Virus record (IMG/VR): IMGVR_UViG_3300024999_000141
Coordinates: 1-53,648 of that record
Reading direction: 5' to 3' (one strand)
DNA from: a virus
DNA length: 53,648 bases
Shown: positions 1 to 53,648 of the stretch, one piece after another
Numbering within the stretch: position 1 is the stretch's first letter
How the letters are laid out: every line of letters begins with the position of its first letter
Position numbers and translations under genes: made by a program
The notes under the pieces: model-generated
Database searches by the model: none
Seen by the model: only the letters and a program-made list of their open reading frames with translations
What the model was told of the DNA's origin: nothing

Positions 1-127
1 GTCCTAGCGCCCGGGCCGCGAGGACCTCATCCTGCGTCGCCAAGCCGGCATCGCGCTGGACGACAGCGATCGCCCAGGCATCCCAGGCGTCGCGAACGAA
101 GACCTGGCGTTCGGCAGGCTCGCTCAT
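1..127 (-). CDS. Partial hypothetical protein, C-terminus beyond the left edge
   Basis: The first 42 codons are present: the protein starts MSEPAERQVFVRDAWDAW and runs off the left edge. The ATG overlaps the TGA of the VRR-NUC gene (ATGA), so it continues the minus-strand early operon. The visible part is acidic and helical in composition and has no motif I recognise. On a circular genome, transcription would continue from here toward the terminase, which is not in the window. Confidence 0.6.
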   Translation of the reverse strand, partial: MSEPAERQVFVRDAWDAWAIAVVQRDAGLATQDEVLAARALG

Positions 128-549
128 CGCACCACCCCCCACCGCCGCAGGTGCGCCAACACCTCCGCCAGCGACGTCGCCAGGCACCCTCGGGTGCCCC
201 ATGCCCGCAGCCAGGTCTCCTGCTCGTGCCGCAGCCGTCCCGTGCCATCGGGGCGTTTGAGCTCGACGCCGATCACCAGGTCGGGCCGGACGCCGATCAC
301 CAGGTCGGGCAGCCCCGGGCGCTCCCTGTCGCGTTCCCGCGGCGCCCGGTCCGGCCGGTGGTACCAGCAGAGCAGCGCGCCCGACGCCACGAGCTCGTCG
401 AGTACTCGGGTCACCTCGGCGAGAAGATCGCGCTCCCAGCGCGCCGCACCCTCGGCCCGCACCAACTCGTCGATGGTGCGACGGCCCCGCCGCGGCGCCT
501 GCTGCTCGAGCAGCTCCGGCCGCACACCACCCCAACCGCCGGTGGCCAT
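124..549 (-). CDS. VRR-NUC domain nuclease
   Basis: A 141-residue protein with the VRR-NUC (PD-(D/E)XK) signature in its C-terminal half: GLPDLVIGV, then GVELKRPDG, then a basic/aromatic helix around RHEQETWLRAWG. The PD...E-x-K spacing is normal for the family. Phage VRR-NUC proteins are thought to act on branched or replicating DNA. The start was chosen because ATG 549 overlaps the upstream stop as TGATG. Odd point: an 8-residue unit (PDLVIGV plus R or E) is exactly duplicated at DNA level across the active-site strands. The first half of the protein is unassigned. Confidence 0.8.
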   Translation of the reverse strand: MATGGWGGVRPELLEQQAPRRGRRTIDELVRAEGAARWERDLLAEVTRVLDELVASGALLCWYHRPDRAPRERDRERPGLPDLVIGVRPDLVIGVELKRPDGTGRLRHEQETWLRAWGTRGCLATSLAEVLAHLRRWGVVR

Positions 550-848
550 CAGGCTGCCCTCCGTTCGTACCGCCGGCCGAGCACCCACCCGCCGGGCCGA
601 TGTTCGACGCGCAGCTGCCGCCCGTCGCTGCCCCGGTGACGCCTCTCGGTCCCGACCTGGCGCTCGACCAGGCCGCCCCGCTCCAGCTCGCGCAGGATAC
701 CGCCGAGGACGCAGCGCCAGCGGCTGCTGCAGCGCGCCCGCAGGTCGAGCTGCGCCTCGAGGTGGCGCGCCTCCACCGGGAGGCCGTCGCAGGCCTGCCG
801 CAGGGCCACGGCATCGAGGACCTCGCCGGCAGTGAGGGGGTGGTGCAT
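549..848 (-). CDS. Small winged-helix-like protein
   Basis: A 99-residue basic protein. The arrangement (TAGEVLDAVALRQACDGL, a helix RCVLGGILRELERGGLVERQV, then a beta-rich VEHRPGGWVLGRRY) looks like a winged helix-turn-helix, in which the 'LRELERGGLVER' segment is typical of a recognition helix and wing. It sits between the helicase loader and the VRR-NUC gene and is coupled to both by TGATG junctions. A DNA-binding replication accessory or regulator is an inference only. Confidence 0.6.
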   Translation of the reverse strand: MHHPLTAGEVLDAVALRQACDGLPVEARHLEAQLDLRARCSSRWRCVLGGILRELERGGLVERQVGTERRHRGSDGRQLRVEHRPGGWVLGRRYERRAA

Positions 849-1702
849 CAGTCCTCGCCCCTGTCGTCCGGAGTCTGCTCCGACTGCATCTCGGCCCGCA
901 TCTGCTCCGCCTTCGCCTCGTCGTACGTGCCGCAGCGGCGGTCGCCGGGGTACCAGCAGCGGACGTCCAGCCCCGTCAGCGCCTCGAGGCGGGAGAGCAC
1001 GCGCCCCGGCTTCACCGGGTCGGTGGTCATCCAGGCCTTGCGGGCGAAGGCCAGCCCGGCGGCCCGGTCCAGGTTCGCCGTGACGATAACCGGCCGCCTG
1101 GCGTTCCACCGGGCGTCAAGCACCGCCAGCAGCTCGTCGAGCTCCTGCCGGTTGGGCGTGTGGGCCAGCACGTCGTCGAGCAGCAAGGCCTGCACCGAGC
1201 TCAGCGCACCGACGGCCTTCTGGTGCTCGGCCAGCTGGCGGGAGAAGTGCAGCGCCGCCAGCGTCGAGCACATCCGTTGCAGCGAGCAGGCAGCCACGCT
1301 GACCCCCTGGTCGAGCAGCCTGCGCCCCAGCCGCCCCAGGATGGTCGACTTGCCTGAGCCGCAGTCGCCGTGCATCCACGCCCCCGGCCCGCCCGGGGTC
1401 CAGGTGCGGGCCCAGAAGATCGCCTCGCTGCTCCACTCGTCGGCCTTGATCTCGGGCTGCTCCAACAGCGCGGCGTCGTGCACCCGCCCCAGCCGCTGCT
1501 GCAGGTCCACCAGCTCGGCGGCGCGCTCCCGCTGGCGCTTCTCGTCCTCGGCCGCCGCCAGGCCGGCGTCGCAGGCAGCGCACACCCACCGCTGCGGGGG
1601 CTCCAGGGGCCCGCTGCAGCGGTAGCAGCGGCTCCTGGGCGCAGCGAAGCGGCTCAGGCCGATCTCGGCGGCGAGAAGGGTGGGCGTGGCGTCGACGGAC
1701 AT
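848..1702 (-). CDS. DnaC-like helicase loader ATPase with N-terminal zinc finger
   Basis: This 284-residue AAA+ protein would load the replicative helicase at the phage origin, the role of lambda P or DnaC. Walker A is GDCGSGKST (residues 112-120), Walker B is ALLLDDV (172-178), and PVIVTANLD fits sensor I. The N-terminus has a CxxC...CxxC zinc knuckle (Cys26, 29, 41, 44), as in primosomal loaders that bind ssDNA or helicase. It lies directly downstream of the initiator-like gene with the iteron array, the same initiator-loader order as lambda O-P. Family assignment is firm; the partner helicase is not in the window. Confidence 0.88.
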   Translation of the reverse strand: MSVDATPTLLAAEIGLSRFAAPRSRCYRCSGPLEPPQRWVCAACDAGLAAAEDEKRQRERAAELVDLQQRLGRVHDAALLEQPEIKADEWSSEAIFWARTWTPGGPGAWMHGDCGSGKSTILGRLGRRLLDQGVSVAACSLQRMCSTLAALHFSRQLAEHQKAVGALSSVQALLLDDVLAHTPNRQELDELLAVLDARWNARRPVIVTANLDRAAGLAFARKAWMTTDPVKPGRVLSRLEALTGLDVRCWYPGDRRCGTYDEAKAEQMRAEMQSEQTPDDRGED

Positions 1703-1720
1703 CGGTTCCTCCCCGGGCGC

Positions 1721-2920
1721 TCAGAACGTCTCGAACTCGGATCCGGCAGGCGGCGTAAGCCGGGGCGGGGAACGCTGCGATGGGCCGGGGCGCGGCACGG
1801 GCGATGGCTGCGGGGTGCCGTTGTGGCCGTCCCGCAGCCGGTTGGCCGTGCGGATGCCCATGCCCCGGCCGTAGGTCAGCGTGTCGTGCTCGACCTGGCC
1901 CGCCTCGTCGGGCGTCAGACCGGTCAGGTCCACGCCGTCCAGCCATGGCCTGTCCCCGGCCGTAGCATCCCCCACCCGGTCGTACCGGCCGTTCTCGATG
2001 CGCTCCCGGCCATGCCGGCTGAGCACCCAGCCGATGTCGGGGGGCCATTTGGTCCGGAAGAACTCCGAGGCCGCCACCCGCCGCAGCAGCGCCTCGGTCT
2101 CCCGCAGGTCGCCGGCGGCTTTGGCGACCAGCGCCGCGGTCGGCGCCGACCACGCCCCGGGCTTCACGTCGGGAAACTTCAGCGGCACGAGGATGCGCCG
2201 CCAGAGCTCCACAACCGGGGCAGCCCGGGCGAGCTGCTCGGCCTCGCTCGGGACGGCCCGCTTGCGCCGCGGCGAAGGCTCGGCAACCGGGTCGCTCTCC
2301 GGCGGTCGGGTGGCCTGTTGGCCCAATGGGTCAGCCGACGGGAGATCGGGTTCACCCCCCTCGGGCAACGAGGGGGGAGGGGGGGTGTTCTTGTCCTGTC
2401 CTGTATTGTCCTGTCCTGTCCTGTCAGTCGTTACTCGCGTTACGGCGCGTTGCTCGCCGTTACTCGCGTTACGTAACGTTACGGGCGCGTTACTCGGCGT
2501 TACGTCGACGGGCGCTGCGTCACCGTCCGTTACGTCACGGCTCGTAACGGCTCGTAACGGCGGCGCCACCTCCGGCCGCTTCTTGTCGCGGTAGGCCTGC
2601 TGGCGCGTCGCGTTCGTCGAGTCCTCCTGGTACTTGGTCCACCCGGGAAGCCGCACGCCGTCCTCGGTCACGACGACCAACCCAGCGGTGACCAGCGCCT
2701 GGAGCGCCTCTTCGAAGATCCCGGAAAACTGCCCGGGGTCGAACAGCGCGCGCCGGGCGAGGTGCTTGCCGGTGACGTGCTTGGCCGACACCGCGCCGCC
2801 GGCGGCCTGCTCCTTGGCGATCCGCAGCAGCGTAGTGAAGGCCACCAGCCCCCACGGCCCGGCGTCGAGCACGTCGGGGTGGGTGTCGATCGACGAATCC
2901 AGCCTGACCCAGCCAGCCAT
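1721..2920 (-). CDS. Replication initiator-like protein (lambda O position)
   Basis: A 399-residue protein. Residues 1-110 (MAGWVRLDSSIDTHPD..., then GLVVVTEDGVRLPGW) look like the N-terminal winged helix of phage replisome-organiser/DnaD-type proteins. Residues about 115-200 are a low-complexity Thr/Asp/Asn-rich linker whose DNA is the CGTTAC iteron array. Residues 210-330 are helical (ELWRRILVPLKFP...) and the tail is Pro-rich. The ATG at 2920 overlaps the upstream TGA. An origin inside the initiator gene next to a DnaC-like loader copies the lambda O/ori/P design. The initiator role rests on context and weak N-terminal similarity. Confidence 0.7.
   Translation of the reverse strand: MAGWVRLDSSIDTHPDVLDAGPWGLVAFTTLLRIAKEQAAGGAVSAKHVTGKHLARRALFDPGQFSGIFEEALQALVTAGLVVVTEDGVRLPGWTKYQEDSTNATRQQAYRDKKRPEVAPPLRAVTSRDVTDGDAAPVDVTPSNAPVTLRNASNGEQRAVTRVTTDRTGQDNTGQDKNTPPPPSLPEGGEPDLPSADPLGQQATRPPESDPVAEPSPRRKRAVPSEAEQLARAAPVVELWRRILVPLKFPDVKPGAWSAPTAALVAKAAGDLRETEALLRRVAASEFFRTKWPPDIGWVLSRHGRERIENGRYDRVGDATAGDRPWLDGVDLTGLTPDEAGQVEHDTLTYGRGMGIRTANRLRDGHNGTPQPSPVPRPGPSQRSPPRLTPPAGSEFETF
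2392..2559. other. Candidate replication origin: phased CGTTAC iterons and TGTCC tandem repeat
   Basis: Inside the initiator gene, CGTTAC occurs in the plus orientation at 2429, 2438, 2458, 2467, 2477, 2488, 2498 and 2528, and as GTAACG at 2473, 2544 and 2554. That is eleven copies in 131 bp, with spacings mostly of 9-11 or about 20 bases (helical phasing). Many belong to a unit like GCGTTACTCG. A seven-unit tandem 5-mer (TGTCC/TGTAT/TGTCA, 2392-2426) abuts one side. The encoded protein is a low-complexity linker here, so the DNA rather than the peptide appears to be under selection. Confidence 0.65.
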
Positions 2921-3360
2921 CAGCGGTTCTCCTCTGTTCGGTTGCGTCCGGCGCGCCGAGCCTCGCCGCAGGGGTCGCAGAACATCCGCAGGTGATGCAC
3001 CGCCTGCGGGCACTGGTAGGTTGCGCCGCACTCGGTGCAGACCTGATCGACGAGGGTGGTCATCCGATGCCGCCGCCAGCAGGCGAGCTCCGCGTAGAGG
3101 TTGCACTCGCGCCGGACACGGCGGCCGCAGCCGCAGCGGCAGAAGGGCAGGGGCACGCCCTCGCCTTCGCCCTCGGCGCGCTGGCGTCCCGCCCCGCAGT
3201 CGACGCACTTCACCGTGTCCGCCCGCCCCACGCCCAGCCAGAAATTGGCCTCGCCGCAGCGGCCCCTCCAGCGCGCGACGCAGGCCCTCGGGGTCAGGCG
3301 AGCGCCGTAGGGCTCGCAGACCACGAGCGGGAGCGGAGTGGCGGGGTGGGCCTGATTCAC
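2920..3360 (-). CDS. Multi-zinc-ribbon protein
   Basis: 146 residues with at least four Cys clusters: KCVDCG, FCRCGCGRRVRREC, CTECGATYQC and CDPCGEARRAG, plus His residues near the last two. These should bind two or three zinc ions. The CxCGC-x2-V-R knuckle recurs in the gene at 5466-7085. The GTG at 3360 overlaps the TGA of the upstream methyltransferase (GTGA); a second GTG lies one codon upstream. No enzymatic motif is visible; DNA or RNA binding is likely but unproven. Confidence 0.65.
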   Translation of the reverse strand: MNQAHPATPLPLVVCEPYGARLTPRACVARWRGRCGEANFWLGVGRADTVKCVDCGAGRQRAEGEGEGVPLPFCRCGCGRRVRRECNLYAELACWRRHRMTTLVDQVCTECGATYQCPQAVHHLRMFCDPCGEARRAGRNRTEENR

Positions 3361-4022
3361 CACTCCACCTCCAGCAGCTCCATGCGCGTCGTCTCCACGG
3401 GCACCGCCGCGGCCCACTGCCACCATCCCCAGACCCGTCCGTCCGTCCCGTTGTCGCCGGAGAACGAGGGGCGCCTCGGGCTCGGCCGGTACCACTGCGG
3501 CTTGTGCTCGCCCCACCAGGCCGCCCGCTCCGAGGTCATGAGCATGCCGGCGTGCCCCAGCGCGTGGACCACGCCGCCGCGACTGGCCAGGGCGAGGCAG
3601 AGCGTCACCCACTCGATCCAGACGTGGCGGTCGCCGTTCTTCTTGGGCGGGTTGGTCAGCACGACGTCCCAACGCCGGCCGGCCTCCAGTTGCGCAGGCC
3701 CCCACTCGAGGAAGTCCGCCTCGACGCGCTCCCAGCGCTCCGGCAGCGCAGCGCAGCGGTCGTGGTGCAGCTCGACGCAGGTGATCCGGGGAAGGGCGAG
3801 GCCCCGCTCCGTGGTGAGCACCTCCGCCTCGTCAGCCAGCACGCCCAGCCCGGCGCCGGCGTCGAGTACGCTGCAGGCGCCGAGGTTGTACGGCACCGCG
3901 GCGGGCGCGCGCAGGATGGCCCGGGCCAGCCAAGGGGGCGTCGGCCAGAAGTCGAGGTCGAGACGCCGATCCGTGGTGCGATCGAACTCCGGCAGCAGGC
4001 CGAGCTGGGCGGCGCAGGTCAT
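3357..4022 (-). CDS. N6-adenine-type DNA methyltransferase
   Basis: A 221-residue class I SAM-dependent methyltransferase. Motif I is SVLDAGAGLGVLADEA (about residues 51-66), the acidic ribose contact is CVELHHDRC (82-90), and the catalytic loop is LTNPPKKN (122-129), an NPPY-type motif with Lys in place of the aromatic residue. The DFWPTPPWLARAIL opening is typical of phage-encoded adenine methyltransferases. It is the first of three adenine-type methyltransferases in this early operon and probably protects phage DNA from host restriction. The missing NPP-aromatic residue leaves activity open. Confidence 0.78.
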   Translation of the reverse strand: MTCAAQLGLLPEFDRTTDRRLDLDFWPTPPWLARAILRAPAAVPYNLGACSVLDAGAGLGVLADEAEVLTTERGLALPRITCVELHHDRCAALPERWERVEADFLEWGPAQLEAGRRWDVVLTNPPKKNGDRHVWIEWVTLCLALASRGGVVHALGHAGMLMTSERAAWWGEHKPQWYRPSPRRPSFSGDNGTDGRVWGWWQWAAAVPVETTRMELLEVEW

Positions 4023-4117
4023 CGCGCCCGCCGCGGCCGCTCCCACTTGAACACCCAGCACTCGACCCCGGGGCGGCGCGCTGCGCGCTCCGGGTAGGTC
4101 GCCTCCGCCAGTCGCAA
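4019..4117 (-). CDS. Possible 32-codon ORF
   Basis: Between the genes ending at 4157 and starting at 4022, one frame reads RLAEATYPERAARRPGV followed by ECWVFKWERPRRAR and ends in an ATGA overlap with the methyltransferase start, like the other junctions here. The only conventional start seen is TTG at 4117, without a clear ribosome site. It could also be the end of a slightly longer frame with a non-standard start. Weakly supported. Confidence 0.3.
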   Translation of the reverse strand: MRLAEATYPERAARRPGVECWVFKWERPRRAR

Positions 4118-4156
4118 GGCGGCGTGGAGGGGAAGCCGCAGACGGGGTTGTCGTCG

Positions 4157-4591
4157 TCAAGGCTCGATCTCCCTGGCGAGCCACCCGGGCGCCGGCAGCT
4201 GCGGTGTCTCGGGCTTCGCCGGCGAGGGCTGCCGCAGCACGGCAAGGGCCTCGCGCAGCGCCGACAGCGGGGCCTCGGGCCGGAAGGTGGCGTTGTAGAT
4301 CAGCCCGGCGAGCCGCCGGCGCTCCGCGGCGTCGGCTCGCTCCTGCTCGGCCTCCGGGCTGTCCGGGCGGATCGTCACCCGGCCCCAGGGGATGATGTCA
4401 CCGACCCGCACACCGTTCTTCCGGTAGTACTGGGTGCCGTTGCGGAGGATGAGCCGGCTCGGCGTCAGGCCGATGATCACCTGCTGCTCGAGCCACCCGT
4501 CGGCCCACACCGCCATCCCTTCGGTCCACGGGAACAGGTCGGGCTCCGGGGCGCTCCTGGCGGGGCGAGGCAGGGAGTACAGCGGGCTCAC
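4157..4591 (-). CDS. Hypothetical protein
   Basis: 144 residues starting at GTG 4591, which overlaps the TGA of the DHH gene (GTGA). The centre (VWADGWLEQQVIIGLTPSRL, then RNGTQYYRKNGVRVGD) looks like a compact beta-rich fold, followed by a Glu/Arg-rich helix (PEAEQERADAAERRRLAGL). I recognise no catalytic motif. It is one gene of a tightly coupled early operon. Confidence 0.65.
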   Translation of the reverse strand: MSPLYSLPRPARSAPEPDLFPWTEGMAVWADGWLEQQVIIGLTPSRLILRNGTQYYRKNGVRVGDIIPWGRVTIRPDSPEAEQERADAAERRRLAGLIYNATFRPEAPLSALREALAVLRQPSPAKPETPQLPAPGWLAREIEP

Positions 4592-5457
4592 GGGATCACC
4601 CCCGCCAGCTTGTGCAGGATCTCCGCCTCGATGACGTTGCAGGTCCACCCGGCCGCGCTCGGGTGGCCGCCACCCCCGCGAACCCGGGCGAGCTCGCCGA
4701 CGTCCACCCCGCCCTTGCGCGCCCGGAGGCTGTTCGTCACCTGCGGCCGCCCCTGCCGCGTCGTGACGCACCAAAGCCACACCACCCGGCCGTCGGAGGC
4801 CAGCGCATCGGCGATCTCGTTGAAGTCGCTGCTGGCGTTGACCGCCAGCACCTGGTGGCCGTCGAGCTGCAGAGCCACGGCCTGGCGCGCCGCGTAGGCG
4901 ACCCGCCGCTCCTGCGCGGCGAGGATGGCCTGACCGGCCTCGACCGTCGCCCGCAGCAGCTCCGGCGCGCCCGCCAGCAGCCCCAGCCAGTGACCCCAGA
5001 GCGCGCCCTCCCGGTAGGCCGCCGCTTCCACCGCCGCTGCAAGCGCGCGGGTCTCCGAGAGCACGTGCACCCAGCGGTCGTGGTCGTCCGCAGCTTCGAC
5101 GATGGCCGGGACCGGGCCCCAGGGGTGGAACATCTTCCACGTCAGCCACGCGGCGCAGTGGTGCGCGGCGCGCTCGCCGTACACCTGCAGCTCGGACCGC
5201 ACGCTCTCGGGGTGGTGGTCGACCCAGATCAGGGTCTTCGCCGCCGCCAGCAGGTCAGCCATCACCTCGGCAGGCCAGCCGAAGTCCAGCACGTAGACGC
5301 AGCGGCCGCGCGCCTCCTCGACCGGGCAGGCGTCGCCGTAGCGGTAGTGGCGCACCTCCGGCGTGTCCCCCGCCTGCTGCAGCTCCAGCCGGGTGATCGC
5401 CCCGGCGAGCCAGCCGTCGAAATCCGTGTGGGTCAAGATCAGGGGCGCGGTGTTCAT
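4588..5457 (-). CDS. DHH/DHHA1 family phosphoesterase
   Basis: 289 residues with a complete DHH signature: HTDFDG (motif I), YVLDFGWP (II), WVDHHPES (III, the DHH triad), EAADDHDRW (IV), and a C-terminal DHHA1 glycine loop, RGGGGHPSAAG. DHH-DHHA1 enzymes are Mn-dependent phosphodiesterases that cleave short oligonucleotides (NrnA), cyclic dinucleotides (GdpP, PDE2) or ssDNA (RecJ). The small size and lack of extra domains fit an NrnA/PDE2-like hydrolase better than RecJ. The phage could use it to recycle nucleotides or to remove a signalling nucleotide; the substrate cannot be told from sequence. Confidence 0.85.
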   Translation of the reverse strand: MNTAPLILTHTDFDGWLAGAITRLELQQAGDTPEVRHYRYGDACPVEEARGRCVYVLDFGWPAEVMADLLAAAKTLIWVDHHPESVRSELQVYGERAAHHCAAWLTWKMFHPWGPVPAIVEAADDHDRWVHVLSETRALAAAVEAAAYREGALWGHWLGLLAGAPELLRATVEAGQAILAAQERRVAYAARQAVALQLDGHQVLAVNASSDFNEIADALASDGRVVWLWCVTTRQGRPQVTNSLRARKGGVDVGELARVRGGGGHPSAAGWTCNVIEAEILHKLAGVIP

Positions 5458-5465
5458 GGTCTCCC

Positions 5466-7085
5466 TCAGGCCGCGGCCGGCAGGCCGAGCAGCACCCGGG
5501 CGCTCTGGATCGAGTACAGGGCGCAGCGCTGCAGGTACGCCGAGGGCAGGTGCTCGGGGTCGGGGAGCTTGTACGCTTCCGCTGAGTCGGGGGAGATCGG
5601 GAGGCCGTGGCGCAGGCGCTCGCACTCCGCCTTGTAGCCGTCGGCAGTGCCGCGGGCGCGGGCCAGGTCGATGCGGCCGAGGTCGCGCTCCTTGCCCAGG
5701 CGCTCGATGAAGGCAGAGAAGGTCTCGCCCTCCTCGGCGCCGAGTCGCCGGCGGAGGTCCAGGGCTTTGTCCTGCTGATCCTGGAGCACGGCGGCGAGGT
5801 CGTTGCGCTCCGCCAGCCGCTCCTCGGCCAGAGCGGTGGCCTCTGCCACGTGGGCCCGCCCTTCGCTCACTTCGGCCCGCAGGGCGGCCGCCTCCCGCAC
5901 CTGGTCATCGAAGCGCTCGACCAGCTCCTCCCGAGACGCCCTCACTGCGGCCAGCTCCTCCCGCAGCTGCCGCACCTCGGCGGCGACCGCAGGCGCCACC
6001 TCGGCGTCCACGGTCGGCGCCCGCCCCATCTGCAGCCGCCCGCAGGCCTTCGCCCACGGCTCCAGGTCGGGGTGCCCGGCCGTGCCGAGGTGCTGCTCGA
6101 TCAGAATGGCCAGCACGTGGCCCGCGGCGAGGACCTCCTCCACTGGGTCGCGCCGGTCCCGCTGCAGCAGCTCGGCGACGCTCTGGCGCGCTGCGGCCAG
6201 CTCCTCGCCGATGGGGGTGAACGGACCGCCGGCCAAGTCGGCGCCGCCGCGCTCCGGCGGCACGGGCACCAGCTCCGGATCACCTCCGGTGCGCGGTCCA
6301 TCCTGGCCGAGTTCAACCGACCTCGCCTCGGCTTCGCAGCCACCGCAGAAGGAGGTGCCCTCGTCACCGGACACGACCGCGGTGCTCGGGTGCCCGCAGC
6401 CCATCGGCTCGGCGGTGACCGGCTGCTCGGCGGGCGCAGCGGCGGCCGCCCGGCCCTGAAACTTCGTCGGCTTGTTCCGCGTGCGCCCGGCCCAGTAGTC
6501 GCGGCCGCAGCGGGCGGTGGCGTACTTGGTCGGTCCGCCCCGTCCGCTCGTCGCCCGCACCGGCTTGCCGCACCCGCACTGGCAGAGGGGGCGCGTCTGG
6601 GGCGCAGCGCTCAAGGTGGTCTCGCTCATGGTCGCCTCCACTTCGCCCTCGCTCTCGTTGCAGTCGTTGTTCGCTTCAGCCTCACCCACGGCATATTTTC
6701 CGGCATCTTCTGCAGACCGATCGCCCTCGCCCTCGCCCTCGCCCTCGCCCTCGCCCTCGCGGCGAGTGGAGATCACGCCCTCGATGCACGAGAGCTCCCA
6801 GCTGCGATCGCTGCCGAGCTCGCACACGCCCTCTCCACTGCCCGGGCGCCCCTCCCAGCAGAGCGGGTCTCCGTCGCGGCGCGACGAGGCGCAGGCCCGC
6901 AGGCGGAGGTGGCCGCGGCCGCGCCCGCAGAGCACGCGGCGGTTGGGGTCGCCGGCAGCCAGGCACCGCTGGCCCTCGCCGCGGCTCCAGCCCCCGTCGC
7001 TCAGCAGGTCGAGGACGGCCTGGAGTGCAGCGATGTCGTCGGAAGTGACCGGCTCCTGGACATCATCACGGAGGACGGTGCTCAT
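5466..7085 (-). CDS. Zinc-finger and coiled-coil protein with repetitive linker
   Basis: 539 codons in one open frame. Residues 1-107 have scattered Cys. Residues 110-122 are a Gly-Glu repeat encoded by a GGCGAG-type hexanucleotide array (about 6727-6762). Residues 153-200 carry a CQCGCGKPV...CGRDYW zinc knuckle like that in the 2920-3360 protein. Residues 350-500 are a long Glu/Arg/Ala-rich coiled coil. An internal ATG at 6629 has a good GGAGG site upstream, so a shorter 387-residue product is plausible. The first ATG overlaps the GIY-YIG stop. Function unknown; it resembles structural or scaffold-like phage early proteins. Confidence 0.6.
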   Translation of the reverse strand: MSTVLRDDVQEPVTSDDIAALQAVLDLLSDGGWSRGEGQRCLAAGDPNRRVLCGRGRGHLRLRACASSRRDGDPLCWEGRPGSGEGVCELGSDRSWELSCIEGVISTRREGEGEGEGEGEGDRSAEDAGKYAVGEAEANNDCNESEGEVEATMSETTLSAAPQTRPLCQCGCGKPVRATSGRGGPTKYATARCGRDYWAGRTRNKPTKFQGRAAAAAPAEQPVTAEPMGCGHPSTAVVSGDEGTSFCGGCEAEARSVELGQDGPRTGGDPELVPVPPERGGADLAGGPFTPIGEELAAARQSVAELLQRDRRDPVEEVLAAGHVLAILIEQHLGTAGHPDLEPWAKACGRLQMGRAPTVDAEVAPAVAAEVRQLREELAAVRASREELVERFDDQVREAAALRAEVSEGRAHVAEATALAEERLAERNDLAAVLQDQQDKALDLRRRLGAEEGETFSAFIERLGKERDLGRIDLARARGTADGYKAECERLRHGLPISPDSAEAYKLPDPEHLPSAYLQRCALYSIQSARVLLGLPAAA

Positions 7086-7978
7086 TCTTCGCCCGCCTTC
7101 CGCTGCGCACGTTTTGCCTCAGAAATCTTTGCTCGCGTCTCCGGGCTGATTGGATGACCCCGATGAGACTTGCTCATATTTTTCCGGGCCTCAGGGCTCG
7201 CGACACGGCCTCGACTGGCCTCGCCGACTCTCGCCCTGGTTTCCGGGTCGGCCATCCGAGAGCGAGTCGCTTCTGCCATCTTGGCCAAGGCTTCGGGGCT
7301 GAAAACGCGTCGGCGACAAGCCTCCGCTGCCTTCCGCCGCTCCTCCGGATCGGCCATCCGTTTCCGCATGGACTCAGCAACCCTTGCCTTCGTCTCAGGG
7401 CTACGATTTCGACAGGCTTCAGCGAGTTTGGCCCGCGTTTCGGCACTGCGATTCCGGTTTGCCTCAGCAACCTTTGCCTTCGTTTGTGGATCTCTCACGG
7501 ATTGCGCATGTCTCTCCCGCTGCTCTGGGCTACGATTTCGGGAAGCTGCAGACAACTTCGCCCTGGTTTCCGCGCTGACAGCATGTCCAGGCGCACCATC
7601 CCCTCCGTCGGTCAGGTTGGTGAGCGAGCAACCAATGGCCCGGAAATGCCTGATCCATGCTTGCTCGTTCTTCTCCCATCCCCGCCCGGCTGATGCTGGA
7701 TCGATGATCTCCATGACCGGCGTCATCCCATTAGCGAGCAACTGGCGAATCCACCGTGCTTTGTGGGTGTTTTCCCCTCGACGAGCAGATCCCATATGGG
7801 CTTGCAGTCTGATCTCTGGCTTTCGCCTCGTCACACCGGCATACCGAATCCGCTGGATCGGATCGCTCATCCTGGGGTCGCAGAGCACATAGATGACCCA
7901 CTCGGGACTGGCATTGAGCCCAAGCTCGACCTGTTTCTCATCCCTGACCGGGAAACGTGCGGATCGCTTGCGACTCAT
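7082..7978 (-). CDS. GIY-YIG homing endonuclease with NUMOD3 repeats
   Basis: 298 residues. Residues 27-125 form a GIY-YIG nuclease domain (VIYVLCDP...IRYAGVTRRK as the two half-motifs, with a later acidic residue in WEKNEQAWI). Residues 133-298 hold a run of NUMOD3-type DNA-binding motifs of the form SPETRAKLAEA and close variants. This is the usual layout of free-standing phage homing endonucleases. Its base composition is visibly lower in GC than the flanking genes, a sign of recent arrival. It sits between two early genes with 4-base overlaps on both sides, so it is co-transcribed and does not disrupt the operon. Confidence 0.9.
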   Translation of the reverse strand: MSRKRSARFPVRDEKQVELGLNASPEWVIYVLCDPRMSDPIQRIRYAGVTRRKPEIRLQAHMGSARRGENTHKARWIRQLLANGMTPVMEIIDPASAGRGWEKNEQAWIRHFRAIGCSLTNLTDGGDGAPGHAVSAETRAKLSAASRNRSPEQRERHAQSVRDPQTKAKVAEANRNRSAETRAKLAEACRNRSPETKARVAESMRKRMADPEERRKAAEACRRRVFSPEALAKMAEATRSRMADPETRARVGEASRGRVASPEARKNMSKSHRGHPISPETRAKISEAKRAQRKAGEE

Positions 7979-8103
7979 CGCAGGCCTCCTGCCGTCATGG
8001 CGACCGACCTTGTCGCATCCGGCTCACCTCGGCCCGCACGGTCTTCCGCTGACTTCTCGTCGAGGTCCTCGACCGTGACCCGCTCGGGCTGGAGCGCGGT
8101 CAT
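7975..8103 (-). CDS. Small hypothetical protein (42 aa)
   Basis: MTALQPERVTVEDLDEKSAE and onward, 42 residues, acidic N-terminal half. It overlaps the MT-A70 gene stop at its start and the GIY-YIG start at its end (ATGA at both). No motif is recognised. Its first codons resemble those of the upstream MT-A70 gene (V/M-TA-x-QP), which may reflect a duplicated start region left when the homing endonuclease entered. Confidence 0.5.
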   Translation of the reverse strand: MTALQPERVTVEDLDEKSAEDRAGRGEPDATRSVAMTAGGLR

Positions 8104-8705
8104 TGGGTGACCTCGTTGCCCCAGGAATCCCACCCCGCTCTGTCGCTGCGGGCGAACAGCTCGAGGCGCGGCCCCGGGCTGACTTGCTCGATCAGCGAGT
8201 AGCTCTGGTCGGGCTTGGCGCTGTGCCGGGTGCGGGGGGCGAAGAAGACCGACGGCGGACGCCTCTCCGGCGGGGGCACCAGCGCCTGGCCGCGTGTCGA
8301 GAGCAACAGCAGCTCGTGAGCCCCGCGGCCGTACTGCCCGAGGCCGATCTGCAGGGCGTCCCGGGCTACCTCGCAGGGGGTGACCCCCATCGGAGAAACA
8401 TCCCGCAGCTTCACCCAGACGAAGGTCCGGATGTAGTGGAAGCCCAACTGGTCGATCAGCCAGAGGCCGTCGGTCAGGAAGTTGTCGGTGACCCACATCC
8501 AGAGGTGCGCCCCGGCGGGGTCGGGCGTGAACCGGCCGCTGCCGAGGATCACGCCGGGCAGGTCCTTGGTCTTCACGAGGGGGTAGTGCCGCTGAGCGCC
8601 GCGCACGCACTTGCCGCCGCCCCGCTCCTCCCAGGGGGGATCCATGCTGATGCAGCGGTAGAGCTGCCCGTCCGGCACGAAGAGGTCAGGCTGGACCGCG
8701 GTCAC
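8100..8705 (-). CDS. MT-A70 family adenine methyltransferase
   Basis: 201 residues with the family's catalytic DPPW motif (residues 22-25, CISMDPPWEERGGG) and the later SAM-binding strands HLWMWVTDNFL and FHYIRTFVWVKL. MT-A70 proteins in phages methylate adenine N6 in DNA; eukaryotic relatives act on mRNA. The GTG start overlaps the stop of the D12 methyltransferase gene (GTGA). It is the second adenine methyltransferase of the cluster, and a role in evading restriction is the likeliest use. Confidence 0.85.
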   Translation of the reverse strand: MTAVQPDLFVPDGQLYRCISMDPPWEERGGGKCVRGAQRHYPLVKTKDLPGVILGSGRFTPDPAGAHLWMWVTDNFLTDGLWLIDQLGFHYIRTFVWVKLRDVSPMGVTPCEVARDALQIGLGQYGRGAHELLLLSTRGQALVPPPERRPPSVFFAPRTRHSAKPDQSYSLIEQVSPGPRLELFARSDRAGWDSWGNEVTQ

Positions 8706-10090
8706 GAGAGCACCTCGGCCAGCGTCGTCTGGCGCAGCGGGGCGCTGACCCGGACAGCGGAGGGCCTGTTCATCGTCAGGAACTCGCGGTGGCGCTGCCA
8801 ATCGGCACTGTGGCGGGTCCGAGCCGAGGTGATCTCGACGTGGTGCCACCCGGGAAGGGGCAGCGGCTCCGCCTCGCTGACGCACACGAGGGCGCCGGCG
8901 TCGGCCCAGGCGCGGGCCACCTCGAGCACCCGGGCTCGAGGGAGGTCGTATCCGTACCCGGTGCGTCCCTCGTAAGGCGGATCGCAGTAGACGACGGTCC
9001 CGTCCGGCACACGGTCGGGCGGCTGCAGCGCGGTTGCGTCTTGGCGCAGCGCGGCAACCAGGTCGACCGGTCCTCGGGTCAGGGCATCGACGCGCTCTGC
9101 CAGCGTCGCCGGCGTGATCTGACACTGTCCCGGGCGGTCCTGGTTGTCTGCCCGCCTCCAGTCATCTCCGGCACCTCGCCAGCTGTTGCCGCGGCGGAAG
9201 AGCCAGGCGGCGATTCTCTCGACCCGCCCGGCCACGTCGCCGAGCTGCGGGGGCTTGTTGCCGCGCTGCAGCACCTTCGTCGGGGGGCTGGCCGGGTTCG
9301 GGTCGCCCCCCATCCGCCACTCGCCATTCTCGACCACGACAGGCACCGAGGAGGGCGAGTGCGCCTGCAGCGTCAGCCAGGTGGCCAGCCAGTCGACCCG
9401 CTCAGCGATGGTCGCCTGATGAACGCCCCTGCCGGGCCCCGTCTGCGCCGCCGCCTGCGTCCGTCCGGTAGCGTGGTCCGAGCAGACCAGGCGCTCGCCG
9501 TCATGCCCGACCTGTACGCCGTTGCAGACGCGCCCCTGCAGCACGAGCCAGGAAGCGATCGCTTCGATTCGATCAGCGACCGTGCCGGTGTTGCGCATGC
9601 CGCGGTGGTCGGGGTGCTCGCCGCGCTGCACGGCGGGCTTGCCCCGTCCGGAGCGCTTCTCCGTCATCACCCAACCGGCCGCTCCGGGCCATGCCGGGGT
9701 GTTGTTGCAGGTCCTGCCCTGCACCCAGAGGTAAGCGGCCACTTCTCCCGGAGCCCAGATCGTCGAGTCCGCCGGCGCCGTCGCGGCCAGCCGCTCCCAG
9801 AGCGCTCGCGGGTCTTCTCCTGCCCAGCTGCGCAGGACCTTCGCTACCTGCTGGCTGCAGGTCGGGTCGAGCAGGGAGCCCCAGACGTGCCCCCACGGTC
9901 CTGCGTCGACCAACACGACCGCCTCTGCTCCCTGCCCGGGCTGCAGGCCCATGGCGCCGAGGATGGCCCCGGCGAGCGAGGTCTTGGCGCCCATGAAGGA
10001 GATGGGCGGGCGGCTGATGCCGAGCAGCCGCAGTCCGACCGCTGCCGAACCGGCACAGAGCTCGACGTAGAGCGGGCAGCGGACGGTCAT
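8702..10090 (-). CDS. D12-class (Dam-like) adenine methyltransferase with repeat insertion
   Basis: 462 residues. The N-terminus has the SAM site (YVELCAGSAAVGLRLLG, residues 8-24) and ISFMGAKTSLAGAIL, equivalent to the 'GxK' motif of Dam enzymes. Motif IV is YCDPPYEGRTGYGY (DPPY at 370-373). Between them lie about 230 residues with several copies of a helix of the form VAxRVExIAxWLxLQGR (starting near 115, 171, 226, 283 and 327), absent from ordinary Dam proteins. These may form an expanded recognition or regulatory domain. It is coupled to the MT-A70 gene. Confidence 0.82.
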   Translation of the reverse strand: MTVRCPLYVELCAGSAAVGLRLLGISRPPISFMGAKTSLAGAILGAMGLQPGQGAEAVVLVDAGPWGHVWGSLLDPTCSQQVAKVLRSWAGEDPRALWERLAATAPADSTIWAPGEVAAYLWVQGRTCNNTPAWPGAAGWVMTEKRSGRGKPAVQRGEHPDHRGMRNTGTVADRIEAIASWLVLQGRVCNGVQVGHDGERLVCSDHATGRTQAAAQTGPGRGVHQATIAERVDWLATWLTLQAHSPSSVPVVVENGEWRMGGDPNPASPPTKVLQRGNKPPQLGDVAGRVERIAAWLFRRGNSWRGAGDDWRRADNQDRPGQCQITPATLAERVDALTRGPVDLVAALRQDATALQPPDRVPDGTVVYCDPPYEGRTGYGYDLPRARVLEVARAWADAGALVCVSEAEPLPLPGWHHVEITSARTRHSADWQRHREFLTMNRPSAVRVSAPLRQTTLAEVLS

Positions 10091-10536
10091 CCCGCCACCC
10101 CCTGCTCGAGCATCCGCGCCACGGCGCGCACCCGCTGGTCGTGGATCAGCTCGGCGGCCGGCCGGGTCCAGTTGATGTCGCCGGCGAGCTCGCGGGCCTC
10201 CCGCGCTGCGTCTTCCGCGCTCGGCCAGCTGCGCGGCGCCGCGACCCTGCGGCCGCTGGCGGCGTGGGTGAGCTGCCAGACCGGGCCGACGCGGGTGGCC
10301 ACGAGGCCGGGCAGGCCGGTCTCCCGCGCCTCCCGCTCCACCCGGGAGCCGTCGCGGGTGTCGATGCGCACGAAGCTGGTCGGCAGGTAGGCCTGCGCGC
10401 CTGCTCGCTGGACGTCCTCCGGGCCGAAGGCCTCCGAGCCGCGCTGGACGGCGGCCTCCGCTGCCGCCAGCGAGAGCGGTGCGGTGGACCAGATGCGCAG
10501 GGCAGCATGGATCTCGGCGAGCAGGCGGCGGATCAT
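10087..10536 (-). CDS. Hypothetical protein
   Basis: 149 residues. The N-terminus is helical and amphipathic (MIRRLLAEIHAALRIW), the middle is strand-rich (YLPTSFVRIDTRDG, VWQLTHAASGRRV) and the C-terminus is helical. I recognise no family. It is linked to its neighbours by ATGA overlaps at both ends within the early operon. Confidence 0.6.
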   Translation of the reverse strand: MIRRLLAEIHAALRIWSTAPLSLAAAEAAVQRGSEAFGPEDVQRAGAQAYLPTSFVRIDTRDGSRVEREARETGLPGLVATRVGPVWQLTHAASGRRVAAPRSWPSAEDAAREARELAGDINWTRPAAELIHDQRVRAVARMLEQGVAG

Positions 10537-11159
10537 GGCCGAGCTCCCGCCAACGCGGCGAGGCGCATGTCCTCGACAGAGGGCAGACGCCGGTGCCCGA
10601 CGACGAGGCGCCGCATCCGGACGACCTGACGCGAGTAGAGGCAGTCGTCGCTGTACTGCAAGGCCTTGATCCCGTCGGACCACAGGCACTGCAGCAGCGC
10701 GCCCTCCCGCCGGTAGACGATGCGCTGGAAGAGCATGACCTCGGCCGCTGCGTGCCACGTCCACACGGGGTCGGCGAGGTCCGCGTCGTCGTACCTGGCG
10801 CCGGCCAACAGCCACCGCCAGACCGACGGATTGACCTGCAGCGACCCCAGCACCGGCTCGTACCAGCCTTCGATGGGCTGCGCCCCGGTCTCGACTGCGC
10901 CCTGGGCTGCGAGGGCGAGCGGGTCGACGCCGGCGAGCTCGGCCGCTGCCTCGATGTCCGGCCACGCGTCGTCGAGGCGCGCTGCGACGTCGGAGCTCCA
11001 GCGGGTGGATGCGTGGGCGGGAGCCTCGGCGCGAAGGACTATGGCTGCGGACAGAGTGGCCATGGCGATCGTTTGCCACACGCCAGGCCGGGGCAACACG
11101 GCGCGGCCGGACGATTTCCGCCCCGTGTTCGGATGTTCAGTGTTTCGTGGCCGGGGCAT
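10533..11159 (-). CDS. Transglycosylase-like protein with N-terminal membrane segment
   Basis: 208 residues. Residues 25-50 (GVWQTIAMATLSAAIVLR followed by APAHAS) look like a signal peptide or anchor. The rest resembles a soluble-lytic-transglycosylase fold: AELAGVDPLALAAQGAVETG carries the candidate catalytic Glu, and VLGSLQVNP matches the usual 'GLMQVxP' segment. It would cleave peptidoglycan outside the membrane. Finding it in the early operon rather than with the lysis genes is unusual and could indicate a secreted cell-wall or superinfection factor. The family call is tentative because the motifs are degenerate. Confidence 0.55.
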   Translation of the reverse strand: MPRPRNTEHPNTGRKSSGRAVLPRPGVWQTIAMATLSAAIVLRAEAPAHASTRWSSDVAARLDDAWPDIEAAAELAGVDPLALAAQGAVETGAQPIEGWYEPVLGSLQVNPSVWRWLLAGARYDDADLADPVWTWHAAAEVMLFQRIVYRREGALLQCLWSDGIKALQYSDDCLYSRQVVRMRRLVVGHRRLPSVEDMRLAALAGARP

Positions 11160-11161
11160 GG

Positions 11162-11845
11162 CTACTGCCCTCCCCGCCGTCCGCAGACGGTCAGCATGAG
11201 GACCTGGTAGGACCGCAGCGTGGCCAGGCCGGCCGCCTCGATGCGCTGGGCCTCGTCCGCGGTGATGCCGGCTCCGCCGGGGCTCTGGCGACGACGGGCG
11301 TCGCTCAGCGCCGACGCCAAGCCACCTGCCGCGTCCTGCGCGTCGAGCAGCAGGTCGAGGAGTGAGCCCTCGACGCCTTCGTCCCCGACGTCCGGCAGAC
11401 GGATGAACACCCCGCCGCACGCGCCGGCCAGCTCATGGAGGACGTCGTCACCGAGCACCGAGACGAACGCCGGCACTTCGTGCAGCGCCGGCCGGTGGGA
11501 AGCCCCGCCGACCTTCTTCTCGACCTCGCGGGCGGTGGTCCCGAGGATCTCGGCGATCTGCTCGCGGGTCCGGCCGGGGTTGCGGGTGGCGTGAATCTGC
11601 TCACCGAGCAGGTCTTTGAGCCGGCCGCAGAACTCCAGAGGCCCGAAAGTGGGGGCGAAAGTTCGCTTACCGCGCCCCTGTCGCTCCGACCCGCCGTCTT
11701 CTACCCTGGCAGCATGGCACGCAACCGGAGCAGAGGCGGGGGGCCACCCCGAGGGATAGCCGGGCTGACCGACCGGGCGAGCAGGCCCGGCTGTCCGACT
11801 ACCCCCCGGGGCGGAGCGGGTACCAGTTTGGCGGGGAAGAACCAC
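11162..11845 (-). CDS. CII-like phage regulatory protein
   Basis: The conserved part (LKDLLGEQIHATRNPGRTRE, QIAEILGTTAREVEKKVGG, ALHEVPAFVSVLGDDVLHEL, ending in a long helical region) resembles the phage regulatory protein CII/CP76 group, with an N-terminal helix-turn-helix. Its place just after cro fits that role. The start is uncertain: GTG 11845 has an AGGAGG site 8-9 bases upstream, but the first 70 residues are Pro/Gly-rich and unlike a folded domain, and no ATG or GTG follows before the conserved part. Confidence 0.6.
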   Translation of the reverse strand: MVLPRQTGTRSAPGGSRTAGPARPVGQPGYPSGWPPASAPVACHAARVEDGGSERQGRGKRTFAPTFGPLEFCGRLKDLLGEQIHATRNPGRTREQIAEILGTTAREVEKKVGGASHRPALHEVPAFVSVLGDDVLHELAGACGGVFIRLPDVGDEGVEGSLLDLLLDAQDAAGGLASALSDARRRQSPGGAGITADEAQRIEAAGLATLRSYQVLMLTVCGRRGGQ

Positions 11846-11873
11846 CCGGGGTCCTCCTGCGGTGCAGAACCGT

Positions 11874-11921
11874 TGGCTCCCTGGCCCCGGCTCGAACGGG
11901 GACTGCCGCATGGGGCAGGGA
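11874..11921 (-). other. tRNA-like 3' structure (T-arm, acceptor strand, CCA)
   Basis: On the minus strand, 11874-11904 reads as the 3' part of a tRNA: a 5-bp T stem (CCCCG/CGGGG) with a TTCGAGC loop, a 7-base acceptor strand CCAGGGA, a discriminator G and an encoded CCA. A complementary TCCCTG lies only 12 bases before the T arm (minus-strand partner at 11916-11921), so the element could fold as acceptor stem plus T-arm with a small extra hairpin (TGCC/GGCA), lacking D and anticodon arms. It lies between cro and the CII-like gene. It could be a tRNA mimic, a tRNA or attachment remnant, or an attenuator. Confidence 0.4.
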
Positions 11922-11962
11922 GGATGCAGGGCGCCGCGCCGACAGGAGCGCGGCCGCTTGGG

Positions 11963-12250
11963 TCAGGCCGCGTGGCTGGCCGGAGCTGCCGGACGCGGGA
12001 GCGGCTCGGTCGCGGGCGTCTCCCCGCACGCCGGGCACATCGCCGCCCCCGCGGGCAGGCCGTCCGGGTACAGCAGCTCCTGGATCGACACCTCGCCGTT
12101 GGTCGCGGCGGAGATGCGTGCCAGGAGGTCTGGCCGCCCCCGCCGCAGTCCCCGGGCGATAGAGTCGATGCACTGCAGGCTGACGCCCAGGCCGCGGGCC
12201 AGGGCGCTCAGCCGACCGTTCTTCACGTGGTACCAGTCTCGGAGTTTCAT
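11963..12250 (-). CDS. Cro-like (YdaS-type) repressor
   Basis: 95 residues. Residues 1-60 form a small helix-turn-helix of the YdaS/Cro type (LSALARGLGVSLQCIDSIAR, then ISAATNGEVSIQELLYP). The tail carries a CPAC pair that may bind metal. It is transcribed divergently from the CI-like gene across a 120-base switch. No Shine-Dalgarno is present, and the predicted -10 is 7 bases from the ATG, so the mRNA is probably leaderless. It heads the leftward early operon. Confidence 0.8.
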   Translation of the reverse strand: MKLRDWYHVKNGRLSALARGLGVSLQCIDSIARGLRRGRPDLLARISAATNGEVSIQELLYPDGLPAGAAMCPACGETPATEPLPRPAAPASHAA

Positions 12251-12257
12251 ATGGCCG

Positions 12258-12285
12258 AGTCTACATCGTTACGATTAGGATGCAA
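12258..12285 (-). promoter_or_regulatory. Predicted cro promoter (early leftward)
   Basis: On the minus strand: -35 TTGCAT (12285-12280), 16-base spacer, -10 TAGACT (12263-12258), then the cro ATG only 7 bases further on. This predicts a start site at or next to the ATG. A palindromic operator candidate lies wholly inside the spacer. Confidence 0.5.
12265..12275. promoter_or_regulatory. Operator candidate O1
   Basis: ATCGT-T-ACGAT, an 11-base perfect inverted repeat with a single central base. It lies within the spacer of the predicted cro promoter, so CI binding would block early transcription. It shares the CGTT core with O2. Confidence 0.5.
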
Positions 12286-12335
12286 GCGCAAATCTCAACA
12301 GAAAGATGATTGCTCGAAAATGTCGGGCAGCCAAT

Positions 12336-12364
12336 TTGAGGAGATCAACGGATCGTTGTATGTT
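12336..12364 (+). promoter_or_regulatory. Predicted cI promoter
   Basis: -35 TTGAGG (12336-12341), 17-base spacer, -10 TATGTT (12359-12364), with the cI ATG 6 bases downstream at 12371. The predicted transcript is leaderless or nearly so, like the lambda PRM transcript, although GGACGG just before the ATG could act as a weak ribosome site from a longer transcript. Confidence 0.5.
12346..12358. promoter_or_regulatory. Operator candidate O2
   Basis: CAACG-GAT-CGTTG, a perfect 5-bp inverted repeat occupying the end of the cI promoter spacer and touching its -10. Cro or CI binding here would repress cI. The mirror placement relative to O1 gives each divergent promoter its own operator. Confidence 0.5.
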
Positions 12365-12370
12365 GGACGG

Positions 12371-12835
12371 ATGAAGATCGGCGAGACCATTCACGAGCTG
12401 AGGACGGCGCTGGGCCTCTCCCTGGAGCAAGTCGCAGCCAAGGTCGGCGTCCCCTACCAGCAGATCTGGCGATACGAGCAGCAGGACCACATCGATGCGC
12501 GCCGTCTCCTTCAGATCGCCGCGGCCCTCCACGCCCCGCTCTCGCAGTTCCTCGGCGCCGAGGTCGCGGAGCTCGAGGGCGCGGCCGGGCTCACCCCAGC
12601 GGAGCTGGAGCTGCGGGATCTCTATCGCGAGGCAAAGGCCGAGGAGCAGCCCGAGCTGCTGCAGCTGCTCGAGCTCCTGCAACGCGACCAGGACGGGCTG
12701 CGCCTCGTCCGGCTCTACCGGCTCCTCGGCGACGCGCCGCGCCGGCGGTTGCTGGGGTTGGCGATGGGGGTCGCCACCGAGTCCGGGCTGGACGTGGCCG
12801 AGGCGTTGGCGCCGCCGAAGGCCGAGGCCAAATAA
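12371..12835 (+). CDS. CI-like prophage repressor (XRE family)
   Basis: 154 residues. The N-terminal XRE helix-turn-helix is clear (LGLSLEQVAAKVGVPYQQIW, residues 15-34). The C-terminal part is helical and rich in Leu/Glu (ELLQLLELLQRDQDGLRLVR), probably for oligomerisation. There is no LexA-type Ser/Lys protease domain and no Ala-Gly cleavage site, so induction by RecA-driven self-cleavage is not expected. That makes the LexA-type box downstream notable. Start chosen at ATG 12371, directly after the predicted promoter. Confidence 0.85.
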   Translation: MKIGETIHELRTALGLSLEQVAAKVGVPYQQIWRYEQQDHIDARRLLQIAAALHAPLSQFLGAEVAELEGAAGLTPAELELRDLYREAKAEEQPELLQLLELLQRDQDGLRLVRLYRLLGDAPRRRLLGLAMGVATESGLDVAEALAPPKAEAK

Positions 12836-12868
12836 GCCGCGGGCGGGCAGCGTTCGGAGGACTGGACC

Positions 12869-13369
12869 GTGTCAAAGGTGCTCGACGACGAGGAAATCCA
12901 GCGGCTGATTGACGAGCCGAAGCGGGCCACGGCCAAGCCAAGGCGCAGGGAGAAGGCTGGCCATATCGAGATCGACTGCGAGGTGGTCGGCGACTCGGAG
13001 AACACCTACGTCGTCTGGGCCCGCCAAAACATCCGTCTGGACGAGGACTTCTCCGCCGGACTGCGGTTGAGGCGGAGAGGCGACGAGGACGTCATCCTTC
13101 GCCGCTACAACGGCAGTAGCCACTCTCACCCGAATCACATCGAGGACGAGCACTTGCCGCCGGTGTGCCACGTGCACGAAGCGACCCAGCGGTATTGGGC
13201 GCGCCGGGGCAGAGCAGATGGTTACGCTCGCATTGCCACCAGCTATACTGACGTCCGCGGAGCAGTCCGGGCGCTGCTCTCGGATTGCGCGGTCTCGGGG
13301 ATAGCCCCCGAACTGCTGATGCCGACGGCATCTCAGGGTGTACTGCCGCTGGGTAGAGAAAATGGATGA
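12869..13369 (+). CDS. DUF6978-like protein, first gene of a two-gene cassette
   Basis: 166 residues starting at GTG 12869 behind a CGGAGG site. Recognisable stretches are IEIDCEVVGDSENTYVVWAR, FSAGLRLRRRGDEDVILRRY, then NGSSHSHPNHIEDEH, CHVHEATQRYWARRGRADGY, and a C-terminal helix. This resembles the DUF6978 group found beside DUF1828/1829 genes. The His-rich NGSSHSHPNH segment may be a metal site. It overlaps the next gene by 8 bases. The position beside cI is typical for lysogenic-conversion or phage-exclusion genes. Function is not established. Confidence 0.65.
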   Translation: MSKVLDDEEIQRLIDEPKRATAKPRRREKAGHIEIDCEVVGDSENTYVVWARQNIRLDEDFSAGLRLRRRGDEDVILRRYNGSSHSHPNHIEDEHLPPVCHVHEATQRYWARRGRADGYARIATSYTDVRGAVRALLSDCAVSGIAPELLMPTASQGVLPLGRENG

Positions 13370-14141
13370 GAGGTTCACTCAGGCGCTCCGGTCCTTGTTG
13401 CCATGCGCCAAGCTTCGGCCGCTGAAAGGAGATTGGCTGGCAATCGATTCACTTTTCACCTTTCCAGATGGGGATACTCTGGTGATTCACGCCAAGGAAA
13501 CAGCCGGAGGTGGCGTCCTGTTGTCTGACCGAGGCCACACCATGATGCAACTCAGTTACATCATGGATGTCGATCGAATCAGGGAGGGACGACGCAGTCA
13601 CTTGCTGGACATGATCTTAGCCAATCACGGAGTTACTGAAGATGGCGGGGAACTGACACTATCTTGTCCTCTACCGCAGGTTATGGTGAGTTTCTTCTCC
13701 TTCGGGCAGGCGCTAACTCGGGTCCATGACGTTGGATTTGCCAGCAAGGCACATGTTGAGTCCAATTTCTACAATGATCTGCAATCAGTTGTAGAGGGAA
13801 TGGTGAACGAATCCAAGTACCAGCGGGATTACTACGTCGAAGAGATTGAACACGGAGAAATGTACCCGATTGACTACAAGATCGAGGGGAAAGCACCAGG
13901 TACGCCGTTGTTTGTGTTCGGAATACCGCACAAGGACAAGGCCCGTCTTGCCACCGTGGTGCTGGAGCACTTGCTCAGGGCCGGGGTTTCGTTCGAGTCG
14001 TTGCTGGTGTTCGCCAACCAGGAAGAGCTCCCCCGACAGGACCTCGCCCGACTCTCCAACGTCGGCGGAGAGCAAGTATCTTCGCTGTCCGCCTACGAGG
14101 ACCTCAAGCGCAAGATCGGGAGGCGTGCGTTGCTCGACTGA
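13362..14141 (+). CDS. DUF1828/DUF1829 domain protein
   Basis: 259 residues from ATG 13362. The N-terminal half (SLFTFPDGDTLVIHAKETAG, LLSDRGHTMMQLSYIMDV, ILANHGVTEDGGELTLSC) matches DUF1828. The second half (FYNDLQSVVEGMVNES, FVFGIPHKDKARLATVVLEH, LLVFANQEELPRQDLARL) matches DUF1829. Base composition is strikingly lower in GC than the phage average, with many AT-ending codons, which indicates recent acquisition. With its partner it forms a cargo unit expressed from the lysogenic strand; a defence or toxin-antitoxin role is inferred from the position only. Confidence 0.75.
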   Translation: MDERFTQALRSLLPCAKLRPLKGDWLAIDSLFTFPDGDTLVIHAKETAGGGVLLSDRGHTMMQLSYIMDVDRIREGRRSHLLDMILANHGVTEDGGELTLSCPLPQVMVSFFSFGQALTRVHDVGFASKAHVESNFYNDLQSVVEGMVNESKYQRDYYVEEIEHGEMYPIDYKIEGKAPGTPLFVFGIPHKDKARLATVVLEHLLRAGVSFESLLVFANQEELPRQDLARLSNVGGEQVSSLSAYEDLKRKIGRRALLD

Positions 14142-14327
14142 ACCCGCCCCACCGAACTCCCCGCCCCACCGGAAGCCCGCGGCGTTGCTTGAGCGACCCG
14201 ACCGTCGCGAGCGGGGCCTCCGGCCCGCATGAGGCCAACCGGCCACCACCCCCGCCCCTGGGAAAAAGATCCTGCGTCTGCTCAAGCACTTAGAAAATAC
14301 CTAAGCAATTAGTAGGCATTGGCGTTC

Positions 14328-14355
14328 TTGACCTGAACATTTGTTCTGGTATGCT
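14328..14355 (+). promoter_or_regulatory. Predicted promoter of the rightward operon
   Basis: -35 TTGACC (14328-14333), 16-base spacer, -10 TATGCT (14350-14355). This is the only AT-rich stretch in the 352-base gap 14142-14493, which also holds a 5-bp inverted repeat CTTAG/CTAAG (14289-14305). The first gene, at 14494, has its own ribosome site, leaving a leader of about 130 bases. I see nothing else in the gap. Confidence 0.5.
14335..14346. promoter_or_regulatory. LexA/SOS-type box
   Basis: GAACATTTGTTC is a perfect 12-base palindrome of the form GAAC-N4-GTTC, the LexA (DinR) operator consensus of actinobacteria and Firmicutes. It lies inside the spacer of the predicted promoter at 14328-14355, where LexA binding would block transcription until DNA damage. 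Confidence 0.6.
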
Positions 14356-14493
14356 TTCCCCTACACCGAGCCGCCGCCACCTCCGACGGCAGACCATTCC
14401 GCTATGCCCGCGCTGCGCTTCCCTTCGGGGTCGAGCGCCGCGGGAAGGGCGATCTCTACCCGGTCCCCGAGGCCGGGCGCGCTGGAGGTGCAG

Positions 14494-14916
14494 ATGGGGC
14501 GGTACAAGGACATCCTCACTCGCAGCCGGGCGCTGCGCGAGCGCGCCACTGCCGGGTGCGCGGCCGCGCCGGCCGTCGACGCGCAGCCAGACGACGACCG
14601 CGCCATGCCCGAGCTCGCCGCGGCCTGCCGCGTCCTGCTCCGGACCGTCGGCCTCGAGCAGCGCTGGACCGACCGCGGCCCGGATGCCCAGGCGCGCGCC
14701 TGGCTCGCCGCCGGGGATAGCGCCGACGACCAGCCGGCGCAGCTGACGCCCGACCAGTGGACCATGCTGCGGGTGTGCTGGGGGCTCTGGCGCGGCGCGG
14801 GTGGTCCTGTCTCCAGCGAGCTATCGGTGCTCCGTCCGGCGTCGCTCGCCTCCCTCTCCTCCTACTGGACTGCACTGGCCCTCGGAGCCGCAGACGACTG
14901 GCCTACCCTGTTCTAA
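14494..14916 (+). CDS. Hypothetical protein, first gene of the SOS-linked operon
   Basis: 140 residues from ATG 14494, preceded by GGAGGTGCAG (good ribosome site). The N-terminus is helical (MGRYKDILTRSRALRERA), with Ala-rich helices and a Trp-rich C-terminal segment (LTPDQWTMLRVCWGLW). No family recognised. It is the first reading frame after the predicted LexA-controlled promoter. Confidence 0.55.
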   Translation: MGRYKDILTRSRALRERATAGCAAAPAVDAQPDDDRAMPELAAACRVLLRTVGLEQRWTDRGPDAQARAWLAAGDSADDQPAQLTPDQWTMLRVCWGLWRGAGGPVSSELSVLRPASLASLSSYWTALALGAADDWPTLF

Positions 14917-14937
14917 CCATTTCGATGAAGTTTTCTG

Positions 14938-14966
14938 TTGCCTTCTCTAATCAGTTCGATTAAAGT
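14938..14966 (+). promoter_or_regulatory. Predicted internal promoter
   Basis: -35 TTGCCT (14938-14943), 17-base spacer, -10 TAAAGT (14961-14966). A direct repeat TTCGAT occurs at 14921 and at 14955, the second copy touching the -10. An ATG lies 6 bases after the -10 (14973), the same geometry as the cI and cro promoters. The 394-base gap 14917-15310 otherwise holds only two very short frames, described separately. Confidence 0.4.
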
Positions 14967-14972
14967 CCCCCC

Positions 14973-15044
14973 ATGAGCCAAGGCAGCCGGGCACCGGCGG
15001 CCGCGGCTGCGCAGCGAGCCGGGCCAAGTCCCCGGCCGAGGTGA
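14973..15044 (+). CDS. Possible leaderless micro-ORF (23 aa)
   Basis: ATG placed 6 bases after a predicted -10 and followed by 22 codons (MSQGSRAPAAAAAQRAGPS and a short tail) before TGA. It is supported only by promoter geometry. It may be a leader peptide or no gene at all. Confidence 0.25.
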   Translation: MSQGSRAPAAAAAQRAGPSPRPR

Positions 15045-15103
15045 CCCCGGGGCGACCCGGAGAATGGGACGGCGGCGGGCAGGGGCGGTCACCAGGAAGG
15101 TGG

Positions 15104-15160
15104 ATGTTCTTCTCTCAGACCCCGAAGGGGCCACAGGAGGAGGACGTCCCGGCGAGCTGA
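15104..15160 (+). CDS. Possible micro-ORF (18 aa)
   Basis: MFFSQTPKGPQEEDVPAS follows an AGGAAGGTGG ribosome site. The amino-acid composition is protein-like, unlike the Arg/Gly-rich readings of the other frames in this gap. Supported by the ribosome site and composition alone. Confidence 0.25.
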   Translation: MFFSQTPKGPQEEDVPAS

Positions 15161-15310
15161 GCAGCAACGGCAGCAGGCGACGACGGCCGCGGCCCGGAAC
15201 AACTTCGACGGTCCCAGACTGCATGCGCGCCGGGGAGGCCCTCCTCTCCCGTGACCGGTGCGTCTGCAGCTTGGGAACGCCGAGGGCCAACAACGACGGA
15301 GGGATCCCAC

Positions 15311-15652
15311 GTGGCGCACCACAAACTGGCCGGGCTGCCGGCCGCAGCGCGCAGCTTCGCCGACCACCTCGAGCACCTGCTCCGGACCCGGTCCGAGCTG
15401 GGCTCCAACGAACTCCTCAGCGTCGAGGGCGCGTCGCTGATGCTGCTCGAGGAGATCGAGAGGGCAGGGCTGCTCGACCTCTGGGAGCCCGGCCACCTGG
15501 TCGACGTCATGGCCGACGCGCAGGTCGCGCCGCCCTTTGCCCCCGGGGTCGCCGCGCTGCTCTCCGACTGGCGCTCGGTCGAACGCTCCCCGGCGGCCAT
15601 CGCGCTGCTCGTGGACTGGCGCCCCGCCGACAACGCCCGGGCGGGCGCCTGA
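15311..15652 (+). CDS. Hypothetical protein
   Basis: 113 residues from GTG 15311, preceded by CGGAGGGATC. The sequence is helical and Leu-rich (SFADHLEHLLRTRSELG, LLEEIERAGLLDLWEPG). No family recognised. Its TGA overlaps the next ATG (TGATG), so the pair is coupled. Confidence 0.6.
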   Translation: MAHHKLAGLPAAARSFADHLEHLLRTRSELGSNELLSVEGASLMLLEEIERAGLLDLWEPGHLVDVMADAQVAPPFAPGVAALLSDWRSVERSPAAIALLVDWRPADNARAGA

Positions 15653-15876
15653 TGGGAGCGCTGCAGGCACTGCGCCGCCTGATCACTTACCGCCGAGCCG
15701 ACGCCACCCACCGGTTCGACCTCGGCCTCGGCGGGCACCCCTGGCTGCGCTTCGTCGCCGACCGCGACTGGAAGGGGGGCGAGCTCCGCCGTGGCGAGCT
15801 GCGCCTCACCTGGAGCTTCGGCCCGGTCCCGCGCCGCAAGCGCCGGCACCACGCCGCCGAGCAGGACGCAGCGTAA
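15652..15876 (+). CDS. Small basic hypothetical protein
   Basis: 74 residues. The centre, THRFDLGLGGHPWLRFVADR, reads as beta strands; the C-terminus is Arg/Lys-rich (RRKRRHHAAEQ), which suggests nucleic-acid contact. Start at ATG 15652 overlapping the upstream stop. No family recognised. Confidence 0.5.
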   Translation: MGALQALRRLITYRRADATHRFDLGLGGHPWLRFVADRDWKGGELRRGELRLTWSFGPVPRRKRRHHAAEQDAA

Positions 15877-15926
15877 CCGAGGCAGGACAACGACACCTGC
15901 GCCGCGGCGCAGACAGGAGAGACGCG

Positions 15927-17240
15927 ATGAAGCTCGGCAGTACCGTCACCCGGATGATCGTCGGTCGCGGCAGCGTGGCCGCGGAGGTGCGCAAGCTGGC
16001 CCCGCCGCCCGGCTCGGGCGTCGACTCGGTCACCATCAGCGCCGGCGGGCAGTCGGTGAAGCTCGACGCCGAAGGCTGGAAGGCCGCGGCGCGGCTCGGC
16101 GAGAAGGTCGACCAGACGCTCCGGACCGTCGACCGCGACGAGCTGGTCGAGCAGATCCAGGCCAACGCGGTCCGCCCGCTCACCCACGAGGACGAGGCCG
16201 ACGTCTCCACCGGCTGGGCCAGCTTCGCCCACCCGCTCGACGTGCACCTCAGCGTCGAGAAGGCGTTCGCCAACGAGTACCTGCTGCTCGCCTACCGCAC
16301 GGACAGCTTCAAGATCCCGTCGGGCACCCTGAAGCTCCGCCAGCACGAGGCGGTGCTGCAGTGGCTCGCCGAGAACGGCCGCACGACCATCCCCCGCTTC
16401 ACCCGCAAGATCCTGTTCGACGAGGTCCGGCTCGAGCTGCGCGCCGAGACGCCGGTGACGATCGGCGCCGTGGCCGTGGTCTGGAACACCCTCACGGGGC
16501 AGGTCTGGATCTGGACCCGGAGCGCCGCCGGCATCGAGCAGATCGCCGACCTGTTCCGGGCGACCTTCGGGGTCGAGCTGCTGGGCACCGGAGCGCAGGA
16601 GACCGCTGAGCGCCTCGACCCGGAGGGGTTGGAGCGGTCCGGGGCCAACTACGCCGAGCTGGGCGCTGACTTCCTGGCCTGGGTCTGGTGGCGCAGCGAG
16701 CGCACCGAGGGCGAGCCTCTGCTCGAGGGCGGGGCGGAGGTGCGGCTGGCCAACCGGCTCGAGCTCGACGGGATGCCCGGGCCCAGCGAGACCGCCTACC
16801 GCGCCAGCGACCCGGCCGAGATCGGCGAGGCGCGGCTGGGCCTGCGCTCCGGCCGGTTCATCACCAGCGCGGGCCTGGAGCTCGAAGACGGCGATCAGAC
16901 CTTCCGCTGCACCGTCCAGGCGGGCGGGCTGGGGCTCTCCGCCATCAAGCTGCCCGACGTGCTGGCCAAGGGAGAGGAGGAGCACTTCTACGAGACCATG
17001 TTCCTCCTGGAGCGGCTGGACGAGAGGCTCCGCGAGTTGCTCGTCGCCTTCCTCGCCCACCGGCTGGATCCGCGCTGGGAGCAGGAGCACGAGTCGATGC
17101 GCCGCTGGGCCCGCGCCGCCAGCGAGGCCGCGCACACGGAGCTGTTCAAGGCCGAGCTCAAGGGCATCGAGGAGCGGGGCTTGGAGCTGCTCGACCTGAT
17201 CGCCGAGCCGCGCGCCGCGGCCACCGGGGAGGTCGGCTGA
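15927..17240 (+). CDS. RdgC-like recombination-associated protein (tentative)
   Basis: 437 residues. The N-terminus (MKLGSTVTRMIVG) is followed by AEGWKAAARLGEKVDQTLRT, FAHPLDVHLSVEKAFANEYL and LAYRTDSFKIPSGTLKLR, then LGADFLAWVWWRSERTEGE in the middle, and a helical C-terminus (FLLERLDERLRELLVAFLAH). The FLxWxWWRSE segment and overall length recall RdgC-like proteins, which bind DNA and modulate RecA. That would suit an SOS-linked operon. I cannot confirm the family by eye; an unrelated phage protein remains possible. Confidence 0.45.
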   Translation: MKLGSTVTRMIVGRGSVAAEVRKLAPPPGSGVDSVTISAGGQSVKLDAEGWKAAARLGEKVDQTLRTVDRDELVEQIQANAVRPLTHEDEADVSTGWASFAHPLDVHLSVEKAFANEYLLLAYRTDSFKIPSGTLKLRQHEAVLQWLAENGRTTIPRFTRKILFDEVRLELRAETPVTIGAVAVVWNTLTGQVWIWTRSAAGIEQIADLFRATFGVELLGTGAQETAERLDPEGLERSGANYAELGADFLAWVWWRSERTEGEPLLEGGAEVRLANRLELDGMPGPSETAYRASDPAEIGEARLGLRSGRFITSAGLELEDGDQTFRCTVQAGGLGLSAIKLPDVLAKGEEEHFYETMFLLERLDERLRELLVAFLAHRLDPRWEQEHESMRRWARAASEAAHTELFKAELKGIEERGLELLDLIAEPRAAATGEVG

Positions 17241-17521
17241 TGGACGCGGATGCACGGACGACCCGGGTCACGACCCGGGGCGGCGCCGCCGAGGACGTCA
17301 GCGGGCTGCACCTGGACGCCGAAGCGGCCGCTTGCTCCGCTGCCGCCGACTACTGGAGCGAGGGCCCGCAGCTGTTCTGCCGAACCGTCAGGGACCGCGT
17401 GGCCGGCATGGGCGAGGTCAAACTGGACGTCGAGGTCATCGACGACGACGGCGACGTCACCCGCTGGACCGTCCGCCGGGTCACGAGCTTCGAGGCCTGC
17501 CGGGCCGAGGTGGATGGATGA
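17240..17521 (+). CDS. Hypothetical protein
   Basis: 93 residues, acidic. The centre (VKLDVEVIDDDGDVTRWTVR) looks like an antiparallel beta pair. Start ATG 17240 overlaps the stop of the RdgC-like gene (TGATG). No family recognised. Confidence 0.55.
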   Translation: MDADARTTRVTTRGGAAEDVSGLHLDAEAAACSAAADYWSEGPQLFCRTVRDRVAGMGEVKLDVEVIDDDGDVTRWTVRRVTSFEACRAEVDG

Positions 17522-18099
17522 GCGCCCCGACCCTCGCCCCCAAGGAGCTCGCCCAGATCCGTCGCGACGGAAGCGACGCCCTCAACGGCCGCCTGCTGGC
17601 CGGCCCGCCGCTGCGCGCTCTCGGCGGCGACGTCCTCAACCTGCTCGACGCCCTGGAGCACGAGCGGATGCTGCGGCAGCAGGCCGAGCGGGACATCGAG
17701 CGCGTCGGGGCTGAGAGCAGGCTTCGCGGTGAGCTGCTCGACCGGGTCAAGACCGCCGTCGGGGAGGGCTGGTGGCACGGGGCCGTCGACCACATCGAGC
17801 GCCTCGCCGGCACGGTCGCCCGCGCCGCCACCGCCGACTACGAAGCGCCGGCCTCCGACGTCGGTCAGCTCCAGCAGCGCATCGCCGACCTCGAGGAGCA
17901 GCTCCGGGTGGCCACCGGGCAGCGCAGGCCGACCGAGGAGGAGCGCATCGCCGTCGCCGAAGCCGAGGTCAAGATCGGGCGGATCCTCTCCCGGCTGGTC
18001 GGCCTCTGCCCCGGGTGCCACGGGCACGGGGTTCGGGACTGCGCGGGTGGGGCCGGGCCCTGCGATGAGTGCGCGTGCACGGGGAGGGTCGGGGGATGA
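17518..18099 (+). CDS. Coiled-coil protein with C-terminal DnaJ-type zinc repeat
   Basis: 193 residues. Residues 40-150 are helical and rich in Glu/Arg/Leu (DALEHERMLRQQAERDIERV, VGQLQQRIADLEEQLRVATG), a probable coiled coil. The C-terminus has two CxxC pairs (CPGCHGHG and CDECACTG) resembling the DnaJ CxxCxGxG zinc element. The ATG overlaps the upstream stop (ATGA). No function known. Confidence 0.6.
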   Translation: MSAPTLAPKELAQIRRDGSDALNGRLLAGPPLRALGGDVLNLLDALEHERMLRQQAERDIERVGAESRLRGELLDRVKTAVGEGWWHGAVDHIERLAGTVARAATADYEAPASDVGQLQQRIADLEEQLRVATGQRRPTEEERIAVAEAEVKIGRILSRLVGLCPGCHGHGVRDCAGGAGPCDECACTGRVGG

Positions 18100-18371
18100 C
18101 CCGCCGCATCCACAGCTGCCTGTCCGTCGAGGGCTGGCTGAGCCGCGCGGTGCGGGCCACCAAGGCCGAGCGCAAGCGGATAACCCTCGGCATGACCGAC
18201 GACGCAGGGCGCCCGCTGACCTTCGAGCAGGCCTACGAGGCGATGCTGCAGGAGCTACTGCAGGGCCATCGGATGCTGCCTGTCGGCAAGGCCTGCGAGG
18301 GCTTCAGCTACGAGACGGGGTGCCCGGGGCATGAGATCGCGGACGGTGACCAGGGGGTGCCCCGTGGGTGA
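18096..18371 (+). CDS. Hypothetical protein
   Basis: 91 residues. A basic N-terminal helix (WLSRAVRATKAERKRITLG) is followed by an acidic helix (FEQAYEAMLQELLQGH) and two Cys near the end. ATGA overlap with the previous gene. No family recognised. Confidence 0.5.
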   Translation: MTRRIHSCLSVEGWLSRAVRATKAERKRITLGMTDDAGRPLTFEQAYEAMLQELLQGHRMLPVGKACEGFSYETGCPGHEIADGDQGVPRG

Positions 18372-18633
18372 GCCCATCGCTTCCCGTCCCCGCAAGGCGT
18401 GGCTGGTGACCGGCTTCGACGCAAGTTGCGTCTGCTGGGTGGAGAGTCGCGGCAAGGCCCGGATGTTGGCGGCTCGTAGTGCCCACGAGGCACTCAACAT
18501 CCCAATCGGCGATGCACTCAAGGGGCTGTCGGTGAAGCGAAGTCCGGCTCACGACTACCTGACCGGGCATTACGTCCCGTCGATGGTGATCGACGTCGAA
18601 TACCTGGCGATCGATGAGGCCCTCCGTGGGTGA
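18364..18633 (+). CDS. Hypothetical protein
   Basis: 89 residues from GTG 18364, overlapping the upstream stop by 8 bases in the context GTGGGTGAGC. The same start context recurs at 18629, inside the methyltransferase gene. The protein is strand-rich (AWLVTGFDASCVCWVESRG, PSMVIDVEYLAIDE). No family recognised. Confidence 0.5.
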   Translation: MGEPIASRPRKAWLVTGFDASCVCWVESRGKARMLAARSAHEALNIPIGDALKGLSVKRSPAHDYLTGHYVPSMVIDVEYLAIDEALRG

Positions 18634-20488
18634 GCGCACCTACCGCATCCTGCACCTCTTCGCCGGCATCGGCGGAGGCGCCCTCGGCTTCCAGGCCGCG
18701 GCAGCGCAGTGGGGTGGCCTCGCGGGCCGCTTTGAGACCGTCGTCGGCATCGACTGCGACGCCGCTGCCTGTGCGGACTTCGAGGCGCTCACCGGGGCCA
18801 GGGCCGTCCGCGCTGACCTGGCCACGATGACCCCGGCCGAGCTGCTTGCTGTCGCCGGCGACGAAGCGCCCGACGTGGTCTTCGCCAGCCCCCCATGCAA
18901 GGGCTTCAGCGGGCTGCTGCCCAAGGCCAGCGCCGCCGGGGAGCACTACCAGCTGCTCAACCGGCTCGTCCTGCAGGGGCTGTTCCTGGTACTGGAGGCG
19001 TGGCCGGCGCGCCCCCCGCGGCTGATCCTCATCGAGAACGTCCCCCGGATCGTCTCCCGCGGGGCCGTGCTGCTGGCGCAGGTCGAGCAGCTGCTGCGCT
19101 CCTACGGCTACCGCTTCGACCGCAGCACCCACGACTGCGGCGAGCTCGGCGGCCTCGGGCAGCACCGCAGCCGGTTCCTCCTGCTGGCCCGGCACGAGCG
19201 CCAGCTGCCGTCGGTGGTCTACCGTCCGGCGAAGAAGCGGGTGCGCTCGATTGGCGAGGTCCTCGAGCAGCTGCCCCTCCCCGGCGAGGCGTCCGCGGGT
19301 CCGCTGCACCGGCTCCCCCGGCTGCAGTGGAAGACGTGGGTGCGGCTGGCGCTGATCCCGGCCGGTGGCGACTGGCGCGACCTGCCGCAGGGCGAGTACG
19401 CCGTGGTCGGGGATCCGGGCAAGTTCAAGGGCAGGCCCGGTCTGATAGGCGTGGCGCCGTGGGACGAACCGGCCTCGGCTGTCACCGGCAGCGCCAGCGC
19501 GACCGGGAGCAACGGCATGGGGGCCGTCGCCGATCCACGTCCCGGCCGGGTCGTGCAGCCCTTCAACAACGTCTACCGCCTCATGCGCTGGGATCAGCCG
19601 TCCGGCGCGGTCACCGCTGGCGGCGGCCCGAGTTCGAGCGGCGTCTGCGTCGCCGACCCTCGGCTGGGCCACGAGCCCCGCAAGGGCGCCCTCCGCATGA
19701 TCCCGTGGGGCGAGCCTGCTCCGACAGTCACCGGGGCCGCCGGCATCGGCCGCAGCTGCTCCTACGGCGTCGCCGACCCGCGCACCTCCGGGCGCTTCCA
19801 CAACCAGCTGCGGGTGGAGGCCTGGGGCGAGCCGGCGCACACCGTGACCGGGGTCGATCACGTCACCGGCGGAGCCCCATCGGTCGCCGACCCTCGGCTC
19901 GGCTGCTCCCCGCGCTCTGGCGCCTACCGAGTCCAGCGGTGGGACGAACCGGCGAGCACCGTGATCGGCAGCGCGGACGTCCACGCCGGCAGCTCGGCGG
20001 TCGCCGACCCCCGCATCCCCGGGCCCGACGATCGGCTGGACCCCGCCCCGGTCATCATCGCCGAGGACGGCACCTGGCACCGGCCGCTGACGACGCTGGA
20101 ACTCGCCGCGCTGCAGGACCTGCCGATGCGGATGGCCGACGGGTCGCCGCTGACGCTGGCCGGGCGAAGCGACAAGGCTTGGCGGGAGCGAGTCGGGAAC
20201 GCCGTCCCGGTGGGCACGGCCCGGGCCATCGCCGAGCAGCTGCTGGAGACGCTGCTGCAGGCGGACTCGGGGCTTTGGCTGGTGCCGCAGGGCCACGGCG
20301 AGGTGTGGGTCGAGCAGCCCGAGCGCGCGGCGCTGGCGGACGACCGCTGCGAGATGGACACGGTCGGACACCAGTGCGCCTGCGACCGGGTGTGGTGCGC
20401 GGACGTGGCAGAGGGCGGGGATTGGTGGCTGAGCCGGGGCTTCGCTGGGGATGAGCTGAGGCCTGAAGCAGGAGGAACGGAACGATGA
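18614..20488 (+). CDS. DNA cytosine-5 methyltransferase with five repeated recognition modules
   Basis: 624 residues. C5-methyltransferase motifs are clear: LHLFAGIGGGALGF (I), FASPPCKGF (IV, catalytic Cys95), LIENVPRI (VI, residues 140-147), QHRSRFLLLA (VIII) and WRERVGNAVPVGTARAIA (X). Between VIII and IX, residues 280-470 hold five copies of a 39-43 residue module, W-(D/G)-(E/Q)-P-x3-V-(T/I)-(G/A)...VADPR, with Trp at 283, 326, 365, 404 and 443. One W-x-x-P-x-x-T-V-T unit is normal in the target-recognition region. GTG 18629 is an alternative start. Likely role: protection from restriction. Confidence 0.9.
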   Translation: MRPSVGERTYRILHLFAGIGGGALGFQAAAAQWGGLAGRFETVVGIDCDAAACADFEALTGARAVRADLATMTPAELLAVAGDEAPDVVFASPPCKGFSGLLPKASAAGEHYQLLNRLVLQGLFLVLEAWPARPPRLILIENVPRIVSRGAVLLAQVEQLLRSYGYRFDRSTHDCGELGGLGQHRSRFLLLARHERQLPSVVYRPAKKRVRSIGEVLEQLPLPGEASAGPLHRLPRLQWKTWVRLALIPAGGDWRDLPQGEYAVVGDPGKFKGRPGLIGVAPWDEPASAVTGSASATGSNGMGAVADPRPGRVVQPFNNVYRLMRWDQPSGAVTAGGGPSSSGVCVADPRLGHEPRKGALRMIPWGEPAPTVTGAAGIGRSCSYGVADPRTSGRFHNQLRVEAWGEPAHTVTGVDHVTGGAPSVADPRLGCSPRSGAYRVQRWDEPASTVIGSADVHAGSSAVADPRIPGPDDRLDPAPVIIAEDGTWHRPLTTLELAALQDLPMRMADGSPLTLAGRSDKAWRERVGNAVPVGTARAIAEQLLETLLQADSGLWLVPQGHGEVWVEQPERAALADDRCEMDTVGHQCACDRVWCADVAEGGDWWLSRGFAGDELRPEAGGTER

Positions 20489-20619
20489 ACCGCACCACTG
20501 GCACCGTCCTGATCGTCATCGCCTGCGTCGGTGGCGCCGTCGGACTCCAGATCGTCGCACCGTGCCTCTGGATCGAGATCACCCTGCTGGCGATCGCCGG
20601 GCTGGGGTCGCTGTCGTGA
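20485..20619 (+). CDS. Small membrane protein (44 aa)
   Basis: MNRTTGTVLIVIACVGGAVG, then LQIVAPCLWIEITLLAIAG and a short tail: two short hydrophobic segments separated by a polar turn, so probably a two-pass or hairpin inner-membrane peptide. A strong AGGAGG site precedes the ATG, which overlaps the methyltransferase stop; the TGA overlaps the next GTG. Function unknown. Confidence 0.6.
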   Translation: MNRTTGTVLIVIACVGGAVGLQIVAPCLWIEITLLAIAGLGSLS

Positions 20620-21467
20620 CCGCGGCCACCGACCAGCTGACGATTCCGGACCCTGTGGTCGACGAACCGACCGCCCCGGCGACTAAGAAGCGCTCGGCCG
20701 CGGAGCTGACCGCCGATCTGCGCCTGCGCCTGCGCTCCAGGTATGCCGAGGCCCGTCGGTACGCCGTCCTCGAGGAGGTCGGCAACGGCACAGGGAGCGC
20801 CGCCTCGCGCTCCTGCGACCTGCTGGCGATCAGCCTCTGGCCCATGGACCACCTCGAATGGCACGGCCACGAGGTGAAGGCCTCCCGCTCGGACTGGCTC
20901 CGGGAGATCAAGGACCCCGACAAGGCCGACGCCTTCGCCCGCTACTGCGACCGGTGGTGGATCGTCGCCGCCGACCGAGCGGTCGTCCACCTCGACGAGC
21001 TCCGGGACGGCTGGGGGCTGCTGGTGCCCAGCGGCGACGGGCTGCGGGCGGTCGTCGGCGCGGCCAAACGAAAGCCGCAGGAGGCCCCCCGCTCCCTGTT
21101 CGCCGCTCTCATCCGCCGGGTCATGGAGGCCTCGCCGGGGGAGGACGAGCGGCGCGCCCTGTTCCACCAGGCGGCCGAGGCGGAGCGGAAGCTGCGGGAC
21201 GCCGAGCGAGTCCGGGGCCTCCTGCAGCAGCGCCTCGACGAGCAGCAGAAGGCCATCGCGGACTTCGAGGCGGCCAGCGGGCTGCGCATCGAGAACTACG
21301 GGGGCAAGCGCCTTGGCGAGGACGTCGCGCGCCTGCACACCCTGGATCTCGGCGACTACCGCATCGGGGAGTTCGAACGGCTGGCCGGCACGGCTCGCCG
21401 GCTCGCCGAGGCCGCAACGGATGCCCTGGAGGCCGCCAAGGCCCTCGGGACGAGGGCAGGACGATGA
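20616..21467 (+). CDS. PD-(D/E)XK-like (MmcB-type) protein with coiled coil
   Basis: 283 residues from GTG 20616 (GTGA overlap). The core SCDLLAISLWPMD, HGHEVKASRSDWLREIKDP, YCDRWWIVAAD and LRDGWGLLVP has the Asp...Glu-x-Lys layout (E of 'HEVKAS') of MmcB-type/PD-(D/E)XK phage proteins. Residues 190-283 form an Ala/Glu/Arg coiled coil. MmcB is a DNA-repair protein in Caulobacter; nuclease activity here is inferred from the motif only. Confidence 0.65.
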   Translation: MTAATDQLTIPDPVVDEPTAPATKKRSAAELTADLRLRLRSRYAEARRYAVLEEVGNGTGSAASRSCDLLAISLWPMDHLEWHGHEVKASRSDWLREIKDPDKADAFARYCDRWWIVAADRAVVHLDELRDGWGLLVPSGDGLRAVVGAAKRKPQEAPRSLFAALIRRVMEASPGEDERRALFHQAAEAERKLRDAERVRGLLQQRLDEQQKAIADFEAASGLRIENYGGKRLGEDVARLHTLDLGDYRIGEFERLAGTARRLAEAATDALEAAKALGTRAGR

Positions 21468-21994
21468 GCACCACCGGCGAGATCCGCGGCTGCACCCTGC
21501 ATCGTCCCTGGCCCGGGGCCTTCCTGCTCCCGGAGCGGACGATCCCCGGCGACACGGCGCAGGTCCTGCGTCCGAAGCGCGTCGAGAATCGGGACTGGTA
21601 CCCGAAGTGGGCCTGCCGGCCGATGTCCGAGGGGACCGCGGTCGCTCGACCCGGGATCTACCTCGCCCTCCACGCCGGGTTGCAGGTCGACGACCGGGCT
21701 CTGGTCGAGGTCTGGCGCTGGGGGTGGCCCGAGCTGCGCAGGGGTGAGGCCTCCGTCATCGTCGCCGTCTGCCGGCTGGCCCGCGTGCTGGATTGCGACA
21801 TGGGGTTCAACCACCCGTTGATCCGCGCGCATCGGCCGTGGGCCATGGGCCGCTATCTCTGGGAGGTCGACCAGGTCGCCGCGCTGCCGGAGCCGGTGGC
21901 GTGCAAGGGCGCGCAGGGGCTCTGGCCGTTGCCGCCGGAGGTGCTTGCCCGGGTGCGGATGCAGTGGGCCGCGGCGACGACGAGAGGCGAGTGA
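21464..21994 (+). CDS. ASCH-domain protein
   Basis: 176 residues. It opens with TLHRPWPGAFLL and KRVENRDW, then PGIYLALHAGLQ, SVIVAVCRLARV and YLWEVDQVAALPEPVACKGA, ending QGLWPLPPEVLARV. This is the beta-barrel pattern of ASCH/PUA-like proteins common in phages (the 'KxxExR' and 'W.l..v..lp.P' elements). ASCH domains are thought to bind RNA or modified nucleotides, and a few are nucleases. ATGA overlap with the upstream gene. Confidence 0.75.
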   Translation: MSTTGEIRGCTLHRPWPGAFLLPERTIPGDTAQVLRPKRVENRDWYPKWACRPMSEGTAVARPGIYLALHAGLQVDDRALVEVWRWGWPELRRGEASVIVAVCRLARVLDCDMGFNHPLIRAHRPWAMGRYLWEVDQVAALPEPVACKGAQGLWPLPPEVLARVRMQWAAATTRGE

Positions 21995-22554
21995 TGGGAG
22001 GCGAGACCCGATGGCCCCTGCGGCAGGCCGCCGCCCTGGCGCGCAGCCTGGTGACGTTCCTGGAGCCGTACTGCGATCGCATCGAGGTGGCCGGCAGCGT
22101 GCGCCGCCAGAAGGCCGACGTCGGTGACATCGAGCTCGTGCTCGTGCCCAAGCTGGAGCAGCGCCCCGTGCCCGGCCAGCTCGGGCTGCTGGACGCTCCG
22201 CGCACCCGGCAGGTGTCGCTGGCCTGGGAGGAGTTGGACCGACTGGTCGTTGCCGGGAAGCTGGCGCCGGCCACGAGGTGCGGCGACCGCTACCGTTGCC
22301 ACCCGGCCACGGCGGGCCTGCCCCAGATCGACCTGTTCGCCGTGCTGCCGCCGGCGCAGTGGGGCCCCATCTTCGCCGTCCGGACCGGCCCTGCGGACTT
22401 CGGCCGCGGCTGCATGATCCGCCTGCAGCAGCGCGGCCTGCGGCTCAAGGATGGCAGGGTGCTGCGCGGCGATGTCGTCGTGGACTGCCCTGAGGAAGCC
22501 GACTTCTTCCGGGCGTGCGGGCTCGTCTGGGTCGGGCCGAAGGAGCGACGGTGA
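21994..22554 (+). CDS. PolX-like nucleotidyltransferase
   Basis: 186 residues. The N-terminus has a Pol-beta superfamily palm signature: RIEVAGSVRRQKADVGDIEL (G-S helix followed by two carboxylates), and a third carboxylate is offered by LPQIDLFAVLPP. It contains only the palm-type NT domain, without the PHP or helix-hairpin-helix domains of full PolX. It may be a minimal repair polymerase or a nucleotide-transferring enzyme. The neighbouring PD-(D/E)XK and RdgC-like genes fit a repair operon. GTG 21991 is an alternative in-frame start. Confidence 0.75.
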   Translation: MGGETRWPLRQAAALARSLVTFLEPYCDRIEVAGSVRRQKADVGDIELVLVPKLEQRPVPGQLGLLDAPRTRQVSLAWEELDRLVVAGKLAPATRCGDRYRCHPATAGLPQIDLFAVLPPAQWGPIFAVRTGPADFGRGCMIRLQQRGLRLKDGRVLRGDVVVDCPEEADFFRACGLVWVGPKERR

Positions 22555-22730
22555 GGGCCCGCCTCCGCCAGACGATCGCCCGATCGTTCCGCCAGGGGCA
22601 CTGCGTCGCTGAGATCGCCGCCCGCTACGGCATCTGGCAGGCCGAGGTCGAGCAGGCGCTGCGCCGCGAGACGTGGCCGCAGGACTTCAAGCGGAGGCCT
22701 CGTCGCCCGAATGCGGGGGCTCAGCCATGA
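22551..22730 (+). CDS. Small helix-turn-helix protein
   Basis: 59 residues from GTG 22551 (GTGA overlap). IARSFRQGHCVAEIAARYGI followed by WQAEVEQALRRE is a compact helix-turn-helix of the homeodomain/Hin type. Highly basic. It may be a DNA-binding regulator of the operon or of excision. Confidence 0.6.
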   Translation: MRARLRQTIARSFRQGHCVAEIAARYGIWQAEVEQALRRETWPQDFKRRPRRPNAGAQP

Positions 22731-23188
22731 AGCGCGCCGCCCTCCGCCGCAAGACCACCCTGCGCCGCACCGCCATCGGCAAGGTGCACGCGCGCCGGGA
22801 GCAGCGCTGCCCCGGCTGCCACTGTCGGGAGCTGGTGCTCGGCCACGGCCTGGTCGCCCCGATCGCCGTCGCCCCCGGCTGCGTCTACCAGGTGATCACC
22901 GCGGCGGCGCGGCTCTGCGCCTGCTGCGGCATGGTCGTCCTTTCGCTGGCGCAGCGCCGCGCCGCAGACGCCGACGCCTACGCCCAGCATCGGCAGGTCA
23001 TCCTCGAGCGCGACGGCTGGCGCTGCCAGCGCTGCGGCCGCGGCGGGCCCGGATCGGGGGTGGCCGTCGAGGTTGCGCACAAGGTCGGCTTCTCCCGCGC
23101 CCGCAACCCCGGCGCCACCAAGCACGCGCCCGAGCACATCGAGGCCTGCTGCCTCGACTGCCATTGGGCCGAGCACGCAGGCAGATAG
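22727..23188 (+). CDS. HNH endonuclease-like protein
   Basis: 153 residues. The N-terminus is basic with a zinc knuckle (CPGCHCRE) and a second Cys pair (LCACCGM). The C-terminus carries an HNH fold: WRCQRCGRGG, EVAHKVGFSRA, and HIEACCLDCHWAEHAG. The layout recalls NinG- or phage recombination-associated HNH proteins. ATGA overlap upstream. It probably cleaves branched or phage DNA during recombination; specificity unknown. Confidence 0.75.
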   Translation: MKRAALRRKTTLRRTAIGKVHARREQRCPGCHCRELVLGHGLVAPIAVAPGCVYQVITAAARLCACCGMVVLSLAQRRAADADAYAQHRQVILERDGWRCQRCGRGGPGSGVAVEVAHKVGFSRARNPGATKHAPEHIEACCLDCHWAEHAGR

Positions 23189-23197
23189 GAGGTCGCT

Positions 23198-23536
23198 GTG
23201 TCACTCGACGCTGCCATCGCCGCGATCGTCCGCGCCGCAGTCGAGGATGCCGTCCGGCCGCTGACCCTTCGGCTGAGCGAGATGGAGGCCGCGGTCCGGG
23301 CCGCGCCCCCGGTGGAATGGTTGACCGTCGCCCAGGCAGCGACCATGCTGACCGTCCGTCCGGCCACCGTGCGTGCCTGGCTCGACCGGGGTCTGCTCAC
23401 CGCCCACGGCACCCGCCGAGCCCTGCGCGTTGCGCGCCGGGAGCTGGTGGCGATGCAGCCCGACGCCGGCGGAGCCGAGGTCGTCGACCTCGACAAGCGG
23501 GCAGCCGAGATCGTCGCCCGCAGGAGGGCCCGCTGA
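23198..23536 (+). CDS. Excisionase-type helix-turn-helix protein
   Basis: 112 residues from GTG 23198 behind TAGGAGGTCGCT. Residues 43-90 form an excisionase/MerR-type winged helix (WLTVAQAATMLTVRPATVRA, WLDRGLLTAHGTRRALRVAR). Its TGA overlaps the integrase ATG (TGATG), the standard xis-int arrangement. It likely directs excision at the attachment sites. Confidence 0.82.
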   Translation: MSLDAAIAAIVRAAVEDAVRPLTLRLSEMEAAVRAAPPVEWLTVAQAATMLTVRPATVRAWLDRGLLTAHGTRRALRVARRELVAMQPDAGGAEVVDLDKRAAEIVARRRAR

Positions 23537-24966
23537 TGGCCAGCATCTACCCGCGGGGCAAGGCCCTCTGGGCTCACTACTACGAGCCCGACGGCACTCG
23601 CCGCAGCGTCAGCCTGGGCCTCCGGGTGGGGCAGGAGGCGGCCGCCCAGCGGCTGGCCGACCTGCTCGAGCAGAAGTCGGCAGAGGAAGCTCCGGCGCCA
23701 TCACCGAAGACCGTCGCCGAGTGGGTGAAGGTCTGGGGCGCGACCCGCGACAAGCGACCCGGCTGGAAGCCCACCGAGAGCCGTTTGCGGATGCACGTCC
23801 TGCCCGAGATCGGCGCCATGCTGCTCGGCGACGTCAAGCCGAGGCACCTGATCGCGCTGGTGCAGAAGTGCGAGAGCGCGGGGTTGGCGCCGCGCACCGT
23901 GCGGATGGTCTACTCGTCATGCCGCCTGCTGTTCAGAGCCGCCCAGGTGGCCGAGCTCATCCCGGCGACGCCCTGCGTCCTGCGCGAGCAGCTGCCGAAG
24001 AACGTCGACCGGGACGCGACCTGGAGAGCGCTGGCGGTGTTCAACCGGGGGGAGCTCGAGCAGTTGCTGGACGACGAACGGCTGCCGCCGGACGAGCGGA
24101 TCCTCGTGGCGCTGAAGGGATTGGCGGGCCTGCGCAACGTCGAGGCCTCGGCGCTCCGCTGGAGCTGGTGGGACCGCCTGGCCGCGCCGCTGACCAAGCT
24201 GCTGCTCGCCCGCACCAAGACCGGCCAGCCGCGTCAGGTGCCGGTGCATCCGGTGCTCGCTGCGATGCTCAGCGAGTGGGCCCTCTCCGGCTGGGCAGCG
24301 CGCTATGGCCGCTCGCCACAGCCAGAAGACCTGATGGTGCCGCGGTCGATCGACCCCGAGCGGGAGCGGACCGCACTCTACAGCTGCGACCATTTCAAGC
24401 GGCTGCTGGTCAAGGTCGGCCTGCGCCATCGCCGCGGCCACGACCTCCGCCGCACCTTCGTCACCCTGACCAGAGCAGACGGAGCACGCAGCGACGTGCT
24501 CGAGGCGATAACGCACGGCACCCGGGGCAACATCGTCGACGTCTACACGGAGTGGCCGTGGGCGACCCTCTGCGAGGCCGTCTCCTGCCTCAAGGTGGCC
24601 CGACGGGAGCGGCGCACGGTCACACTGCTCAGGGCGGCAACTGGTACACCTGCTGGTACAGTCGAGGCTGTCGCCGGACCCACCCTGAGTGAAAACGCCT
24701 ACTTGAGTGAGCGAGAAAGCTCAGAACAGATGTTCTTCTGCATCACTCGGCGCGACGACGTTTCGAGCGGTCTCGCGCCGCCTGACGTTGTCCGGAGCCG
24801 CGGTGACCGGGATCTGGGTGATCGGCAGGTGACGCCTGGAGTGGTTGAAAAGCGCCTCTTCTGTACCAACTGTACCAGCACGCTTCGCGGGGTTTTGGAG
24901 CTGATCGAGGGGGGGAGGATCGAGGAAGCGCGGGAGCGGATCCGGGGGGTGCTCGGCGGGAGGTAG
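23536..24966 (+). CDS. Tyrosine integrase with C-terminal extension
   Basis: 476 residues. An N-terminal arm-binding beta sheet (SIYPRGKALWAHYYEPDG) and a core-binding SAM-like domain (about 58-155) precede the catalytic domain with Arg200 (GLRNVEASALRW), His302-x-x-Arg305 (GHDLRRTF), His327 and the nucleophile Tyr337 (VDVYTEW). It ends with about 125 extra residues of unknown fold after the catalytic core. The DNA of that extension contains paired TGGTACA/TGTACCA repeats, discussed separately. Coupled to the excisionase gene. Confidence 0.93.
   Translation: MASIYPRGKALWAHYYEPDGTRRSVSLGLRVGQEAAAQRLADLLEQKSAEEAPAPSPKTVAEWVKVWGATRDKRPGWKPTESRLRMHVLPEIGAMLLGDVKPRHLIALVQKCESAGLAPRTVRMVYSSCRLLFRAAQVAELIPATPCVLREQLPKNVDRDATWRALAVFNRGELEQLLDDERLPPDERILVALKGLAGLRNVEASALRWSWWDRLAAPLTKLLLARTKTGQPRQVPVHPVLAAMLSEWALSGWAARYGRSPQPEDLMVPRSIDPERERTALYSCDHFKRLLVKVGLRHRRGHDLRRTFVTLTRADGARSDVLEAITHGTRGNIVDVYTEWPWATLCEAVSCLKVARRERRTVTLLRAATGTPAGTVEAVAGPTLSENAYLSERESSEQMFFCITRRDDVSSGLAPPDVVRSRGDRDLGDRQVTPGVVEKRLFCTNCTSTLRGVLELIEGGRIEEARERIRGVLGGR
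24642..24877. repeat. Paired TGGTACA / TGTACCA repeats in the 3' end of int
   Basis: TGGTACA occurs at 24642 and 24654 (12 apart), and its complement TGTACCA at 24862 and 24871 (9 apart): two directly repeated pairs in inverted orientation about 210 bp apart. With the GGCACCA pairs downstream of int, they could be integrase or excisionase arm sites flanking the candidate attP core. Confidence 0.35.
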
Positions 24967-24993
24967 CAGCTGCCCCCCTACCCTGTCGAGCAG

Positions 24994-25008
24994 CGCATTA
25001 CGAATGCG
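24994..25008. other. Candidate attP core (tRNA-Arg anticodon-like)
   Basis: CGCATT-ACG-AATGCG is a perfect 6-bp inverted repeat 28 bases after int. Read as RNA it is a tRNA anticodon arm: a stem and a 7-base loop TTACGAA with U33 in place and anticodon ACG (Arg). Tyrosine integrases often recombine at anticodon loops. The 195-base gap 24967-25161 between the convergent int and membrane-protein genes holds this and the GGCACCA repeats. Confidence 0.5.
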
Positions 25009-25059
25009 GCGGCCGATCTCGAAGGCCGGCGGATCTGCGCAGGATTCCTAGGCTACCTC

Positions 25060-25131
25060 GGCACCAAGCCCGGCACCAGATGCCCCGGGCGGGCAGGGTG
25101 ACACCGGGGTCATGGCACCAACGTGGCACCA
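25060..25131. repeat. GGCACCA direct-repeat pairs (candidate arm sites)
   Basis: GGCACCA occurs at 25060 and 25072, and again at 25114 and 25125: two pairs with one-helical-turn spacing, 66-137 bases from the candidate core. This is typical of integrase arm-type sites. Confidence 0.45.
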
Positions 25132-25161
25132 GAGGCGAGGCAGGCGGGCCGGGACGAGGTC

Positions 25162-25557
25162 TTACGCCTCTGGCTGGCGGGGGAGGAGTTCCGGCGCCTG
25201 GTGCGCGGCACTCATCGGCGAAGTGGTCGGCTGATCCTTTCGGCCGCTCGCCAACGCTGTCACGTGGCCGAGGATTTTCGACGTATCCACGCCGAGATTG
25301 ACCAGGACAAGAATGGACTCCGCTGCCACCCACATCCCGACCCCCACCACCACCCCCCAGCCGATCGACACCATCGACATGCCGGCGCTGATGGCGAACG
25401 CTGAGTCGGTACCTGGGCCGTCGATAGATGACGGGGCGAGCATCTTGAGCGCGGAGATCATCAGGAGGACCCCGGACCCCACGCCGCCGAGCAGCGACAG
25501 GACGGCCAGGATCTTGAGCAGGACGGAGATCAACGTCAGGGCTGGGTACTTGCGCAT
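25162..25557 (-). CDS. Small membrane protein
   Basis: 131 residues, starting MRKYPALTLISVLLKILAVL. There are two clear hydrophobic stretches (about 8-37, and 56-90 around SIGWGVVVGVGMWVAAESIL), then a polar cytoplasmic tail. GGAGGAACC precedes the ATG. It is separated from the lysis genes upstream by a hairpin and is the last gene of the minus strand before attP. Location beside attP suits a lysogenic-conversion or exclusion gene, but no function can be assigned. Confidence 0.6.
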   Translation of the reverse strand: MRKYPALTLISVLLKILAVLSLLGGVGSGVLLMISALKMLAPSSIDGPGTDSAFAISAGMSMVSIGWGVVVGVGMWVAAESILVLVNLGVDTSKILGHVTALASGRKDQPTTSPMSAAHQAPELLPRQPEA

Positions 25558-25577
25558 GGTTCCTCCGGAGTCGTGGT

Positions 25578-25599
25578 CGTGCCGGGTACGAACGGCACG
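25578..25599 (-). terminator. Hairpin after the spanin-like gene
   Basis: A perfect 7-bp inverted repeat CGTGCCG/CGGCACG with an 8-base loop immediately follows the stop codon of the gene ending at 25600. There is no T-run, so it is at best a Rho-assisted or processing hairpin. Confidence 0.35.
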
Positions 25600-26046
25600 C
25601 TACCCCGCCGAGAGGGACAGAGCAAGTACCACCCCACCGACGATCCCAACGACCACCCCACCAACCCCCCACAGCGCCCTGGCCGTCCAGTCCGCCGGGG
25701 GAGGGCGCACCACCGTCGCCACCGGGCATCCGACCCCCGCGGCCACGTCCCCACGGCACCGGGTCAGCTGCAGCTGCAGCTCGGCCCGCGCGTCGTCGCT
25801 GGCCTGCAGGTCGGCCTCGAGGTCACCGAGCAGGCGCACCGCGAGCAAGGCCTCCCGAGCGTCCGCCGGGGTCAGCGCCTGGAGCGGTTCCGTCACCAGC
25901 TGGCCCGGCAGGCAGAGCGCCGGCGGTAGGCAGGGCAGCGGGGTCACCGCCTGCGGTTCCTCCGGCGGGTCCGTCCCCGACGACTGCGCCAGCGCGGGCC
26001 CGGCGAGCAGCAAGAGCAGCGGTGAGAGCAGCAGCGACCTGGTCAT
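25600..26046 (-). CDS. Exported protein with C-terminal membrane segment (spanin-like)
   Basis: 148 residues. The signal peptide MTRSLLLSPLLLLLAGPALA is followed by a Pro-rich stretch, a coiled coil (EALLAVRLLGDLEADLQASD) and a C-terminal transmembrane helix (ALWGVGGVVVGIVGGVVLAL). The N-terminal export signal and C-terminal anchor recall unimolecular spanins, but there is no lipobox Cys. Its first 224 bases overlap the preceding gene in another frame, an arrangement seen in Rz/Rz1 pairs. Confidence 0.55.
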   Translation of the reverse strand: MTRSLLLSPLLLLLAGPALAQSSGTDPPEEPQAVTPLPCLPPALCLPGQLVTEPLQALTPADAREALLAVRLLGDLEADLQASDDARAELQLQLTRCRGDVAAGVGCPVATVVRPPPADWTARALWGVGGVVVGIVGGVVLALSLSAG

Positions 26047-26302
26047 CGGGGGTAGCCTCCACGGTGCGGGCGATCTCAGCGGCGCGGGCGCGGCGCTCGG
26101 CCGAGGCGAGGGCGCTCTCTGCGCGGATGAGGGCTTCGTCCATGGCTTGATTGCGGGCACTGAGCTGCCGCAGCTGCCCGGCGTTGTCGGCCTGCAGCTG
26201 CTCGAGCACGCGGGCATCGGCGCGGCGCTGGAGCCAGAGCCAGATGCAGAGCGCCGCCAGGGCAGCGGAGACGAGGGCGAGGGCGACGATCCAGCCGGTC
26301 AC
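25823..26302 (-). CDS. Rz-like inner-membrane coiled-coil protein
   Basis: 159 residues. An N-terminal transmembrane helix (MTGWIVALALVSAALAALCI) is followed by a coiled coil (RVLEQLQADNAGQLRQLSAR, ALIRAESALASAERRARAAE). The last 70 residues are low-complexity Gly/Ala/Pro, translated from the region shared with the overlapping gene. Topology matches i-spanins. Lying between the endolysin/holin genes and the exported protein supports a role in outer-envelope disruption, though no host with an outer membrane is established. Confidence 0.55.
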   Translation of the reverse strand: MTGWIVALALVSAALAALCIWLWLQRRADARVLEQLQADNAGQLRQLSARNQAMDEALIRAESALASAERRARAAEIARTVEATPDDQVAAALTAALAARRARAGAVVGDGPAGGTAGGDPAALPTAGALPAGPAGDGTAPGADPGGRSGGLARGAPAR

Positions 26303-26305
26303 GTC

Positions 26306-26503
26306 TCAGCCCCCCGGCTGCAGCTTGGCGCGCACCGCCGCGTCCTTGGCCTCCAGCAGCTTGCGCAGCGCCACCGTCCGCTCCGGGCCTGCGTCGATCG
26401 TCGAGCAGATCAACTGTGCCAGTTCGCCGAACGGCCTGCTCACCTCTTGCAGATGCTCCGGCAGGTGGGCAAAGGCGAACCACTTCAGCATTCGTTCTCC
26501 CAT
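26306..26503 (-). CDS. Acb2/Tad1-like hairpin-domain protein (candidate anti-CBASS sponge)
   Basis: 65 residues from ATG 26503 (a second ATG lies four codons in). The pattern FAFAHLPEHLQEVSRPFGEL and ERTVALRKLLEAKDAAVRA forms a two-helix hairpin that I associate with the Acb2/Tad1 group (DUF7681). Known members form small oligomers that bind and sequester cyclic oligonucleotide signals of CBASS, and in some cases Thoeris signals, leaving the host defence inactive. It sits among late lysis genes. The family call is from memory of the motif; nucleotide-binding residues cannot be verified here. Confidence 0.6.
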   Translation of the reverse strand: MGERMLKWFAFAHLPEHLQEVSRPFGELAQLICSTIDAGPERTVALRKLLEAKDAAVRAKLQPGG

Positions 26504-26513
26504 CGTCGACTCC

Positions 26514-26669
26514 TCAGTCGCTGTACCCGCGCAGGGGCGGCTTGGTCGGGGCGTCATCAAGCAGCCGCCGGGCGAGCTGACGCATCTTACGGGCGGTGCA
26601 GCGCTTCACCAGCCGGCGACCGTTGTGGCCGGGGAAGTTGGGGCAGATCTGGCGGGTGATCAGGGCCAT
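26514..26669 (-). CDS. Small basic protein (51 aa)
   Basis: MALITRQICPNFPGHNGRRL, then VKRCTARKMRQLARRLLDDA and a short tail. Two Cys and strongly basic. AGGTGAAC precedes the ATG. No family recognised; it lies between the holin-like gene and the Acb2-like gene. Confidence 0.5.
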   Translation of the reverse strand: MALITRQICPNFPGHNGRRLVKRCTARKMRQLARRLLDDAPTKPPLRGYSD

Positions 26670-26690
26670 CGGTTCACCTGGAGCAGTTGG

Positions 26691-26722
26691 CCGGCCCCGC
26701 CACCGAAAGGCGACGGGGCCGG
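26691..26722 (-). terminator. GC-rich hairpin between holin-like and small gene
   Basis: CCGGCCCCG and CGGGGCCGG form a perfect 9-bp stem, with an inner GCC/GGC extension around an ACCGAAA loop. It lies in the 113-base gap after the holin-like gene. No T-run follows, so partial termination or mRNA processing is more likely than strong termination. Confidence 0.4.
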
Positions 26723-26782
26723 GGTGGTCGGGCAACCGCAGTCGCCCGGGGTCCGGCGTGGCCGCAGCCAGGCCGGCGGAGG

Positions 26783-27376
26783 TCAGATCCCGGCGCCGCT
26801 CTTCAGCGCCTTGGTCTCCGGCGATTCGATTCCGAGCAGGGAGCGAGCCAGCCCCTGATGCAACGCCACGGCAGCGGGCCCGGAGAGCAGGGCGAGGGTG
26901 AGGGCCTCCAGCCAGGGCATCCCCGCGGCCAGCGCTGCCAGTGCCGCCGCGGCGCACCCCAGGGCGAGGGGCACGAGGATGCGCCACCGCTTGTCGATCT
27001 TGTCGAGCACCCCGAAGTAACGCAGCAGTGCGGTCAGCAGCGAGACGACCGCGGCCAGCGCAGCGAGCCAACCTCCGGTGCGGTAGGCGTCGAGCACCCC
27101 GGTCGCGCCGGAGAGCAGCTGGTCCCCGGTCGGGGGCGGCACGATGAGCGGGGGCATGATCACCGGCTCCGATGCGGGCACGACCGCCACCGGCAGCACC
27201 GCCGGCGGAAGCGGCTCGGACGGGGGCACCGGCGCTGCGGTGACCGCGATGGCCGGCTGCTCGGCCACGGCGGGGACGTCGGGCACGGGCGGTCCCTCCG
27301 GGCCGGGCTGGGCCATGGCGGTGAGCGGCATCATCAGCGCGAGCAGGAACAGGGCCAGGGGTCTTCCTCGGAACAT
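26783..27376 (-). CDS. Holin-like membrane protein with Pro-rich exported region
   Basis: 197 residues. The signal-like N-terminus (MFRGRPLALFLLALMMPLTA) is followed by about 60 residues rich in Pro, Val and Ala, then two or three hydrophobic helices (GGWLAALAAVVSLLTALLRY, ILVPLALGCAAAALAALAAG, LTLALLSGPAAVALHQGLA). Placement directly after the endolysin gene and the multi-helix C-terminus suggest the holin. The long Pro-rich exported segment is unusual for one. Confidence 0.55.
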   Translation of the reverse strand: MFRGRPLALFLLALMMPLTAMAQPGPEGPPVPDVPAVAEQPAIAVTAAPVPPSEPLPPAVLPVAVVPASEPVIMPPLIVPPPTGDQLLSGATGVLDAYRTGGWLAALAAVVSLLTALLRYFGVLDKIDKRWRILVPLALGCAAAALAALAAGMPWLEALTLALLSGPAAVALHQGLARSLLGIESPETKALKSGAGI

Positions 27377-27418
27377 GGCGATCCTCCTATCCGCCGGCTC
27401 AGCCGGGCGGCAATCGCG

Positions 27419-28234
27419 TCAGTACTTCACCCCGACCTGGGCGGGATCCCATGCCTCGGGGATCGGGGAGCCGCCCTCCAGGGTGGGCGCGGTGGTGAGG
27501 CCGAGCTCGGCGAGCATGGGCAGCGCCACGGCCTGCCAGATCGCGCTGCCCGGGTCGGACTGCTTCTCGGCGCAGGACTGCCGGTGCGCTGCGAGGTACC
27601 GCACCTCCCCGCCGTGGGCCGCCACCGTGGCTACCGCCAACCGCACCGCCTGCTGCGTGGCGTCGATCATCTCGATCGTGAAGAACTGCTCCCTGGCCCG
27701 CTCCCCCGTCGCCCCCTTGGGGGTCCAGAGCGTGCGTTCGTCTCCCTGGACGCCGGCGTACCAGCCCTCGACCTCGATCCCCACGCTGCGGCCGTTCCAC
27801 CCGTGGCCGTGCCAAAGCAAGGTGTCGCAGTCGTAGAGCCAGGCCGCTACCCCGCTCCGGAGCGCGGCGAAGTGGATCGCCAGGTCGCGCCACCTGGTCC
27901 ACGGGCCGGGGCCGGCGCAGGCCATCTGGTGCAGGACGACCGTATCGATCCGGCTCCAGCTGTTGCGGCCCCGGCGCGCCCGGCCGGCGTGGCGATCGCG
28001 CACGTCGATGACCCGGTCGCCTGGTCGCGCTGCGGCGAGGTATCGCGTCTGACGCTCGAGCAGCTCGACCAGGGCGAGGCCCTCGAGGGCGACGGTCTGC
28101 GCCTGGTCGCTCTCCCACGCGGCGAGGGCGGCCGAGGTCTCCGCGCCCCAATGCCCGTCAGCCCCCCACCGCGGCAGGGGGTAGCCCTGGGCGATGAGGG
28201 CGAGCTGCAGGCGGAGGGTGAGGGCGGGGGTCAC
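27419..28234 (-). CDS. Endolysin: N-acetylmuramoyl-L-alanine amidase with peptidoglycan-binding domain
   Basis: 271 residues from GTG 28234 (GTGA overlap). Residues 5-45 are a peptidoglycan-binding domain (LQLALIAQGYPLPRWGADGH, GAETSAALAAWE). Residues 95-245 are an amidase-2/PGRP domain: zinc ligand His102 in TVVLHQMA, RSVGIEVEGW, and LAAHRQS (His217) followed by SDPGSAIW. The enzyme cleaves the MurNAc-L-Ala bond for host lysis. No signal peptide, so it relies on a holin. Binding domain at the N-terminus, catalytic domain at the C-terminus. Confidence 0.88.
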   Translation of the reverse strand: MTPALTLRLQLALIAQGYPLPRWGADGHWGAETSAALAAWESDQAQTVALEGLALVELLERQTRYLAAARPGDRVIDVRDRHAGRARRGRNSWSRIDTVVLHQMACAGPGPWTRWRDLAIHFAALRSGVAAWLYDCDTLLWHGHGWNGRSVGIEVEGWYAGVQGDERTLWTPKGATGERAREQFFTIEMIDATQQAVRLAVATVAAHGGEVRYLAAHRQSCAEKQSDPGSAIWQAVALPMLAELGLTTAPTLEGGSPIPEAWDPAQVGVKY

Positions 28235-28533
28235 GGCCCACCCCCCGCGGCCCCGGGGCTGGAGCGCCGGCCGGCCTCGAGGCGAGCCACGGCGACCCGG
28301 TCTGCCTCCCGCTCCCGGTGGAGGTCCGAGTGCCGGGTGTCGCAGTCCCTGGTGTCGGCCTCCCGCTCCCGCAGCAGATCCATGTGCTGGGCGTTGCACT
28401 CGTCTCGTGTGATCAGGCTCTTCATCTGCTCCTGCAACCGCCCGACGGCGCTGCTGATCTTGAACTGGAGCAGGTAGAGCCCGCCCATTCCCCCGAGCAC
28501 TGAGACCAGAGTGACCGCCTGTAGGTCCATCAT
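28231..28533 (-). CDS. Membrane-anchored coiled-coil protein
   Basis: 100 residues from ATG 28533 behind GGAGGG. One N-terminal transmembrane helix (VTLVSVLGGMGGLYLLQF) precedes a charged coiled coil with near-repeats of LREREADTRDC and LHREREADRV. Located between the tail-fibre-like gene and the endolysin gene, so probably part of the lysis module (holin or antiholin type), but no family is recognised. Confidence 0.6.
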   Translation of the reverse strand: MMDLQAVTLVSVLGGMGGLYLLQFKISSAVGRLQEQMKSLITRDECNAQHMDLLREREADTRDCDTRHSDLHREREADRVAVARLEAGRRSSPGAAGGGP

Positions 28534-28577
28534 CACGCCCTCCACGCCACAAGAACGCCTAGGTTCCGCACCCACAA

Positions 28578-29531
28578 TCAGGCTCGCAGGGCGAACCACG
28601 GCTTCCCACGGGAAGCATCAAATGTGAAACTGAGATTCAGGGTCGCAGGGAGGACACCGGCGACGCTCACTGCCGAATCGTAGCCCTCGAAGTTGTCCGC
28701 CCCCTCGTATTCGGCAGCGGCGAGGGCTGCGGAGCATTGGAGGCGGGCGTTCACGCCGTTGACTGTCCACGCCCAGATATAAGTCCCCGGGGCGACCGTC
28801 ACCGGGCCGCCGTAGACCGCGTAGACATGCACGCGGTTGGCAGCGCTCCAACCCGATACGCCATCGGTGGCGATCGCTGCGGTGCGCAGGACGAGGGCTC
28901 CCGCTGCGGTGTAGAGCCCGAGGCCTGCGAGATCCGTCCCGCCACCGTCGCTGATCGCCCGGACGACAATGAAGGAGACGTCCATTGCCACCGGCAGCAC
29001 GAAGCTCCGGGTGTTGATGCGGTTCGCCGCGCCGTTGCCTGTATCTGTGACGTACTCAGTCAGCTGGTCGGAGAGCTTCCATGATGTGGCCTTGACCACG
29101 GCCGGCGGAGTGATCCAGCCATCGAGCAGGCCGGCCGCATCCGCCTTCGGGATGGCATTCGCAGCCGGCGTGGCCGTGGCGATCTCGTCCGTCCCGCCGT
29201 GTTTGTGTGACGTCGCGTGGGCCGTCGGAGTCCGGGCATTGGAGAGCCGAGCGTCAGTGCCTCCGCAGGCTTGCGTCGCCCCCGTCCCAATCGTCCGGAG
29301 GCTGCCGGTTGCCGCCGCCGCGTCCACTGCCATGGCATCAGAGCCGGTCGGCTGGTGAGCCGCAGCGTGGGCGGGCGGAGCGACCTCGAGCAGCCCGACC
29401 CGCACCGCCAGGGCAACAGCAGCGGCAGTGATGGCATTAATCTCCGCCTTCGCCCGAGCAAACTGGAGCCGTACTCCCGACGTCGTCGGGGCAATGGCGG
29501 GGGGTTGAGTGGGGTCGATCTCGCTGGCCAT
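28578..29531 (-). CDS. Tail-fibre/receptor-binding-like protein
   Basis: 317 residues. The N-terminal helix (LQFARAKAEINAITAAAVAL) is followed by the short repeats common in phage fibres (AHAAAHQPTGSDAM, AHATSHKHGGTDEI, IGTGATQACGGTDARL), then a beta-rich C-terminal domain (SFVLPVAMDVSFIVVRAISD, GTYIWAWTVNGVNARLQCSA) that may bind the receptor. The His-rich 'HxxxHxxGGTD' elements are typical of trimeric fibre shafts. It is the last structural gene before the lysis module and is less GC-rich than its neighbours. Confidence 0.7.
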   Translation of the reverse strand: MASEIDPTQPPAIAPTTSGVRLQFARAKAEINAITAAAVALAVRVGLLEVAPPAHAAAHQPTGSDAMAVDAAAATGSLRTIGTGATQACGGTDARLSNARTPTAHATSHKHGGTDEIATATPAANAIPKADAAGLLDGWITPPAVVKATSWKLSDQLTEYVTDTGNGAANRINTRSFVLPVAMDVSFIVVRAISDGGGTDLAGLGLYTAAGALVLRTAAIATDGVSGWSAANRVHVYAVYGGPVTVAPGTYIWAWTVNGVNARLQCSAALAAAEYEGADNFEGYDSAVSVAGVLPATLNLSFTFDASRGKPWFALRA

Positions 29532-29540
29532 CCTGATCCC

Positions 29541-31226
29541 TCAGCCGCAGGCGGCGAGTGAAGTTCTGTCGAGGCGGTAGGCGCTGCGCCAGGCCGAGAG
29601 CATCTCGGATGCGAATCCCCCGCGCTCCCATGGATTCCCGCCTTCCGTCCCCGTCCATCGCGCCCATGGGATGGCCAGGCCCCGCTTGGTCCGCTCCCGC
29701 GTGATCGACACCGGGACGCCCAGCCGCTCCGCCACGTCCCGCAGCAGCGCCTTCGTCCAGTCCGGGTCGATCTTCAGCCGGGCGGGGAGGGCGACGGCAA
29801 ACTCGATGATCCGGTGGTCGAGAAACGGCGCCCGGTTCTCCAGCGAATGCGCCGCGGCCATGCGGTCGGCCATCCGCAGCAACAGCTGCATAGTCGTATG
29901 CCACTCGGTGCGGGCCATCCCGCTCACGAGCTGGCCGGGGCGCACCTCTCCGGCGCAGCGGTCGACCAGCTTTCGCGCCGTCGACAGAGCACCCGGACCG
30001 CCGCGGTTGAGCAACCGGGCGAGCACGTCCGCCTCGGAGCCGAGCAGCTTCTCCCGCGTTGGTCGGTAGGCACCGAGCAGCGGGTCGAGGGCGGCGCTGT
30101 CCAGGTGCGACAGCAGCCGGTAGCGGCTGTAGCCCCAGAACAGTTCGTCGGCGCCCTCGCCGGAGAGCACGACGCGCCCCCCGTCCGCAGCGATGCGCTC
30201 GAACAGGTGCCACTGGCAAACAGCGGTCCACGTCGCCGGGGTGTCGAGGTGGTAGGCCACCCGGGGCAGCACGGCCCGCAGCTCGGCCAGCCCGAAGCGG
30301 ACCGGGATGACCTCGCCTGCTCCCGCAGCGGCCTGCCGAGCGGCGCGCATATTGTCGAGGCCGTCGTCCTCGAACGAACAGCAGTAGAGCGCATCACACC
30401 GTGCGACCGCCTGGACGATCGCCGAATCGAGCCCGCCGGAGAGCAGCACGGCGACCGGCACCTCGGCGACGCAGCGCAGCCGGATCGCGTCGACGACCAG
30501 CGCCTCGAGCTCGTCGAGCGCCGCGGCACGCGTGACCCCCGAGTCCTCGCCCCCGCGCGGCAGCACCCACCACGCCCTCGGCCGAGGGTCCGCTACGTCC
30601 TCGAGGGAGCGGATCAGGAGGCACTCCCCCGGACCCAGTCGGCGGACACCGGAGAACGGAGTGGCCTCGAGGCAGTCGAACTCGAGGCAATCGAGCTCTG
30701 GGCAGGGCACCTCCCGCAGCTCGCCGGGGAGGGCCTTGATCTCGGATGCGAACCAGAGCTCGCCGCCGCCGGCCCGCCAGTAGAGCGGCTTCTCGCCGGC
30801 GCGGTCCCGCGCCAGGAAGACGACGCCGACCTTGAGGTCGACGACGGCCAGGCCGAACATCCCGTTGAAGCGCTCGAGCATCCCGGCGCCCCACCTCCGC
30901 CAGGCGCGGGCGACAACCTCGGTGTCGCAGTCCGACTCCCAGGGTTGGCCGTCCGACAGCTCGGCCCGGAGCGCGCGCCAGTTGTAGATTTCTCCACAGA
31001 AAGCAACTGCCACGCGCGGCCCAACGAAGAGCTGCGGCACGCAGAGGTCGCTCTGGTCGACGATCTTCAGGCGCGCCGTCCCAAGAGAGACGAGCCCCCA
31101 CGGTAGTTGGAAATGCCGCTCCCCTGCCGTATCCGGGCCACGATGGCTTAGCCTGGAGACAGATAGACCAGTATTCCCACAATCCGAACCGCCCGGCGGA
31201 AGCACAGATCCGACAATTCCGCACAT
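29541..31226 (-). CDS. asnB: Glutamine-dependent asparagine synthetase-like amidotransferase
   Basis: 561 residues, full length for AsnB. The glutaminase domain has the nucleophile Cys2 (MCGIVG), LSHRGPD and SDCDTEVV. The synthetase domain has the pyrophosphate loop LSGGLDSA (263-268) and GEGADELFWGYSRY. Odd point: the glutaminase loop usually written NGEIYN reads CGEIYN (Cys77), changing an oxyanion-hole residue. AsnB homologues also amidate sugars in surface-glycan clusters. Here it heads a cargo cassette with methyltransferases, a radical SAM protein and glycosyltransferases. GAGGTGG precedes the ATG. Confidence 0.92.
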   Translation of the reverse strand: MCGIVGSVLPPGGSDCGNTGLSVSRLSHRGPDTAGERHFQLPWGLVSLGTARLKIVDQSDLCVPQLFVGPRVAVAFCGEIYNWRALRAELSDGQPWESDCDTEVVARAWRRWGAGMLERFNGMFGLAVVDLKVGVVFLARDRAGEKPLYWRAGGGELWFASEIKALPGELREVPCPELDCLEFDCLEATPFSGVRRLGPGECLLIRSLEDVADPRPRAWWVLPRGGEDSGVTRAAALDELEALVVDAIRLRCVAEVPVAVLLSGGLDSAIVQAVARCDALYCCSFEDDGLDNMRAARQAAAGAGEVIPVRFGLAELRAVLPRVAYHLDTPATWTAVCQWHLFERIAADGGRVVLSGEGADELFWGYSRYRLLSHLDSAALDPLLGAYRPTREKLLGSEADVLARLLNRGGPGALSTARKLVDRCAGEVRPGQLVSGMARTEWHTTMQLLLRMADRMAAAHSLENRAPFLDHRIIEFAVALPARLKIDPDWTKALLRDVAERLGVPVSITRERTKRGLAIPWARWTGTEGGNPWERGGFASEMLSAWRSAYRLDRTSLAACG

Positions 31227-31241
31227 CAGGCCACCTCGGCA

Positions 31242-31270
31242 TTGACAGGCCTAAACTACCTGCTTATACA
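31242..31270 (+). promoter_or_regulatory. Near-consensus promoter of the HNH endonuclease gene
   Basis: TTGACA (31242-31247), 17-base spacer, TATACA (31265-31270), in the 70-base gap between divergent asnB and the HNH gene. It is the best sigma-70 match in the window and is followed by an AGGAGGG ribosome site, unlike the leaderless phage promoters. Confidence 0.6.
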
Positions 31271-31296
31271 CATCCCGAACTCCTCAGGAGGGACAC

Positions 31297-31806
31297 ATGG
31301 GCAAGATTATTCCACTCGAGAAGAGGCTCTGGGAGAGAGTCGACAAGTCAGCCGGACCCGACGGATGTTGGCTCTGGACTGGATCGTCGTGCTCTCTCGG
31401 GTATGGCCACATTGGAGCGAAACCACGGTTCACCACGGTCCTTGTCCATCGAATAGTCTACGAGCTGACTTATGGTGACGTCCCAGATAGCATCAAAATA
31501 CTACACAGATGCGACAACCCAAGATGCTGCAACCCCGCTCATCTCTTTCCTGGCACACTCGGCGAGAACAATAAGGACAGATCATCCAAGGGCAGGACAC
31601 GCAATGCCGTCGGGGAATCAAACCCCCTCGCTAAGCTCACGGACGAACAGGTCAATACGATCCGAACAAGGTACGTCCGCAACAGCAGGACGGATGGTCT
31701 TGCCCAACTCAGCCTGGACTATGGAGTCAGCGGCACGCGCATTTCGATGATCGTTCGCGGCAAGGCGTGGAGGCACCTACCTCAGCCGTTTGCACGCACA
31801 GACTAG
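31297..31806 (+). CDS. HNH homing endonuclease
   Basis: 169 residues on the strand opposite to the surrounding operon. CWLWTGSSCSLGYGHIG, LVHRIVYELTYGDVPDS, LHRCDNPRCCNPAHLF, and GTLGENNKDRSSKGR form a His-Asn-His/zinc core. The C-terminal part (LTDEQVNTIRTRY, LSLDYGVSGTRISMIVRG) is a helix-turn-helix DNA-binding tail. GC content is clearly lower than nearby genes. It has its own promoter and overlaps the neighbouring methyltransferase tail-to-tail by 3 bases, so it looks like a mobile insertion. Confidence 0.88.
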   Translation: MGKIIPLEKRLWERVDKSAGPDGCWLWTGSSCSLGYGHIGAKPRFTTVLVHRIVYELTYGDVPDSIKILHRCDNPRCCNPAHLFPGTLGENNKDRSSKGRTRNAVGESNPLAKLTDEQVNTIRTRYVRNSRTDGLAQLSLDYGVSGTRISMIVRGKAWRHLPQPFARTD

Positions 31807-32456
31807 CCCCGCCGACCATGGTCAGCCCTCCGCACGAACCAGAGTTCGTTGCAGGGCCGCTCCGGCATCAGCCGAGTGGTCCAGGTGCAGCCGAGTTCGA
31901 CGAGGACCCGCTCGACGTCGGCGCGGCGCCAGGTGATCGAGTGCACCCCGATGGCTGCGTCGTAGTCGCGCAGTTCCGCGGTGGCCGGCGGACGGTACCA
32001 GTTGATGATCGCCAGCTTGCGGGCCGCCCGGATGAAGCTTCGCAGCGGGCCGGCGAACTCCGGCTGGTGTTCGAACAGCGCCTTGGTGTAGGCGACGTCG
32101 GCGACGTCGGGCTCGAGGTCGGCGAAGGTGCCGTGCCGCAGGTCGACCTTGCGGGTCTTGGGCAGGGGGGCCTCGACGGCCTTGGCCTGCACGGCGAGAC
32201 GCAGCCGCTCGACCATGCCCACGGACCCGTCGAAGCCGACGTAGGAGGAGATCCGCCCCGACTTCAGCAGGGGCCAGAGGTGGTCGAGGAGGTCGAACCC
32301 CGGGCCGAAGCCGACCTCGAGCAGGTCGACCTTCCCGCGCTTCCCCGCCTCGCCGGCGATGGCCGCGGCCGCCACGCAGCGGGCCTCGTTGGCGCGGTCG
32401 TCCTCGAGGAAGCGGTCGGGAGCGGAGTCCCAGAAGTTCACGGTGCTGGTGCTCAT
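31803..32456 (-). CDS. Class I SAM-dependent methyltransferase
   Basis: 217 residues. Motif I is LLEVGFGPGFDLLDHL, followed by YVGFDGSVGMVERLR and VADVAYTKALFEHQPE in the place of the post-motif strand ('LEHv'). It starts at ATG 32456. Small-molecule or sugar methylation is more likely than DNA methylation because no (N/D)PP(Y/W) motif is present. Member of the late-operon cargo cassette. Confidence 0.8.
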   Translation of the reverse strand: MSTSTVNFWDSAPDRFLEDDRANEARCVAAAAIAGEAGKRGKVDLLEVGFGPGFDLLDHLWPLLKSGRISSYVGFDGSVGMVERLRLAVQAKAVEAPLPKTRKVDLRHGTFADLEPDVADVAYTKALFEHQPEFAGPLRSFIRAARKLAIINWYRPPATAELRDYDAAIGVHSITWRRADVERVLVELGCTWTTRLMPERPCNELWFVRRADHGRRG

Positions 32457-32647
32457 GGCTGACCCCTTGCGGCCAAGGCGGCCGCTGCGCGCTGCTCCGG
32501 GACAGCGACGATCCGAACTGCCTCGGGGGCAACTCCCAGGTCAGACGCCCCGGCATGCAGGATGGCCAAGCGGTTCAAGGCCGCCTTGTGCTCCCTGCTG
32601 CATGCCGACGGGAGCAGGACGAGCCGGCCGATAGGAGGCGGATTCAT
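32453..32647 (-). CDS. Small hypothetical protein (64 aa)
   Basis: MNPPPIGRLVLLPSACSREH, then KAALNRLAILHAGASDLGVA, and a short Ala-rich tail. It overlaps both flanking methyltransferase genes by 4 bases. No motif recognised. As a short frame beside a radical SAM protein it could be thought of as a precursor peptide, but it has no Cys/Gly-rich core and looks like a small folded protein. Confidence 0.5.
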   Translation of the reverse strand: MNPPPIGRLVLLPSACSREHKAALNRLAILHAGASDLGVAPEAVRIVAVPEQRAAAALAARGQP

Positions 32648-33471
32648 CGGATCCTCCGCCCGCGCATCGACACCGGGAACGGCCCGGTCCAGGTGACTTC
32701 GTAGCCGGCCATCTCGAACCAGCCTCGGACCTCGGCCTCGGTGTGCCACCACCGGTACTGCGGCGCGTGCCAGTCCAGCGTGTCCGAGATGCACTCCTCG
32801 TCGTCCGCGCTGTTGCTGGCGCGCAGCACCTGCTCGATCGGACCCCACGCGCCGGCGTACAGGTCACGAAGCTCCACTGCGTGGCGCTCGAAGGCCGCGT
32901 GCAGCGAAGCGGGGGGGCAGGTCCGGGTGATCTCGTGGAGCAGATCCATCGCCGGCTGCAGCCGCTCGTCCCACGTGCGGCAGTAAACCCAGACGGAGAG
33001 CTCGCCGCCGATCTTGACCGTGCGCGCCACCTCGGCGAACGCCAGGGCCGTGCTCGGCGTGTGGTGCAGGACGCCGACGCTGAAGGCCGCGTCGAAGACG
33101 CCAACCCGAAAGGGCAGGTCGAGCAGCGAGGCCTGCACCAGCCCGGCGTCCGGGGCGTTGGTGGCGGCCGCAGCCAGGCCGGCGGGGGAGAGGTCGACAC
33201 CGACCATCTGCGCGCCCCACGCCCCGGCCGCGGCGCAGAACCGGCCGCAACCGCAGCCTGCGTCGAGCACCAGCTTGCCGGCAAGGTCGGCTGCGGTGAA
33301 CCCCGTCTTGAACGTCAGCTGCCCGGCGGTCGTCGCCTGCGGCTTCGGGTGCTGCCTCCAGCGCTGATCGAACCCGAGGTCGACGGCGATCTTGGCGTCG
33401 AGGTAGCGCAGCGGCTGCTTCGTCTGGCGGTTGGGTGCCTTCATCAGGCCTTGCAAAGTGGCGCTGTCCAT
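32644..33471 (-). CDS. Class I SAM-dependent methyltransferase
   Basis: 275 residues. Motif I is LVLDAGCGCGRFCAAAG, with MVGVDLSPAGL as the acidic strand, FDAAFSVGVLHHTP as the post-motif strand and GGELSVWVYCR after it. This is the UbiE/methyltransf_11 layout used for small molecules and sugars. ATG 33471 overlaps the stop of the radical SAM gene (TGATG), so the two are translated together. No DNA-methylase motif is present. Confidence 0.85.
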   Translation of the reverse strand: MDSATLQGLMKAPNRQTKQPLRYLDAKIAVDLGFDQRWRQHPKPQATTAGQLTFKTGFTAADLAGKLVLDAGCGCGRFCAAAGAWGAQMVGVDLSPAGLAAAATNAPDAGLVQASLLDLPFRVGVFDAAFSVGVLHHTPSTALAFAEVARTVKIGGELSVWVYCRTWDERLQPAMDLLHEITRTCPPASLHAAFERHAVELRDLYAGAWGPIEQVLRASNSADDEECISDTLDWHAPQYRWWHTEAEVRGWFEMAGYEVTWTGPFPVSMRGRRIR

Positions 33472-34421
33472 CAGCCTCTCCGCATCGGGCAGACCGCGCA
33501 CTCCGCGAACCGCACCGGGTCGAGCGTGTCGGCGGTGAGCTGCTCGCGCAGCGCCACCAGTTCCGGGTGAGCCCAGGGGTCGCCGGTCGAGGCCGGGCCG
33601 AGGCCGATCCGGTAGGACCGGCAGCAGGGGTGCGCTGCGCCATCGGGGCCCACGTCCAGCGAACGGAACGGGGTCAGGCAGTGGCCCGGGCCGACCGCAG
33701 CTGCCGCCGCGGCGCCGGCGCTCGTCGCGCCGCTGGCCCAGTCGCTGATCTCCATGGCCGGGTACTGCAGCCGGAGGGCAGCGACGCGTGCGGCGATGGG
33801 CGTCACCTCCGCGTCGGCCAGCCCGTCACCGGCTGCGGAGGTCATCTCCAGCGTGGCCCCCCGCAGCAGGTGCAGGTAGGTGAGGCCCAGCTCGTTGCAG
33901 AGCGAGGCCATCCACTCGACCTGGCCGATGTTCTGCCGCAGCAGGACCATGTTGACGCCGACCGCCCGTCCGGCCTCCCGCGGCAGCGCCAGGAAGCCGC
34001 GCAGCTCCGCGAGGACCGCGCCGAGGGAGAGCCCCCGGCGGATGGCGGCGTAGGTCGCCGGGTCCGGCGAGTCGAGCGAGACGGTCAAGTACCCGGGCAG
34101 CGACGCCAGCTGCGGGAACATCGACAGCCGGCTCCCGTTGGTGATCAGGTTGACCTCGGTCCACCTCGACTCCCAGCGGTTTTGCTCCACGAGCAGCCGG
34201 TCCAGCATCCGCCCGAAGTCGGGGTGCATCGTCGGCTCCCCGAACGAACAGAACTCAATCGAGCGCAGCCCTTCGTACCGGTCGAGTAGCGCCTCGAACT
34301 CGGCCAGCTTCAGCTCCGGACGGGCGACCTCCTGCCGGCGGGCGACGGCCTGCCAACACATCAGGCAGTCCGCGTTGCAGCGCCAGCCGAGGATCAGGGT
34401 CAGGTGCGTCGGGCCCGTCAT
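33471..34421 (-). CDS. Radical SAM protein with SPASM-like C-terminus
   Basis: 316 residues. The cluster motif is CNADCLMC (Cys15, 19, 22; CX3CX2C), followed by SIEFCSFGEPTMHP (the GGE-like motif), NLITNGSRLS and VSLDSPDP. The C-terminus has further Cys (GHCLTPF, PCCRSY, ECAVCPM) that could hold an auxiliary cluster, as in SPASM proteins. These enzymes modify peptides, sugars or cofactors by radical chemistry. The substrate is unknown; the neighbouring methyltransferases and glycosyltransferase suggest glycan or cofactor work. Confidence 0.87.
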   Translation of the reverse strand: MTGPTHLTLILGWRCNADCLMCWQAVARRQEVARPELKLAEFEALLDRYEGLRSIEFCSFGEPTMHPDFGRMLDRLLVEQNRWESRWTEVNLITNGSRLSMFPQLASLPGYLTVSLDSPDPATYAAIRRGLSLGAVLAELRGFLALPREAGRAVGVNMVLLRQNIGQVEWMASLCNELGLTYLHLLRGATLEMTSAAGDGLADAEVTPIAARVAALRLQYPAMEISDWASGATSAGAAAAAAVGPGHCLTPFRSLDVGPDGAAHPCCRSYRIGLGPASTGDPWAHPELVALREQLTADTLDPVRFAECAVCPMRRG

Positions 34422-35515
34422 AGGGCAGCCTCGACGAACTCAGGCGGCTCGCTGCTCGTCATCGTGTAAAGCTGCGGAGGGGTGACGAAGTACCCGGGCA
34501 GTCCGACGCCGTCGTCCCCGCGCCAGCTGCATGCGTTCGAGCCGACCACCGCAGGACGGGCGCGTAGCGCCTCGTGACTGGCGATCGTCCCGTCCAGCCA
34601 GTAGACCTGCATGTAGTGCGGGTGTGGATCGATGAAGTGCCAGGACCCCGAGTACCATACCTCGGCCGCCGTGTGCCCGTGGACGCCGTCCGAGTGGTGC
34701 ATCGCCACCATCCGGCCGGGCAGGCCGAGCAGCCGCCTCGCCAGCCAGAGCAGGACCCGCACCATCTGGTCGCACCACCCGATTCCGCCGATCAGAATTT
34801 CCAGCGGCCGCAGCTCGCCGGTGTGCTCCGGGCAGCCGCGCAGGTAGGTCCCGACCCAGACGACCAGGCGCGGCAGCTGCTCGCCGAGCGGCCCCGTGCC
34901 GATGGCGACCCGGGCGAGATGCAGGTAGTGGTGCAGCGGGTCGATCTCCCGGTGGATCACGACGCCGAAGTTGGCCGCGCTCTCGTCTGCGGACAGCGGC
35001 GCCAGGCGCAGCGGCGGGCGGTGGTCACCGATGTTCATCGACCACACCTCCGCGTCGAGCCCGGCGAGCAGCTGGACCAACTCCAGTGGCGAGTACTCGC
35101 GGACGTGGAACGCATTGCCCGCGCCCCACTGGTTCCAGTTCGGGGTCGAGAAGAACACGCCGACCCGCGCCACCCGGAGCAGCTGCGCGAGGAAGCCGAC
35201 GTCGTCCTCGACGTGCTCGATGACGTCCAGCGAGACGACCCAGTCCCAGCTGCCGGAGGGGTAATCCTCGATGCGCCCCGGTTGCACCAGCGGCCCGGCC
35301 GGCAGGAGATCGAATCCCTCGCAGACGCAGCCGGCCTCGCGCAAAATCTCGATGCCGTACCCCGTGCCCGCGCCCGCATCGAGCACGCTCTGGCCCTGGA
35401 CTCGGGCGGCGACCCAACGGTACCAGCGCGCCTGGCAGCCGTTCGGCTGCGCCTTCCGCTCCTCGACCGTGAGCTCGTGCATGTTGGAGACCGGACCGGC
35501 GTTGCGCGGCGTCAC
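34418..35515 (-). CDS. Methyltransferase-transglutaminase-like fusion
   Basis: 365 residues. Residues 25-190 are a class I methyltransferase (SVLDAGAGTGYGIEILRE, DWVVSLDVIEHVEDDVGFLA). Residues 235-330 are a transglutaminase/cysteine-protease-like domain with an intact triad: Cys248 in IGGIGWCDQMVRVLLWLAR, His281 in GHTAAEVWY and Asp296 in FIDPHPH. Such domains cleave or cross-link peptide or amide bonds. The fusion is rare in phages. ATGA overlap with the radical SAM gene. Confidence 0.8.
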   Translation of the reverse strand: MTPRNAGPVSNMHELTVEERKAQPNGCQARWYRWVAARVQGQSVLDAGAGTGYGIEILREAGCVCEGFDLLPAGPLVQPGRIEDYPSGSWDWVVSLDVIEHVEDDVGFLAQLLRVARVGVFFSTPNWNQWGAGNAFHVREYSPLELVQLLAGLDAEVWSMNIGDHRPPLRLAPLSADESAANFGVVIHREIDPLHHYLHLARVAIGTGPLGEQLPRLVVWVGTYLRGCPEHTGELRPLEILIGGIGWCDQMVRVLLWLARRLLGLPGRMVAMHHSDGVHGHTAAEVWYSGSWHFIDPHPHYMQVYWLDGTIASHEALRARPAVVGSNACSWRGDDGVGLPGYFVTPPQLYTMTSSEPPEFVEAAL

Positions 35516-37467
35516 AGAGCGCGCTCCACGAAGGCGGCGTAGCGGTCAGCCCACGCGGACCAACTCCAGCGCTCGGCGATCTCCCGCCGGTTGATCGCGC
35601 CCATGCGCTGCGCCCGGCCGGGGTCCGCCTGCAGCCGACGCAGCGCAGCGACGAAGGCCTCGACGTTGCGCTCGACGATCTCGATCCCGGTCTCGCCCAG
35701 GTGCTCGATCTGCGAGTCCCGCAGCTCCCGGTGGTTGCCGCTGTCGGTGGTGATCAGAGCCTGCCCCGCAGCCATCGCCTCCATGGTCGAGTTGGACGCT
35801 CCCTCGAACAGCGAGGCGCAGAGCGCCACCGAGCCGCGGCGGTAGAACGCCGGCATCTCAGCGGGAGGCAACCGGCAGGTGTGGTACTCGGCGATGACCA
35901 GCGGCGTGTGCGACTGGCGGCAGGCCGGCTCGACGATCGAGTGGAAGCCCTTGACGTCGATCCCGCTGCCGGCCGAGTTGTGCTGCGCATTGCCGTTCCA
36001 GCTGGCGACGACGCCCGGCGTCTCGCCGCGATCGAACCGGCGCACGTTGACCGGGTTGGTCAGGTAGACCGCGCCGGGACAGTGCTCCCGCAACTCGGCG
36101 AAATTAGCCGCGGTGACGACGTGGAACGCGGCGAAGCGGTTGACCAGGTCGAACTCTGCGGGGCCGGGCGGGGCCATCCGCTCCGGGTAGAACCACTGCG
36201 CCCGCAGGGAGCCGAGCACCCGGCCGCGCGGCAACACCCGATCCAGCGGCCAGCGGTGGTACGGGGCGAACACGGCGTCGTAGCCCGCCATGTCCGTGCG
36301 GGCCGCTCCACCGCCGGCGACGTAGGCGAAGTCGAACGCGAAGCGGTCGCCGAGGTACTCCGCCATGTCGTGCAGGTTCTGGTCGAACGCCCACCCCGGC
36401 ACGTCCGCCAAGAGCAGCACCCGCGGCTTCGCACCGGCCGGCTGCGGGCGCAGAGGCACGATCGGCCAGGGGCGCGGCGATCCCGAAGCTGCAGTCGGAG
36501 TCGGGCTGACCGCAGCGATGCGGCGGAGCTCGACGACCGGCGGATCCGGGTCGGACGCAGCAACGGCCGTCAGGCCGAGCGAGGCTGCGACCACCTCGGC
36601 GTAGGGCAGTCGGCGCAGCGGCACGGGCGGGGCCTCGAGCGCGGAGCGCACCGCCTCGATCCAGCGCCCGGCCGGAGCATCCACCGGAAGGAACGTCGCC
36701 GAGGTGCGGAGCGCGGCCCGGCAGCCGGGGATGTCCGACGTCACGACGGGAATTCCACGGACGGCGGCCTCGGTCATCGCCAGCGGATGCACTTCCGCCC
36801 GCGTCGGCGACAGGACCAGGAGCGCCTCGCTGAGCCAGCGATCGGGGGTCATCCCGGAGGGGGCGATCGTGACGTGCGGCAGCCGACGCCAGAGGGCCAG
36901 CTCCTGATCCGTCGCACGCCCGGGCATCACGAACCACGGGACGTCGAGCACCTGCTGCGCCACGGCGAGGGCGACCGGACCGCCCTTCGCTCGCGAGGCG
37001 CCGGGGACCACGATCGCCGAACCGACCGGCGCTCCGCCGCGCTCCGCCGCCCAGGTCGACGGGGGCAGAACGAAGCTGCGCGACCAGCCGCGCTCCGGCT
37101 CACCGAGCTCGCTCGACTTCGCCAAGGCAGCGCCATAGCCGGGGGGCAGCGGCCCGTGGTGGTGCCAGTACACCAGCCGGTTCAGCGCCCGCGCCTGTTC
37201 GGCGGCGCGCGCCGTGCGCAGCCAGGCCGGGTTGATCGTCGTGATGACGAGGTCGGCCGTCCAGTCGTCGGGGGTGATCAGCAGAGCGCGGGCGAGCCAC
37301 GTCACGCACCGATGCTGCCACGGGGGAGCGGTGCCCTCCGCGTGGTGGCAGCGCACCGTGTGGCCCAACTCGGCGAGCGTCCATGCCAGGAACGACACGG
37401 CGATCGACATCCCGTCCCGCCCGCCATCCGGGCCACCCCATCGGCGTGCGAGCAGGTCGATCCGCAT
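35512..37467 (-). CDS. Double glycosyltransferase (two GT-B units)
   Basis: 651 residues from ATG 37467. The N-terminal GT-B/GT4-like unit (about 1-330) has RRWGGPDGGRDGMSIAVSFL, SAIVVPGASRAKGGPVALAV and LLVLSPTRAEVHPLAMTEAA. The C-terminal unit (about 345-651) has VLLLADVPGWAFDQNLHDMA, GAVYLTNPVNVRRFDRGETP and ASLFEGASNSTMEAMAAGQA (EX7E-type). Each is shorter than a typical GT4 but both keep the nucleotide-sugar half. It could build a disaccharide on a virion protein or a host surface glycan. Confidence 0.82.
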   Translation of the reverse strand: MRIDLLARRWGGPDGGRDGMSIAVSFLAWTLAELGHTVRCHHAEGTAPPWQHRCVTWLARALLITPDDWTADLVITTINPAWLRTARAAEQARALNRLVYWHHHGPLPPGYGAALAKSSELGEPERGWSRSFVLPPSTWAAERGGAPVGSAIVVPGASRAKGGPVALAVAQQVLDVPWFVMPGRATDQELALWRRLPHVTIAPSGMTPDRWLSEALLVLSPTRAEVHPLAMTEAAVRGIPVVTSDIPGCRAALRTSATFLPVDAPAGRWIEAVRSALEAPPVPLRRLPYAEVVAASLGLTAVAASDPDPPVVELRRIAAVSPTPTAASGSPRPWPIVPLRPQPAGAKPRVLLLADVPGWAFDQNLHDMAEYLGDRFAFDFAYVAGGGAARTDMAGYDAVFAPYHRWPLDRVLPRGRVLGSLRAQWFYPERMAPPGPAEFDLVNRFAAFHVVTAANFAELREHCPGAVYLTNPVNVRRFDRGETPGVVASWNGNAQHNSAGSGIDVKGFHSIVEPACRQSHTPLVIAEYHTCRLPPAEMPAFYRRGSVALCASLFEGASNSTMEAMAAGQALITTDSGNHRELRDSQIEHLGETGIEIVERNVEAFVAALRRLQADPGRAQRMGAINRREIAERWSWSAWADRYAAFVERAL

Positions 37468-37469
37468 CG

Positions 37470-37838
37470 TCAGCGCTCCTCGAAGACCACGACGGAGAAG
37501 CCCGACGCGAGGTCTTCGCAGGTCACATACACATCGGTCGGGGTCCGGAACGACCAGAACTCGTAGGCGTACCCTGCCGATCCGGGGCTCACGACGACCT
37601 GGGTCGTGTGTTTGTCGTGAGGGCGGGCGAGTCGCAGCCGCACGACGTACGGACCCGCACCGTTGAACGTCGGAATCGTGCGGCCGAACTCCCCACCAGA
37701 CGAGACCCACATGGGCTCGCCGCCGCTCCAGACCACGGCTCCCCATGCGATCGGCACCAGAGCGGCCGTCCCGCGCGGCAGGCCGCGGGGACCACGGGAG
37801 GCCTTCAGCCGAGCACCCCGCCCAGGCAGGCCGGGCAT
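37470..37838 (-). CDS. Hypothetical tail-associated protein
   Basis: 122 residues. The N-terminus is basic and low-complexity; the rest is a beta-rich domain (GRTIPTFNGAGPYVVRLRLA, YEFWSFRTPTDVYVTCEDLA). It lies between the fibre-type genes and the glycosyltransferase. It could be a fibre tip, a chaperone or a small virion protein. Start ATG 37838 overlaps the upstream stop. Confidence 0.55.
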   Translation of the reverse strand: MPGLPGRGARLKASRGPRGLPRGTAALVPIAWGAVVWSGGEPMWVSSGGEFGRTIPTFNGAGPYVVRLRLARPHDKHTTQVVVSPGSAGYAYEFWSFRTPTDVYVTCEDLASGFSVVVFEER

Positions 37839-38245
37839 CAGCCGAGCACCCCGCCCTGGGCGACGACGTAGCAGTTCTGCGCGACCGCGGCGACGATCGC
37901 CAGCGACGTGGAGATCAGCTGCAGCGAGTATCCCGGAGGGAGCTGCAGGTCGAGTTGGACGATGACGGGGTCGGCGTAGAGGCCTTCGGCCTGCGCTGCG
38001 ACCTCGTGTTGCTCCAGGTAGATCACCTCGCCGGCGGGGGTCAGCACGGCCAGCTGGACGTAGCCGGCGTCGTTGCCGCCGACCGGGGCCGGACGGAGCC
38101 AGAACCGGACCGTCTCGATCAGCAGCGTGGTCGACACCAGCGCCGAGTTGGTGGCGATGGTCTCCAGGATCCCAGCCCCCGGCCCGCCGTCGTTGACGTG
38201 GGTCGCCTCCATGTAGGGCGTCTGGATGAACAGCGGTGCGGACAT
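37838..38245 (-). CDS. Hypothetical tail-fibre-region protein
   Basis: 135 residues, beta-rich throughout (ALVSTTLLIETVRFWLRPAP, PVIVQLDLQLPPGYSLQLIS), with a Gly/Ala-rich end. The content resembles phage fibre or adhesin segments. No catalytic motif. It follows the fibre N-terminal gene 38257-38754. Confidence 0.55.
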   Translation of the reverse strand: MSAPLFIQTPYMEATHVNDGGPGAGILETIATNSALVSTTLLIETVRFWLRPAPVGGNDAGYVQLAVLTPAGEVIYLEQHEVAAQAEGLYADPVIVQLDLQLPPGYSLQLISTSLAIVAAVAQNCYVVAQGGVLG

Positions 38246-38256
38246 GGTCCCTCCGA

Positions 38257-38754
38257 TCAGGAGAAGTGACTGAACGCGTAGAGCTTCGAGCCGATCGTGT
38301 CCTCGTCCACGTACAGCCGCGTCGCCAGCACGACCGAGGGGTCGGCGGTCAACGTCAGGGCGTCTGCAGCGTTGGCGATGGCCACGTTGAGCCGGATGTA
38401 GGCAGCGACCGAGGCCCCGTCGACCCCCGGGTCGGGCTTGTAGGTTTCCGGGATCAGGGCGACGAGGATGAGGTCGCCCTCCGAGTCGAAAGCGCCGGCC
38501 TCGCGCATCGTCCAGCCGCCGTCACCGACGGGAATGGTCGCCTCGACGCGGACCTTGTCTGTCGTGCCCGGGGCGACCTCGACGGAGTTGACAGCGCCGC
38601 GCCAAACCTCGTTGCCAAGGGCGACAGCGGCGACGTCGGGCAGCGTGGCCACGTCCCCGACCGCCACCTCGGTGATCTCGAGGGGGTAGCCGCCGGCCAG
38701 CGCGTTGGCGATCTTGGCCAGCCCGACGGTGGTGATCAGCTGCAAGAACGCCAT
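38257..38754 (-). CDS. Tail-collar fibre N-terminal protein (gpH-like)
   Basis: 165 residues matching the N-terminal domain of P2 gpH-type fibres (DUF3751): LITTVGLAKIANALAGGYPL, EITEVAVGDV, NEVWRGAVNSVEVAP, WTMREAGAFDSEGDLILVAL. This domain attaches the fibre to the baseplate. The protein stops soon after the domain, so the distal shaft must be supplied by separate genes, perhaps 28578-29531. It sits right after gpI as in P2. Confidence 0.8.
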   Translation of the reverse strand: MAFLQLITTVGLAKIANALAGGYPLEITEVAVGDVATLPDVAAVALGNEVWRGAVNSVEVAPGTTDKVRVEATIPVGDGGWTMREAGAFDSEGDLILVALIPETYKPDPGVDGASVAAYIRLNVAIANAADALTLTADPSVVLATRLYVDEDTIGSKLYAFSHFS

Positions 38755-39398
38755 CAGAGCACCTCGGTGTGCAGCCCGATCTCCGGAAAGCCGCCGCAGA
38801 CCAGCGTGGATTCGACCGTCATCGTCTCGCTCAGCTCGAGCAGGTGCGCCCGCACCGGGACGTAGGCGTCCAGGATCTGCATCAGGTTCGCCAGCTCGGT
38901 GAGCGTCAGCCCCCGATGCTCAATCAGCGCGTCCACCCGATAGGTGAACGGCGGGTCGGGGGGCACCGACTGCCACCACTCGGTCAGCGAGAGCATGTTC
39001 GTCCGGATGTCCCAGACCGCGGCCCCCGCGTCCCACTCGACCGCACCGCCATCCCAGAGCGCCGGGGTCTCCATCAGCTCGGTGACCCGGTCCCAGGCCC
39101 AGCGCGTGCCGCGGCGCCGGTAGACGTTCACCATCTGGGCGAGGACCGTGCGCTTGCGCTCAAGGCCGGCAGTCGCCCAGCCCTCCAGATCGACCAGCCC
39201 GAACCACCGCGCCGCCTTGTCGGCCTGCGCCTCGGTCAGCGACGGCACGCGGGAGAAGAACGCGCACTGCTCGGCCAGGGCGGCGATCGCCTGGATCTCC
39301 GGGTCGAGCGCCTGCACAAGGGCGACGGCGTCGGCATCCTCTGCGACCAGCCCGGCCAGCGCGTCGACCAGGGAGCCGGTGAGGATCGACGTGCTCAC
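38754..39398 (-). CDS. I: Tail protein I (baseplate)
   Basis: 214 residues. QALDPEIQAIAALAEQCAFF, RVPSLTEAQADKAARWF, LERKRTVLAQMVNVYRRRGT and WAWDRVTELM are typical of P2 gpI. It forms part of the baseplate between gpJ and the fibre. ATG 39398 overlaps the gpJ stop. Order J-I-H is conserved. Confidence 0.85.
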   Translation of the reverse strand: MSTSILTGSLVDALAGLVAEDADAVALVQALDPEIQAIAALAEQCAFFSRVPSLTEAQADKAARWFGLVDLEGWATAGLERKRTVLAQMVNVYRRRGTRWAWDRVTELMETPALWDGGAVEWDAGAAVWDIRTNMLSLTEWWQSVPPDPPFTYRVDALIEHRGLTLTELANLMQILDAYVPVRAHLLELSETMTVESTLVCGGFPEIGLHTEVL

Positions 39399-40489
39399 GC
39401 GGACAGCCCCATGTACTGCGGTGCAACGACGTAGGCGTCACGGACGGCGTGCTCATGCGACGCCAGCGCGGCGAACGAAGGTTCGATCACGTTCACGCGC
39501 CGCGCCCCGGCTCCGTAGAGCAGGCCGATCAGCTCGGTCGGGTCGACGTCTCGGCCCAGCGCCGCCTCCTGCCAGTCGCAGAACGCATCCTGCGCCACCT
39601 CGACCGCCGCCTGGACGTCGGCGATGACCCCGGAGTCCGTCTGCCGGATCCAGTACTGCACCTGGACGGTGTAGCTCACCTCCGGCGCCTCCAGCACCGT
39701 CACCTGGTCGGTCAGCGGGCGGGCCTCGTCGGCCGACACCTCGGCGTCGACCACGCTGATGACGTCGGCGATCACCGCCGGGTCTGCCGAGTCGACCAGC
39801 AGGTAGACCTCCACCTCGCCGGGGTCGGGGCTGATGGTCGCTGCGTCGATGACGCGGGTGTCGGCGAGCCGGGCGAGCTGGTTGTAGGCGGAGCGCGGCC
39901 CGCAGGTCGTGAAGCCATCGGGAGCGGCGATGACCGACGGCCGGTACTCGTCGTCCGTCTGCTCGTCGACCCCGCCCGCCGTGGCGGTGGTGTTCGCCGC
40001 GGTCACCCCGGCGATCGGATCGACCAGCACGGTGATCGTCCCCGCGGGCAGGTCGTTGCTCTCCGGCCCCACGACGGTGCAGCGCGAGGCGCCGGAGCCG
40101 GCGAACACCCCGACGGCCAGCGTCAGCTCGTCGACCAGCGCCCAGAGAAACGCGCCGTCCGGCGTGGTCACCCGGTGGCCGGCGGGGATCACGAGCTCCA
40201 CCGCGGCCACGGTCCGGGTGTACTCGACCGTCGTCGTCGACCCCTCGCCGGCCGGCCTTGCGGCCCCGACAAACGCTCCGAGGGCATCGAGCGCCGCGTC
40301 GTCTGCGTCGAACGGCAGGTTGCGCAGGTCGGCCAGCTCGATCAACGTCCGCAGGTGCGACAGGTACTCGATGATCGACTGCAGCAGCAGCCGCACCGGA
40401 TCGGCCAGCAGCAGCGTGCGACCCGTGATCATGGTGAACCGGGCGAGGACCTCCGCCTCGATCTCCGCCGGGGTCTTGGCGACGGTCAT
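39395..40489 (-). CDS. J: Baseplate assembly protein J
   Basis: 364 residues with the gpJ pattern: ARFTMITGRTLLLADPVRLL, LQSIIEYLSHLRTLIELADL, LDALGAFVGAARPAGEGSTT, YRPSVIAAPDGFTTCGPRSA. It forms the peripheral wedge of the baseplate. The protein is longer and more strand-rich than gpW, its upstream partner, and ATGA-coupled to it. Confidence 0.9.
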   Translation of the reverse strand: MTVAKTPAEIEAEVLARFTMITGRTLLLADPVRLLLQSIIEYLSHLRTLIELADLRNLPFDADDAALDALGAFVGAARPAGEGSTTTVEYTRTVAAVELVIPAGHRVTTPDGAFLWALVDELTLAVGVFAGSGASRCTVVGPESNDLPAGTITVLVDPIAGVTAANTTATAGGVDEQTDDEYRPSVIAAPDGFTTCGPRSAYNQLARLADTRVIDAATISPDPGEVEVYLLVDSADPAVIADVISVVDAEVSADEARPLTDQVTVLEAPEVSYTVQVQYWIRQTDSGVIADVQAAVEVAQDAFCDWQEAALGRDVDPTELIGLLYGAGARRVNVIEPSFAALASHEHAVRDAYVVAPQYMGLSA

Positions 40490-40746
40490 CGGAGCCTCAC
40501 GGTGGGCGCGAGCTGCCCGTCGATGCCGTTGGCGACGGAGATCGAAGCGACCTCGGCGCGCGGTTCATAGGTCCGGATCTGGACGGACAGCGCAGCGGCC
40601 AGTTTGGCCGAGGCCACCTGCACCGGGCGGTCATGCAGCTCGAGCAGCCCGAGCGCGCGGAACATCGGCTGCGACCCGCGTGCCGTGGCGACGATGCTGC
40701 GCACGTTCTGGGCGACTTCCTCCGCCGCTGTCGGGGCCCAGTTCAT
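40486..40746 (-). CDS. W: Baseplate protein W (gp25-like)
   Basis: 86 residues. EEVAQNVRSIVATARGSQPM, FRALGLLELHD and IRTYEPRAEVASISV match the gpW/gp25 wedge protein, although it is short for the family. Start at ATG 40746, which overlaps the stop of the gpU-like gene. It precedes gpJ as in P2. Confidence 0.82.
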   Translation of the reverse strand: MNWAPTAAEEVAQNVRSIVATARGSQPMFRALGLLELHDRPVQVASAKLAAALSVQIRTYEPRAEVASISVANGIDGQLAPTVRLR

Positions 40747-41129
40747 CAGGCGTACTCCTCGAGGGAGAGGTCGACGGCGATCAGCTGCACCACGCCGCTC
40801 CCGGAGACGCGGCGCCACACCTCGGTCATCGTCTTCACGATCCAGCTGCCGCGGTCGACGCCGCCCACCATGAACGGCAGGACCTCGCCGGCCTCCGTCG
40901 CGCGCCGCAGGACCTCGGCCTCCGCCTCGGGGTCGACGCCCAGCGCAGCGTCCAGCCGGATCCCGAAGCTCATCGTGCGCAGCGACGGGCCGTTGAACTC
41001 CTGCAGCGGCTTCTGGCCGATGACCTCGTGCGCCACCCAGCGCGCCGACGTCGTCATGGTCGCCCCGTCGAAGGTCCGGACCAGCGCTGCGGAGGCCTCG
41101 AAGACGGTGTCGCCCAGCGTGGCCAGCAT
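40746..41129 (-). CDS. Tail protein U-like
   Basis: 127 residues resembling P2 gpU: ARWVAHEVIGQKPLQEFNGP, MSFGIRLDAALGVDPEAEAE, LPFMVGGVDRGSWIVKTMTE and a C-terminal AVDLSLEEY. gpU closes the tail end. Its place between V and W differs from P2, where U precedes D, so the module has been reordered. Confidence 0.75.
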   Translation of the reverse strand: MLATLGDTVFEASAALVRTFDGATMTTSARWVAHEVIGQKPLQEFNGPSLRTMSFGIRLDAALGVDPEAEAEVLRRATEAGEVLPFMVGGVDRGSWIVKTMTEVWRRVSGSGVVQLIAVDLSLEEYA

Positions 41130-41392
41130 CAGCTCAGCGCCCCGGTGCCGGCGCCGGTGACCGTGCCCGTGCCCGTCCCTGCGCCAGCAGGGCAGGCGGT
41201 CACGTCAGCGCTCGTGCCGGTCACCGTGGTGGTCACCGTGGCCGTCCGGATGTAGGCATCGAGCCGCGCGGCAAGGGCGTTGGCGATGGCCTGCGCCTTG
41301 CTCTCGGCGGTCGCCTCGGGGTCAAGATCCTCGAAGATGGCCTGCAGGTCGGACTTGAGGTCCGCCTTGAGCTGCGCCACGACCATCGGCAT
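41129..41392 (-). CDS. Small tail-region protein
   Basis: 87 residues. The first 50 are helical (VVAQLKADLKSDLQAIFEDL, AQAIANALAARLDAYI); the rest is a Thr/Val/Gly-rich strand repeat (TATVTTTVTGTSADVT, GTGTGTVTGAGTG). Similar small proteins occur beside gpV in other contractile-tail phages. No function known. Confidence 0.6.
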   Translation of the reverse strand: MPMVVAQLKADLKSDLQAIFEDLDPEATAESKAQAIANALAARLDAYIRTATVTTTVTGTSADVTACPAGAGTGTGTVTGAGTGALS

Positions 41393-41395
41393 CGA

Positions 41396-41962
41396 CTACT
41401 CCAACTTGACCGTGGCGCTGTTCAGGACGGCGCCGTCGACGTCAGCTGCCATGGCGCCGGCGATCGCCGAGAACAGCCCGGAGCCATAGTCCGTCGTCGC
41501 CCCCGTCAGCTGCCCGGGCCCGGAAGGCGTCGCCACCTGCACGCTGGCCAGCAGCTCCCGGAGCCCGACAAGGATCTTGAGCAGCACGTCCCCGAAGGGA
41601 GCGGGGTGGCCAGCCTGCGATGACCCGAGGCGGATGTCCGTCCCTCCGATCACGCGCACCGCAGGGTCGCCCTCCGGCGGCGGATTCGTCGCGTCGTACA
41701 GAGCACCGAGGCAGAACCCATCGGTCTGGTCCGGCGGATTCATCAGGCACAGCACGGCCTCGCCGAGCGCCGGCATGTCGTTGTCCTGCGCACCGACGGT
41801 GCGGCGCTGGACGACCTGCAGCGGCTGCGACGTGACCCCGTCCCGATCAGCAAACGTCACCCGCACCCGGGCGCCAGGCACATGCTCGGCGACCTTCCCG
41901 ACACGGATCAGCCCATCGAGCAGCTCCGCCATGCGCCCGTTGCCAAGGATGCCGTCGCTCAT
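41396..41962 (-). CDS. V: Baseplate spike protein V
   Basis: 188 residues. LIRVGKVAEHVPGARVRVTF, PALGEAVLCLMNPPDQTDGF, CLGALYDATNPPPEGDPAVR and VIGGTDIRLGSS form the OB-fold and beta-helix start of P2 gpV. The spike needle pierces the host envelope. It starts at ATG 41962, overlapping the gpD stop. The C-terminus ends with a Gly/Ser-rich shaft (GQLTGATTDYGSGLFSAIAG). Confidence 0.85.
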   Translation of the reverse strand: MSDGILGNGRMAELLDGLIRVGKVAEHVPGARVRVTFADRDGVTSQPLQVVQRRTVGAQDNDMPALGEAVLCLMNPPDQTDGFCLGALYDATNPPPEGDPAVRVIGGTDIRLGSSQAGHPAPFGDVLLKILVGLRELLASVQVATPSGPGQLTGATTDYGSGLFSAIAGAMAADVDGAVLNSATVKLE

Positions 41963-43080
41963 GCTGCCGACCGCTTGATCTTGAGACCGACCGTGTACCC
42001 GCCGCTGACGGCGTGGGTCGCGGTCTCGATGAGGTACTTCCCGTCGAGCTTGTTCCACCCAGCGAGGCGGATGCTGTTGCCCGCGACCAGCCGGACGTCG
42101 CCGACGACGTTCAACGAGCCCTCGGCCTGGTGTGACTGCGTCGCGGCCAGCCGGGCCTTCGCCAGCGCCTCAGCCTCGGCCTTCGAGCGCGCCCGCTTCC
42201 GGATCACCTCGGTAGCGTCGACATCGAAGCTCTGCGGGATGATCGCCGGCGCAGCCTCGACGCCGAGCTCGCCCAGGATGCCCTCCTCCATCACCGGCCT
42301 CGACAGCCCGAGCGGGTCGTCAGGATCCTCGGTGGCGGTCTGGGTGCACTCCTGCAGCGTTCCGCTCACGGGGTCGCTGTAGATGACCTTCACCCGCGGG
42401 ATCGACAGAAAGGCCTTCACCTCCAGCGACCAGCTGATGATTCTCGATTCACCGAGGGTGTAGCTGACGACCTCGTCCTTGGCTGCGTAGACCGCCAGGT
42501 CCCAGACCACGAGCTGGCCGTCGGTGACCTTCAGGGCGAGGTTGTACGCGTCGCACATGCGGCCGAGAAAGGCCAAGTCCGTCTCGCTGCTCTGGTCGAC
42601 CCGATCGATGACCTCGCCATCGGGTGCATCCCAGACCAGGGTCATGCGGGCACTCGCTGCGACGTCCGCCGCAATCGTGGCCAGCGTGGCCGATTCCCAC
42701 GCTCTGCTGCGCTTCGTCTTGCGCGCCGCCAGCCCGGTCGGCACGCTGACCCCGCCCAGCGTCACCTTCGACGGCGGGCCGCTCAGCCCGAGCTTGTCGA
42801 CGGTGAAGGTCCCGCAAAACAGGCTGCCGCCGCCCTCGCCCCACTCGTCGGCGTGGATCCGCACCTCGACGGTGTCGCCGGTCCCGGGCAGCCAGTCGCC
42901 GCGCCAGAGGCCTTCGCGGTCCTGCAGCTCGAGCGAGACCTCGTCGGCCTTGCCGCCCTTGTTGTCGATGTAGGTCGTGCCCAGCAGGTACGGCGCCAGG
43001 TCCGCGCTGATGTCCTTGCTGTCGTAGACGACCTCGACCCAGCTGCGGCGCGCCAGGGTCACGGCCGCCGCCAGGGTCAC
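41959..43080 (-). CDS. D: Tail protein D (late control D)
   Basis: 373 residues. WVEVVYDSKDISADLAPYLL, DEVSLELQDREGLWRGDWLP, LFCGTFTVDKLGLSGPPSK, SETDLAFLGRMCDAYNLALK and LAGWNKLDGKYLIETATHAV match P2 gpD, the baseplate hub. The start GTG 43080 overlaps the gpX stop. An 18-base tandem duplication repeats the start region, so GTG 43062 is a second possible start. Confidence 0.87.
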   Translation of the reverse strand: MTLAAAVTLARRSWVEVVYDSKDISADLAPYLLGTTYIDNKGGKADEVSLELQDREGLWRGDWLPGTGDTVEVRIHADEWGEGGGSLFCGTFTVDKLGLSGPPSKVTLGGVSVPTGLAARKTKRSRAWESATLATIAADVAASARMTLVWDAPDGEVIDRVDQSSETDLAFLGRMCDAYNLALKVTDGQLVVWDLAVYAAKDEVVSYTLGESRIISWSLEVKAFLSIPRVKVIYSDPVSGTLQECTQTATEDPDDPLGLSRPVMEEGILGELGVEAAPAIIPQSFDVDATEVIRKRARSKAEAEALAKARLAATQSHQAEGSLNVVGDVRLVAGNSIRLAGWNKLDGKYLIETATHAVSGGYTVGLKIKRSAA

Positions 43081-43094
43081 GGCCGCCGCCAGGG
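43052..43094. repeat. 18-bp tandem duplication over the gpX stop and gpD start
   Basis: The unit GCCAGGGTCACGGCCGCC (plus strand) occurs at 43052-43069 and 43070-43087, with a 7-base partial third copy. On the coding strand each full copy carries a GTG, so gpD has two in-frame candidate starts 18 bases apart, and the upstream one is fused to the gpX stop (GTGA). Confidence 0.8.
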
Positions 43095-43283
43095 GGGCAG
43101 GTTCGGCGACGTGTCCGGCGTCGGAACCACCGGCACCGTCAGCACCAATCCGGCGGGCAGCCGCACCAGGTAGGCGTGCGCCGGGTTGGCCAGGATGAGC
43201 AAGTCCATGTAGCGCTCATCGCCCAGCAGGGTGTAGGCGAGCGCATCCCAGGTGTCGCCGCTGGCGGTGGTGTGCTCAGCCAT
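43077..43283 (-). CDS. X: Tail protein X (LysM-like)
   Basis: 68 residues. TTASGDTWDALAYTLLGDER, YMDLLILANPAHAYLV and LPAGLVLTVPVV form the LysM-like fold of P2 gpX. It connects the tail tube to the baseplate hub and lies between the tape measure and gpD as expected. Confidence 0.87.
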   Translation of the reverse strand: MAEHTTASGDTWDALAYTLLGDERYMDLLILANPAHAYLVRLPAGLVLTVPVVPTPDTSPNLPPWRRP

Positions 43284-45294
43284 AGGACAGCCGCTGTTGC
43301 TGCTCCAGCGCCGCCTTCATCTTGGCGAGCAGGTCGTCCGAGGCCGCTTTCAGGGCAGCGGCCAGACCGGAGCCCCCGGCCTCGCCGCTGGTCACCGTGA
43401 TCTGAGGGTTGAAGTTGACCGAGAGGGTCTGCGAACGGTCCACCCCGCCGGCGGCAGAGCGCGAGCCGACCCCCGCCAGAGCGCTGCCGATCGGCGCGGC
43501 CGCCTCGCCGCCGAGCATGCCGCGGAGCTTGGCGAGGTTGGGGGCGTCCCCGGTCGGAGCGTTGGCGATCGCCGCAGCGCCGGCGCCGACGGCGGCACTT
43601 CCTACGTTTCCAGCGAGCCTCGCCGCGTCGACGGCGATCCCCACCCCGGGCAGCAGCGACAGCAAGTCGAGCACCCGGCCCAGCACGCCGGCGATGATGG
43701 AGCGGACGACCCCACCCCACTCCTCCCAGATCCCGGTCAGCCAGCCCATGAACGCGGTCCAGTAAGGCTGCAGGACGCCGCCGAGCCAGAGCACGGCGCC
43801 GACCGCGGCCCGCACCGCCCCCCAGGTTGCAGTGCCGAGGATGGCGACGATGGTGCCGAAGATCCGCATGACCTGAATCGCGCCGCGGACAGCGGGCCCG
43901 AACACGATCCAGAGCACCTCGGCCGCCGCGCCGATCACCACCCCCGCCACGGCACCGAACGACCGGACGGCCGCTGTCATCGTCCCCCAGTAGTGGATGA
44001 TCGTCGCCAGGATCAGCGGCACGATCGTCAGCGGGGTGAGCAGCAGGCCGACAACGACCGTCAGCGCCTTCACCGCTGGGCTGGCCTTGGAGAACCAGCC
44101 CACCAGGTCATCCCAGAAGACGACCAGCGCGGCCGTGGCGGCGACCAAGGCCACGATGCCCGCGACGACCCAGACGACCGGGTTGGCCCAGAGCGCAGCG
44201 GCGAACTCCCAGGCAGCGGGCGAGGCCGTCAGAAAGGCCACGCCCAACTTGGACACCGACCCGGTCAACAGCTTGAAGCCCGCACCGGCGAGGATGAGGT
44301 TGTCCCACCCGCCGGCGAGTTCGGCCGCCCGGGTCGTCAGGACCGCGACCCGAATCGCCAGGTCGCGCATCGTCTCCAGCAGAGGGATGATCTTGGGCAG
44401 GGTCTCGACGGCCCACCGGGCGAACCGTTCCGCAAGTTGGCGGACGAGCGCCTGGTTCGTGCGGAGCCAGTCCGCGAGACGGATGAAGAGGTCGGTGAAG
44501 GCCGGCAACAGAGCGGCGCCGAGGATGTTCTTGAGGCCGGCGAGGGTCATCTGCAGGTCGATCAGGCGGTCGCTGAACGCTGCCGCGTCGCGCGCTGTCT
44601 TGCCCGACAGGACGTTCCCCGTGGCGCGCGCCTGCTTGCGCATCTCCTCGAGCCCGGCCGACCCGCCGGCGAGCATCGCGCCCAGCTCACGGGCGCCCCT
44701 GCCCAGAATGGCCTGAGCGGCGGCAGCGCGGCTGGCGGCGTCCGGCATCTTGGCGAGGCGATCGGCGACCAGCTCGAGCGCCCTGTCCGGGCTGACCTTG
44801 CGCAGCAGGGCGAAGTCCAAGCCCAGCGCGGCGAACGCCTTCTGCGCCTGCGCTCCGCCCGCGGCCGCCTGGCCGAGGGTCATGCTCATCTTGTTGATCG
44901 CCACGTCCAGCGCGCCCACCGGCACGCCGCTCAGGGACGCAGCGTACCGCAGCTCCTGCAGGGCCTCGATGGTGATCCCGAGCTTCTGCGCGTCCTCTTC
45001 GGCTGCGTCGGCAGCGTCCGCCGTCGACTTGGCCAGGGCGAACAGGCCACCGCCAGCGGCAGCGGCAGCGGCCCCCAGCCCGGCGGCCATGACGAGGGCT
45101 TCGGTGCCCACGCCCCTAAACGCCGTCCCGATGGCGCCCCACGACTCGAGGGCCTTGCCACGGATCGACAGCTGGTGCGCCTTGCGCTGCAGCTCGGTCA
45201 GCTTCTTGCCGGCCTCGCCGGTCGCGGCGCCGAAACTGGGCGCGAGCAAGCCGCCGATACGGAAGGCCAGCTCGTATGTCCGGCCCTTCGCCAC
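43276..45294 (-). CDS. Tail tape measure protein
   Basis: 672 residues. The N-terminus is helical and Lys/Ala-rich (AGKKLTELQRKAHQLSIRGK), with TMP-type segments AAEEDAQKLGITIEALQELR and RLIDLQMTLAGLKNILGAAL. The centre (about 385-490) is a run of hydrophobic helices (VVWVVAGIVALVAATAALVV, PLTIVPLILATIIHYWG). It sets tail length and passes through the tube. Its size predicts a fairly short tail. It follows gpE/E' as in P2. Confidence 0.9.
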   Translation of the reverse strand: MAKGRTYELAFRIGGLLAPSFGAATGEAGKKLTELQRKAHQLSIRGKALESWGAIGTAFRGVGTEALVMAAGLGAAAAAAGGGLFALAKSTADAADAAEEDAQKLGITIEALQELRYAASLSGVPVGALDVAINKMSMTLGQAAAGGAQAQKAFAALGLDFALLRKVSPDRALELVADRLAKMPDAASRAAAAQAILGRGARELGAMLAGGSAGLEEMRKQARATGNVLSGKTARDAAAFSDRLIDLQMTLAGLKNILGAALLPAFTDLFIRLADWLRTNQALVRQLAERFARWAVETLPKIIPLLETMRDLAIRVAVLTTRAAELAGGWDNLILAGAGFKLLTGSVSKLGVAFLTASPAAWEFAAALWANPVVWVVAGIVALVAATAALVVFWDDLVGWFSKASPAVKALTVVVGLLLTPLTIVPLILATIIHYWGTMTAAVRSFGAVAGVVIGAAAEVLWIVFGPAVRGAIQVMRIFGTIVAILGTATWGAVRAAVGAVLWLGGVLQPYWTAFMGWLTGIWEEWGGVVRSIIAGVLGRVLDLLSLLPGVGIAVDAARLAGNVGSAAVGAGAAAIANAPTGDAPNLAKLRGMLGGEAAAPIGSALAGVGSRSAAGGVDRSQTLSVNFNPQITVTSGEAGGSGLAAALKAASDDLLAKMKAALEQQQRLSYG

Positions 45295-45297
45295 GCG

Positions 45298-45743
45298 TTA
45301 CCCCTTACCCGCTGCTGCCTTGATCTCAGCGGCCACGGTCTCGGACCACCTGTCGATCTCGACCAGCGGCAGCGCCAACCAGAAGTCAACGGCGGTGGTA
45401 GTGGCCATCGCGAGGCGCACCGCGGCCTCTCTCAGGAGTCGGTCGACATCGCCTCCGCAGCCGCTTCGAGCAAAAAACTCTGCACCTCGGTCTTGATGCG
45501 GACGAACACCGGCATGGGCAGCGCCAAGAGCGCCGCCTCGGGCACGCCGGAGCAGAGCGAGGCGATCCCGAGGAGGTACCGGTCGTCCGTCTCGGCGTTC
45601 ATGACCGGGTCTCGCGGGCTCTGCTGCCGGATCTTGCGCGTCACGGCGAGCGAGTCCGCCCCCGTCAACCTCTCGAAGGCGAGGATGATCTGGGTGTAGG
45701 TGACGTCCTCGTAGGTCAGCGGCTTGGACAGCGTGATGATCAT
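45298..45743 (-). CDS. gpE+E' tail chaperone by -1 frameshift
   Basis: The extended product reads gpE to the slippery T TTT TTG, then shifts -1 to read RLLREAAVRLAMATTTAVDF and ALPLVEIDRWSETVAAEIKA before TAA at 45298. The downstream frame is protein-like and has no start of its own. This mirrors the P2 E+E' and lambda G/GT design, in which both forms help tape-measure folding. The frameshift is inferred, but the heptamer is the canonical one. Confidence 0.75.
45432..45743 (-). CDS. E: Tail assembly chaperone gpE
   Basis: 103 residues: MIITLSKPLTYEDVTYTQII, ILAFERLTGADSLAVTRKI, YLLGIASLCSGVPEAALLAL. This is the P2 gpE pattern. The unshifted frame ends shortly after the slippery site (AEAMSTDS). 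ATG 45743 follows the tube gene by 2 bases. Confidence 0.85.
   Translation of the reverse strand: MIITLSKPLTYEDVTYTQIILAFERLTGADSLAVTRKIRQQSPRDPVMNAETDDRYLLGIASLCSGVPEAALLALPMPVFVRIKTEVQSFLLEAAAEAMSTDS
45471..45477 (-). promoter_or_regulatory. -1 ribosomal frameshift site
   Basis: On the minus strand TTTTTTG is in phase as T TTT TTG within AGT-TTT-TTG. This is the same heptamer that directs gpE+E' expression in P2. Confidence 0.8.
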
Positions 45744-45745
45744 GC

Positions 45746-46267
45746 TCAGAGCCCCAGCGCCGAGCGGGTCGTGGCCAGGTAGTCCACCCCGTCGATGACG
45801 CAGACGAAGTTCAGTGGGTCGATCTCCACCTTCGCCCGCCCGGCGAGAAAGACCTTCAGGTAGCGGAGGCTGAACTCCATGCTCGGCTCCATGGCCGCGG
45901 CGGGGGCCATCGTGCCGAGGGGAGCCGACTTCGGGATGACCCGCATCACGATCTTGACGGGCAGCACGTCGAAGGCGCCCGTGGCCGCGTTGAAGCGCTG
46001 GATCGCGCCGCGCAGCTCGAGGGCGTGGACCTTCGGGGCGGTCAGCTTGAGGGCGCCGTCTTCGGTCACCCGCCACTTCAGCGTCGTGCTCATCGGCCCG
46101 TAGTGACCGACGGTGGGGCTGTCGAGCTCGCCGGCGATCCCCGCGCCCTTGATGCTCTCGCTCAGCGCTTCGAGCGTCGGTAGCTCGACGTCGGCCAGGC
46201 CCAGCTGTCGCAGGTTTTCGGCGTAGACCTCGAAATTGATGAGCTTCTCGCCCACGATGTTCGCCAT
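45746..46267 (-). CDS. FII: Major tail tube protein FII
   Basis: 173 residues: EKLINFEVYAENLRQLGLAD, VELPTLEALSESIKGAGIAG, GPMSTTLKWRVT, LELRGAIQRFNAATG, KVEIDPLNFVCVIDGVDYLA. These are standard gpFII tube features. It forms the inner tube inside the sheath and is placed after the sheath gene. Confidence 0.92.
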   Translation of the reverse strand: MANIVGEKLINFEVYAENLRQLGLADVELPTLEALSESIKGAGIAGELDSPTVGHYGPMSTTLKWRVTEDGALKLTAPKVHALELRGAIQRFNAATGAFDVLPVKIVMRVIPKSAPLGTMAPAAAMEPSMEFSLRYLKVFLAGRAKVEIDPLNFVCVIDGVDYLATTRSALGL

Positions 46268-46330
46268 CGGAGGTTCTCCTCTCAGCTTGGGGCGGAGCCC
46301 TCGGTCAATGCGTGAGGGTCAGGGCCGGGT

Positions 46331-47809
46331 CTAGGCGAACAGCGCAGCGAGGGCCGTCGCGTCGTACTCGATCAGGAACGTGATGCCCTCGGCCGGCGGC
46401 GGCGGGCTCCAGTAGATCCGGAACGTCGCCTGGCCGTTGAGCAGGTCGGCCGCCGAGTTGTCCGCCTCGGCGAACAGGCACTCGCCCCCGAGGATGGCGC
46501 CCTGCCCCTTCAGGCCGTTGAGGTAGATGTTCGCCGAGTCCACGATCGAGTCGATCAGCCGGCGGTTCATCGCCGCGTCCAGCTGGCTGAAGAAGGTCAG
46601 GACCAACGTGTTGCCGAGCCAGAGGTTCATCCGGCGGATCGGGATGAACACGTCCTTCGGATCGCTGCTCGCCGGGTACCCGGCGGTCCGGTTGCCCCAG
46701 CTGCGCCAGCCGGTGAAGTTCAGCGCGGTGAAGATGCCGGCGGCGTTGAGCACGTTGGCCTGCGTCTGGGTCAGGAAGACCTCGGTGCCATCGTCCAGGC
46801 AGCAGCCATCGATCTGCATCGCCCGGTTGGACGGCGAGACGTAGGGCACCCCGCCGGCGGCCGCGTCGGTCTGGTTGGCCAGGCCGATGAAGTGGCTGGA
46901 CAGGTGGTGCCTGACGCCGCCGATCTCCACCCGGGGCCAGCAGCAGACCAGGCTGTTGGAGGTGTAGCCGTTGCTCGACTTCCAGGCCGCGGCCTCGCTG
47001 TAGTCGGCGATGTCGTAGTCGTCCGTCGAGAGGTCGACGACCGCCAGGGCCTTGAACGCTCCGTTGATGTTGGCGGCGCGGGCGACGACCGCGGCCATGA
47101 CCGCTGCGTCGTGCGACCAGCCGACGGCGGCGACGATGCCGGGGGCCAGCTGCAGCTGCGGGTAGCAGTCCTCGACGCAGTACAGGCCCTTGTTCACCCC
47201 GCCCGCCGTGGTCGTGCCGATGATGTCGGCAGCCACCACCCCGGTCGGGTCGAGCTTGTCGTAGGTGATCTTCGCCCCGGGCAGCGCGCCCGACCCCATC
47301 AGGCCGGCGGCCAGCCGCGTGATCACGGTGTAGCCGTCGTCGTCGTAGGCGAGGGTGTAGTCGTCGTCGACCGTGTAGGTCACGAGGGCGGGCCCCGCCT
47401 CGCCGTTGTCGAGCACCAGGGTCTCGTGGTCGATGCCGAACACCGAGACGGTCTGCGACATCACCGCCGAGAGCCACGCCAGGGTGGCGCGCGCCACCGG
47501 CAGCATGTGGTCCGCATCGTCCGGGTCGAGCACGTTGACGACCACGATCGGGCCGACGCCGTAGTCGAAGTAGACCTTTGCGAACTCGCAGAGGCTGTAG
47601 GCGTAATCCCCGGCCGCCACGATCTCGTTTCCCATCTTCGTGACGAACTCGGCGAAGCTGGAACAGAGCACCGGCTTGTTGACGTTGGTCCGGTCCCCGA
47701 GCACGACCGGCGAAATCCCGACGACGAGCGGGAGCCCGGCCATCGCCTCGATCGGCGGGCGGACGGAGGTGGGCACCTCCGAGGTGTAGACGCCGTGTGC
47801 GAGGGTCAT
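46331..47809 (-). CDS. FI: Tail sheath protein FI
   Basis: 492 residues from ATG 47809. HGVYTSEVPTSVRPPIEAMA (N-terminal hook), PLVVGISPVVLGDRTNVNKP, LTFFSQLDAAMNRRLIDSIV and GGECLFAEADNSAADLLNGQ are standard sheath segments. The insert FDYGVGPIVVVNVLDPDDAD follows the first domain. The contractile sheath gives the phage its myovirus tail. Confidence 0.93.
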   Translation of the reverse strand: MTLAHGVYTSEVPTSVRPPIEAMAGLPLVVGISPVVLGDRTNVNKPVLCSSFAEFVTKMGNEIVAAGDYAYSLCEFAKVYFDYGVGPIVVVNVLDPDDADHMLPVARATLAWLSAVMSQTVSVFGIDHETLVLDNGEAGPALVTYTVDDDYTLAYDDDGYTVITRLAAGLMGSGALPGAKITYDKLDPTGVVAADIIGTTTAGGVNKGLYCVEDCYPQLQLAPGIVAAVGWSHDAAVMAAVVARAANINGAFKALAVVDLSTDDYDIADYSEAAAWKSSNGYTSNSLVCCWPRVEIGGVRHHLSSHFIGLANQTDAAAGGVPYVSPSNRAMQIDGCCLDDGTEVFLTQTQANVLNAAGIFTALNFTGWRSWGNRTAGYPASSDPKDVFIPIRRMNLWLGNTLVLTFFSQLDAAMNRRLIDSIVDSANIYLNGLKGQGAILGGECLFAEADNSAADLLNGQATFRIYWSPPPPAEGITFLIEYDATALAALFA

Positions 47810-48255
47810 TCGGTCTCTCCAGTCCACGGGGCGCTCGGTTGCGTCCAGGTCGTCGTCATCTCGGCCGCCCACTGCGGCAGCGGCTGCTCGTCGTAGATCG
47901 TCCAGGTCAGTGGCTTCTCCAAGCAGAACGGCCCGAGGGTCCGGGTCAGGTCGAAGCTGGTCATGACCCGCTGGATCACATTGCCCAGGTCCTGCCATCC
48001 CTCGACGGACTCAGAGAACGTCCCGAACAACAGCTTGACGACCACCCGTGCACCGTCCTCGGCATCGGTCCCGGTGGCCGGGCGGACGACCAGGAAGGGG
48101 AAGTCGTTCTGATCCGTCGACCGCTTCGGCGGTAGCCAGCCCGCAACGAGCACCGGGGGTCGCTGCGCAGTGCCGTCGCAGGTCTCCAGGCGCAGCTCGG
48201 CGACGACCGTCGTCAGGTGCTCTGCCAGCCGACGGACCAGGTCGTTGATGGTCAT
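47806..48255 (-). CDS. Head-tail/tail terminator-like protein
   Basis: 149 residues: MTINDLVRRLAEHLTTVVAE, FPFLVVRPATGTDAEDGARV, VVVKLLFGTFSESVEGWQDL, GNVIQRVMTSFDL. The layout fits a phage tail terminator or neck protein, in line with its place between the gpZ-like protein and the sheath. ATGA overlap with the sheath gene. Family assignment tentative. Confidence 0.6.
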   Translation of the reverse strand: MTINDLVRRLAEHLTTVVAELRLETCDGTAQRPPVLVAGWLPPKRSTDQNDFPFLVVRPATGTDAEDGARVVVKLLFGTFSESVEGWQDLGNVIQRVMTSFDLTRTLGPFCLEKPLTWTIYDEQPLPQWAAEMTTTWTQPSAPWTGETE

Positions 48256-48833
48256 CGACCGGCCGCCTTACCTGCCGCGTCGATCGCGCGGCCGATGTCG
48301 TGGTCCAGACGGGCGTCGAGGCGCTGCTGGGCCACGGCCTCGACGTGACGCTTGACCGACTCCACGCCGAGCAGCTGCGGCACGGCCGGCCCGTAGTGCA
48401 CCTCGATGGGCATCCGTTTCTTCCCGGTGCGGCTGGCCACGTGCAGGCCGGCCGGACCGAGCCGGACGATGAACGCCCCCTTCAGCGGCTTGCGCCCGCC
48501 GGACCGCTTTACCCCGACCCGCAGCGTCGGCTTCCCTGCGCCGCCAGTGCCGGCAGCGGCCGGGCGGGGAGCGTACTGGAACAGCGACGGCCGCCGCTCG
48601 ACGCTGCGCACCTCGGCCGTCAGCTGCGCCGCCGTTGCCCGTCGCAGGGTCATGGTCTTCTTGACGCGCTCCGAGCTGACCCGGTACTCGCCCCGAACGG
48701 CCTTCGATGCCGCGGTGCGAGCCCCTTCGATCGCCCGGTTCATCGCCGAGGCCATGACCTTCTGCGCCTCACCCGGCAGGTGCTCGAGCAGCTTCACCGC
48801 CCGCTTGATCTGCTCGTCGGTGAGGGAGATCAC
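48252..48833 (-). CDS. Minor tail protein Z-like
   Basis: 193 residues: EQIKRAVKLLEHLPGEAQKV, ASAMNRAIEGARTAASKAVR, EYRVSSERVKKTMTLRRATA, and a C-terminal HVEAVAQQRLDARLDHDIGR. This is the GPZ minor-tail pattern (lambda Z), which finishes the tail-head junction. ATGA overlap with the next gene. Confidence 0.8.
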   Translation of the reverse strand: MISLTDEQIKRAVKLLEHLPGEAQKVMASAMNRAIEGARTAASKAVRGEYRVSSERVKKTMTLRRATAAQLTAEVRSVERRPSLFQYAPRPAAAGTGGAGKPTLRVGVKRSGGRKPLKGAFIVRLGPAGLHVASRTGKKRMPIEVHYGPAVPQLLGVESVKRHVEAVAQQRLDARLDHDIGRAIDAAGKAAGR

Positions 48834-48834
48834 G

Positions 48835-49167
48835 TCAGGTCTCCTGCCGCTCGAGCGTTAGCTCAAGCATCCCCTCGGCCTCGGACACCTGCCGCACGTA
48901 CCAGCGCACGATGGCCGGGGCGGTCCCGATCGCCAGCCGCTGACCCTCCACCGGCCGCGGGATGAGCCCCGAGGCCAGGTGGAGGATCGTGCGGGAGGTG
49001 AACACGCCGTCGATCTGCGGCGGCCCCTGCGTCCGTTCGATGGTGAGGTCGTCGTCCCGGACCGCTGTCACGGTGACGCCGTCCACGACCAGCTCCTCCC
49101 CGAAGGCCTCGGGGTCCAGGAAGACCCCGGCGACGTCGAGGGCGAGCTGGTCGCGGAAGGCGGTCAT
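48835..49167 (-). CDS. Head-tail connector-like protein
   Basis: 110 residues, beta-rich: FGEELVVDGVTVTAVRDDDL, GVFTSRTILHLASGLIPRPV, AIVRWYVRQVSEAEGMLELT. The pattern matches short phage head-tail joining or 'gp13-type' proteins that follow the capsid gene. No motif is decisive. Confidence 0.6.
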   Translation of the reverse strand: MTAFRDQLALDVAGVFLDPEAFGEELVVDGVTVTAVRDDDLTIERTQGPPQIDGVFTSRTILHLASGLIPRPVEGQRLAIGTAPAIVRWYVRQVSEAEGMLELTLERQET

Positions 49168-49183
49168 CAGTCACCCCACCGAG

Positions 49184-50248
49184 CTAGGAGAGGACGGTGG
49201 CCCGCAGGAACCCGTTGACCTGCGTCGGAATCGGCAGCGGCCGGGCGCTGACCTTCAGGAAGCGGCCCGCCGGCTCCTTCTGGGTCCAGCTCTGCGGCAC
49301 GCGGGCCCCGGCGACGAGGCTGATCTTCGCCGCGGCGCCTTCGCCCTCGGCCACCGGCACCGCGCCGTAGGCCATCTCGGTCTGCGCCCGGGTGGAACCG
49401 ATGACGACCTCCTTGTCGGGGATCATCGGCTGCTCGCCGGTGATGACCGACTCGGGATCGATGAACCACTCGTCGTAGGCCCAGAGGTCCATGCCGGTGC
49501 CGGCGAGGCGCCCGAGGTAGGTGGCGCCCTTCACCTCGTCGAAGATCGGGGCGATGATCCCCATCTCCATGCGCCGGGTGTCCAGCTGGGTCCGGAGGGT
49601 GGAGTCCGACAGGAGGGCGTCGGCGGCCAGCCGGCCGAGGATTGCCACGTCGGGGGCGAGCCCGCAGCGCTGCACGACCGTCCGCGACCAGGTCCGCAGG
49701 TCCTTGACGATCGCGGCGTTGGCCCCGTCCCAGCGCAGATTCGCCGCGGGGAGGGCGATCGTGTTGCCGGCGTTGCGGCCGAAGTCGAGGGTGGCGTTGA
49801 CGCCGGGGCCCACGATGGCGATGGTGCCGAGCCGTGCGGCCTGCACGCACATCCACTCCTCCCGGCGGGCGATCATGTCGTCGAGCTCGCCGAGGTCCTT
49901 GCCGAGCTTGGCCGCGCCGCGCTCGTCGGGGCTCATCCCCCCGTAGAGCGCTTCGCCGGGCTGGCGCTGCTGCAGGTTCTCCGCCGTGGTGACCTTCTTG
50001 GGCTGGACCAGCGGCGGGGTGAACGAACGGGTCGTGTAGCCGACGTCGTCGACCACCTGGCCCGCCAGCTTCGGGTTGGAGAACGGGGCCATCAGGCGCA
50101 CCCGGGTCTCCACGTCGAAGTCGACGTGCTCGGTGTCGTAGGTCTGCGGGGCGCCGCCGAAGAACAGGGTCTTCACGAGCCCCTTGGGGCCCTTGCGCTC
50201 GAGGAGCATCTTCCCCATCGTCCGGGGCTCGAACAGGTCGATGGCCAT
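49184..50248 (-). CDS. Major capsid protein (lambda gpE family)
   Basis: 354 residues. ETRVRLMAPFSNPKLAGQVV, RSFTPPLVQPKKVTTAENLQ, PDERGAAKLGKDLGELDDMI, RREEWMCVQAARLG match lambda gpE-type HK97-fold capsid proteins, as do FDEVKGATYLGRLAGTGMDL and PMIPDKEVVIGSTRA. It follows the decoration and protease genes. Confidence 0.92.
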   Translation of the reverse strand: MAIDLFEPRTMGKMLLERKGPKGLVKTLFFGGAPQTYDTEHVDFDVETRVRLMAPFSNPKLAGQVVDDVGYTTRSFTPPLVQPKKVTTAENLQQRQPGEALYGGMSPDERGAAKLGKDLGELDDMIARREEWMCVQAARLGTIAIVGPGVNATLDFGRNAGNTIALPAANLRWDGANAAIVKDLRTWSRTVVQRCGLAPDVAILGRLAADALLSDSTLRTQLDTRRMEMGIIAPIFDEVKGATYLGRLAGTGMDLWAYDEWFIDPESVITGEQPMIPDKEVVIGSTRAQTEMAYGAVPVAEGEGAAAKISLVAGARVPQSWTQKEPAGRFLKVSARPLPIPTQVNGFLRATVLS

Positions 50249-50317
50249 CTCAGCCTCCCATCGTGAGCGGGCCGCCGGCCCGTGTGTTCTCTCGTCTCTG
50301 CGCTACGGGCCGCCGGT

Positions 50318-50968
50318 TCAGACGGCGACGTTGGTCCGGAACAGGATCCCCAGGTCCCGGGCCTGGTCGCGGAAGTCGTCGGCGGAGTCGCCGGGGGCGA
50401 AGGTCAGGGCTGCCTCGCTGAACTCGCCGCCGAGGTAGACGGGGCACGCCGCCGCGGCCAGCGACGCATCGGTGTCCTCGGCCAGGACCCCGTAGATGTC
50501 CTCGGTCCCGTCGACGTTGGCGGTGTCCGCGAGCTTGACCTCGCGCGACCCGGCCTCGACCGCGACGGTGAAGAGGTCACCGGCGGCGAAGTCCGTGCCG
50601 TAGGTGGTGATCTCGAACTCGATGGGACCGGTGTAGGGAGCATCGGACACCGCATCCGCCAGCCGGATCCCGTCCGGGTCGACCACGGAGAAGTTCGTCA
50701 CGCCCCCGGGCAGGGCCGACGCCGCCAGGCAGGTCAGGACGTAGGTGCCGATCTTGCTCTTCGGGCCGAGGGCTTCCCCGGCGATCGTGCCCTCGCCGGT
50801 GTTGCCGGGGTCGGCGGTCGCCGCTCCGATGATGCGCAGAACCTTCCCGAGCACGGTGCCGCGGATCAGGTTCTGGAGCAGCTCCAGCGTCTCGCCGTTG
50901 GAGGGGACCGGCAGCACGGCTCCGCCGAACAGGTTGTCCGCGGTGAACGATTCGGTCGAGCTGGACAT
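50318..50968 (-). CDS. Head decoration protein (lambda gpD-like)
   Basis: 216 residues, about twice the size of lambda gpD. The C-terminal half (YGVLAEDTDASLAAAACPVY, LGGEFSEAALTFAPGDSADD, FRDQARDLGILFRTN) is the gpD pattern. The N-terminal half (LLQNLIRGTVLGKVLRIIGA, KIGTYVLTCLAASALPGGV) adds a beta-rich extension. Cements the capsid after expansion. Confidence 0.8.
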   Translation of the reverse strand: MSSSTESFTADNLFGGAVLPVPSNGETLELLQNLIRGTVLGKVLRIIGAATADPGNTGEGTIAGEALGPKSKIGTYVLTCLAASALPGGVTNFSVVDPDGIRLADAVSDAPYTGPIEFEITTYGTDFAAGDLFTVAVEAGSREVKLADTANVDGTEDIYGVLAEDTDASLAAAACPVYLGGEFSEAALTFAPGDSADDFRDQARDLGILFRTNVAV

Positions 50969-51040
50969 CGTAATCCTCCCGTTGGAGCCAGCCTCGGCCC
51001 CTGATCATCTTCTGGACTGAACTGGTGGTCGGGCCGAGCC

Positions 51041-52162
51041 CTACTTGCGCCTGGTCGACCCCGCTTCCGCACCGATCTTCACCAGGCGGTTCCGCTCGGC
51101 GTCGTCCGCCGTGGACACCAGGGACGGCGGCATCCCGCCGGCCGGCACCACCGCGCCTGCGGCATCCGTCGCGGCGTCGGCGAGGTACTTGCCGCGCTTC
51201 TCGCGCTCCGCTTTGACGGTGGCCATGGCGAAGGCCTCGGGCGTCATCGGCTCGGCGCCGTACTTCGCCTCCGCGAGCAGCTCGCCCTGGCCGGGCAGCG
51301 CGAGGGCATCCAGGCTCTGCAGCCGCTGGCGCTCGGCGACGATCCCGGCGGCCTTGCCCTCATCGAGCAGGGCGGCCAGCAGAGGGAGGGCCTCGCTGGC
51401 GAGCAGGTCGCGGGTCAGCGGCTGGGGAACGGCGGCGACCGAAGCCGGCGGGGCCTCCACGGGCGGAGCGGGCGGTGGCTCGACGACCGCAGGCGGCGCC
51501 AGCATGGCCGCCACCCGAGGCCGGAACTGCTCGGGGATCTCACCGAGGCGGTCGACGCTGGACTCGCGCAGCGACGCGGTCACCGAGACGCCGCTGACGA
51601 CCTCGTGGGCGAAGCCGTCGGCCACGGCCTGGGCCGCGTCCATCCAGGTCTCGGCGTCGAGCATGGCGCCCAGTTCCTCGACCGACTTGCCGTTGATCCA
51701 CCGGTAGGTGGCGATGATGCTGTTCCTGACGGTGTCCAGCATGTCCGCCGCTTTCCGCAGGTCTGCGGCGCAGCCACGGCCGCCCATCCGGGGGTTGTGG
51801 ATCATCATCAGGGCGTTGTCGGCGACCCGGATCGGGTTCCCGGCGCAGGTGATGATGGTCGCCGCCGACGCCGCCACGCCTTCGATCAGCACCTCGACCG
51901 TCCGGCCCTTCTCTTCGCGCTGGGCCTTCAGTCGGTTGGCGATCGTCAGGGCATCCCAGACGTCCCCGCCCGGGCTGTTGACGTGGACCCGGATGGTCTT
52001 CACGCCGGGCGGCAGCGCGTCGAGCTCGTCGATGAACGACTTCGCCGAGACGGTCGGCTCGCCGCAGAAGCTGGGGCCGATCTCGTCATAGATGTTGACG
52101 TCGGCCGTGAGCCCATCGGCGAGCGCTTGGAACCGGTACCATTGCCGCGGCTTCTTCATCAC
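51041..52162 (-). CDS. ClpP-type head maturation protease with scaffold-like C-terminus
   Basis: 373 residues. IRVHVNSPGGDVWDALTIAN, then IEGVAASAATIITCAG with Ser99, and ALMMIHNPRMGG with His122 give the S14/ClpP catalytic pattern. Residues 225-373 are Pro/Ala/Glu-rich and probably act as internal scaffold, as in lambda C/Nu3. It lies between portal and decoration genes. Start at ATG 52162 (MM). Confidence 0.9.
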   Translation of the reverse strand: MMKKPRQWYRFQALADGLTADVNIYDEIGPSFCGEPTVSAKSFIDELDALPPGVKTIRVHVNSPGGDVWDALTIANRLKAQREEKGRTVEVLIEGVAASAATIITCAGNPIRVADNALMMIHNPRMGGRGCAADLRKAADMLDTVRNSIIATYRWINGKSVEELGAMLDAETWMDAAQAVADGFAHEVVSGVSVTASLRESSVDRLGEIPEQFRPRVAAMLAPPAVVEPPPAPPVEAPPASVAAVPQPLTRDLLASEALPLLAALLDEGKAAGIVAERQRLQSLDALALPGQGELLAEAKYGAEPMTPEAFAMATVKAEREKRGKYLADAATDAAGAVVPAGGMPPSLVSTADDAERNRLVKIGAEAGSTRRK

Positions 52163-53648
52163 CTACTCCTGCAGCAGCCGTGCGGCCATGCTGTTCGCTT
52201 CGTTGGCGCTGGCCAGCATCCGGGCCGCCCGCTGGAGGTTTTCCGGCTTGGCCTGCGTCGGGTCGTCCGGGTTGTCCGTCGACGGTCCCCCCGACACCTG
52301 CTTGGCCATCTCGCGCCGGCGGGCCCGGTTGACCTGGTCCCAGTTGCCGCCGGTCAGGCCGGCCGTTTCCTGCGTCATCGTCGAGAAGCCGAACTGGACG
52401 CGGTCGTTCGCCGCGGCCGCCTCGACCTTCTCGTTGATCTGCCCCTGAGCGGGCCCGTGCCACTCAGCGGAGCTCCACGCTGCCCGCACCGCGAGGTCGT
52501 CGAAGAACCCCGGGCAGCTCACCCGGCCCCGGGCGACAGCCTCGGCAAGCCACTCATCGTAGATCGGCTGGCAGAAGCCCGCGGCGAGCCAGGCCCGCCG
52601 CGTCTTGACCGTCTTCCAGAACTCGAGGAACGCGGCGCGGGCCGCCGTGTACGAACTGGTGAAGTGCTTTAGCAGCAGCTCGTAGGGGATCCCCAGCGCG
52701 CTGCCGATCGGAACGCAGATCGCCCGCACGAACTGGTCGAACGCCGGGTTGGGCCGCCCCGGGTTGACGGCGTTGACCGACTCCCCGGGCGCCAGGCCGA
52801 CGACCGCTCCGTTGCCGAGCTCGACCGAGTTCAGGTCGGCGGTGTCGACGCGCTCGTCGGGGTCGATGCTCTGGCCGAGCGTCGACGCGTCCGCCGTGGT
52901 GCCGGCGCTCGTGATGAACACGGTCAGCATCGCCGAAACGACGGCCGCCTGGAGCTCCGCGTCGTGGTACCGGCCGAGCTGCTTGAGCGACTCGATGACC
53001 GGGGCCAGAACCGGAACACCGCGCCGCTGCTCCGGCCGCTGGTGCACCATCAGGTGCAGGATGTTGCGCCGGCCGCTGGCCGTGCCGTAGGCCGGCACCC
53101 GCTTCCAGTCGTTGGCGAGGGTTCGATAGCTGACGGACGCCAACGGGTGGTACCTGGTGACGTAGTACGCCACGGGCTCGCCGTAGCTCCCCACCTCGAC
53201 CCCGCCGAGGATGTTGAGCTTCGAATCCACGATCGTCGGGTCGCACACCCGGTCGGCCTCGATCAAGTGCACCCGCAGGTCGTAGATGGTCCCGCGCCGC
53301 TTCATCATCGGCAGCACGGCGAACACGTCGCCGGACATCAGGGTCGAGAGCAGCGCCAGCGCCTGGAGCTGGCCGAAGTTGCACATCCGCGTGGCGTCGC
53401 AGGCCGGCGAGTCCGCCCAGAGCCCGAACTCGCGCTCGACGTTGCGCTCCCACTCGTCGGCCTGCTCGTCGGTGAGCCCGAGGAAGTCGGCATCGATCTG
53501 CGCCGAGAGCTTCAGCCCGGGCCCGACGGCGTTGGTGACCAGGGTGTCCAGCGCCCCGGTGGCCAGCGGCGTGCCCATGTACAGGTCGCGCGCCCGCTGC
53601 CGCAGCACGTCGATGTGCTCGACGATGTCCTCGTCGGGCGAGCCCATT
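52163..53648 (-). CDS. Portal protein (lambda family), 5' end beyond the right edge
   Basis: At least 494 residues; the N-terminus lies outside. SPDEDIVEHIDVLRQRARDL, YMGTPLATGALDTLVTNAVG, LMSGDVFAVLPMMKRRGTIY, VHLIEADRVCDPTI, RRGVPVLAPVIESLKQLGRY and PYELLLKHFTSSYTAARAAF are typical of lambda gpB. It forms the dodecameric DNA channel. The terminase gene that normally precedes it is off the right edge. Confidence 0.92.
   Translation of the reverse strand, partial: MGSPDEDIVEHIDVLRQRARDLYMGTPLATGALDTLVTNAVGPGLKLSAQIDADFLGLTDEQADEWERNVEREFGLWADSPACDATRMCNFGQLQALALLSTLMSGDVFAVLPMMKRRGTIYDLRVHLIEADRVCDPTIVDSKLNILGGVEVGSYGEPVAYYVTRYHPLASVSYRTLANDWKRVPAYGTASGRRNILHLMVHQRPEQRRGVPVLAPVIESLKQLGRYHDAELQAAVVSAMLTVFITSAGTTADASTLGQSIDPDERVDTADLNSVELGNGAVVGLAPGESVNAVNPGRPNPAFDQFVRAICVPIGSALGIPYELLLKHFTSSYTAARAAFLEFWKTVKTRRAWLAAGFCQPIYDEWLAEAVARGRVSCPGFFDDLAVRAAWSSAEWHGPAQGQINEKVEAAAANDRVQFGFSTMTQETAGLTGGNWDQVNRARRREMAKQVSGGPSTDNPDDPTQAKPENLQRAARMLASANEANSMAARLLQE

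Follow-up and report, generated by a model that had tools for sequence, protein, structure and literature searches.

A probable replication origin inside the initiator gene of a temperate phage, and a basic helix that covaries with the adjoining iterons

Results

The initiator locus and its neighbourhood

The window, by which we mean the whole 53.6-kb virus record analysed here (71% GC), carries genes for a phage portal, a protease, a tail sheath, a tape measure protein, a baseplate and an integrase, and is therefore assigned to a contractile-tailed temperate phage. Its minus strand encodes a replication initiator whose parts follow one another in the order winged-helix (wHTH) domain, putative reader helix, linker containing an iteron array and a pentanucleotide tract, and C-terminal domain. 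Directly downstream, on the same strand, lies the gene of a DnaC-like helicase loader (Table 1). The loader also matches DnaI/IstB-like AAA models; it has no close relatives in IMG/VR, and its relatives among phages are distant ones. Scanning the window for Rfam families and tRNAs returned no matches. The GC skew, which had been proposed earlier as a check, makes no sharp turn at the array and is uninformative as evidence for an origin.

Table 1. Features of the initiator locus, with positions in the window.
Feature	Position	Strand	Description	Evidence
Replication initiator gene	1721..2920	-	399 aa (MAGWVRLDSS...)	open frame and translation
N-terminal winged-helix domain	2627..2920	-	residues 1-98	AF2 pLDDT 92.7, pTM 0.79
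Putative reader helix	2567..2620	-	residues 101-118 (STNATRQQAYRDKKRPEV), class RQxxYR	predicted helix; peptide class recurs beside CGTNAC arrays
Iteron array	2429..2559	both orientations	11 CGTTAC/GTAACG and 2 CGTCAC/GTGACG variants, in all three frames	
Pentanucleotide tract	2392..2425	(ACAGG)n on the coding strand (minus), (TGTCC)n on plus	34 bp, 6.8 copies	
DnaC-like helicase loader gene	848..1702	-	284 aa, Walker A GDCGSGKST	phrog_50 (E=2e-12), phrog_3277

Elsewhere in the window, a perfect (TCGCCC)6.7 tract of period 6 (6721-6760) lies outside the initiator, inside a minus-strand gene (7085-5466) that encodes GEGEGEGEG there. The gene at 7082-7978, where the local GC content is lower (61%), holds a 45-bp repeat in about 2.5 copies and resembles a homing endonuclease of the GIY-YIG type in which NUMOD-like motifs are repeated. 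An MT-A70-type adenine methyltransferase gene (8105-8744; PF05063, E=1.5e-14) is accompanied by methyltransferase-like genes at 3360-4022 and 8705-10090, and the kilobase of lowest GC (13001-14000, 57% vs 71%) is possibly a recent acquisition.

The iteron array is constrained at the DNA level

The exact hexamer CGTTAC/GTAACG occurs 14 times in the window, with 11 occurrences gathered in 131 bp of the initiator linker (starting at 2429, 2438, 2458, 2467, 2473, 2477, 2488, 2498, 2528, 2544 and 2554) and three in the other 53.5 kb; the variant CGTNAC sites at 2518 and 2533 bring the array to 13. When the same 55 residues were re-encoded with synonymous codons according to the phage's own codon usage, 20,000 draws gave a mean of 0.42 sites and a maximum of 5, against the 11 observed. 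The codon GTA, rare in the other genes (7 of 415 valines elsewhere), is used for five of the eight valines of the linker. The array is constrained at the DNA level, beyond synonymous coding.

A preliminary description of this DNA had reported eleven sites in 131 bp, a TGTCC tandem flanking them, a low-complexity linker as the protein encoded across them and a DnaC-like gene next downstream, and on each of these points our analysis agrees with it. The site spacings, which it had placed near multiples of the helical repeat, are 9, 20, 9, 6, 4, 11, 10, 30, 16 and 10 bp, and their helical phasing is not significant in a Rayleigh test at 10.5 bp (R=0.43, p ~0.11). The initiator helix that precedes the array and the recurrence of the TGTCC tract were both absent from that description.

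The initiator protein and its winged-helix domain

The PHROG matches of the initiator are weak, the best being phrog_9474 ('replication initiation protein', E=5.7e-4). The protein matches no Pfam family at E<=0.1, hence neither PF07120 (DUF1376, YdaU) nor PF09681 (Phage_rep_org_N), and no NCBIfam family; BLASTP found no sequence similarity to lambda O (best E=1.2), and close relatives were found neither in INPHARED nor in the GTDB genomes. Its single IMG/VR match, L002, is false, being a structural protein that shares GWTKYQED by chance.

Residues 1-119 were modelled with AF2 from a 49-sequence alignment; without an alignment the N-terminal part reached a pLDDT of 45, and the alignment-based model was used instead. 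This model is confident and shows a winged-helix domain, with residues 101-118 forming a helix of their own at the C-terminal end. The aligned homologues come from an iterated search and are 14-30% identical to the window protein, and because the alignment is so diverse the fold is firmer than exact orthology. VIA-align gave Z scores of ~7-8, which are common, to CRP/LexA wHTH, DnaD N-domain and RepA initiator entries, and Foldseek found no match in the PDB at E<=0.001. The N-domain is thus predicted, from the model, to have a winged-helix fold, as in wHTH replication initiators.

A basic helix accompanies CGTNAC arrays in many phages

The basic helix TNATRQQAYRDKKR is encoded directly before the array, and its pairing with CGTNAC is that of its class. 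As the initiator has no close relatives, its parts were searched for separately. The scan for CGTWACG arrays alone yielded at least 119 loci, and many of the arrays lie in the linkers of initiators with differing N-domains and contig GC. Among the matches listed, the motif is found in phages of ~33% to 71% GC, the arrays within large open frames are mostly in initiator-like genes, and a reader-type peptide stands at most 60 aa away in 45 of 119 array loci, compared with 1.9% of background stretches. A basic peptide of the form NAxRQxxYRxR or RxRTxAATxAR tends to precede the array.

The peptide-first survey comprised 73 loci chosen solely by the back-translated AERQR.YR[DE], in which all 6-mers of the next 200 bp were ranked, none of them named beforehand. 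The top words were CGTTAC (106 vs 4.8 expected), CGTAAC (101 vs 4.3) and CGTCAC (102 vs 11.7), and AGAAGA-type purine words rank just below them. For the window-like variant RQQAYR[DE], scanned in IMG/VR as RQQAYR[DE]xK, CGTTAC was again the top word (19 vs 0.07 in four loci, one of them already known). At least two sites follow downstream, in the same frame, in 26 of the 62 distinct AERQR.YR loci, and in several others the array is upstream of the peptide; about half of the distinct loci are without an array nearby, some of these being unrelated small proteins, and the loci without an array may be unrelated. Every stop-free combination of phase and orientation, all five, is used across the peptide loci.

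The helix class that goes with CGTNACG is found on DUF1376 N-domains, on Phage_rep_org_N domains and on proteins with no detectable wHTH N-domain; L064, of the same helix class as the window, matches Phage_rep_org_N at 1.7e-53. In L203 (3700-4700) a CGTWACG array with CCGGCAATCAGGC repeats occupies an intergenic stretch directly before a small reader protein and a gene for VapE/RepB-primase; the locus might be an origin that has neither a wHTH initiator nor a DnaC loader. Small RQxxYR-helix proteins with 26-29 CGTNACG site matches downstream also occur in L170 (2614-3036) and L199; the reader and array of L170 lie within a structural-gene cluster, outside any replication locus.

We take the peptide NAERQRRYRER to be loosely like the NxxAQxxFR of the Yap/Pap1 basic region, as a lead only. 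The basic helix of these fungal bZIP proteins recognises TTAC-type sites (PMC3865217). Unlike the window protein they possess a leucine zipper, and they share no sequence match with it and belong to a different biology. Membership of the bZIP family was rejected: leucine heptads are missing after the helix (RPEVAPPLRAVTSRDVT...), and the reader fragment has no bZIP match in the PDB.

Helix and iteron change together within one N-domain family

The family set consisted of 80 IMG/VR loci with initiators chosen solely by a DUF1376-like N-domain. In this family, a change in the peptide behind the domain goes with a change in the repeat downstream of it: CGTNACG pairs with RTxAATxAR or RQxxYR (class A), GAAACGC with RLxxWR (class B), CACGGCA or ATTGCCG with RAAKRW, and CGTGACA with ERKRxER. 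The classes had been drawn by eye on this first set, and they were therefore pre-registered and then tested on held-out loci, namely 54 non-redundant prophage loci from GTDB genomes. Every class proved richest in its own motif. CGTNACG averaged 4.07 in class A against ~0.3 (n=14) and GAAACGC 3.71 in class B against ~0 (n=7), each with a permutation p <5e-5; the values were 4 for class C (n=1, p 0.019) and 4.5 for class D (n=2, p 0.036). An independent scan with the peptide AERLR.WR, some loci of which overlap the family set, returned GAAACG as the top word (17 vs 0.54). Locus L313 is contrary, in that CGTNAC sites accompany its class B peptide.

The L347-L393 set (e.g. L351, L367 and L388) holds further pairs of helix and repeat outside the tested classes, namely TECARIKKHNQRH with GGGACA/TGTCCC, DRxRKxN with GGAATTCC/CGGAAA and RERSxxxNxxRWG with GATCCC/GCATCCC.

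Helix and array are neighbours, so linked co-inheritance could yield covariation without contact, and such linkage between adjacent segments is the explanation that competes most with direct reading. Winged-helix domains are the usual iteron readers in plasmid and phage initiators, and the same is thought of lambda O; the origin could then be real with the wHTH domain reading the iterons and the basic helix being a linker that travels with the array. We hold this to be unlikely, since similar N-domains do not predict similar iterons when the similarity of the readers is allowed for: in a partial Mantel analysis of 106 pooled loci, iteron and reader remain correlated given the N-domain (r=0.24, p=0.0005), whereas iteron and N-domain do not given the reader (r=0.03, p=0.26). 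Moreover, N-domains that are 80-88% identical but bear different helices go with different repeats (e.g. L376/L389), and one helix class keeps to CGTNACG across DUF1376, Phage_rep_org_N and no-wHTH proteins. Reading of the array by the basic helix is the account that we prefer.

A strand-asymmetric tract recurs beside the arrays

The (ACAGG)n tract follows the array on the coding strand (2425-2392) and is strand-asymmetric; its GC content is 53%, compared with 73% in the rest of the initiator gene, so that it is lower in GC without being A+T-rich. In the N-domain family, 73 of 108 linkers (68%) have, after the array, a tract of at least 14 bp that repeats perfectly with period 5 or 6; among control windows the figure is 3.4%. 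The repeat unit is ACAGGG in 34, AGAGGG in 10, ACAGG in 7, ACGGG in 6 and AAGGG in 3, with others besides, and in 66 of the 73 tracts more than 70% of the coding strand is purine. A rule that the tract is always purine-rich on the coding strand was discarded: the orientation is reversed in L015, and repeats of CCGAC type occur in the actinophages Malibo and Phinally. The scan for the pentanucleotide only gave 32 IMG/VR loci, in many of which, though not all, the tract lies in the linker of an initiator-like gene; the repeats ahead of it are often CGTNAC and sometimes another sequence.

The tract is present with all the main helix classes, and its reader is therefore probably something other than the helix. 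A reading of the tract as a primase start (CTG on the template strand) was rejected because the AGAGGG, ACGGG and AAGGG units contain no CTG. It may serve in opening the strands or in letting the helicase enter, and the recurrent purine tract would be a second element of the origin.

Comparison with known systems

The preliminary description had called the locus a lambda-style origin. The layout agrees with this, since the initiator gene of the lambda ori-O-P region also holds its iterons, behind the segment for the N-terminal DNA-binding part, and the loader gene comes next. The initiator and the iterons do not: lambda has four 18-bp iterons, whereas the window has 13 sites of 6-7 bp in both orientations, and the window initiator is without detectable similarity to lambda O. 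The window further differs in its (ACAGG)n tract and in the reader-type basic helix ahead of the iterons, which lambda O lacks. The window is lambda-like in layout and outside the lambda family by initiator or iterons. The more general part of that description, an origin within the initiator gene followed by a loader, is favoured by the anatomy and by many relatives with a similar layout.

The rep gene of Lactococcus phage Tuc2009, annotated as 'contains origin of replication', has GCAACCAAATG repeats and then a AGGATAGGATAGG tract of period 5/6, in the window's order within the gene. Unlike the window, it has another peptide and another repeat, a low-GC host, and a next gene annotated as topoisomerase. 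In the Rac prophage of E. coli K-12, ydaU encodes a DUF1376 domain and the basic peptide AAGKASVQARRSRK, followed by TGTTCAA repeats and a GATACAGATAAAGATC stretch, and the putative ATP-binding gene ydaV adjoins ydaU as the loader adjoins the window initiator. Rac belongs to another class of peptide and repeat, and Pfam, in contrast to the window case, recognises its DUF1376 N-domain. The ydaU linker (L397, 7120-8730), with its TGTTCAA array and a period-6-like stretch before ydaV, is a candidate origin within a laboratory strain.

Microbacterium phage Blett encodes a RepA-like initiator, a helicase loader and DnaB in a row (gp42-gp43-gp44). Its initiator belongs to phrog_9474, the weak match of the window protein, and has the peptide WRQRQRKARG followed by CGTGAC sites; compared with the window, the sites are fewer and no ACAGG tract was seen. 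Among mycobacteriophages, a prophage RepA is necessary and sufficient for autonomous replication, and the authors of that study suspected the origin to be within or next to repA, with no iterons identified (PMC7157519). Roseburia phage Shimadzu has the initiator-DnaC order with other repeats. The rep gene of TP901-1, annotated as an experimental replication protein, shows no obvious array of short iterons, and the Epsilon15 initiator shows no clear CGTNAC array.

Discussion

Function of the array and the factor that binds it

Iteron arrays often serve control besides initiation, and the initiator could bind the array for autoregulation or for partition, as at a centromere-like site, without the array being the origin. 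The small reader proteins of L170 and L199, with their many downstream matches, would fit such a role, and that of L170 has its place in a structural cluster. We nevertheless regard this as improbable, since most of the arrays in large open frames, among the matches listed, are within initiator-like genes, the gene directly after it is a loader gene in the window as well as in K-12 Rac and phage Blett, the L203 array is beside a VapE/primase gene, and the tract recurs after the array. A host factor, rather than the initiator, might bind CGTNACG; the span of phages from ~33% to 71% GC in which the motif occurs, among the matches listed, could suggest a conserved host target, but other helices carry other repeats within one N-domain family, and we consider this explanation very improbable. 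Finally, we give practically no credence to the idea that the repeats just mirror the residues (VT, RN, SN) of a disordered linker, although the linker is of low complexity and resembles peptides that recur in phage initiators: in the window this cause is ruled out by the synonymous null (11 vs 0.42) and is opposed by the rare GTA codons, the use of three frames and both orientations, the intergenic array of L203 and the use of all stop-free frame combinations across phages.

A model of initiation

In our judgement, the phage's origin of replication probably lies at 2392-2559, within the initiator gene, with the basic helix as the likely reader of the array. Initiation could be pictured as follows, starting from an array under DNA-level constraint, a predicted helix that covaries with the iteron across phages, a tract and a loader gene. 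The basic helix of the initiator (class RQxxYR), beside the wHTH domain, would read the CGTNAC sites, and several initiators would bind the 13-site array of 131 bp cooperatively. Strain beside the resulting filament would open the adjoining strand-asymmetric, lower-GC (ACAGG)n tract, to which the DnaC-like loader from the neighbouring gene would deliver the replicative helicase.

The same self-contained cassette of reader, target array and tract is found with many N-terminal domains. The window represents one case of a module that is widespread and consists of reader helix, array, strand-asymmetric tract and loader, for which we infer DNA binding and origin activity. Across the hundreds of phages surveyed, the spelling of the iteron tracks the helix that precedes it, which suggests, as far as sequences can tell, a simple protein-DNA code for origins. 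We lean, with some reserve, towards the broader proposal that an exchangeable helix of ~15 residues sets a 6-7-bp iteron by a learnable code and that the adjoining, widespread ACAGG[G]-type tract is the site of opening or of helicase entry; with the helix encoded next to its own array, and then the tract, origin specificity could therefore be switched in one recombination event.

Significance

That an origin can lie inside the gene of its initiator has been clear since lambda; to our knowledge, origins, their sites and the residues reading these sites have been assigned in only a minority of phages. What is new here is the basic helix encoded directly before the array, together with an iteron sequence that covaries with it across phages, and this covariation rule raises the interest above that of a single candidate origin. 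The titles and abstracts listed contained no earlier description of the motif, of DUF1376, of YdaU/YdaV or of pentanucleotide tracts in phage origins; subscription journals are thinly covered among them, which makes this negative weak evidence as far as those journals go.

If the proposed scheme is true, it would account for the odd VT, RN, TGQDR and GQGQ linkers of phage initiators. If the helix reads the iteron, the sequence and specificity of the origin would become predictable from the protein in a large share of temperate phages, and the pairing would amount to a compact code of protein-DNA recognition and open a way to small replicons for hosts that are hard to work with.

Follow-up and report, generated by a model that had tools for sequence, protein, structure and literature searches.

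A widespread phage helical-hairpin protein remotely related to PF24729 proteins and its possible role as a nucleotide sponge

The protomer of Acb2 is composed of one short N-terminal helix and two antiparallel helices (PMC10419184), and in Tad1 an N-terminal beta sheet precedes the helices (PMC12043709). The gene described here is located in a stretch of 53,648 nucleotides from an IMG/VR virus record (hereafter, the window), which has a G+C content of 71%, and it encodes a protein of 65 residues, to whose homologues we refer as the hairpin family. The hairpin family is predicted to have the same helix layout as Acb2 (PaMx33/PaP2 gp24-p26, T4 Vs.4) and also carries an aromatic residue where Acb2 has its N-terminal tyrosine, but it differs from Acb2 in having neither a direct profile match nor the lysine that follows this tyrosine 15 residues later (the +15 position). 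The similarity to Tad1 from a Clostridium botulinum prophage is limited to the hairpin clan and is established through PF24729 only; unlike Tad1, the window protein is modelled with helices only, and the N-terminal beta sheet is missing. A further comparison can be made with the PHROG 1454 branch of PF24729, represented in phages of Mycobacterium, Gordonia and Paenibacillus. Hairpin length, a colinear helix register, an N-terminal F-x-[FY] motif and the signature of the second helix are common to this branch and the hairpin family, whereas the hairpin family scores below the Pfam cut-off and, in the end part of the second helix, MWANAAI of the branch gives way to KDAAVRA in the family.

The hairpin gene and its surroundings

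The hairpin gene was found on the minus strand of the window, and its open reading frame (26306-26503) is translated as MGERMLKWFAFAHLPEHLQEVSRPFGELAQLICSTIDAGPERTVALRKLLEAKDAAVRAKLQPGG. The features of the gene, of its product and of the adjacent genes are as follows.

26306..26503, minus strand: gene of the 65-aa helical-hairpin protein, stop codon included, with an ATG start (ORF translation, AlphaFold2, homologues)
26510..26515, minus strand: Shine-Dalgarno sequence GAGGAG, 6 nt 5' of the hairpin-gene ATG, in overlap with the upstream gene's stop codon
26477..26494, minus strand: short N-terminal helix, residues 4-9 (AlphaFold2 model)
26399..26458, minus strand: first long helix, residues 16-35 (AlphaFold2 model)
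26321..26386, minus strand: second long helix, residues 40-61 (AlphaFold2 model)
26327..26383, minus strand: signature ERTVALRKLLEAKDAAVRA, residues 41-59, in register with the REKSLAITKLEEAVMWANAAI-type signature that PF24729 proteins carry
25823..26302, minus strand: Rz-like inner spanin, next gene downstream of the hairpin gene (PHROG 2466, E = 2.7e-4)
26514..26669, minus strand: 51-aa ORF upstream of the hairpin gene, matching no family
26783..27376, minus strand: hydrophobic ORF, possible holin on a weak match (PHROG 1299 holin, E = 0.09)
27419..28225, minus strand: N-acetylmuramoyl-L-alanine amidase endolysin (Amidase_2; PF01510, E = 6.3e-8)

The GTG start of the next gene, at position 26302, is situated 3 nt past the stop of the hairpin gene, a spacing as in an operon. 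Comparison of the nucleotide sequence with those of six relatives indicates that the hairpin gene is translated, conserved and under strong purifying selection, because pS values of 0.68-0.98 were obtained as against pN values of 0.15-0.21, with third positions carrying most of the changes. Additionally, a second metagenome contig, with 100% identity to the window along 8.3 kb, contains an identical copy of the gene.

In order to predict the fold of the window protein, a monomer was modelled with AlphaFold2 from an alignment of 66 sequences. The model (mean pLDDT 93.7, pTM 0.80) consists of a short helix and a two-helix hairpin, with the helix limits listed above. This bears out the description of the protein as a 65-residue helical hairpin in an earlier, sequence-only reading of the same DNA, and the two sequence motifs quoted there are both present in the 65-aa translation. 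The placement of the gene in a lysis region, also made in that reading, agrees with the Rz-like spanin and the Amidase_2 endolysin. These belong to a minus-strand lysis cluster with the order amidase, hydrophobic ORF, 51-aa ORF, hairpin gene and Rz-like spanin, and the portal and major capsid genes are located to the right of it. Other genes observed in the window encode an asparagine synthase with a glutamine amidotransferase domain (29541-31226, minus strand), next to a tail gene in the late region of the phage; a glycosyltransferase (Glyco_trans_1_4) of 744 aa (35512-37746, minus strand), within the late gene block; and a C-5 cytosine DNA methylase (18614-20488, plus strand), in the rightward gene block.

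Relationship to PF24729 proteins

The sequence-only reading had likened the protein to the Acb2/Tad1 group of sponges and had named a profile search against DUF7681/Acb2 as one way to verify this. In this search PF24729 gave no match to the window protein; the same was true of the 65 aligned homologues (Pfam, curated cut-off of 27 bits), and T4 Acb2, used as a control with the same Pfam library, scored 71.4 bits (E = 7e-20). When HMMs of Acb2 and of its nearest PF24729 relatives were used, the scores of the hairpin family were not above those of shuffled controls, and hhalign comparisons of the family with Acb2 and with the closest PF24729 set were not significant. The window protein, the profile of its family and a homologue with two domains were each used in PDB sequence searches, which returned chance matches only, with neither Acb2 nor Tad1 among them.

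The link to PF24729 was obtained through PHROG 1454, which matches 56 of the 66 hairpin-family members (best E = 6e-5) as well as T4 Acb2 (E = 7e-4). The PHROG 1454 branch of PF24729 comprises proteins of Mycobacterium, Gordonia, Paenibacillus, Streptomyces and Lactococcus phages, and the five members that were scanned with Pfam were all assigned to PF24729 (E = 1e-14 to 2e-27). An HMM of this branch scored above 12 bits with 40 of 164 family ORFs (best E = 9e-5) versus none of the 19,023 other ORFs from the same loci. Acb2 and the hairpin family are at a similar distance from this HMM, their best scores being 19.7 and 21.2 bits, respectively, and hhalign aligned the family with the branch at a probability of 85.5% over 26 columns. 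The window protein alone scored 6.6 bits and is thus among the weaker scorers of its family, so that the homology inference holds for the family, to whose aligned members the window protein is 59-84% identical. In the PHROGs collection, the window protein is placed in PHROG 1761 (E = 1e-26) and PHROG 5120 (E = 1e-19); the profile of PHROG 1761 includes an N-terminal P-loop-like extension that the window protein does not have. In a tandem-hairpin protein adjoining one of the homologues, one and the same set of residues is matched by PHROGs 5120, 1761 and 1454.

As for the fold, a Foldseek search of the PDB with the window model, including a second look, listed neither Acb2 nor Tad1 nor anything specific, an absence that proves nothing by itself; a PF24729 model used as a control in the same search placed Acb2 and Tad1 at the top, albeit with weak E-values. 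In the BFVD, five of the first six matches are 43-52% identical to the window protein and are apparently its relatives, and 16 of the 27 matches at ranks 7-33 are named as Acb2/Tad1 hairpin proteins. These names probably derive from the same Pfam model, so the BFVD result tests the fold and not the function. The confident model and its BFVD neighbours agree in giving the window protein a two-helix hairpin fold like that of the clan members.

By way of the PHROG 1454 bridge, the hairpin family is therefore linked to PF24729 proteins by a remote homology that exceeds chance, and we consider it very probable that it belongs to an Acb2/Tad1 hairpin clan that is wider than PF24729. Consequently, the likeness suggested in the sequence-only reading is retained as remote homology and, in the viral models, as fold, but membership in PF24729 is not. 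A failed Pfam search can evidently miss relatives of the sponge clan.

Distribution and gene neighbourhoods of the family

Homologues of the window protein were found in 317 phage records, in at least 578 stretches of IMG/VR, in at least 196 bacterial genome stretches (many phyla according to the record titles, several of them MAGs) and in 25 plasmid records. Phages and prophages with a gene for the hairpin protein number in the hundreds and span many bacterial phyla; no model of Pfam or NCBIfam matches the protein, as judged from searches with the window protein and, for Pfam, also with the 65 aligned homologues; the family may nevertheless already have been studied. Twelve columns are invariant in the 66 sequences, namely F9, S22, F25, A29, L46, L49, L50, E51, K53, D54, V57 and R58.

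The position of the gene varies among phages. It follows the RNA polymerase gene in Vibrio phage phiV141, is flanked by the genes of topoisomerase and rIIA in the T4-like Acinetobacter phage 133, comes after the head morphogenesis genes in Ab105-2phi and, in Citrobacter phage phiNP, follows Rz. At 213 loci no dominant neighbour cluster was observed, since the immediate neighbours form about 160 clusters per side, each with four members at most. A tie to lysis genes was considered as a general rule and was rejected on account of these varied positions and neighbours. The late position proposed in the sequence-only reading is therefore correct for the phage of the window, where the gene lies in the lysis cluster, but is not a general feature of the homologues. 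A true PF24729 gene was seen between lysin B and holin genes in a Mycobacterium abscessus prophage (L457:114-389), which means that members of the annotated clan, too, can be placed late, in the lysis region. At L023 (4424-4927), and likewise at L031, L033 and L034, a second protein, apparently made of two divergent tandem hairpins, is encoded upstream of the gene for the single hairpin, at a distance of at most about 1 kb.

Genes of Tad2-like proteins (PF11195) directly adjoin the homologue at five loci (L213:6198-6746, with E = 1.6e-23; L230:6198-6710; L244:5288-5947; L036:3664-3867; L393:1340-1483), and at a sixth such a gene is about 1 kb away (L404:283-579). Tad2-like neighbours were also found at the Acb2 loci L111, L128 and L160. 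As support for a sponge function this neighbourhood is thin and suggestive only, because a Tad2-like gene is present anywhere in the record in only 2 of 51 long records. A motif search for RyR-domain neighbours gave no credible match.

Ligand-site residues, candidate functions and fusions

Acb2 blocks CBASS by binding cyclic di- or trinucleotides, and we take its cyclic-dinucleotide contacts to be tyrosine Y11 (PaMx33) and, 15 residues later, lysine K26. The +15 lysine is kept in 64 of 65 Acb2 sequences and in all 37 sequences of the close PF24729 set that were caught by the pattern. At the tyrosine position, an N-terminal aromatic residue (Y, F or W) was identified in 61 of the 66 hairpin-family sequences; at +15, no lysine occurs among the residues found in these 66 sequences, the commonest being G, A, C, H and S. 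The +15 register was set manually and agrees with the aligned second helices. Because the lysine is absent from the family, an Acb2-style dinucleotide pocket is unlikely, and another pocket is possible. Its absence throughout the family likewise makes it doubtful that the protein is a CBASS cyclic-dinucleotide sponge in the manner of Acb2, an assignment to which we would give only a low probability.

The explanation that we favour, with a probability of about 0.5, is that the window protein, encoded by the phage, represents an unannotated branch of its own within the Acb2/Tad1 hairpin clan, and that it probably acts as a sponge whose nucleotide signal is not that of Acb2. That it would be a nucleotide sponge of some kind is an even bet. 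By analogy with the Acb2 homohexamer, several copies would probably come together through the two long helices to form a particle in which pockets lie between the protomers; such pockets would sequester a small nucleotide signal from the host defence, and capture of the signal would delay abortive infection until lysis. Since the family has lost the lysine of Acb2 and instead keeps another set of polar residues invariant (S22, E51, K53, D54 and R58), the ligand or the binding mode would likely differ from the cyclic dinucleotides of Acb2. A more specific and tentative proposal is that the family forms a separate and very widespread sponge lineage that captures a defence nucleotide outside the range of Acb2, with these five invariant residues forming the pocket in place of the lysine. 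Should the protein prove to be a sponge, the counter-defence repertoire would be considerably enlarged, and the invariant residues would make the question of the ligand directly testable.

Alternatively, the protein could be a hairpin of the same clan that binds a host protein instead of a nucleotide and, for example, redirects a conserved host machine. The charged second helix (R47, K48, E51, K53, D54, R58) is invariant or nearly so, such constancy across phages of many phyla is unusual for a defence antagonist, and some phages have the homologue beside RNA polymerase or replication genes. We nevertheless regard binding of a host protein as rather unlikely, given that the closest relatives, by structure and by sequence, come from a clan in which nucleotide sponges are proven and that some homologues adjoin Tad2-like genes.

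It is improbable that the hairpin is a product of convergence, having only the shape of Acb2/Tad1 and neither common ancestry nor sponge function. A two-helix hairpin is a simple fold, and the negative direct profile searches and the unspecific PDB fold search would be expected in that case; however, the bridge HMM separates the family from natural ORFs, the register of the second-helix signature agrees by independent routes, and the structural neighbours are specifically those of the Acb2/Tad1 hairpin clan. A role as an accessory of the lysis module, either as an antiholin or as a regulator of the spanin, is suggested by the adjoining Rz spanin in the window and in phage phiNP, and we consider it most improbable, as the 65 residues contain no apparent membrane segment or signal sequence and the homologues are also found far from lysis genes, in neighbourhoods without a dominant cluster.

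Fusions of the hairpin to other domains were also observed. The fusion partner is an N-terminal P-loop-like domain with the motif GPVGVGKS in Erwinia phages (L371:1477-1905) and, in a Mesorhizobium genome, a small, probably beta-rich domain (L220:5791-6186), for which a Tad1-like architecture was considered and found to be unsupported. The BFVD entry A0A6G6XYP8 of Ochrobactrum phage vB_OspP_OH, which was the best structural match, is a 122-aa protein annotated as Anti-TRAP domain-containing and apparently represents a further hairpin fusion.

Follow-up and report, generated by a model that had tools for sequence, protein, structure and literature searches.

A glycosyltransferase-led enzyme cassette beside the tail-fibre genes of a temperate phage and its relatives in unrelated phages

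Background

What do a glycosyltransferase, several methyltransferases, a radical SAM protein and an asparagine synthase-like amidotransferase contribute to a phage that encodes them among its tail-fibre genes? This question is raised by the window analysed here, i.e., the whole 53,648-nt stretch of the IMG/VR record IMGVR_UViG_3300024999_000141, which represents a temperate, contractile-tailed phage with an integrase gene, and in which seven late-strand cassette genes are flanked by tail-fibre genes. Few cases of virion glycosylation are known in bacterial viruses; in mycobacteriophages, the virion glycans are methylated, and AsnB-type amidotransferases are known to act on sugars in some surface-polysaccharide clusters. 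A preliminary description of the locus proposed that the cassette builds a modified glycan on the tail fibre or alters the host surface. The gene set itself is undescribed in the open-licence literature that we searched.

Results

All cassette genes named in the preliminary description were recovered on the minus strand (to which the coordinates below refer unless stated otherwise), in the order glycosyltransferase (GT), methyltransferase fused to a transglutaminase-like (TG-like) domain, radical SAM protein, methyltransferase MT1, 64-aa ORF, methyltransferase MT2 and AsnB. The near-complete coupling by short overlaps that had been claimed holds from GT through MT2, with 4-nt overlaps at four junctions (GT/MT-TG, MT-TG/radical SAM, MT1/64-aa ORF and 64-aa ORF/MT2) and a 31-nt overlap between the radical SAM and MT1 genes, but fails for AsnB, which is separated from MT2 by a 576-nt gap. 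This gap contains an HNH endonuclease gene (31297-31806, plus strand; PF13392 3e-11, PHROG 1872 1e-33) that was absent from the earlier account and that represents an insertion rather than a cassette enzyme. Its GC3 is 0.64; that of the cassette genes is 0.86-0.94, similar to the structural genes. A scan for promoters and terminators gave no signal clearly exceeding chance.

The GT gene starts 2 nt past the stop codon of a gene for a 122-aa protein (37470-37838; its counterparts in L008 and L017 match at 46-48%), which is a candidate acceptor, and which is preceded in the fibre locus by genes for a 135-aa protein (37838-38245; 57% to L017) and for a protein with a tail-fibre N-terminal domain (38257-38754; PHROG 327 7e-44, and 63% to the L007 and L012 fibre proteins). 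Fibre genes had been placed on both sides of the cassette; while the assignment on this side is firm, the downstream gene (28578-29531) is weakly fibre-like, with a match of ~40 residues to a PHROG tail protein (1.9e-5).

The enzymes differ in how clearly they could be assigned. MT1 (32644-33501; PF08241 2e-20) is a class I methyltransferase with 49-55% matches to L070, L071, L073 and L078, and MT2 (31803-32456), itself sub-threshold in Pfam (0.02), is assigned to the same class through its 37% match (9e-34) to an L064 protein that is a clear methyltransferase (PF13489 5e-12). The radical SAM protein (33471-34421; PF04055 2e-13, 49% to L070) carries the CX3CX2C motif (CNADCLMC at residue 15); its SPASM match is weak (0.006; 17-21 bits vs the cut-off of 21.5), with a short SPASM-type Cys set at the C-terminus. 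The methyltransferase half of the fused protein (34418-35515) is supported by PF13489 (2e-10) and by a 42% match to the L064 methyltransferase, and its putative TG-like half has no Pfam match. The latter is backed only by a transglutaminase-core profile built here, which scored 2.7e-4 (exceeding 4000 shuffles), aligned the Cys, His and Asp and reached a profile-profile probability of 90%, and by a stand-alone homologue in the L078 cassette (7e-23). AlphaFold models of the fused protein and of the downstream fibre-like protein were unusable (pLDDT 33). The 64-aa ORF (32453-32647), which overlaps each neighbour by 4 nt, has no homologue among the other cassettes. AsnB (29541-31226; TIGR01536 8e-88, exceeding its cut-off, and 54% over 572 aa to L070) combines the glutaminase Cys2 (MCGI at residue 1) with the SGGLDS synthase loop at residue 263, and the predicted protein thus falls within the family of glutamine-dependent asparagine synthases.

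Homologues of the cassette genes co-occur in five other phage records (L064, L070, L071, L073 and L078) whose structural genes are unrelated to those of the window; the cassette genes are all that the window has in common with them, the one exception being a replication-type protein shared with the L064 contig. The suspicion that these are unrelated single insertions is refuted because the homologues co-occur in unrelated phages, and the genes are therefore best regarded as one set. The same evidence bears on the view that they are metabolic cargo, i.e., single auxiliary genes such as an asparagine synthase assembled by chance, which would agree with virome surveys that list viral asparagine synthases as amino-acid AMGs (PMC10465536, PMC10980836). 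This view is contradicted by the co-conservation across unrelated phages, in which each of the six cassettes begins with GT and ends with AsnB. In addition, the cassette AsnBs cluster together (91/98), and the rest of the set is absent from forty-odd other viral AsnB loci. Chance assembly of single genes and a simple role in asparagine metabolism were thus dropped, and we consider metabolic cargo very improbable.

The surroundings of the related cassettes do not point to the tail fibre only. In the siphovirus-like L064 and L073, the major capsid gene comes first, then a small Ser/Thr-rich fibre-like ORF, which has 103 aa in L064, and then the set. L070, L071 and L078 have a small ORF immediately 5' of GT, amid structural genes without significant Pfam support; the small ORFs upstream of GT form no single family across lineages. 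The proposal of a tail-fibre-specific cassette was abandoned once the set was seen behind a capsid gene.

The composition of the cassettes is variable around a constant core of GTs, with GT4 domains in all six. The radical SAM protein, the TG-like domain (two of six, i.e., the window and L078), MT2 and the sulfotransferase are inconstant, and the other cassettes have members that the window cassette lacks, namely sulfotransferases, an NDP-sugar epimerase, an FkbM methyltransferase and a third GT. This pattern matters for a RiPP-like pathway, in which the small upstream ORF would encode a precursor peptide on which the methyltransferases and the radical SAM, TG-like and AsnB-like enzymes act, by a logic akin to that of lasso peptides, with a cyclase of the AsnB type and a TG-like protease; the product would be secreted or carried by the virion. 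Lasso-peptide clusters resemble the cassette in having an AsnB homologue, a TG-like domain, small ORFs and tailoring enzymes; moreover, the window AsnB matches the lasso cyclase model NF033535 (1e-36), and the glutaminase half is missing in three of the six cassette AsnBs. Yet this match scores 126.6 bits, far below the cut-off of 525, while the protein exceeds the asparagine-synthase cut-off; the GTs and not the inconstant TG-like domain form the core, the small ORFs of L064 and L073 are fibre-like, and neither an export gene nor a recognition element was found. Altogether, these observations make a RiPP-like pathway quite improbable.

The window GT (35512-37467, 651 aa; PF13692 1e-19, PF00534 8e-18) is a double GT4 protein, both halves of which match GT4 profiles when searched separately. 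Its N half matches proteins of its own phage group (51-57% to L007, L012 and L017) and no others, and its C half matches GTs of other cassettes (51-55% to L064, L070, L071 and L078) and no others, with a junction near residue 340; by sequence, the protein is a chimera of a phage-group-type N half and a cassette-type C half. In its own phage group, the fibre genes are always followed directly by GT, and different glycan-type enzymes stand behind it. Note that an initial search of the genome collection with the N domain of GT gave zero matches, and that blastn and tblastn against isolated phages found no usable cassette relatives, but a single GT match spanning 19% of the query, short MT-TG matches and distant family members of AsnB. 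A GT match on plasmid pAL.H8 (L129), considered as a cassette relative, turned out to be an ordinary O-antigen locus with wzm/wzt export genes.

This plasmid locus helps to weigh the second proposal of the preliminary description, according to which the host polysaccharide or LPS would be edited late or in the lysogen, leading to superinfection exclusion or receptor masking. The phage is temperate, GT4, AsnB and methyltransferase genes are frequent in surface-polysaccharide clusters, and the pAL.H8 locus likewise holds GT4s, a class I methyltransferase and an epimerase in one operon. In contrast to that locus, the phage cassettes lie within structural operons, and within the phage group the N half of GT is conserved along with the fibre locus. 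Alteration of the host surface is disfavoured, and in our view unlikely, because no evident membrane segment was found in any protein of the six cassettes, nor any membrane GT, flippase, polymerase or export ABC transporter.

DNA hypermodification, in which the targets of glycosylation or amidation by the cassette enzymes would be modified bases in the phage DNA, is the least probable of the readings weighed here. Phage DNA can be modified by GTs (PMC12619734), and an AsnB-like phage protein lies within the 7-deazaguanine cluster of Achromobacter phage Motura; against this, the cassettes are placed in late structural operons, and no queC/queE, TS-like or hydroxylase gene was found as a base-precursor gene in the cassettes or among the scanned window proteins (some small ORFs excluded), and DNA modification was rejected.

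Discussion

Our results favour a role of the cassette in a soluble, cytoplasmic pathway by which the phage equips one of its own surface-exposed proteins with a small, decorated glycan, and we put the probability of this reading at about 60%. The best reading of the product is a methylated, amidated and sometimes sulfated glycan; the idea of a modified glycan on the virion is thus retained, without its restriction to the tail fibre. Most likely, the putative acceptor is a fibre-type protein encoded just upstream of GT. The gene content and position of the cassette, its conservation as a set, the chimeric GT and the lack of evident membrane proteins are observed directly; we infer the acceptor, the identity of the glycan, the order of the steps, the role of the TG-like domain and the benefit, which may lie in shielding or altered adsorption.

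In this pathway, the phage-group-specific N-terminal GT4 domain would recognise its own phage protein and attach the first sugar, and the cassette-conserved C-terminal GT4 domain would extend the glycan, joined in some versions by the third GT. The methyltransferases may cap hydroxyls or carboxyls, AsnB may amidate a uronic-acid-type carboxylate, and the radical SAM protein could alter a sugar by a redox reaction or a rearrangement; the cassettes of other phages would use their sulfotransferases and NDP-sugar epimerase for further tailoring. The cassette may be transferred between unrelated phages, with recombination inside the GT gene re-joining it to the resident GT domain.

A further reading, which we hold tentatively and at slightly under even odds, is that of a transmissible type of virion modification system that has not been described before, in which the phage-specific GT domain addresses a fibre or capsid-surface protein and exchangeable enzymes (GT4, methyltransferases, radical SAM, AsnB with or without glutaminase, TG-like protein, sulfotransferase and epimerase) build an amide-containing, methylated, sometimes sulfated conjugate that is not known from viruses.

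Several known systems offer points of comparison. In mycobacteriophages, phage-encoded glycosyltransferases decorate capsid and tail tube proteins (Freeman et al. 2023, as summarised in passages of PMC12619734 and PMC10877033). Phage-encoded glycosyltransferases are common to both cases, but are known here from the genes, and here they belong to a multi-enzyme cassette (two to three GT domains, several methyltransferases, radical SAM, AsnB, TG-like protein and sulfotransferase) found in unrelated phages. Virus-encoded GT and methyltransferase domains also act on the capsid glycan of chloroviruses, whose multi-domain GT-methyltransferase proteins are, by their description, similar (PMC4691112); these are, however, eukaryotic viruses, and an AsnB, radical SAM or TG-like member goes unmentioned in the relevant passages of that source.

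A shared, swappable toolkit in unrelated phages, encoded beside genes for the particle surface (fibre genes in the window, a capsid gene in L064 and L073), suggests an elaborate chemical coat. If unrelated phages share the cassette, particle decoration would be a selectable trait traded between them, and its enzymes a possible source of new tools for site-specific protein glycosylation. We emphasize that a viral ‘asparagine synthase’ need not always mean nitrogen metabolism. The locus also raises testable questions, i.e., which of the fibre, capsid or small proteins carries a modification, and whether the phage-specific GT half chooses this target. As a minor observation on the records compared, the genomes that contain L017 and L064 come from one small phylum.

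Cassette layout and the fibre-adjacent slot

The window record is a virus. Its structural genes, among them those for a portal (52163-53647), a sheath (46331-47998), a tape measure (43276-45294), baseplate J (39395-40489) and a tail-fibre N-terminal domain (38257-38754), together with an integrase (22711-24966), indicate a temperate, contractile-tailed phage. The portal displays up to 59% identity to its counterparts in Escherichia, Vibrio X29-like and Paenibacillus Lily-like phages. Seven ORFs of the late (-) strand separate the fibre genes from a weakly fibre-like gene. They encode, in order and with enzyme roles assigned by family, a GT4-GT4 glycosyltransferase (GT, 35512-37467), a class I methyltransferase with an additional C-terminal domain (MT-TG, 34418-35515), a radical SAM protein (33471-34421), a methyltransferase (MT1, 32644-33501), a 64-aa product (32453-32647), a second methyltransferase (MT2, 31803-32456) and AsnB (29541-31226). 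The preliminary observation of this gene set holds with corrections: most junctions are 4-nt overlaps, and AsnB is the only gene set apart, by a 576-nt gap containing an HNH endonuclease gene (31297-31806, +) that runs against the operon. Its low GC3 (0.64 vs 0.86-0.94 in the cassette) suggests a later arrival, and this putative free-standing homing-type endonuclease might aid mobilisation of the cassette. Elsewhere, the phage encodes a C5-cytosine DNA methylase (18614-20488, +; 9e-19) and a weak DHH/DHHA1-type protein (4588-5625, -).

The MT-TG C-terminal domain gave no Pfam detection; a profile of 27 transglutaminase-core domains matched it at 2.7e-4, above 4000 shuffles, and profile-profile comparison gave a 90% probability for the transglutaminase core, so that the domain is probably transglutaminase-like.

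A baseplate J search (about 57-66% identity) retrieved relatives of the window phage, namely L007, L008/L009, L012/L014/L015 and the MAG contig L017. In all four loci reaching the site (L007, L008, L012 and L017), the fibre genes are followed immediately by a GT gene whose N-terminal domain is of the window type. GT2 and further modules are fused to this GT in L007 and L012; in L017, MT, GT2 and GT modules come next, ahead of a GDSL-like hydrolase and an MT. The slot in this group thus keeps one GT domain constant and varies in the glycan-type enzymes behind it. In phage KLER1-1 and similar more distant relatives, the cassette is absent from that site. The protein after the fibre-locus GT of L012 (13206-14174) has an apparent signal peptide, and homologues of a 135-aa window protein (L008, 6178-6750; L017, 5461-6120) have an in-frame upstream lipoprotein-type signal (LALAACG / LALCACG), which is missing in the window.

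The cassette in unrelated phages

With MT-TG as query, 80 genomes from the phylum of the L017 MAG yielded one match, at 41%, which lies on a contig of 43.9 kb (L064), the only carrier in a genome assembly, the others being metagenome contigs. This region contains a major capsid protein (PF25209, 1.8e-12) and phage genes unlike those of the window, and its homologue set, which sits between that capsid gene and the next structural-type one, matches the window at the GT C half (51% across 311 aa, 3e-96), MT (42%), MT2 (37%), the AsnB synthase domain (35%) and the radical SAM protein (24%), and includes a further GT and MT. An alignment of AsnB from just these two cassette members recovered 54 viral loci; scans of this kind find a relative only if it fits a short peptide pattern. 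Among the loci, four further phage species (L070, L071 = L072, L073 and L078) have a cassette of this kind, which was not present at the other recovered loci.

GT comes first and AsnB last in 6/6 cassettes, and the cassette AsnBs form one group (91/98; 0/500 label shuffles as low). AsnB lacks the glutaminase half in L064 (7610-8599), L073 (9992-10954) and L078 (9680-10822), with the SGGLDS loop intact. The transglutaminase-like domain is not in every cassette and is a separate protein in L078 (7e-23). Additional members (sulfotransferases, an NDP-sugar epimerase and an FkbM methyltransferase) are typical of glycan tailoring.

In an all-against-all comparison, the window shared only cassette genes with other carriers, except for one replication-type protein on the L064 contig. 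L064 and L073 form one lineage, and L070, L071 and L078, whose structural genes were assigned by order and mutual similarity without significant Pfam support, are mutually distant kin. L017 and L064 are different phages, the former of the window's group and the latter with the window-type cassette, in genomes (G006 and G010) of the same small phylum, which may be an arena of cassette exchange.

Matches to the N half of the window GT are confined to L007, L012 and L017 (51-57%), whereas those to its C half come solely from L064, L070, L071 and L078 (51-55%), with L073 matching in part (45%). By these matches, the window GT is a chimera of a phage-group N half and a cassette-type C half, for which recombination inside the GT gene is the simplest reading; the phage group would thereby retain its fibre-adjacent GT domain and gain the remaining pathway. 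This reading is the chief ground for our inference that the N domain addresses the resident fibre protein. The L073 GT gene (3803-5486) is two overlapping ORFs, through a frameshift or sequencing error.

Candidate acceptors and likely function

Every cassette has a small ORF immediately upstream of GT, from more than one family across lineages: 103/95 aa in L064/L073 (43% identity, 2e-16; between capsid and GT, with Ser/Thr/Gly-rich repeats resembling phage fibres), 113/117 aa in L071/L078 (32%, 5e-14), 137 aa in L070 and 122 aa in the window. Their products are candidate glycan acceptors.

Alteration of the host surface, also proposed initially, is disfavoured: hydropathy revealed no clear membrane segment in roughly 50 cassette proteins (the few windows of 1.6-1.8 were single stretches judged buried core), and the cassettes yielded no flippase, polymerase or exporter, whereas wzm/wzt accompany a GT-MT-GT run on an E. 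coli plasmid (pAL.H8, O-antigen locus) that looks similar on the surface. The lack of membrane parts is consistent with a pathway acting on a cytoplasmic acceptor that is then packaged into the virion. The closest systems in action are mycobacteriophage virion glycosylation, described with glycans on capsid and tail tube (PMC12619734, PMC10877033), and chlorovirus capsid glycosylation by virus-encoded enzymes, as described in PMC4691112. By likely function, the cassette is a putative variant of virion glycosylation.

Among 50,697 phage records, the radical SAM protein, MT1 and the GTs of L064 and L071 had no homologues, the window GT had one short generic match and its AsnB only distant family members. 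Other contexts for phage AsnB homologues are three genes for a methyltransferase, a glutamine amidotransferase and another methyltransferase, in that order, in Streptomyces phage TurkishDelight (90090-93518) and a 7-deazaguanine cluster containing an AsnB-like gene in Achromobacter phage Motura.
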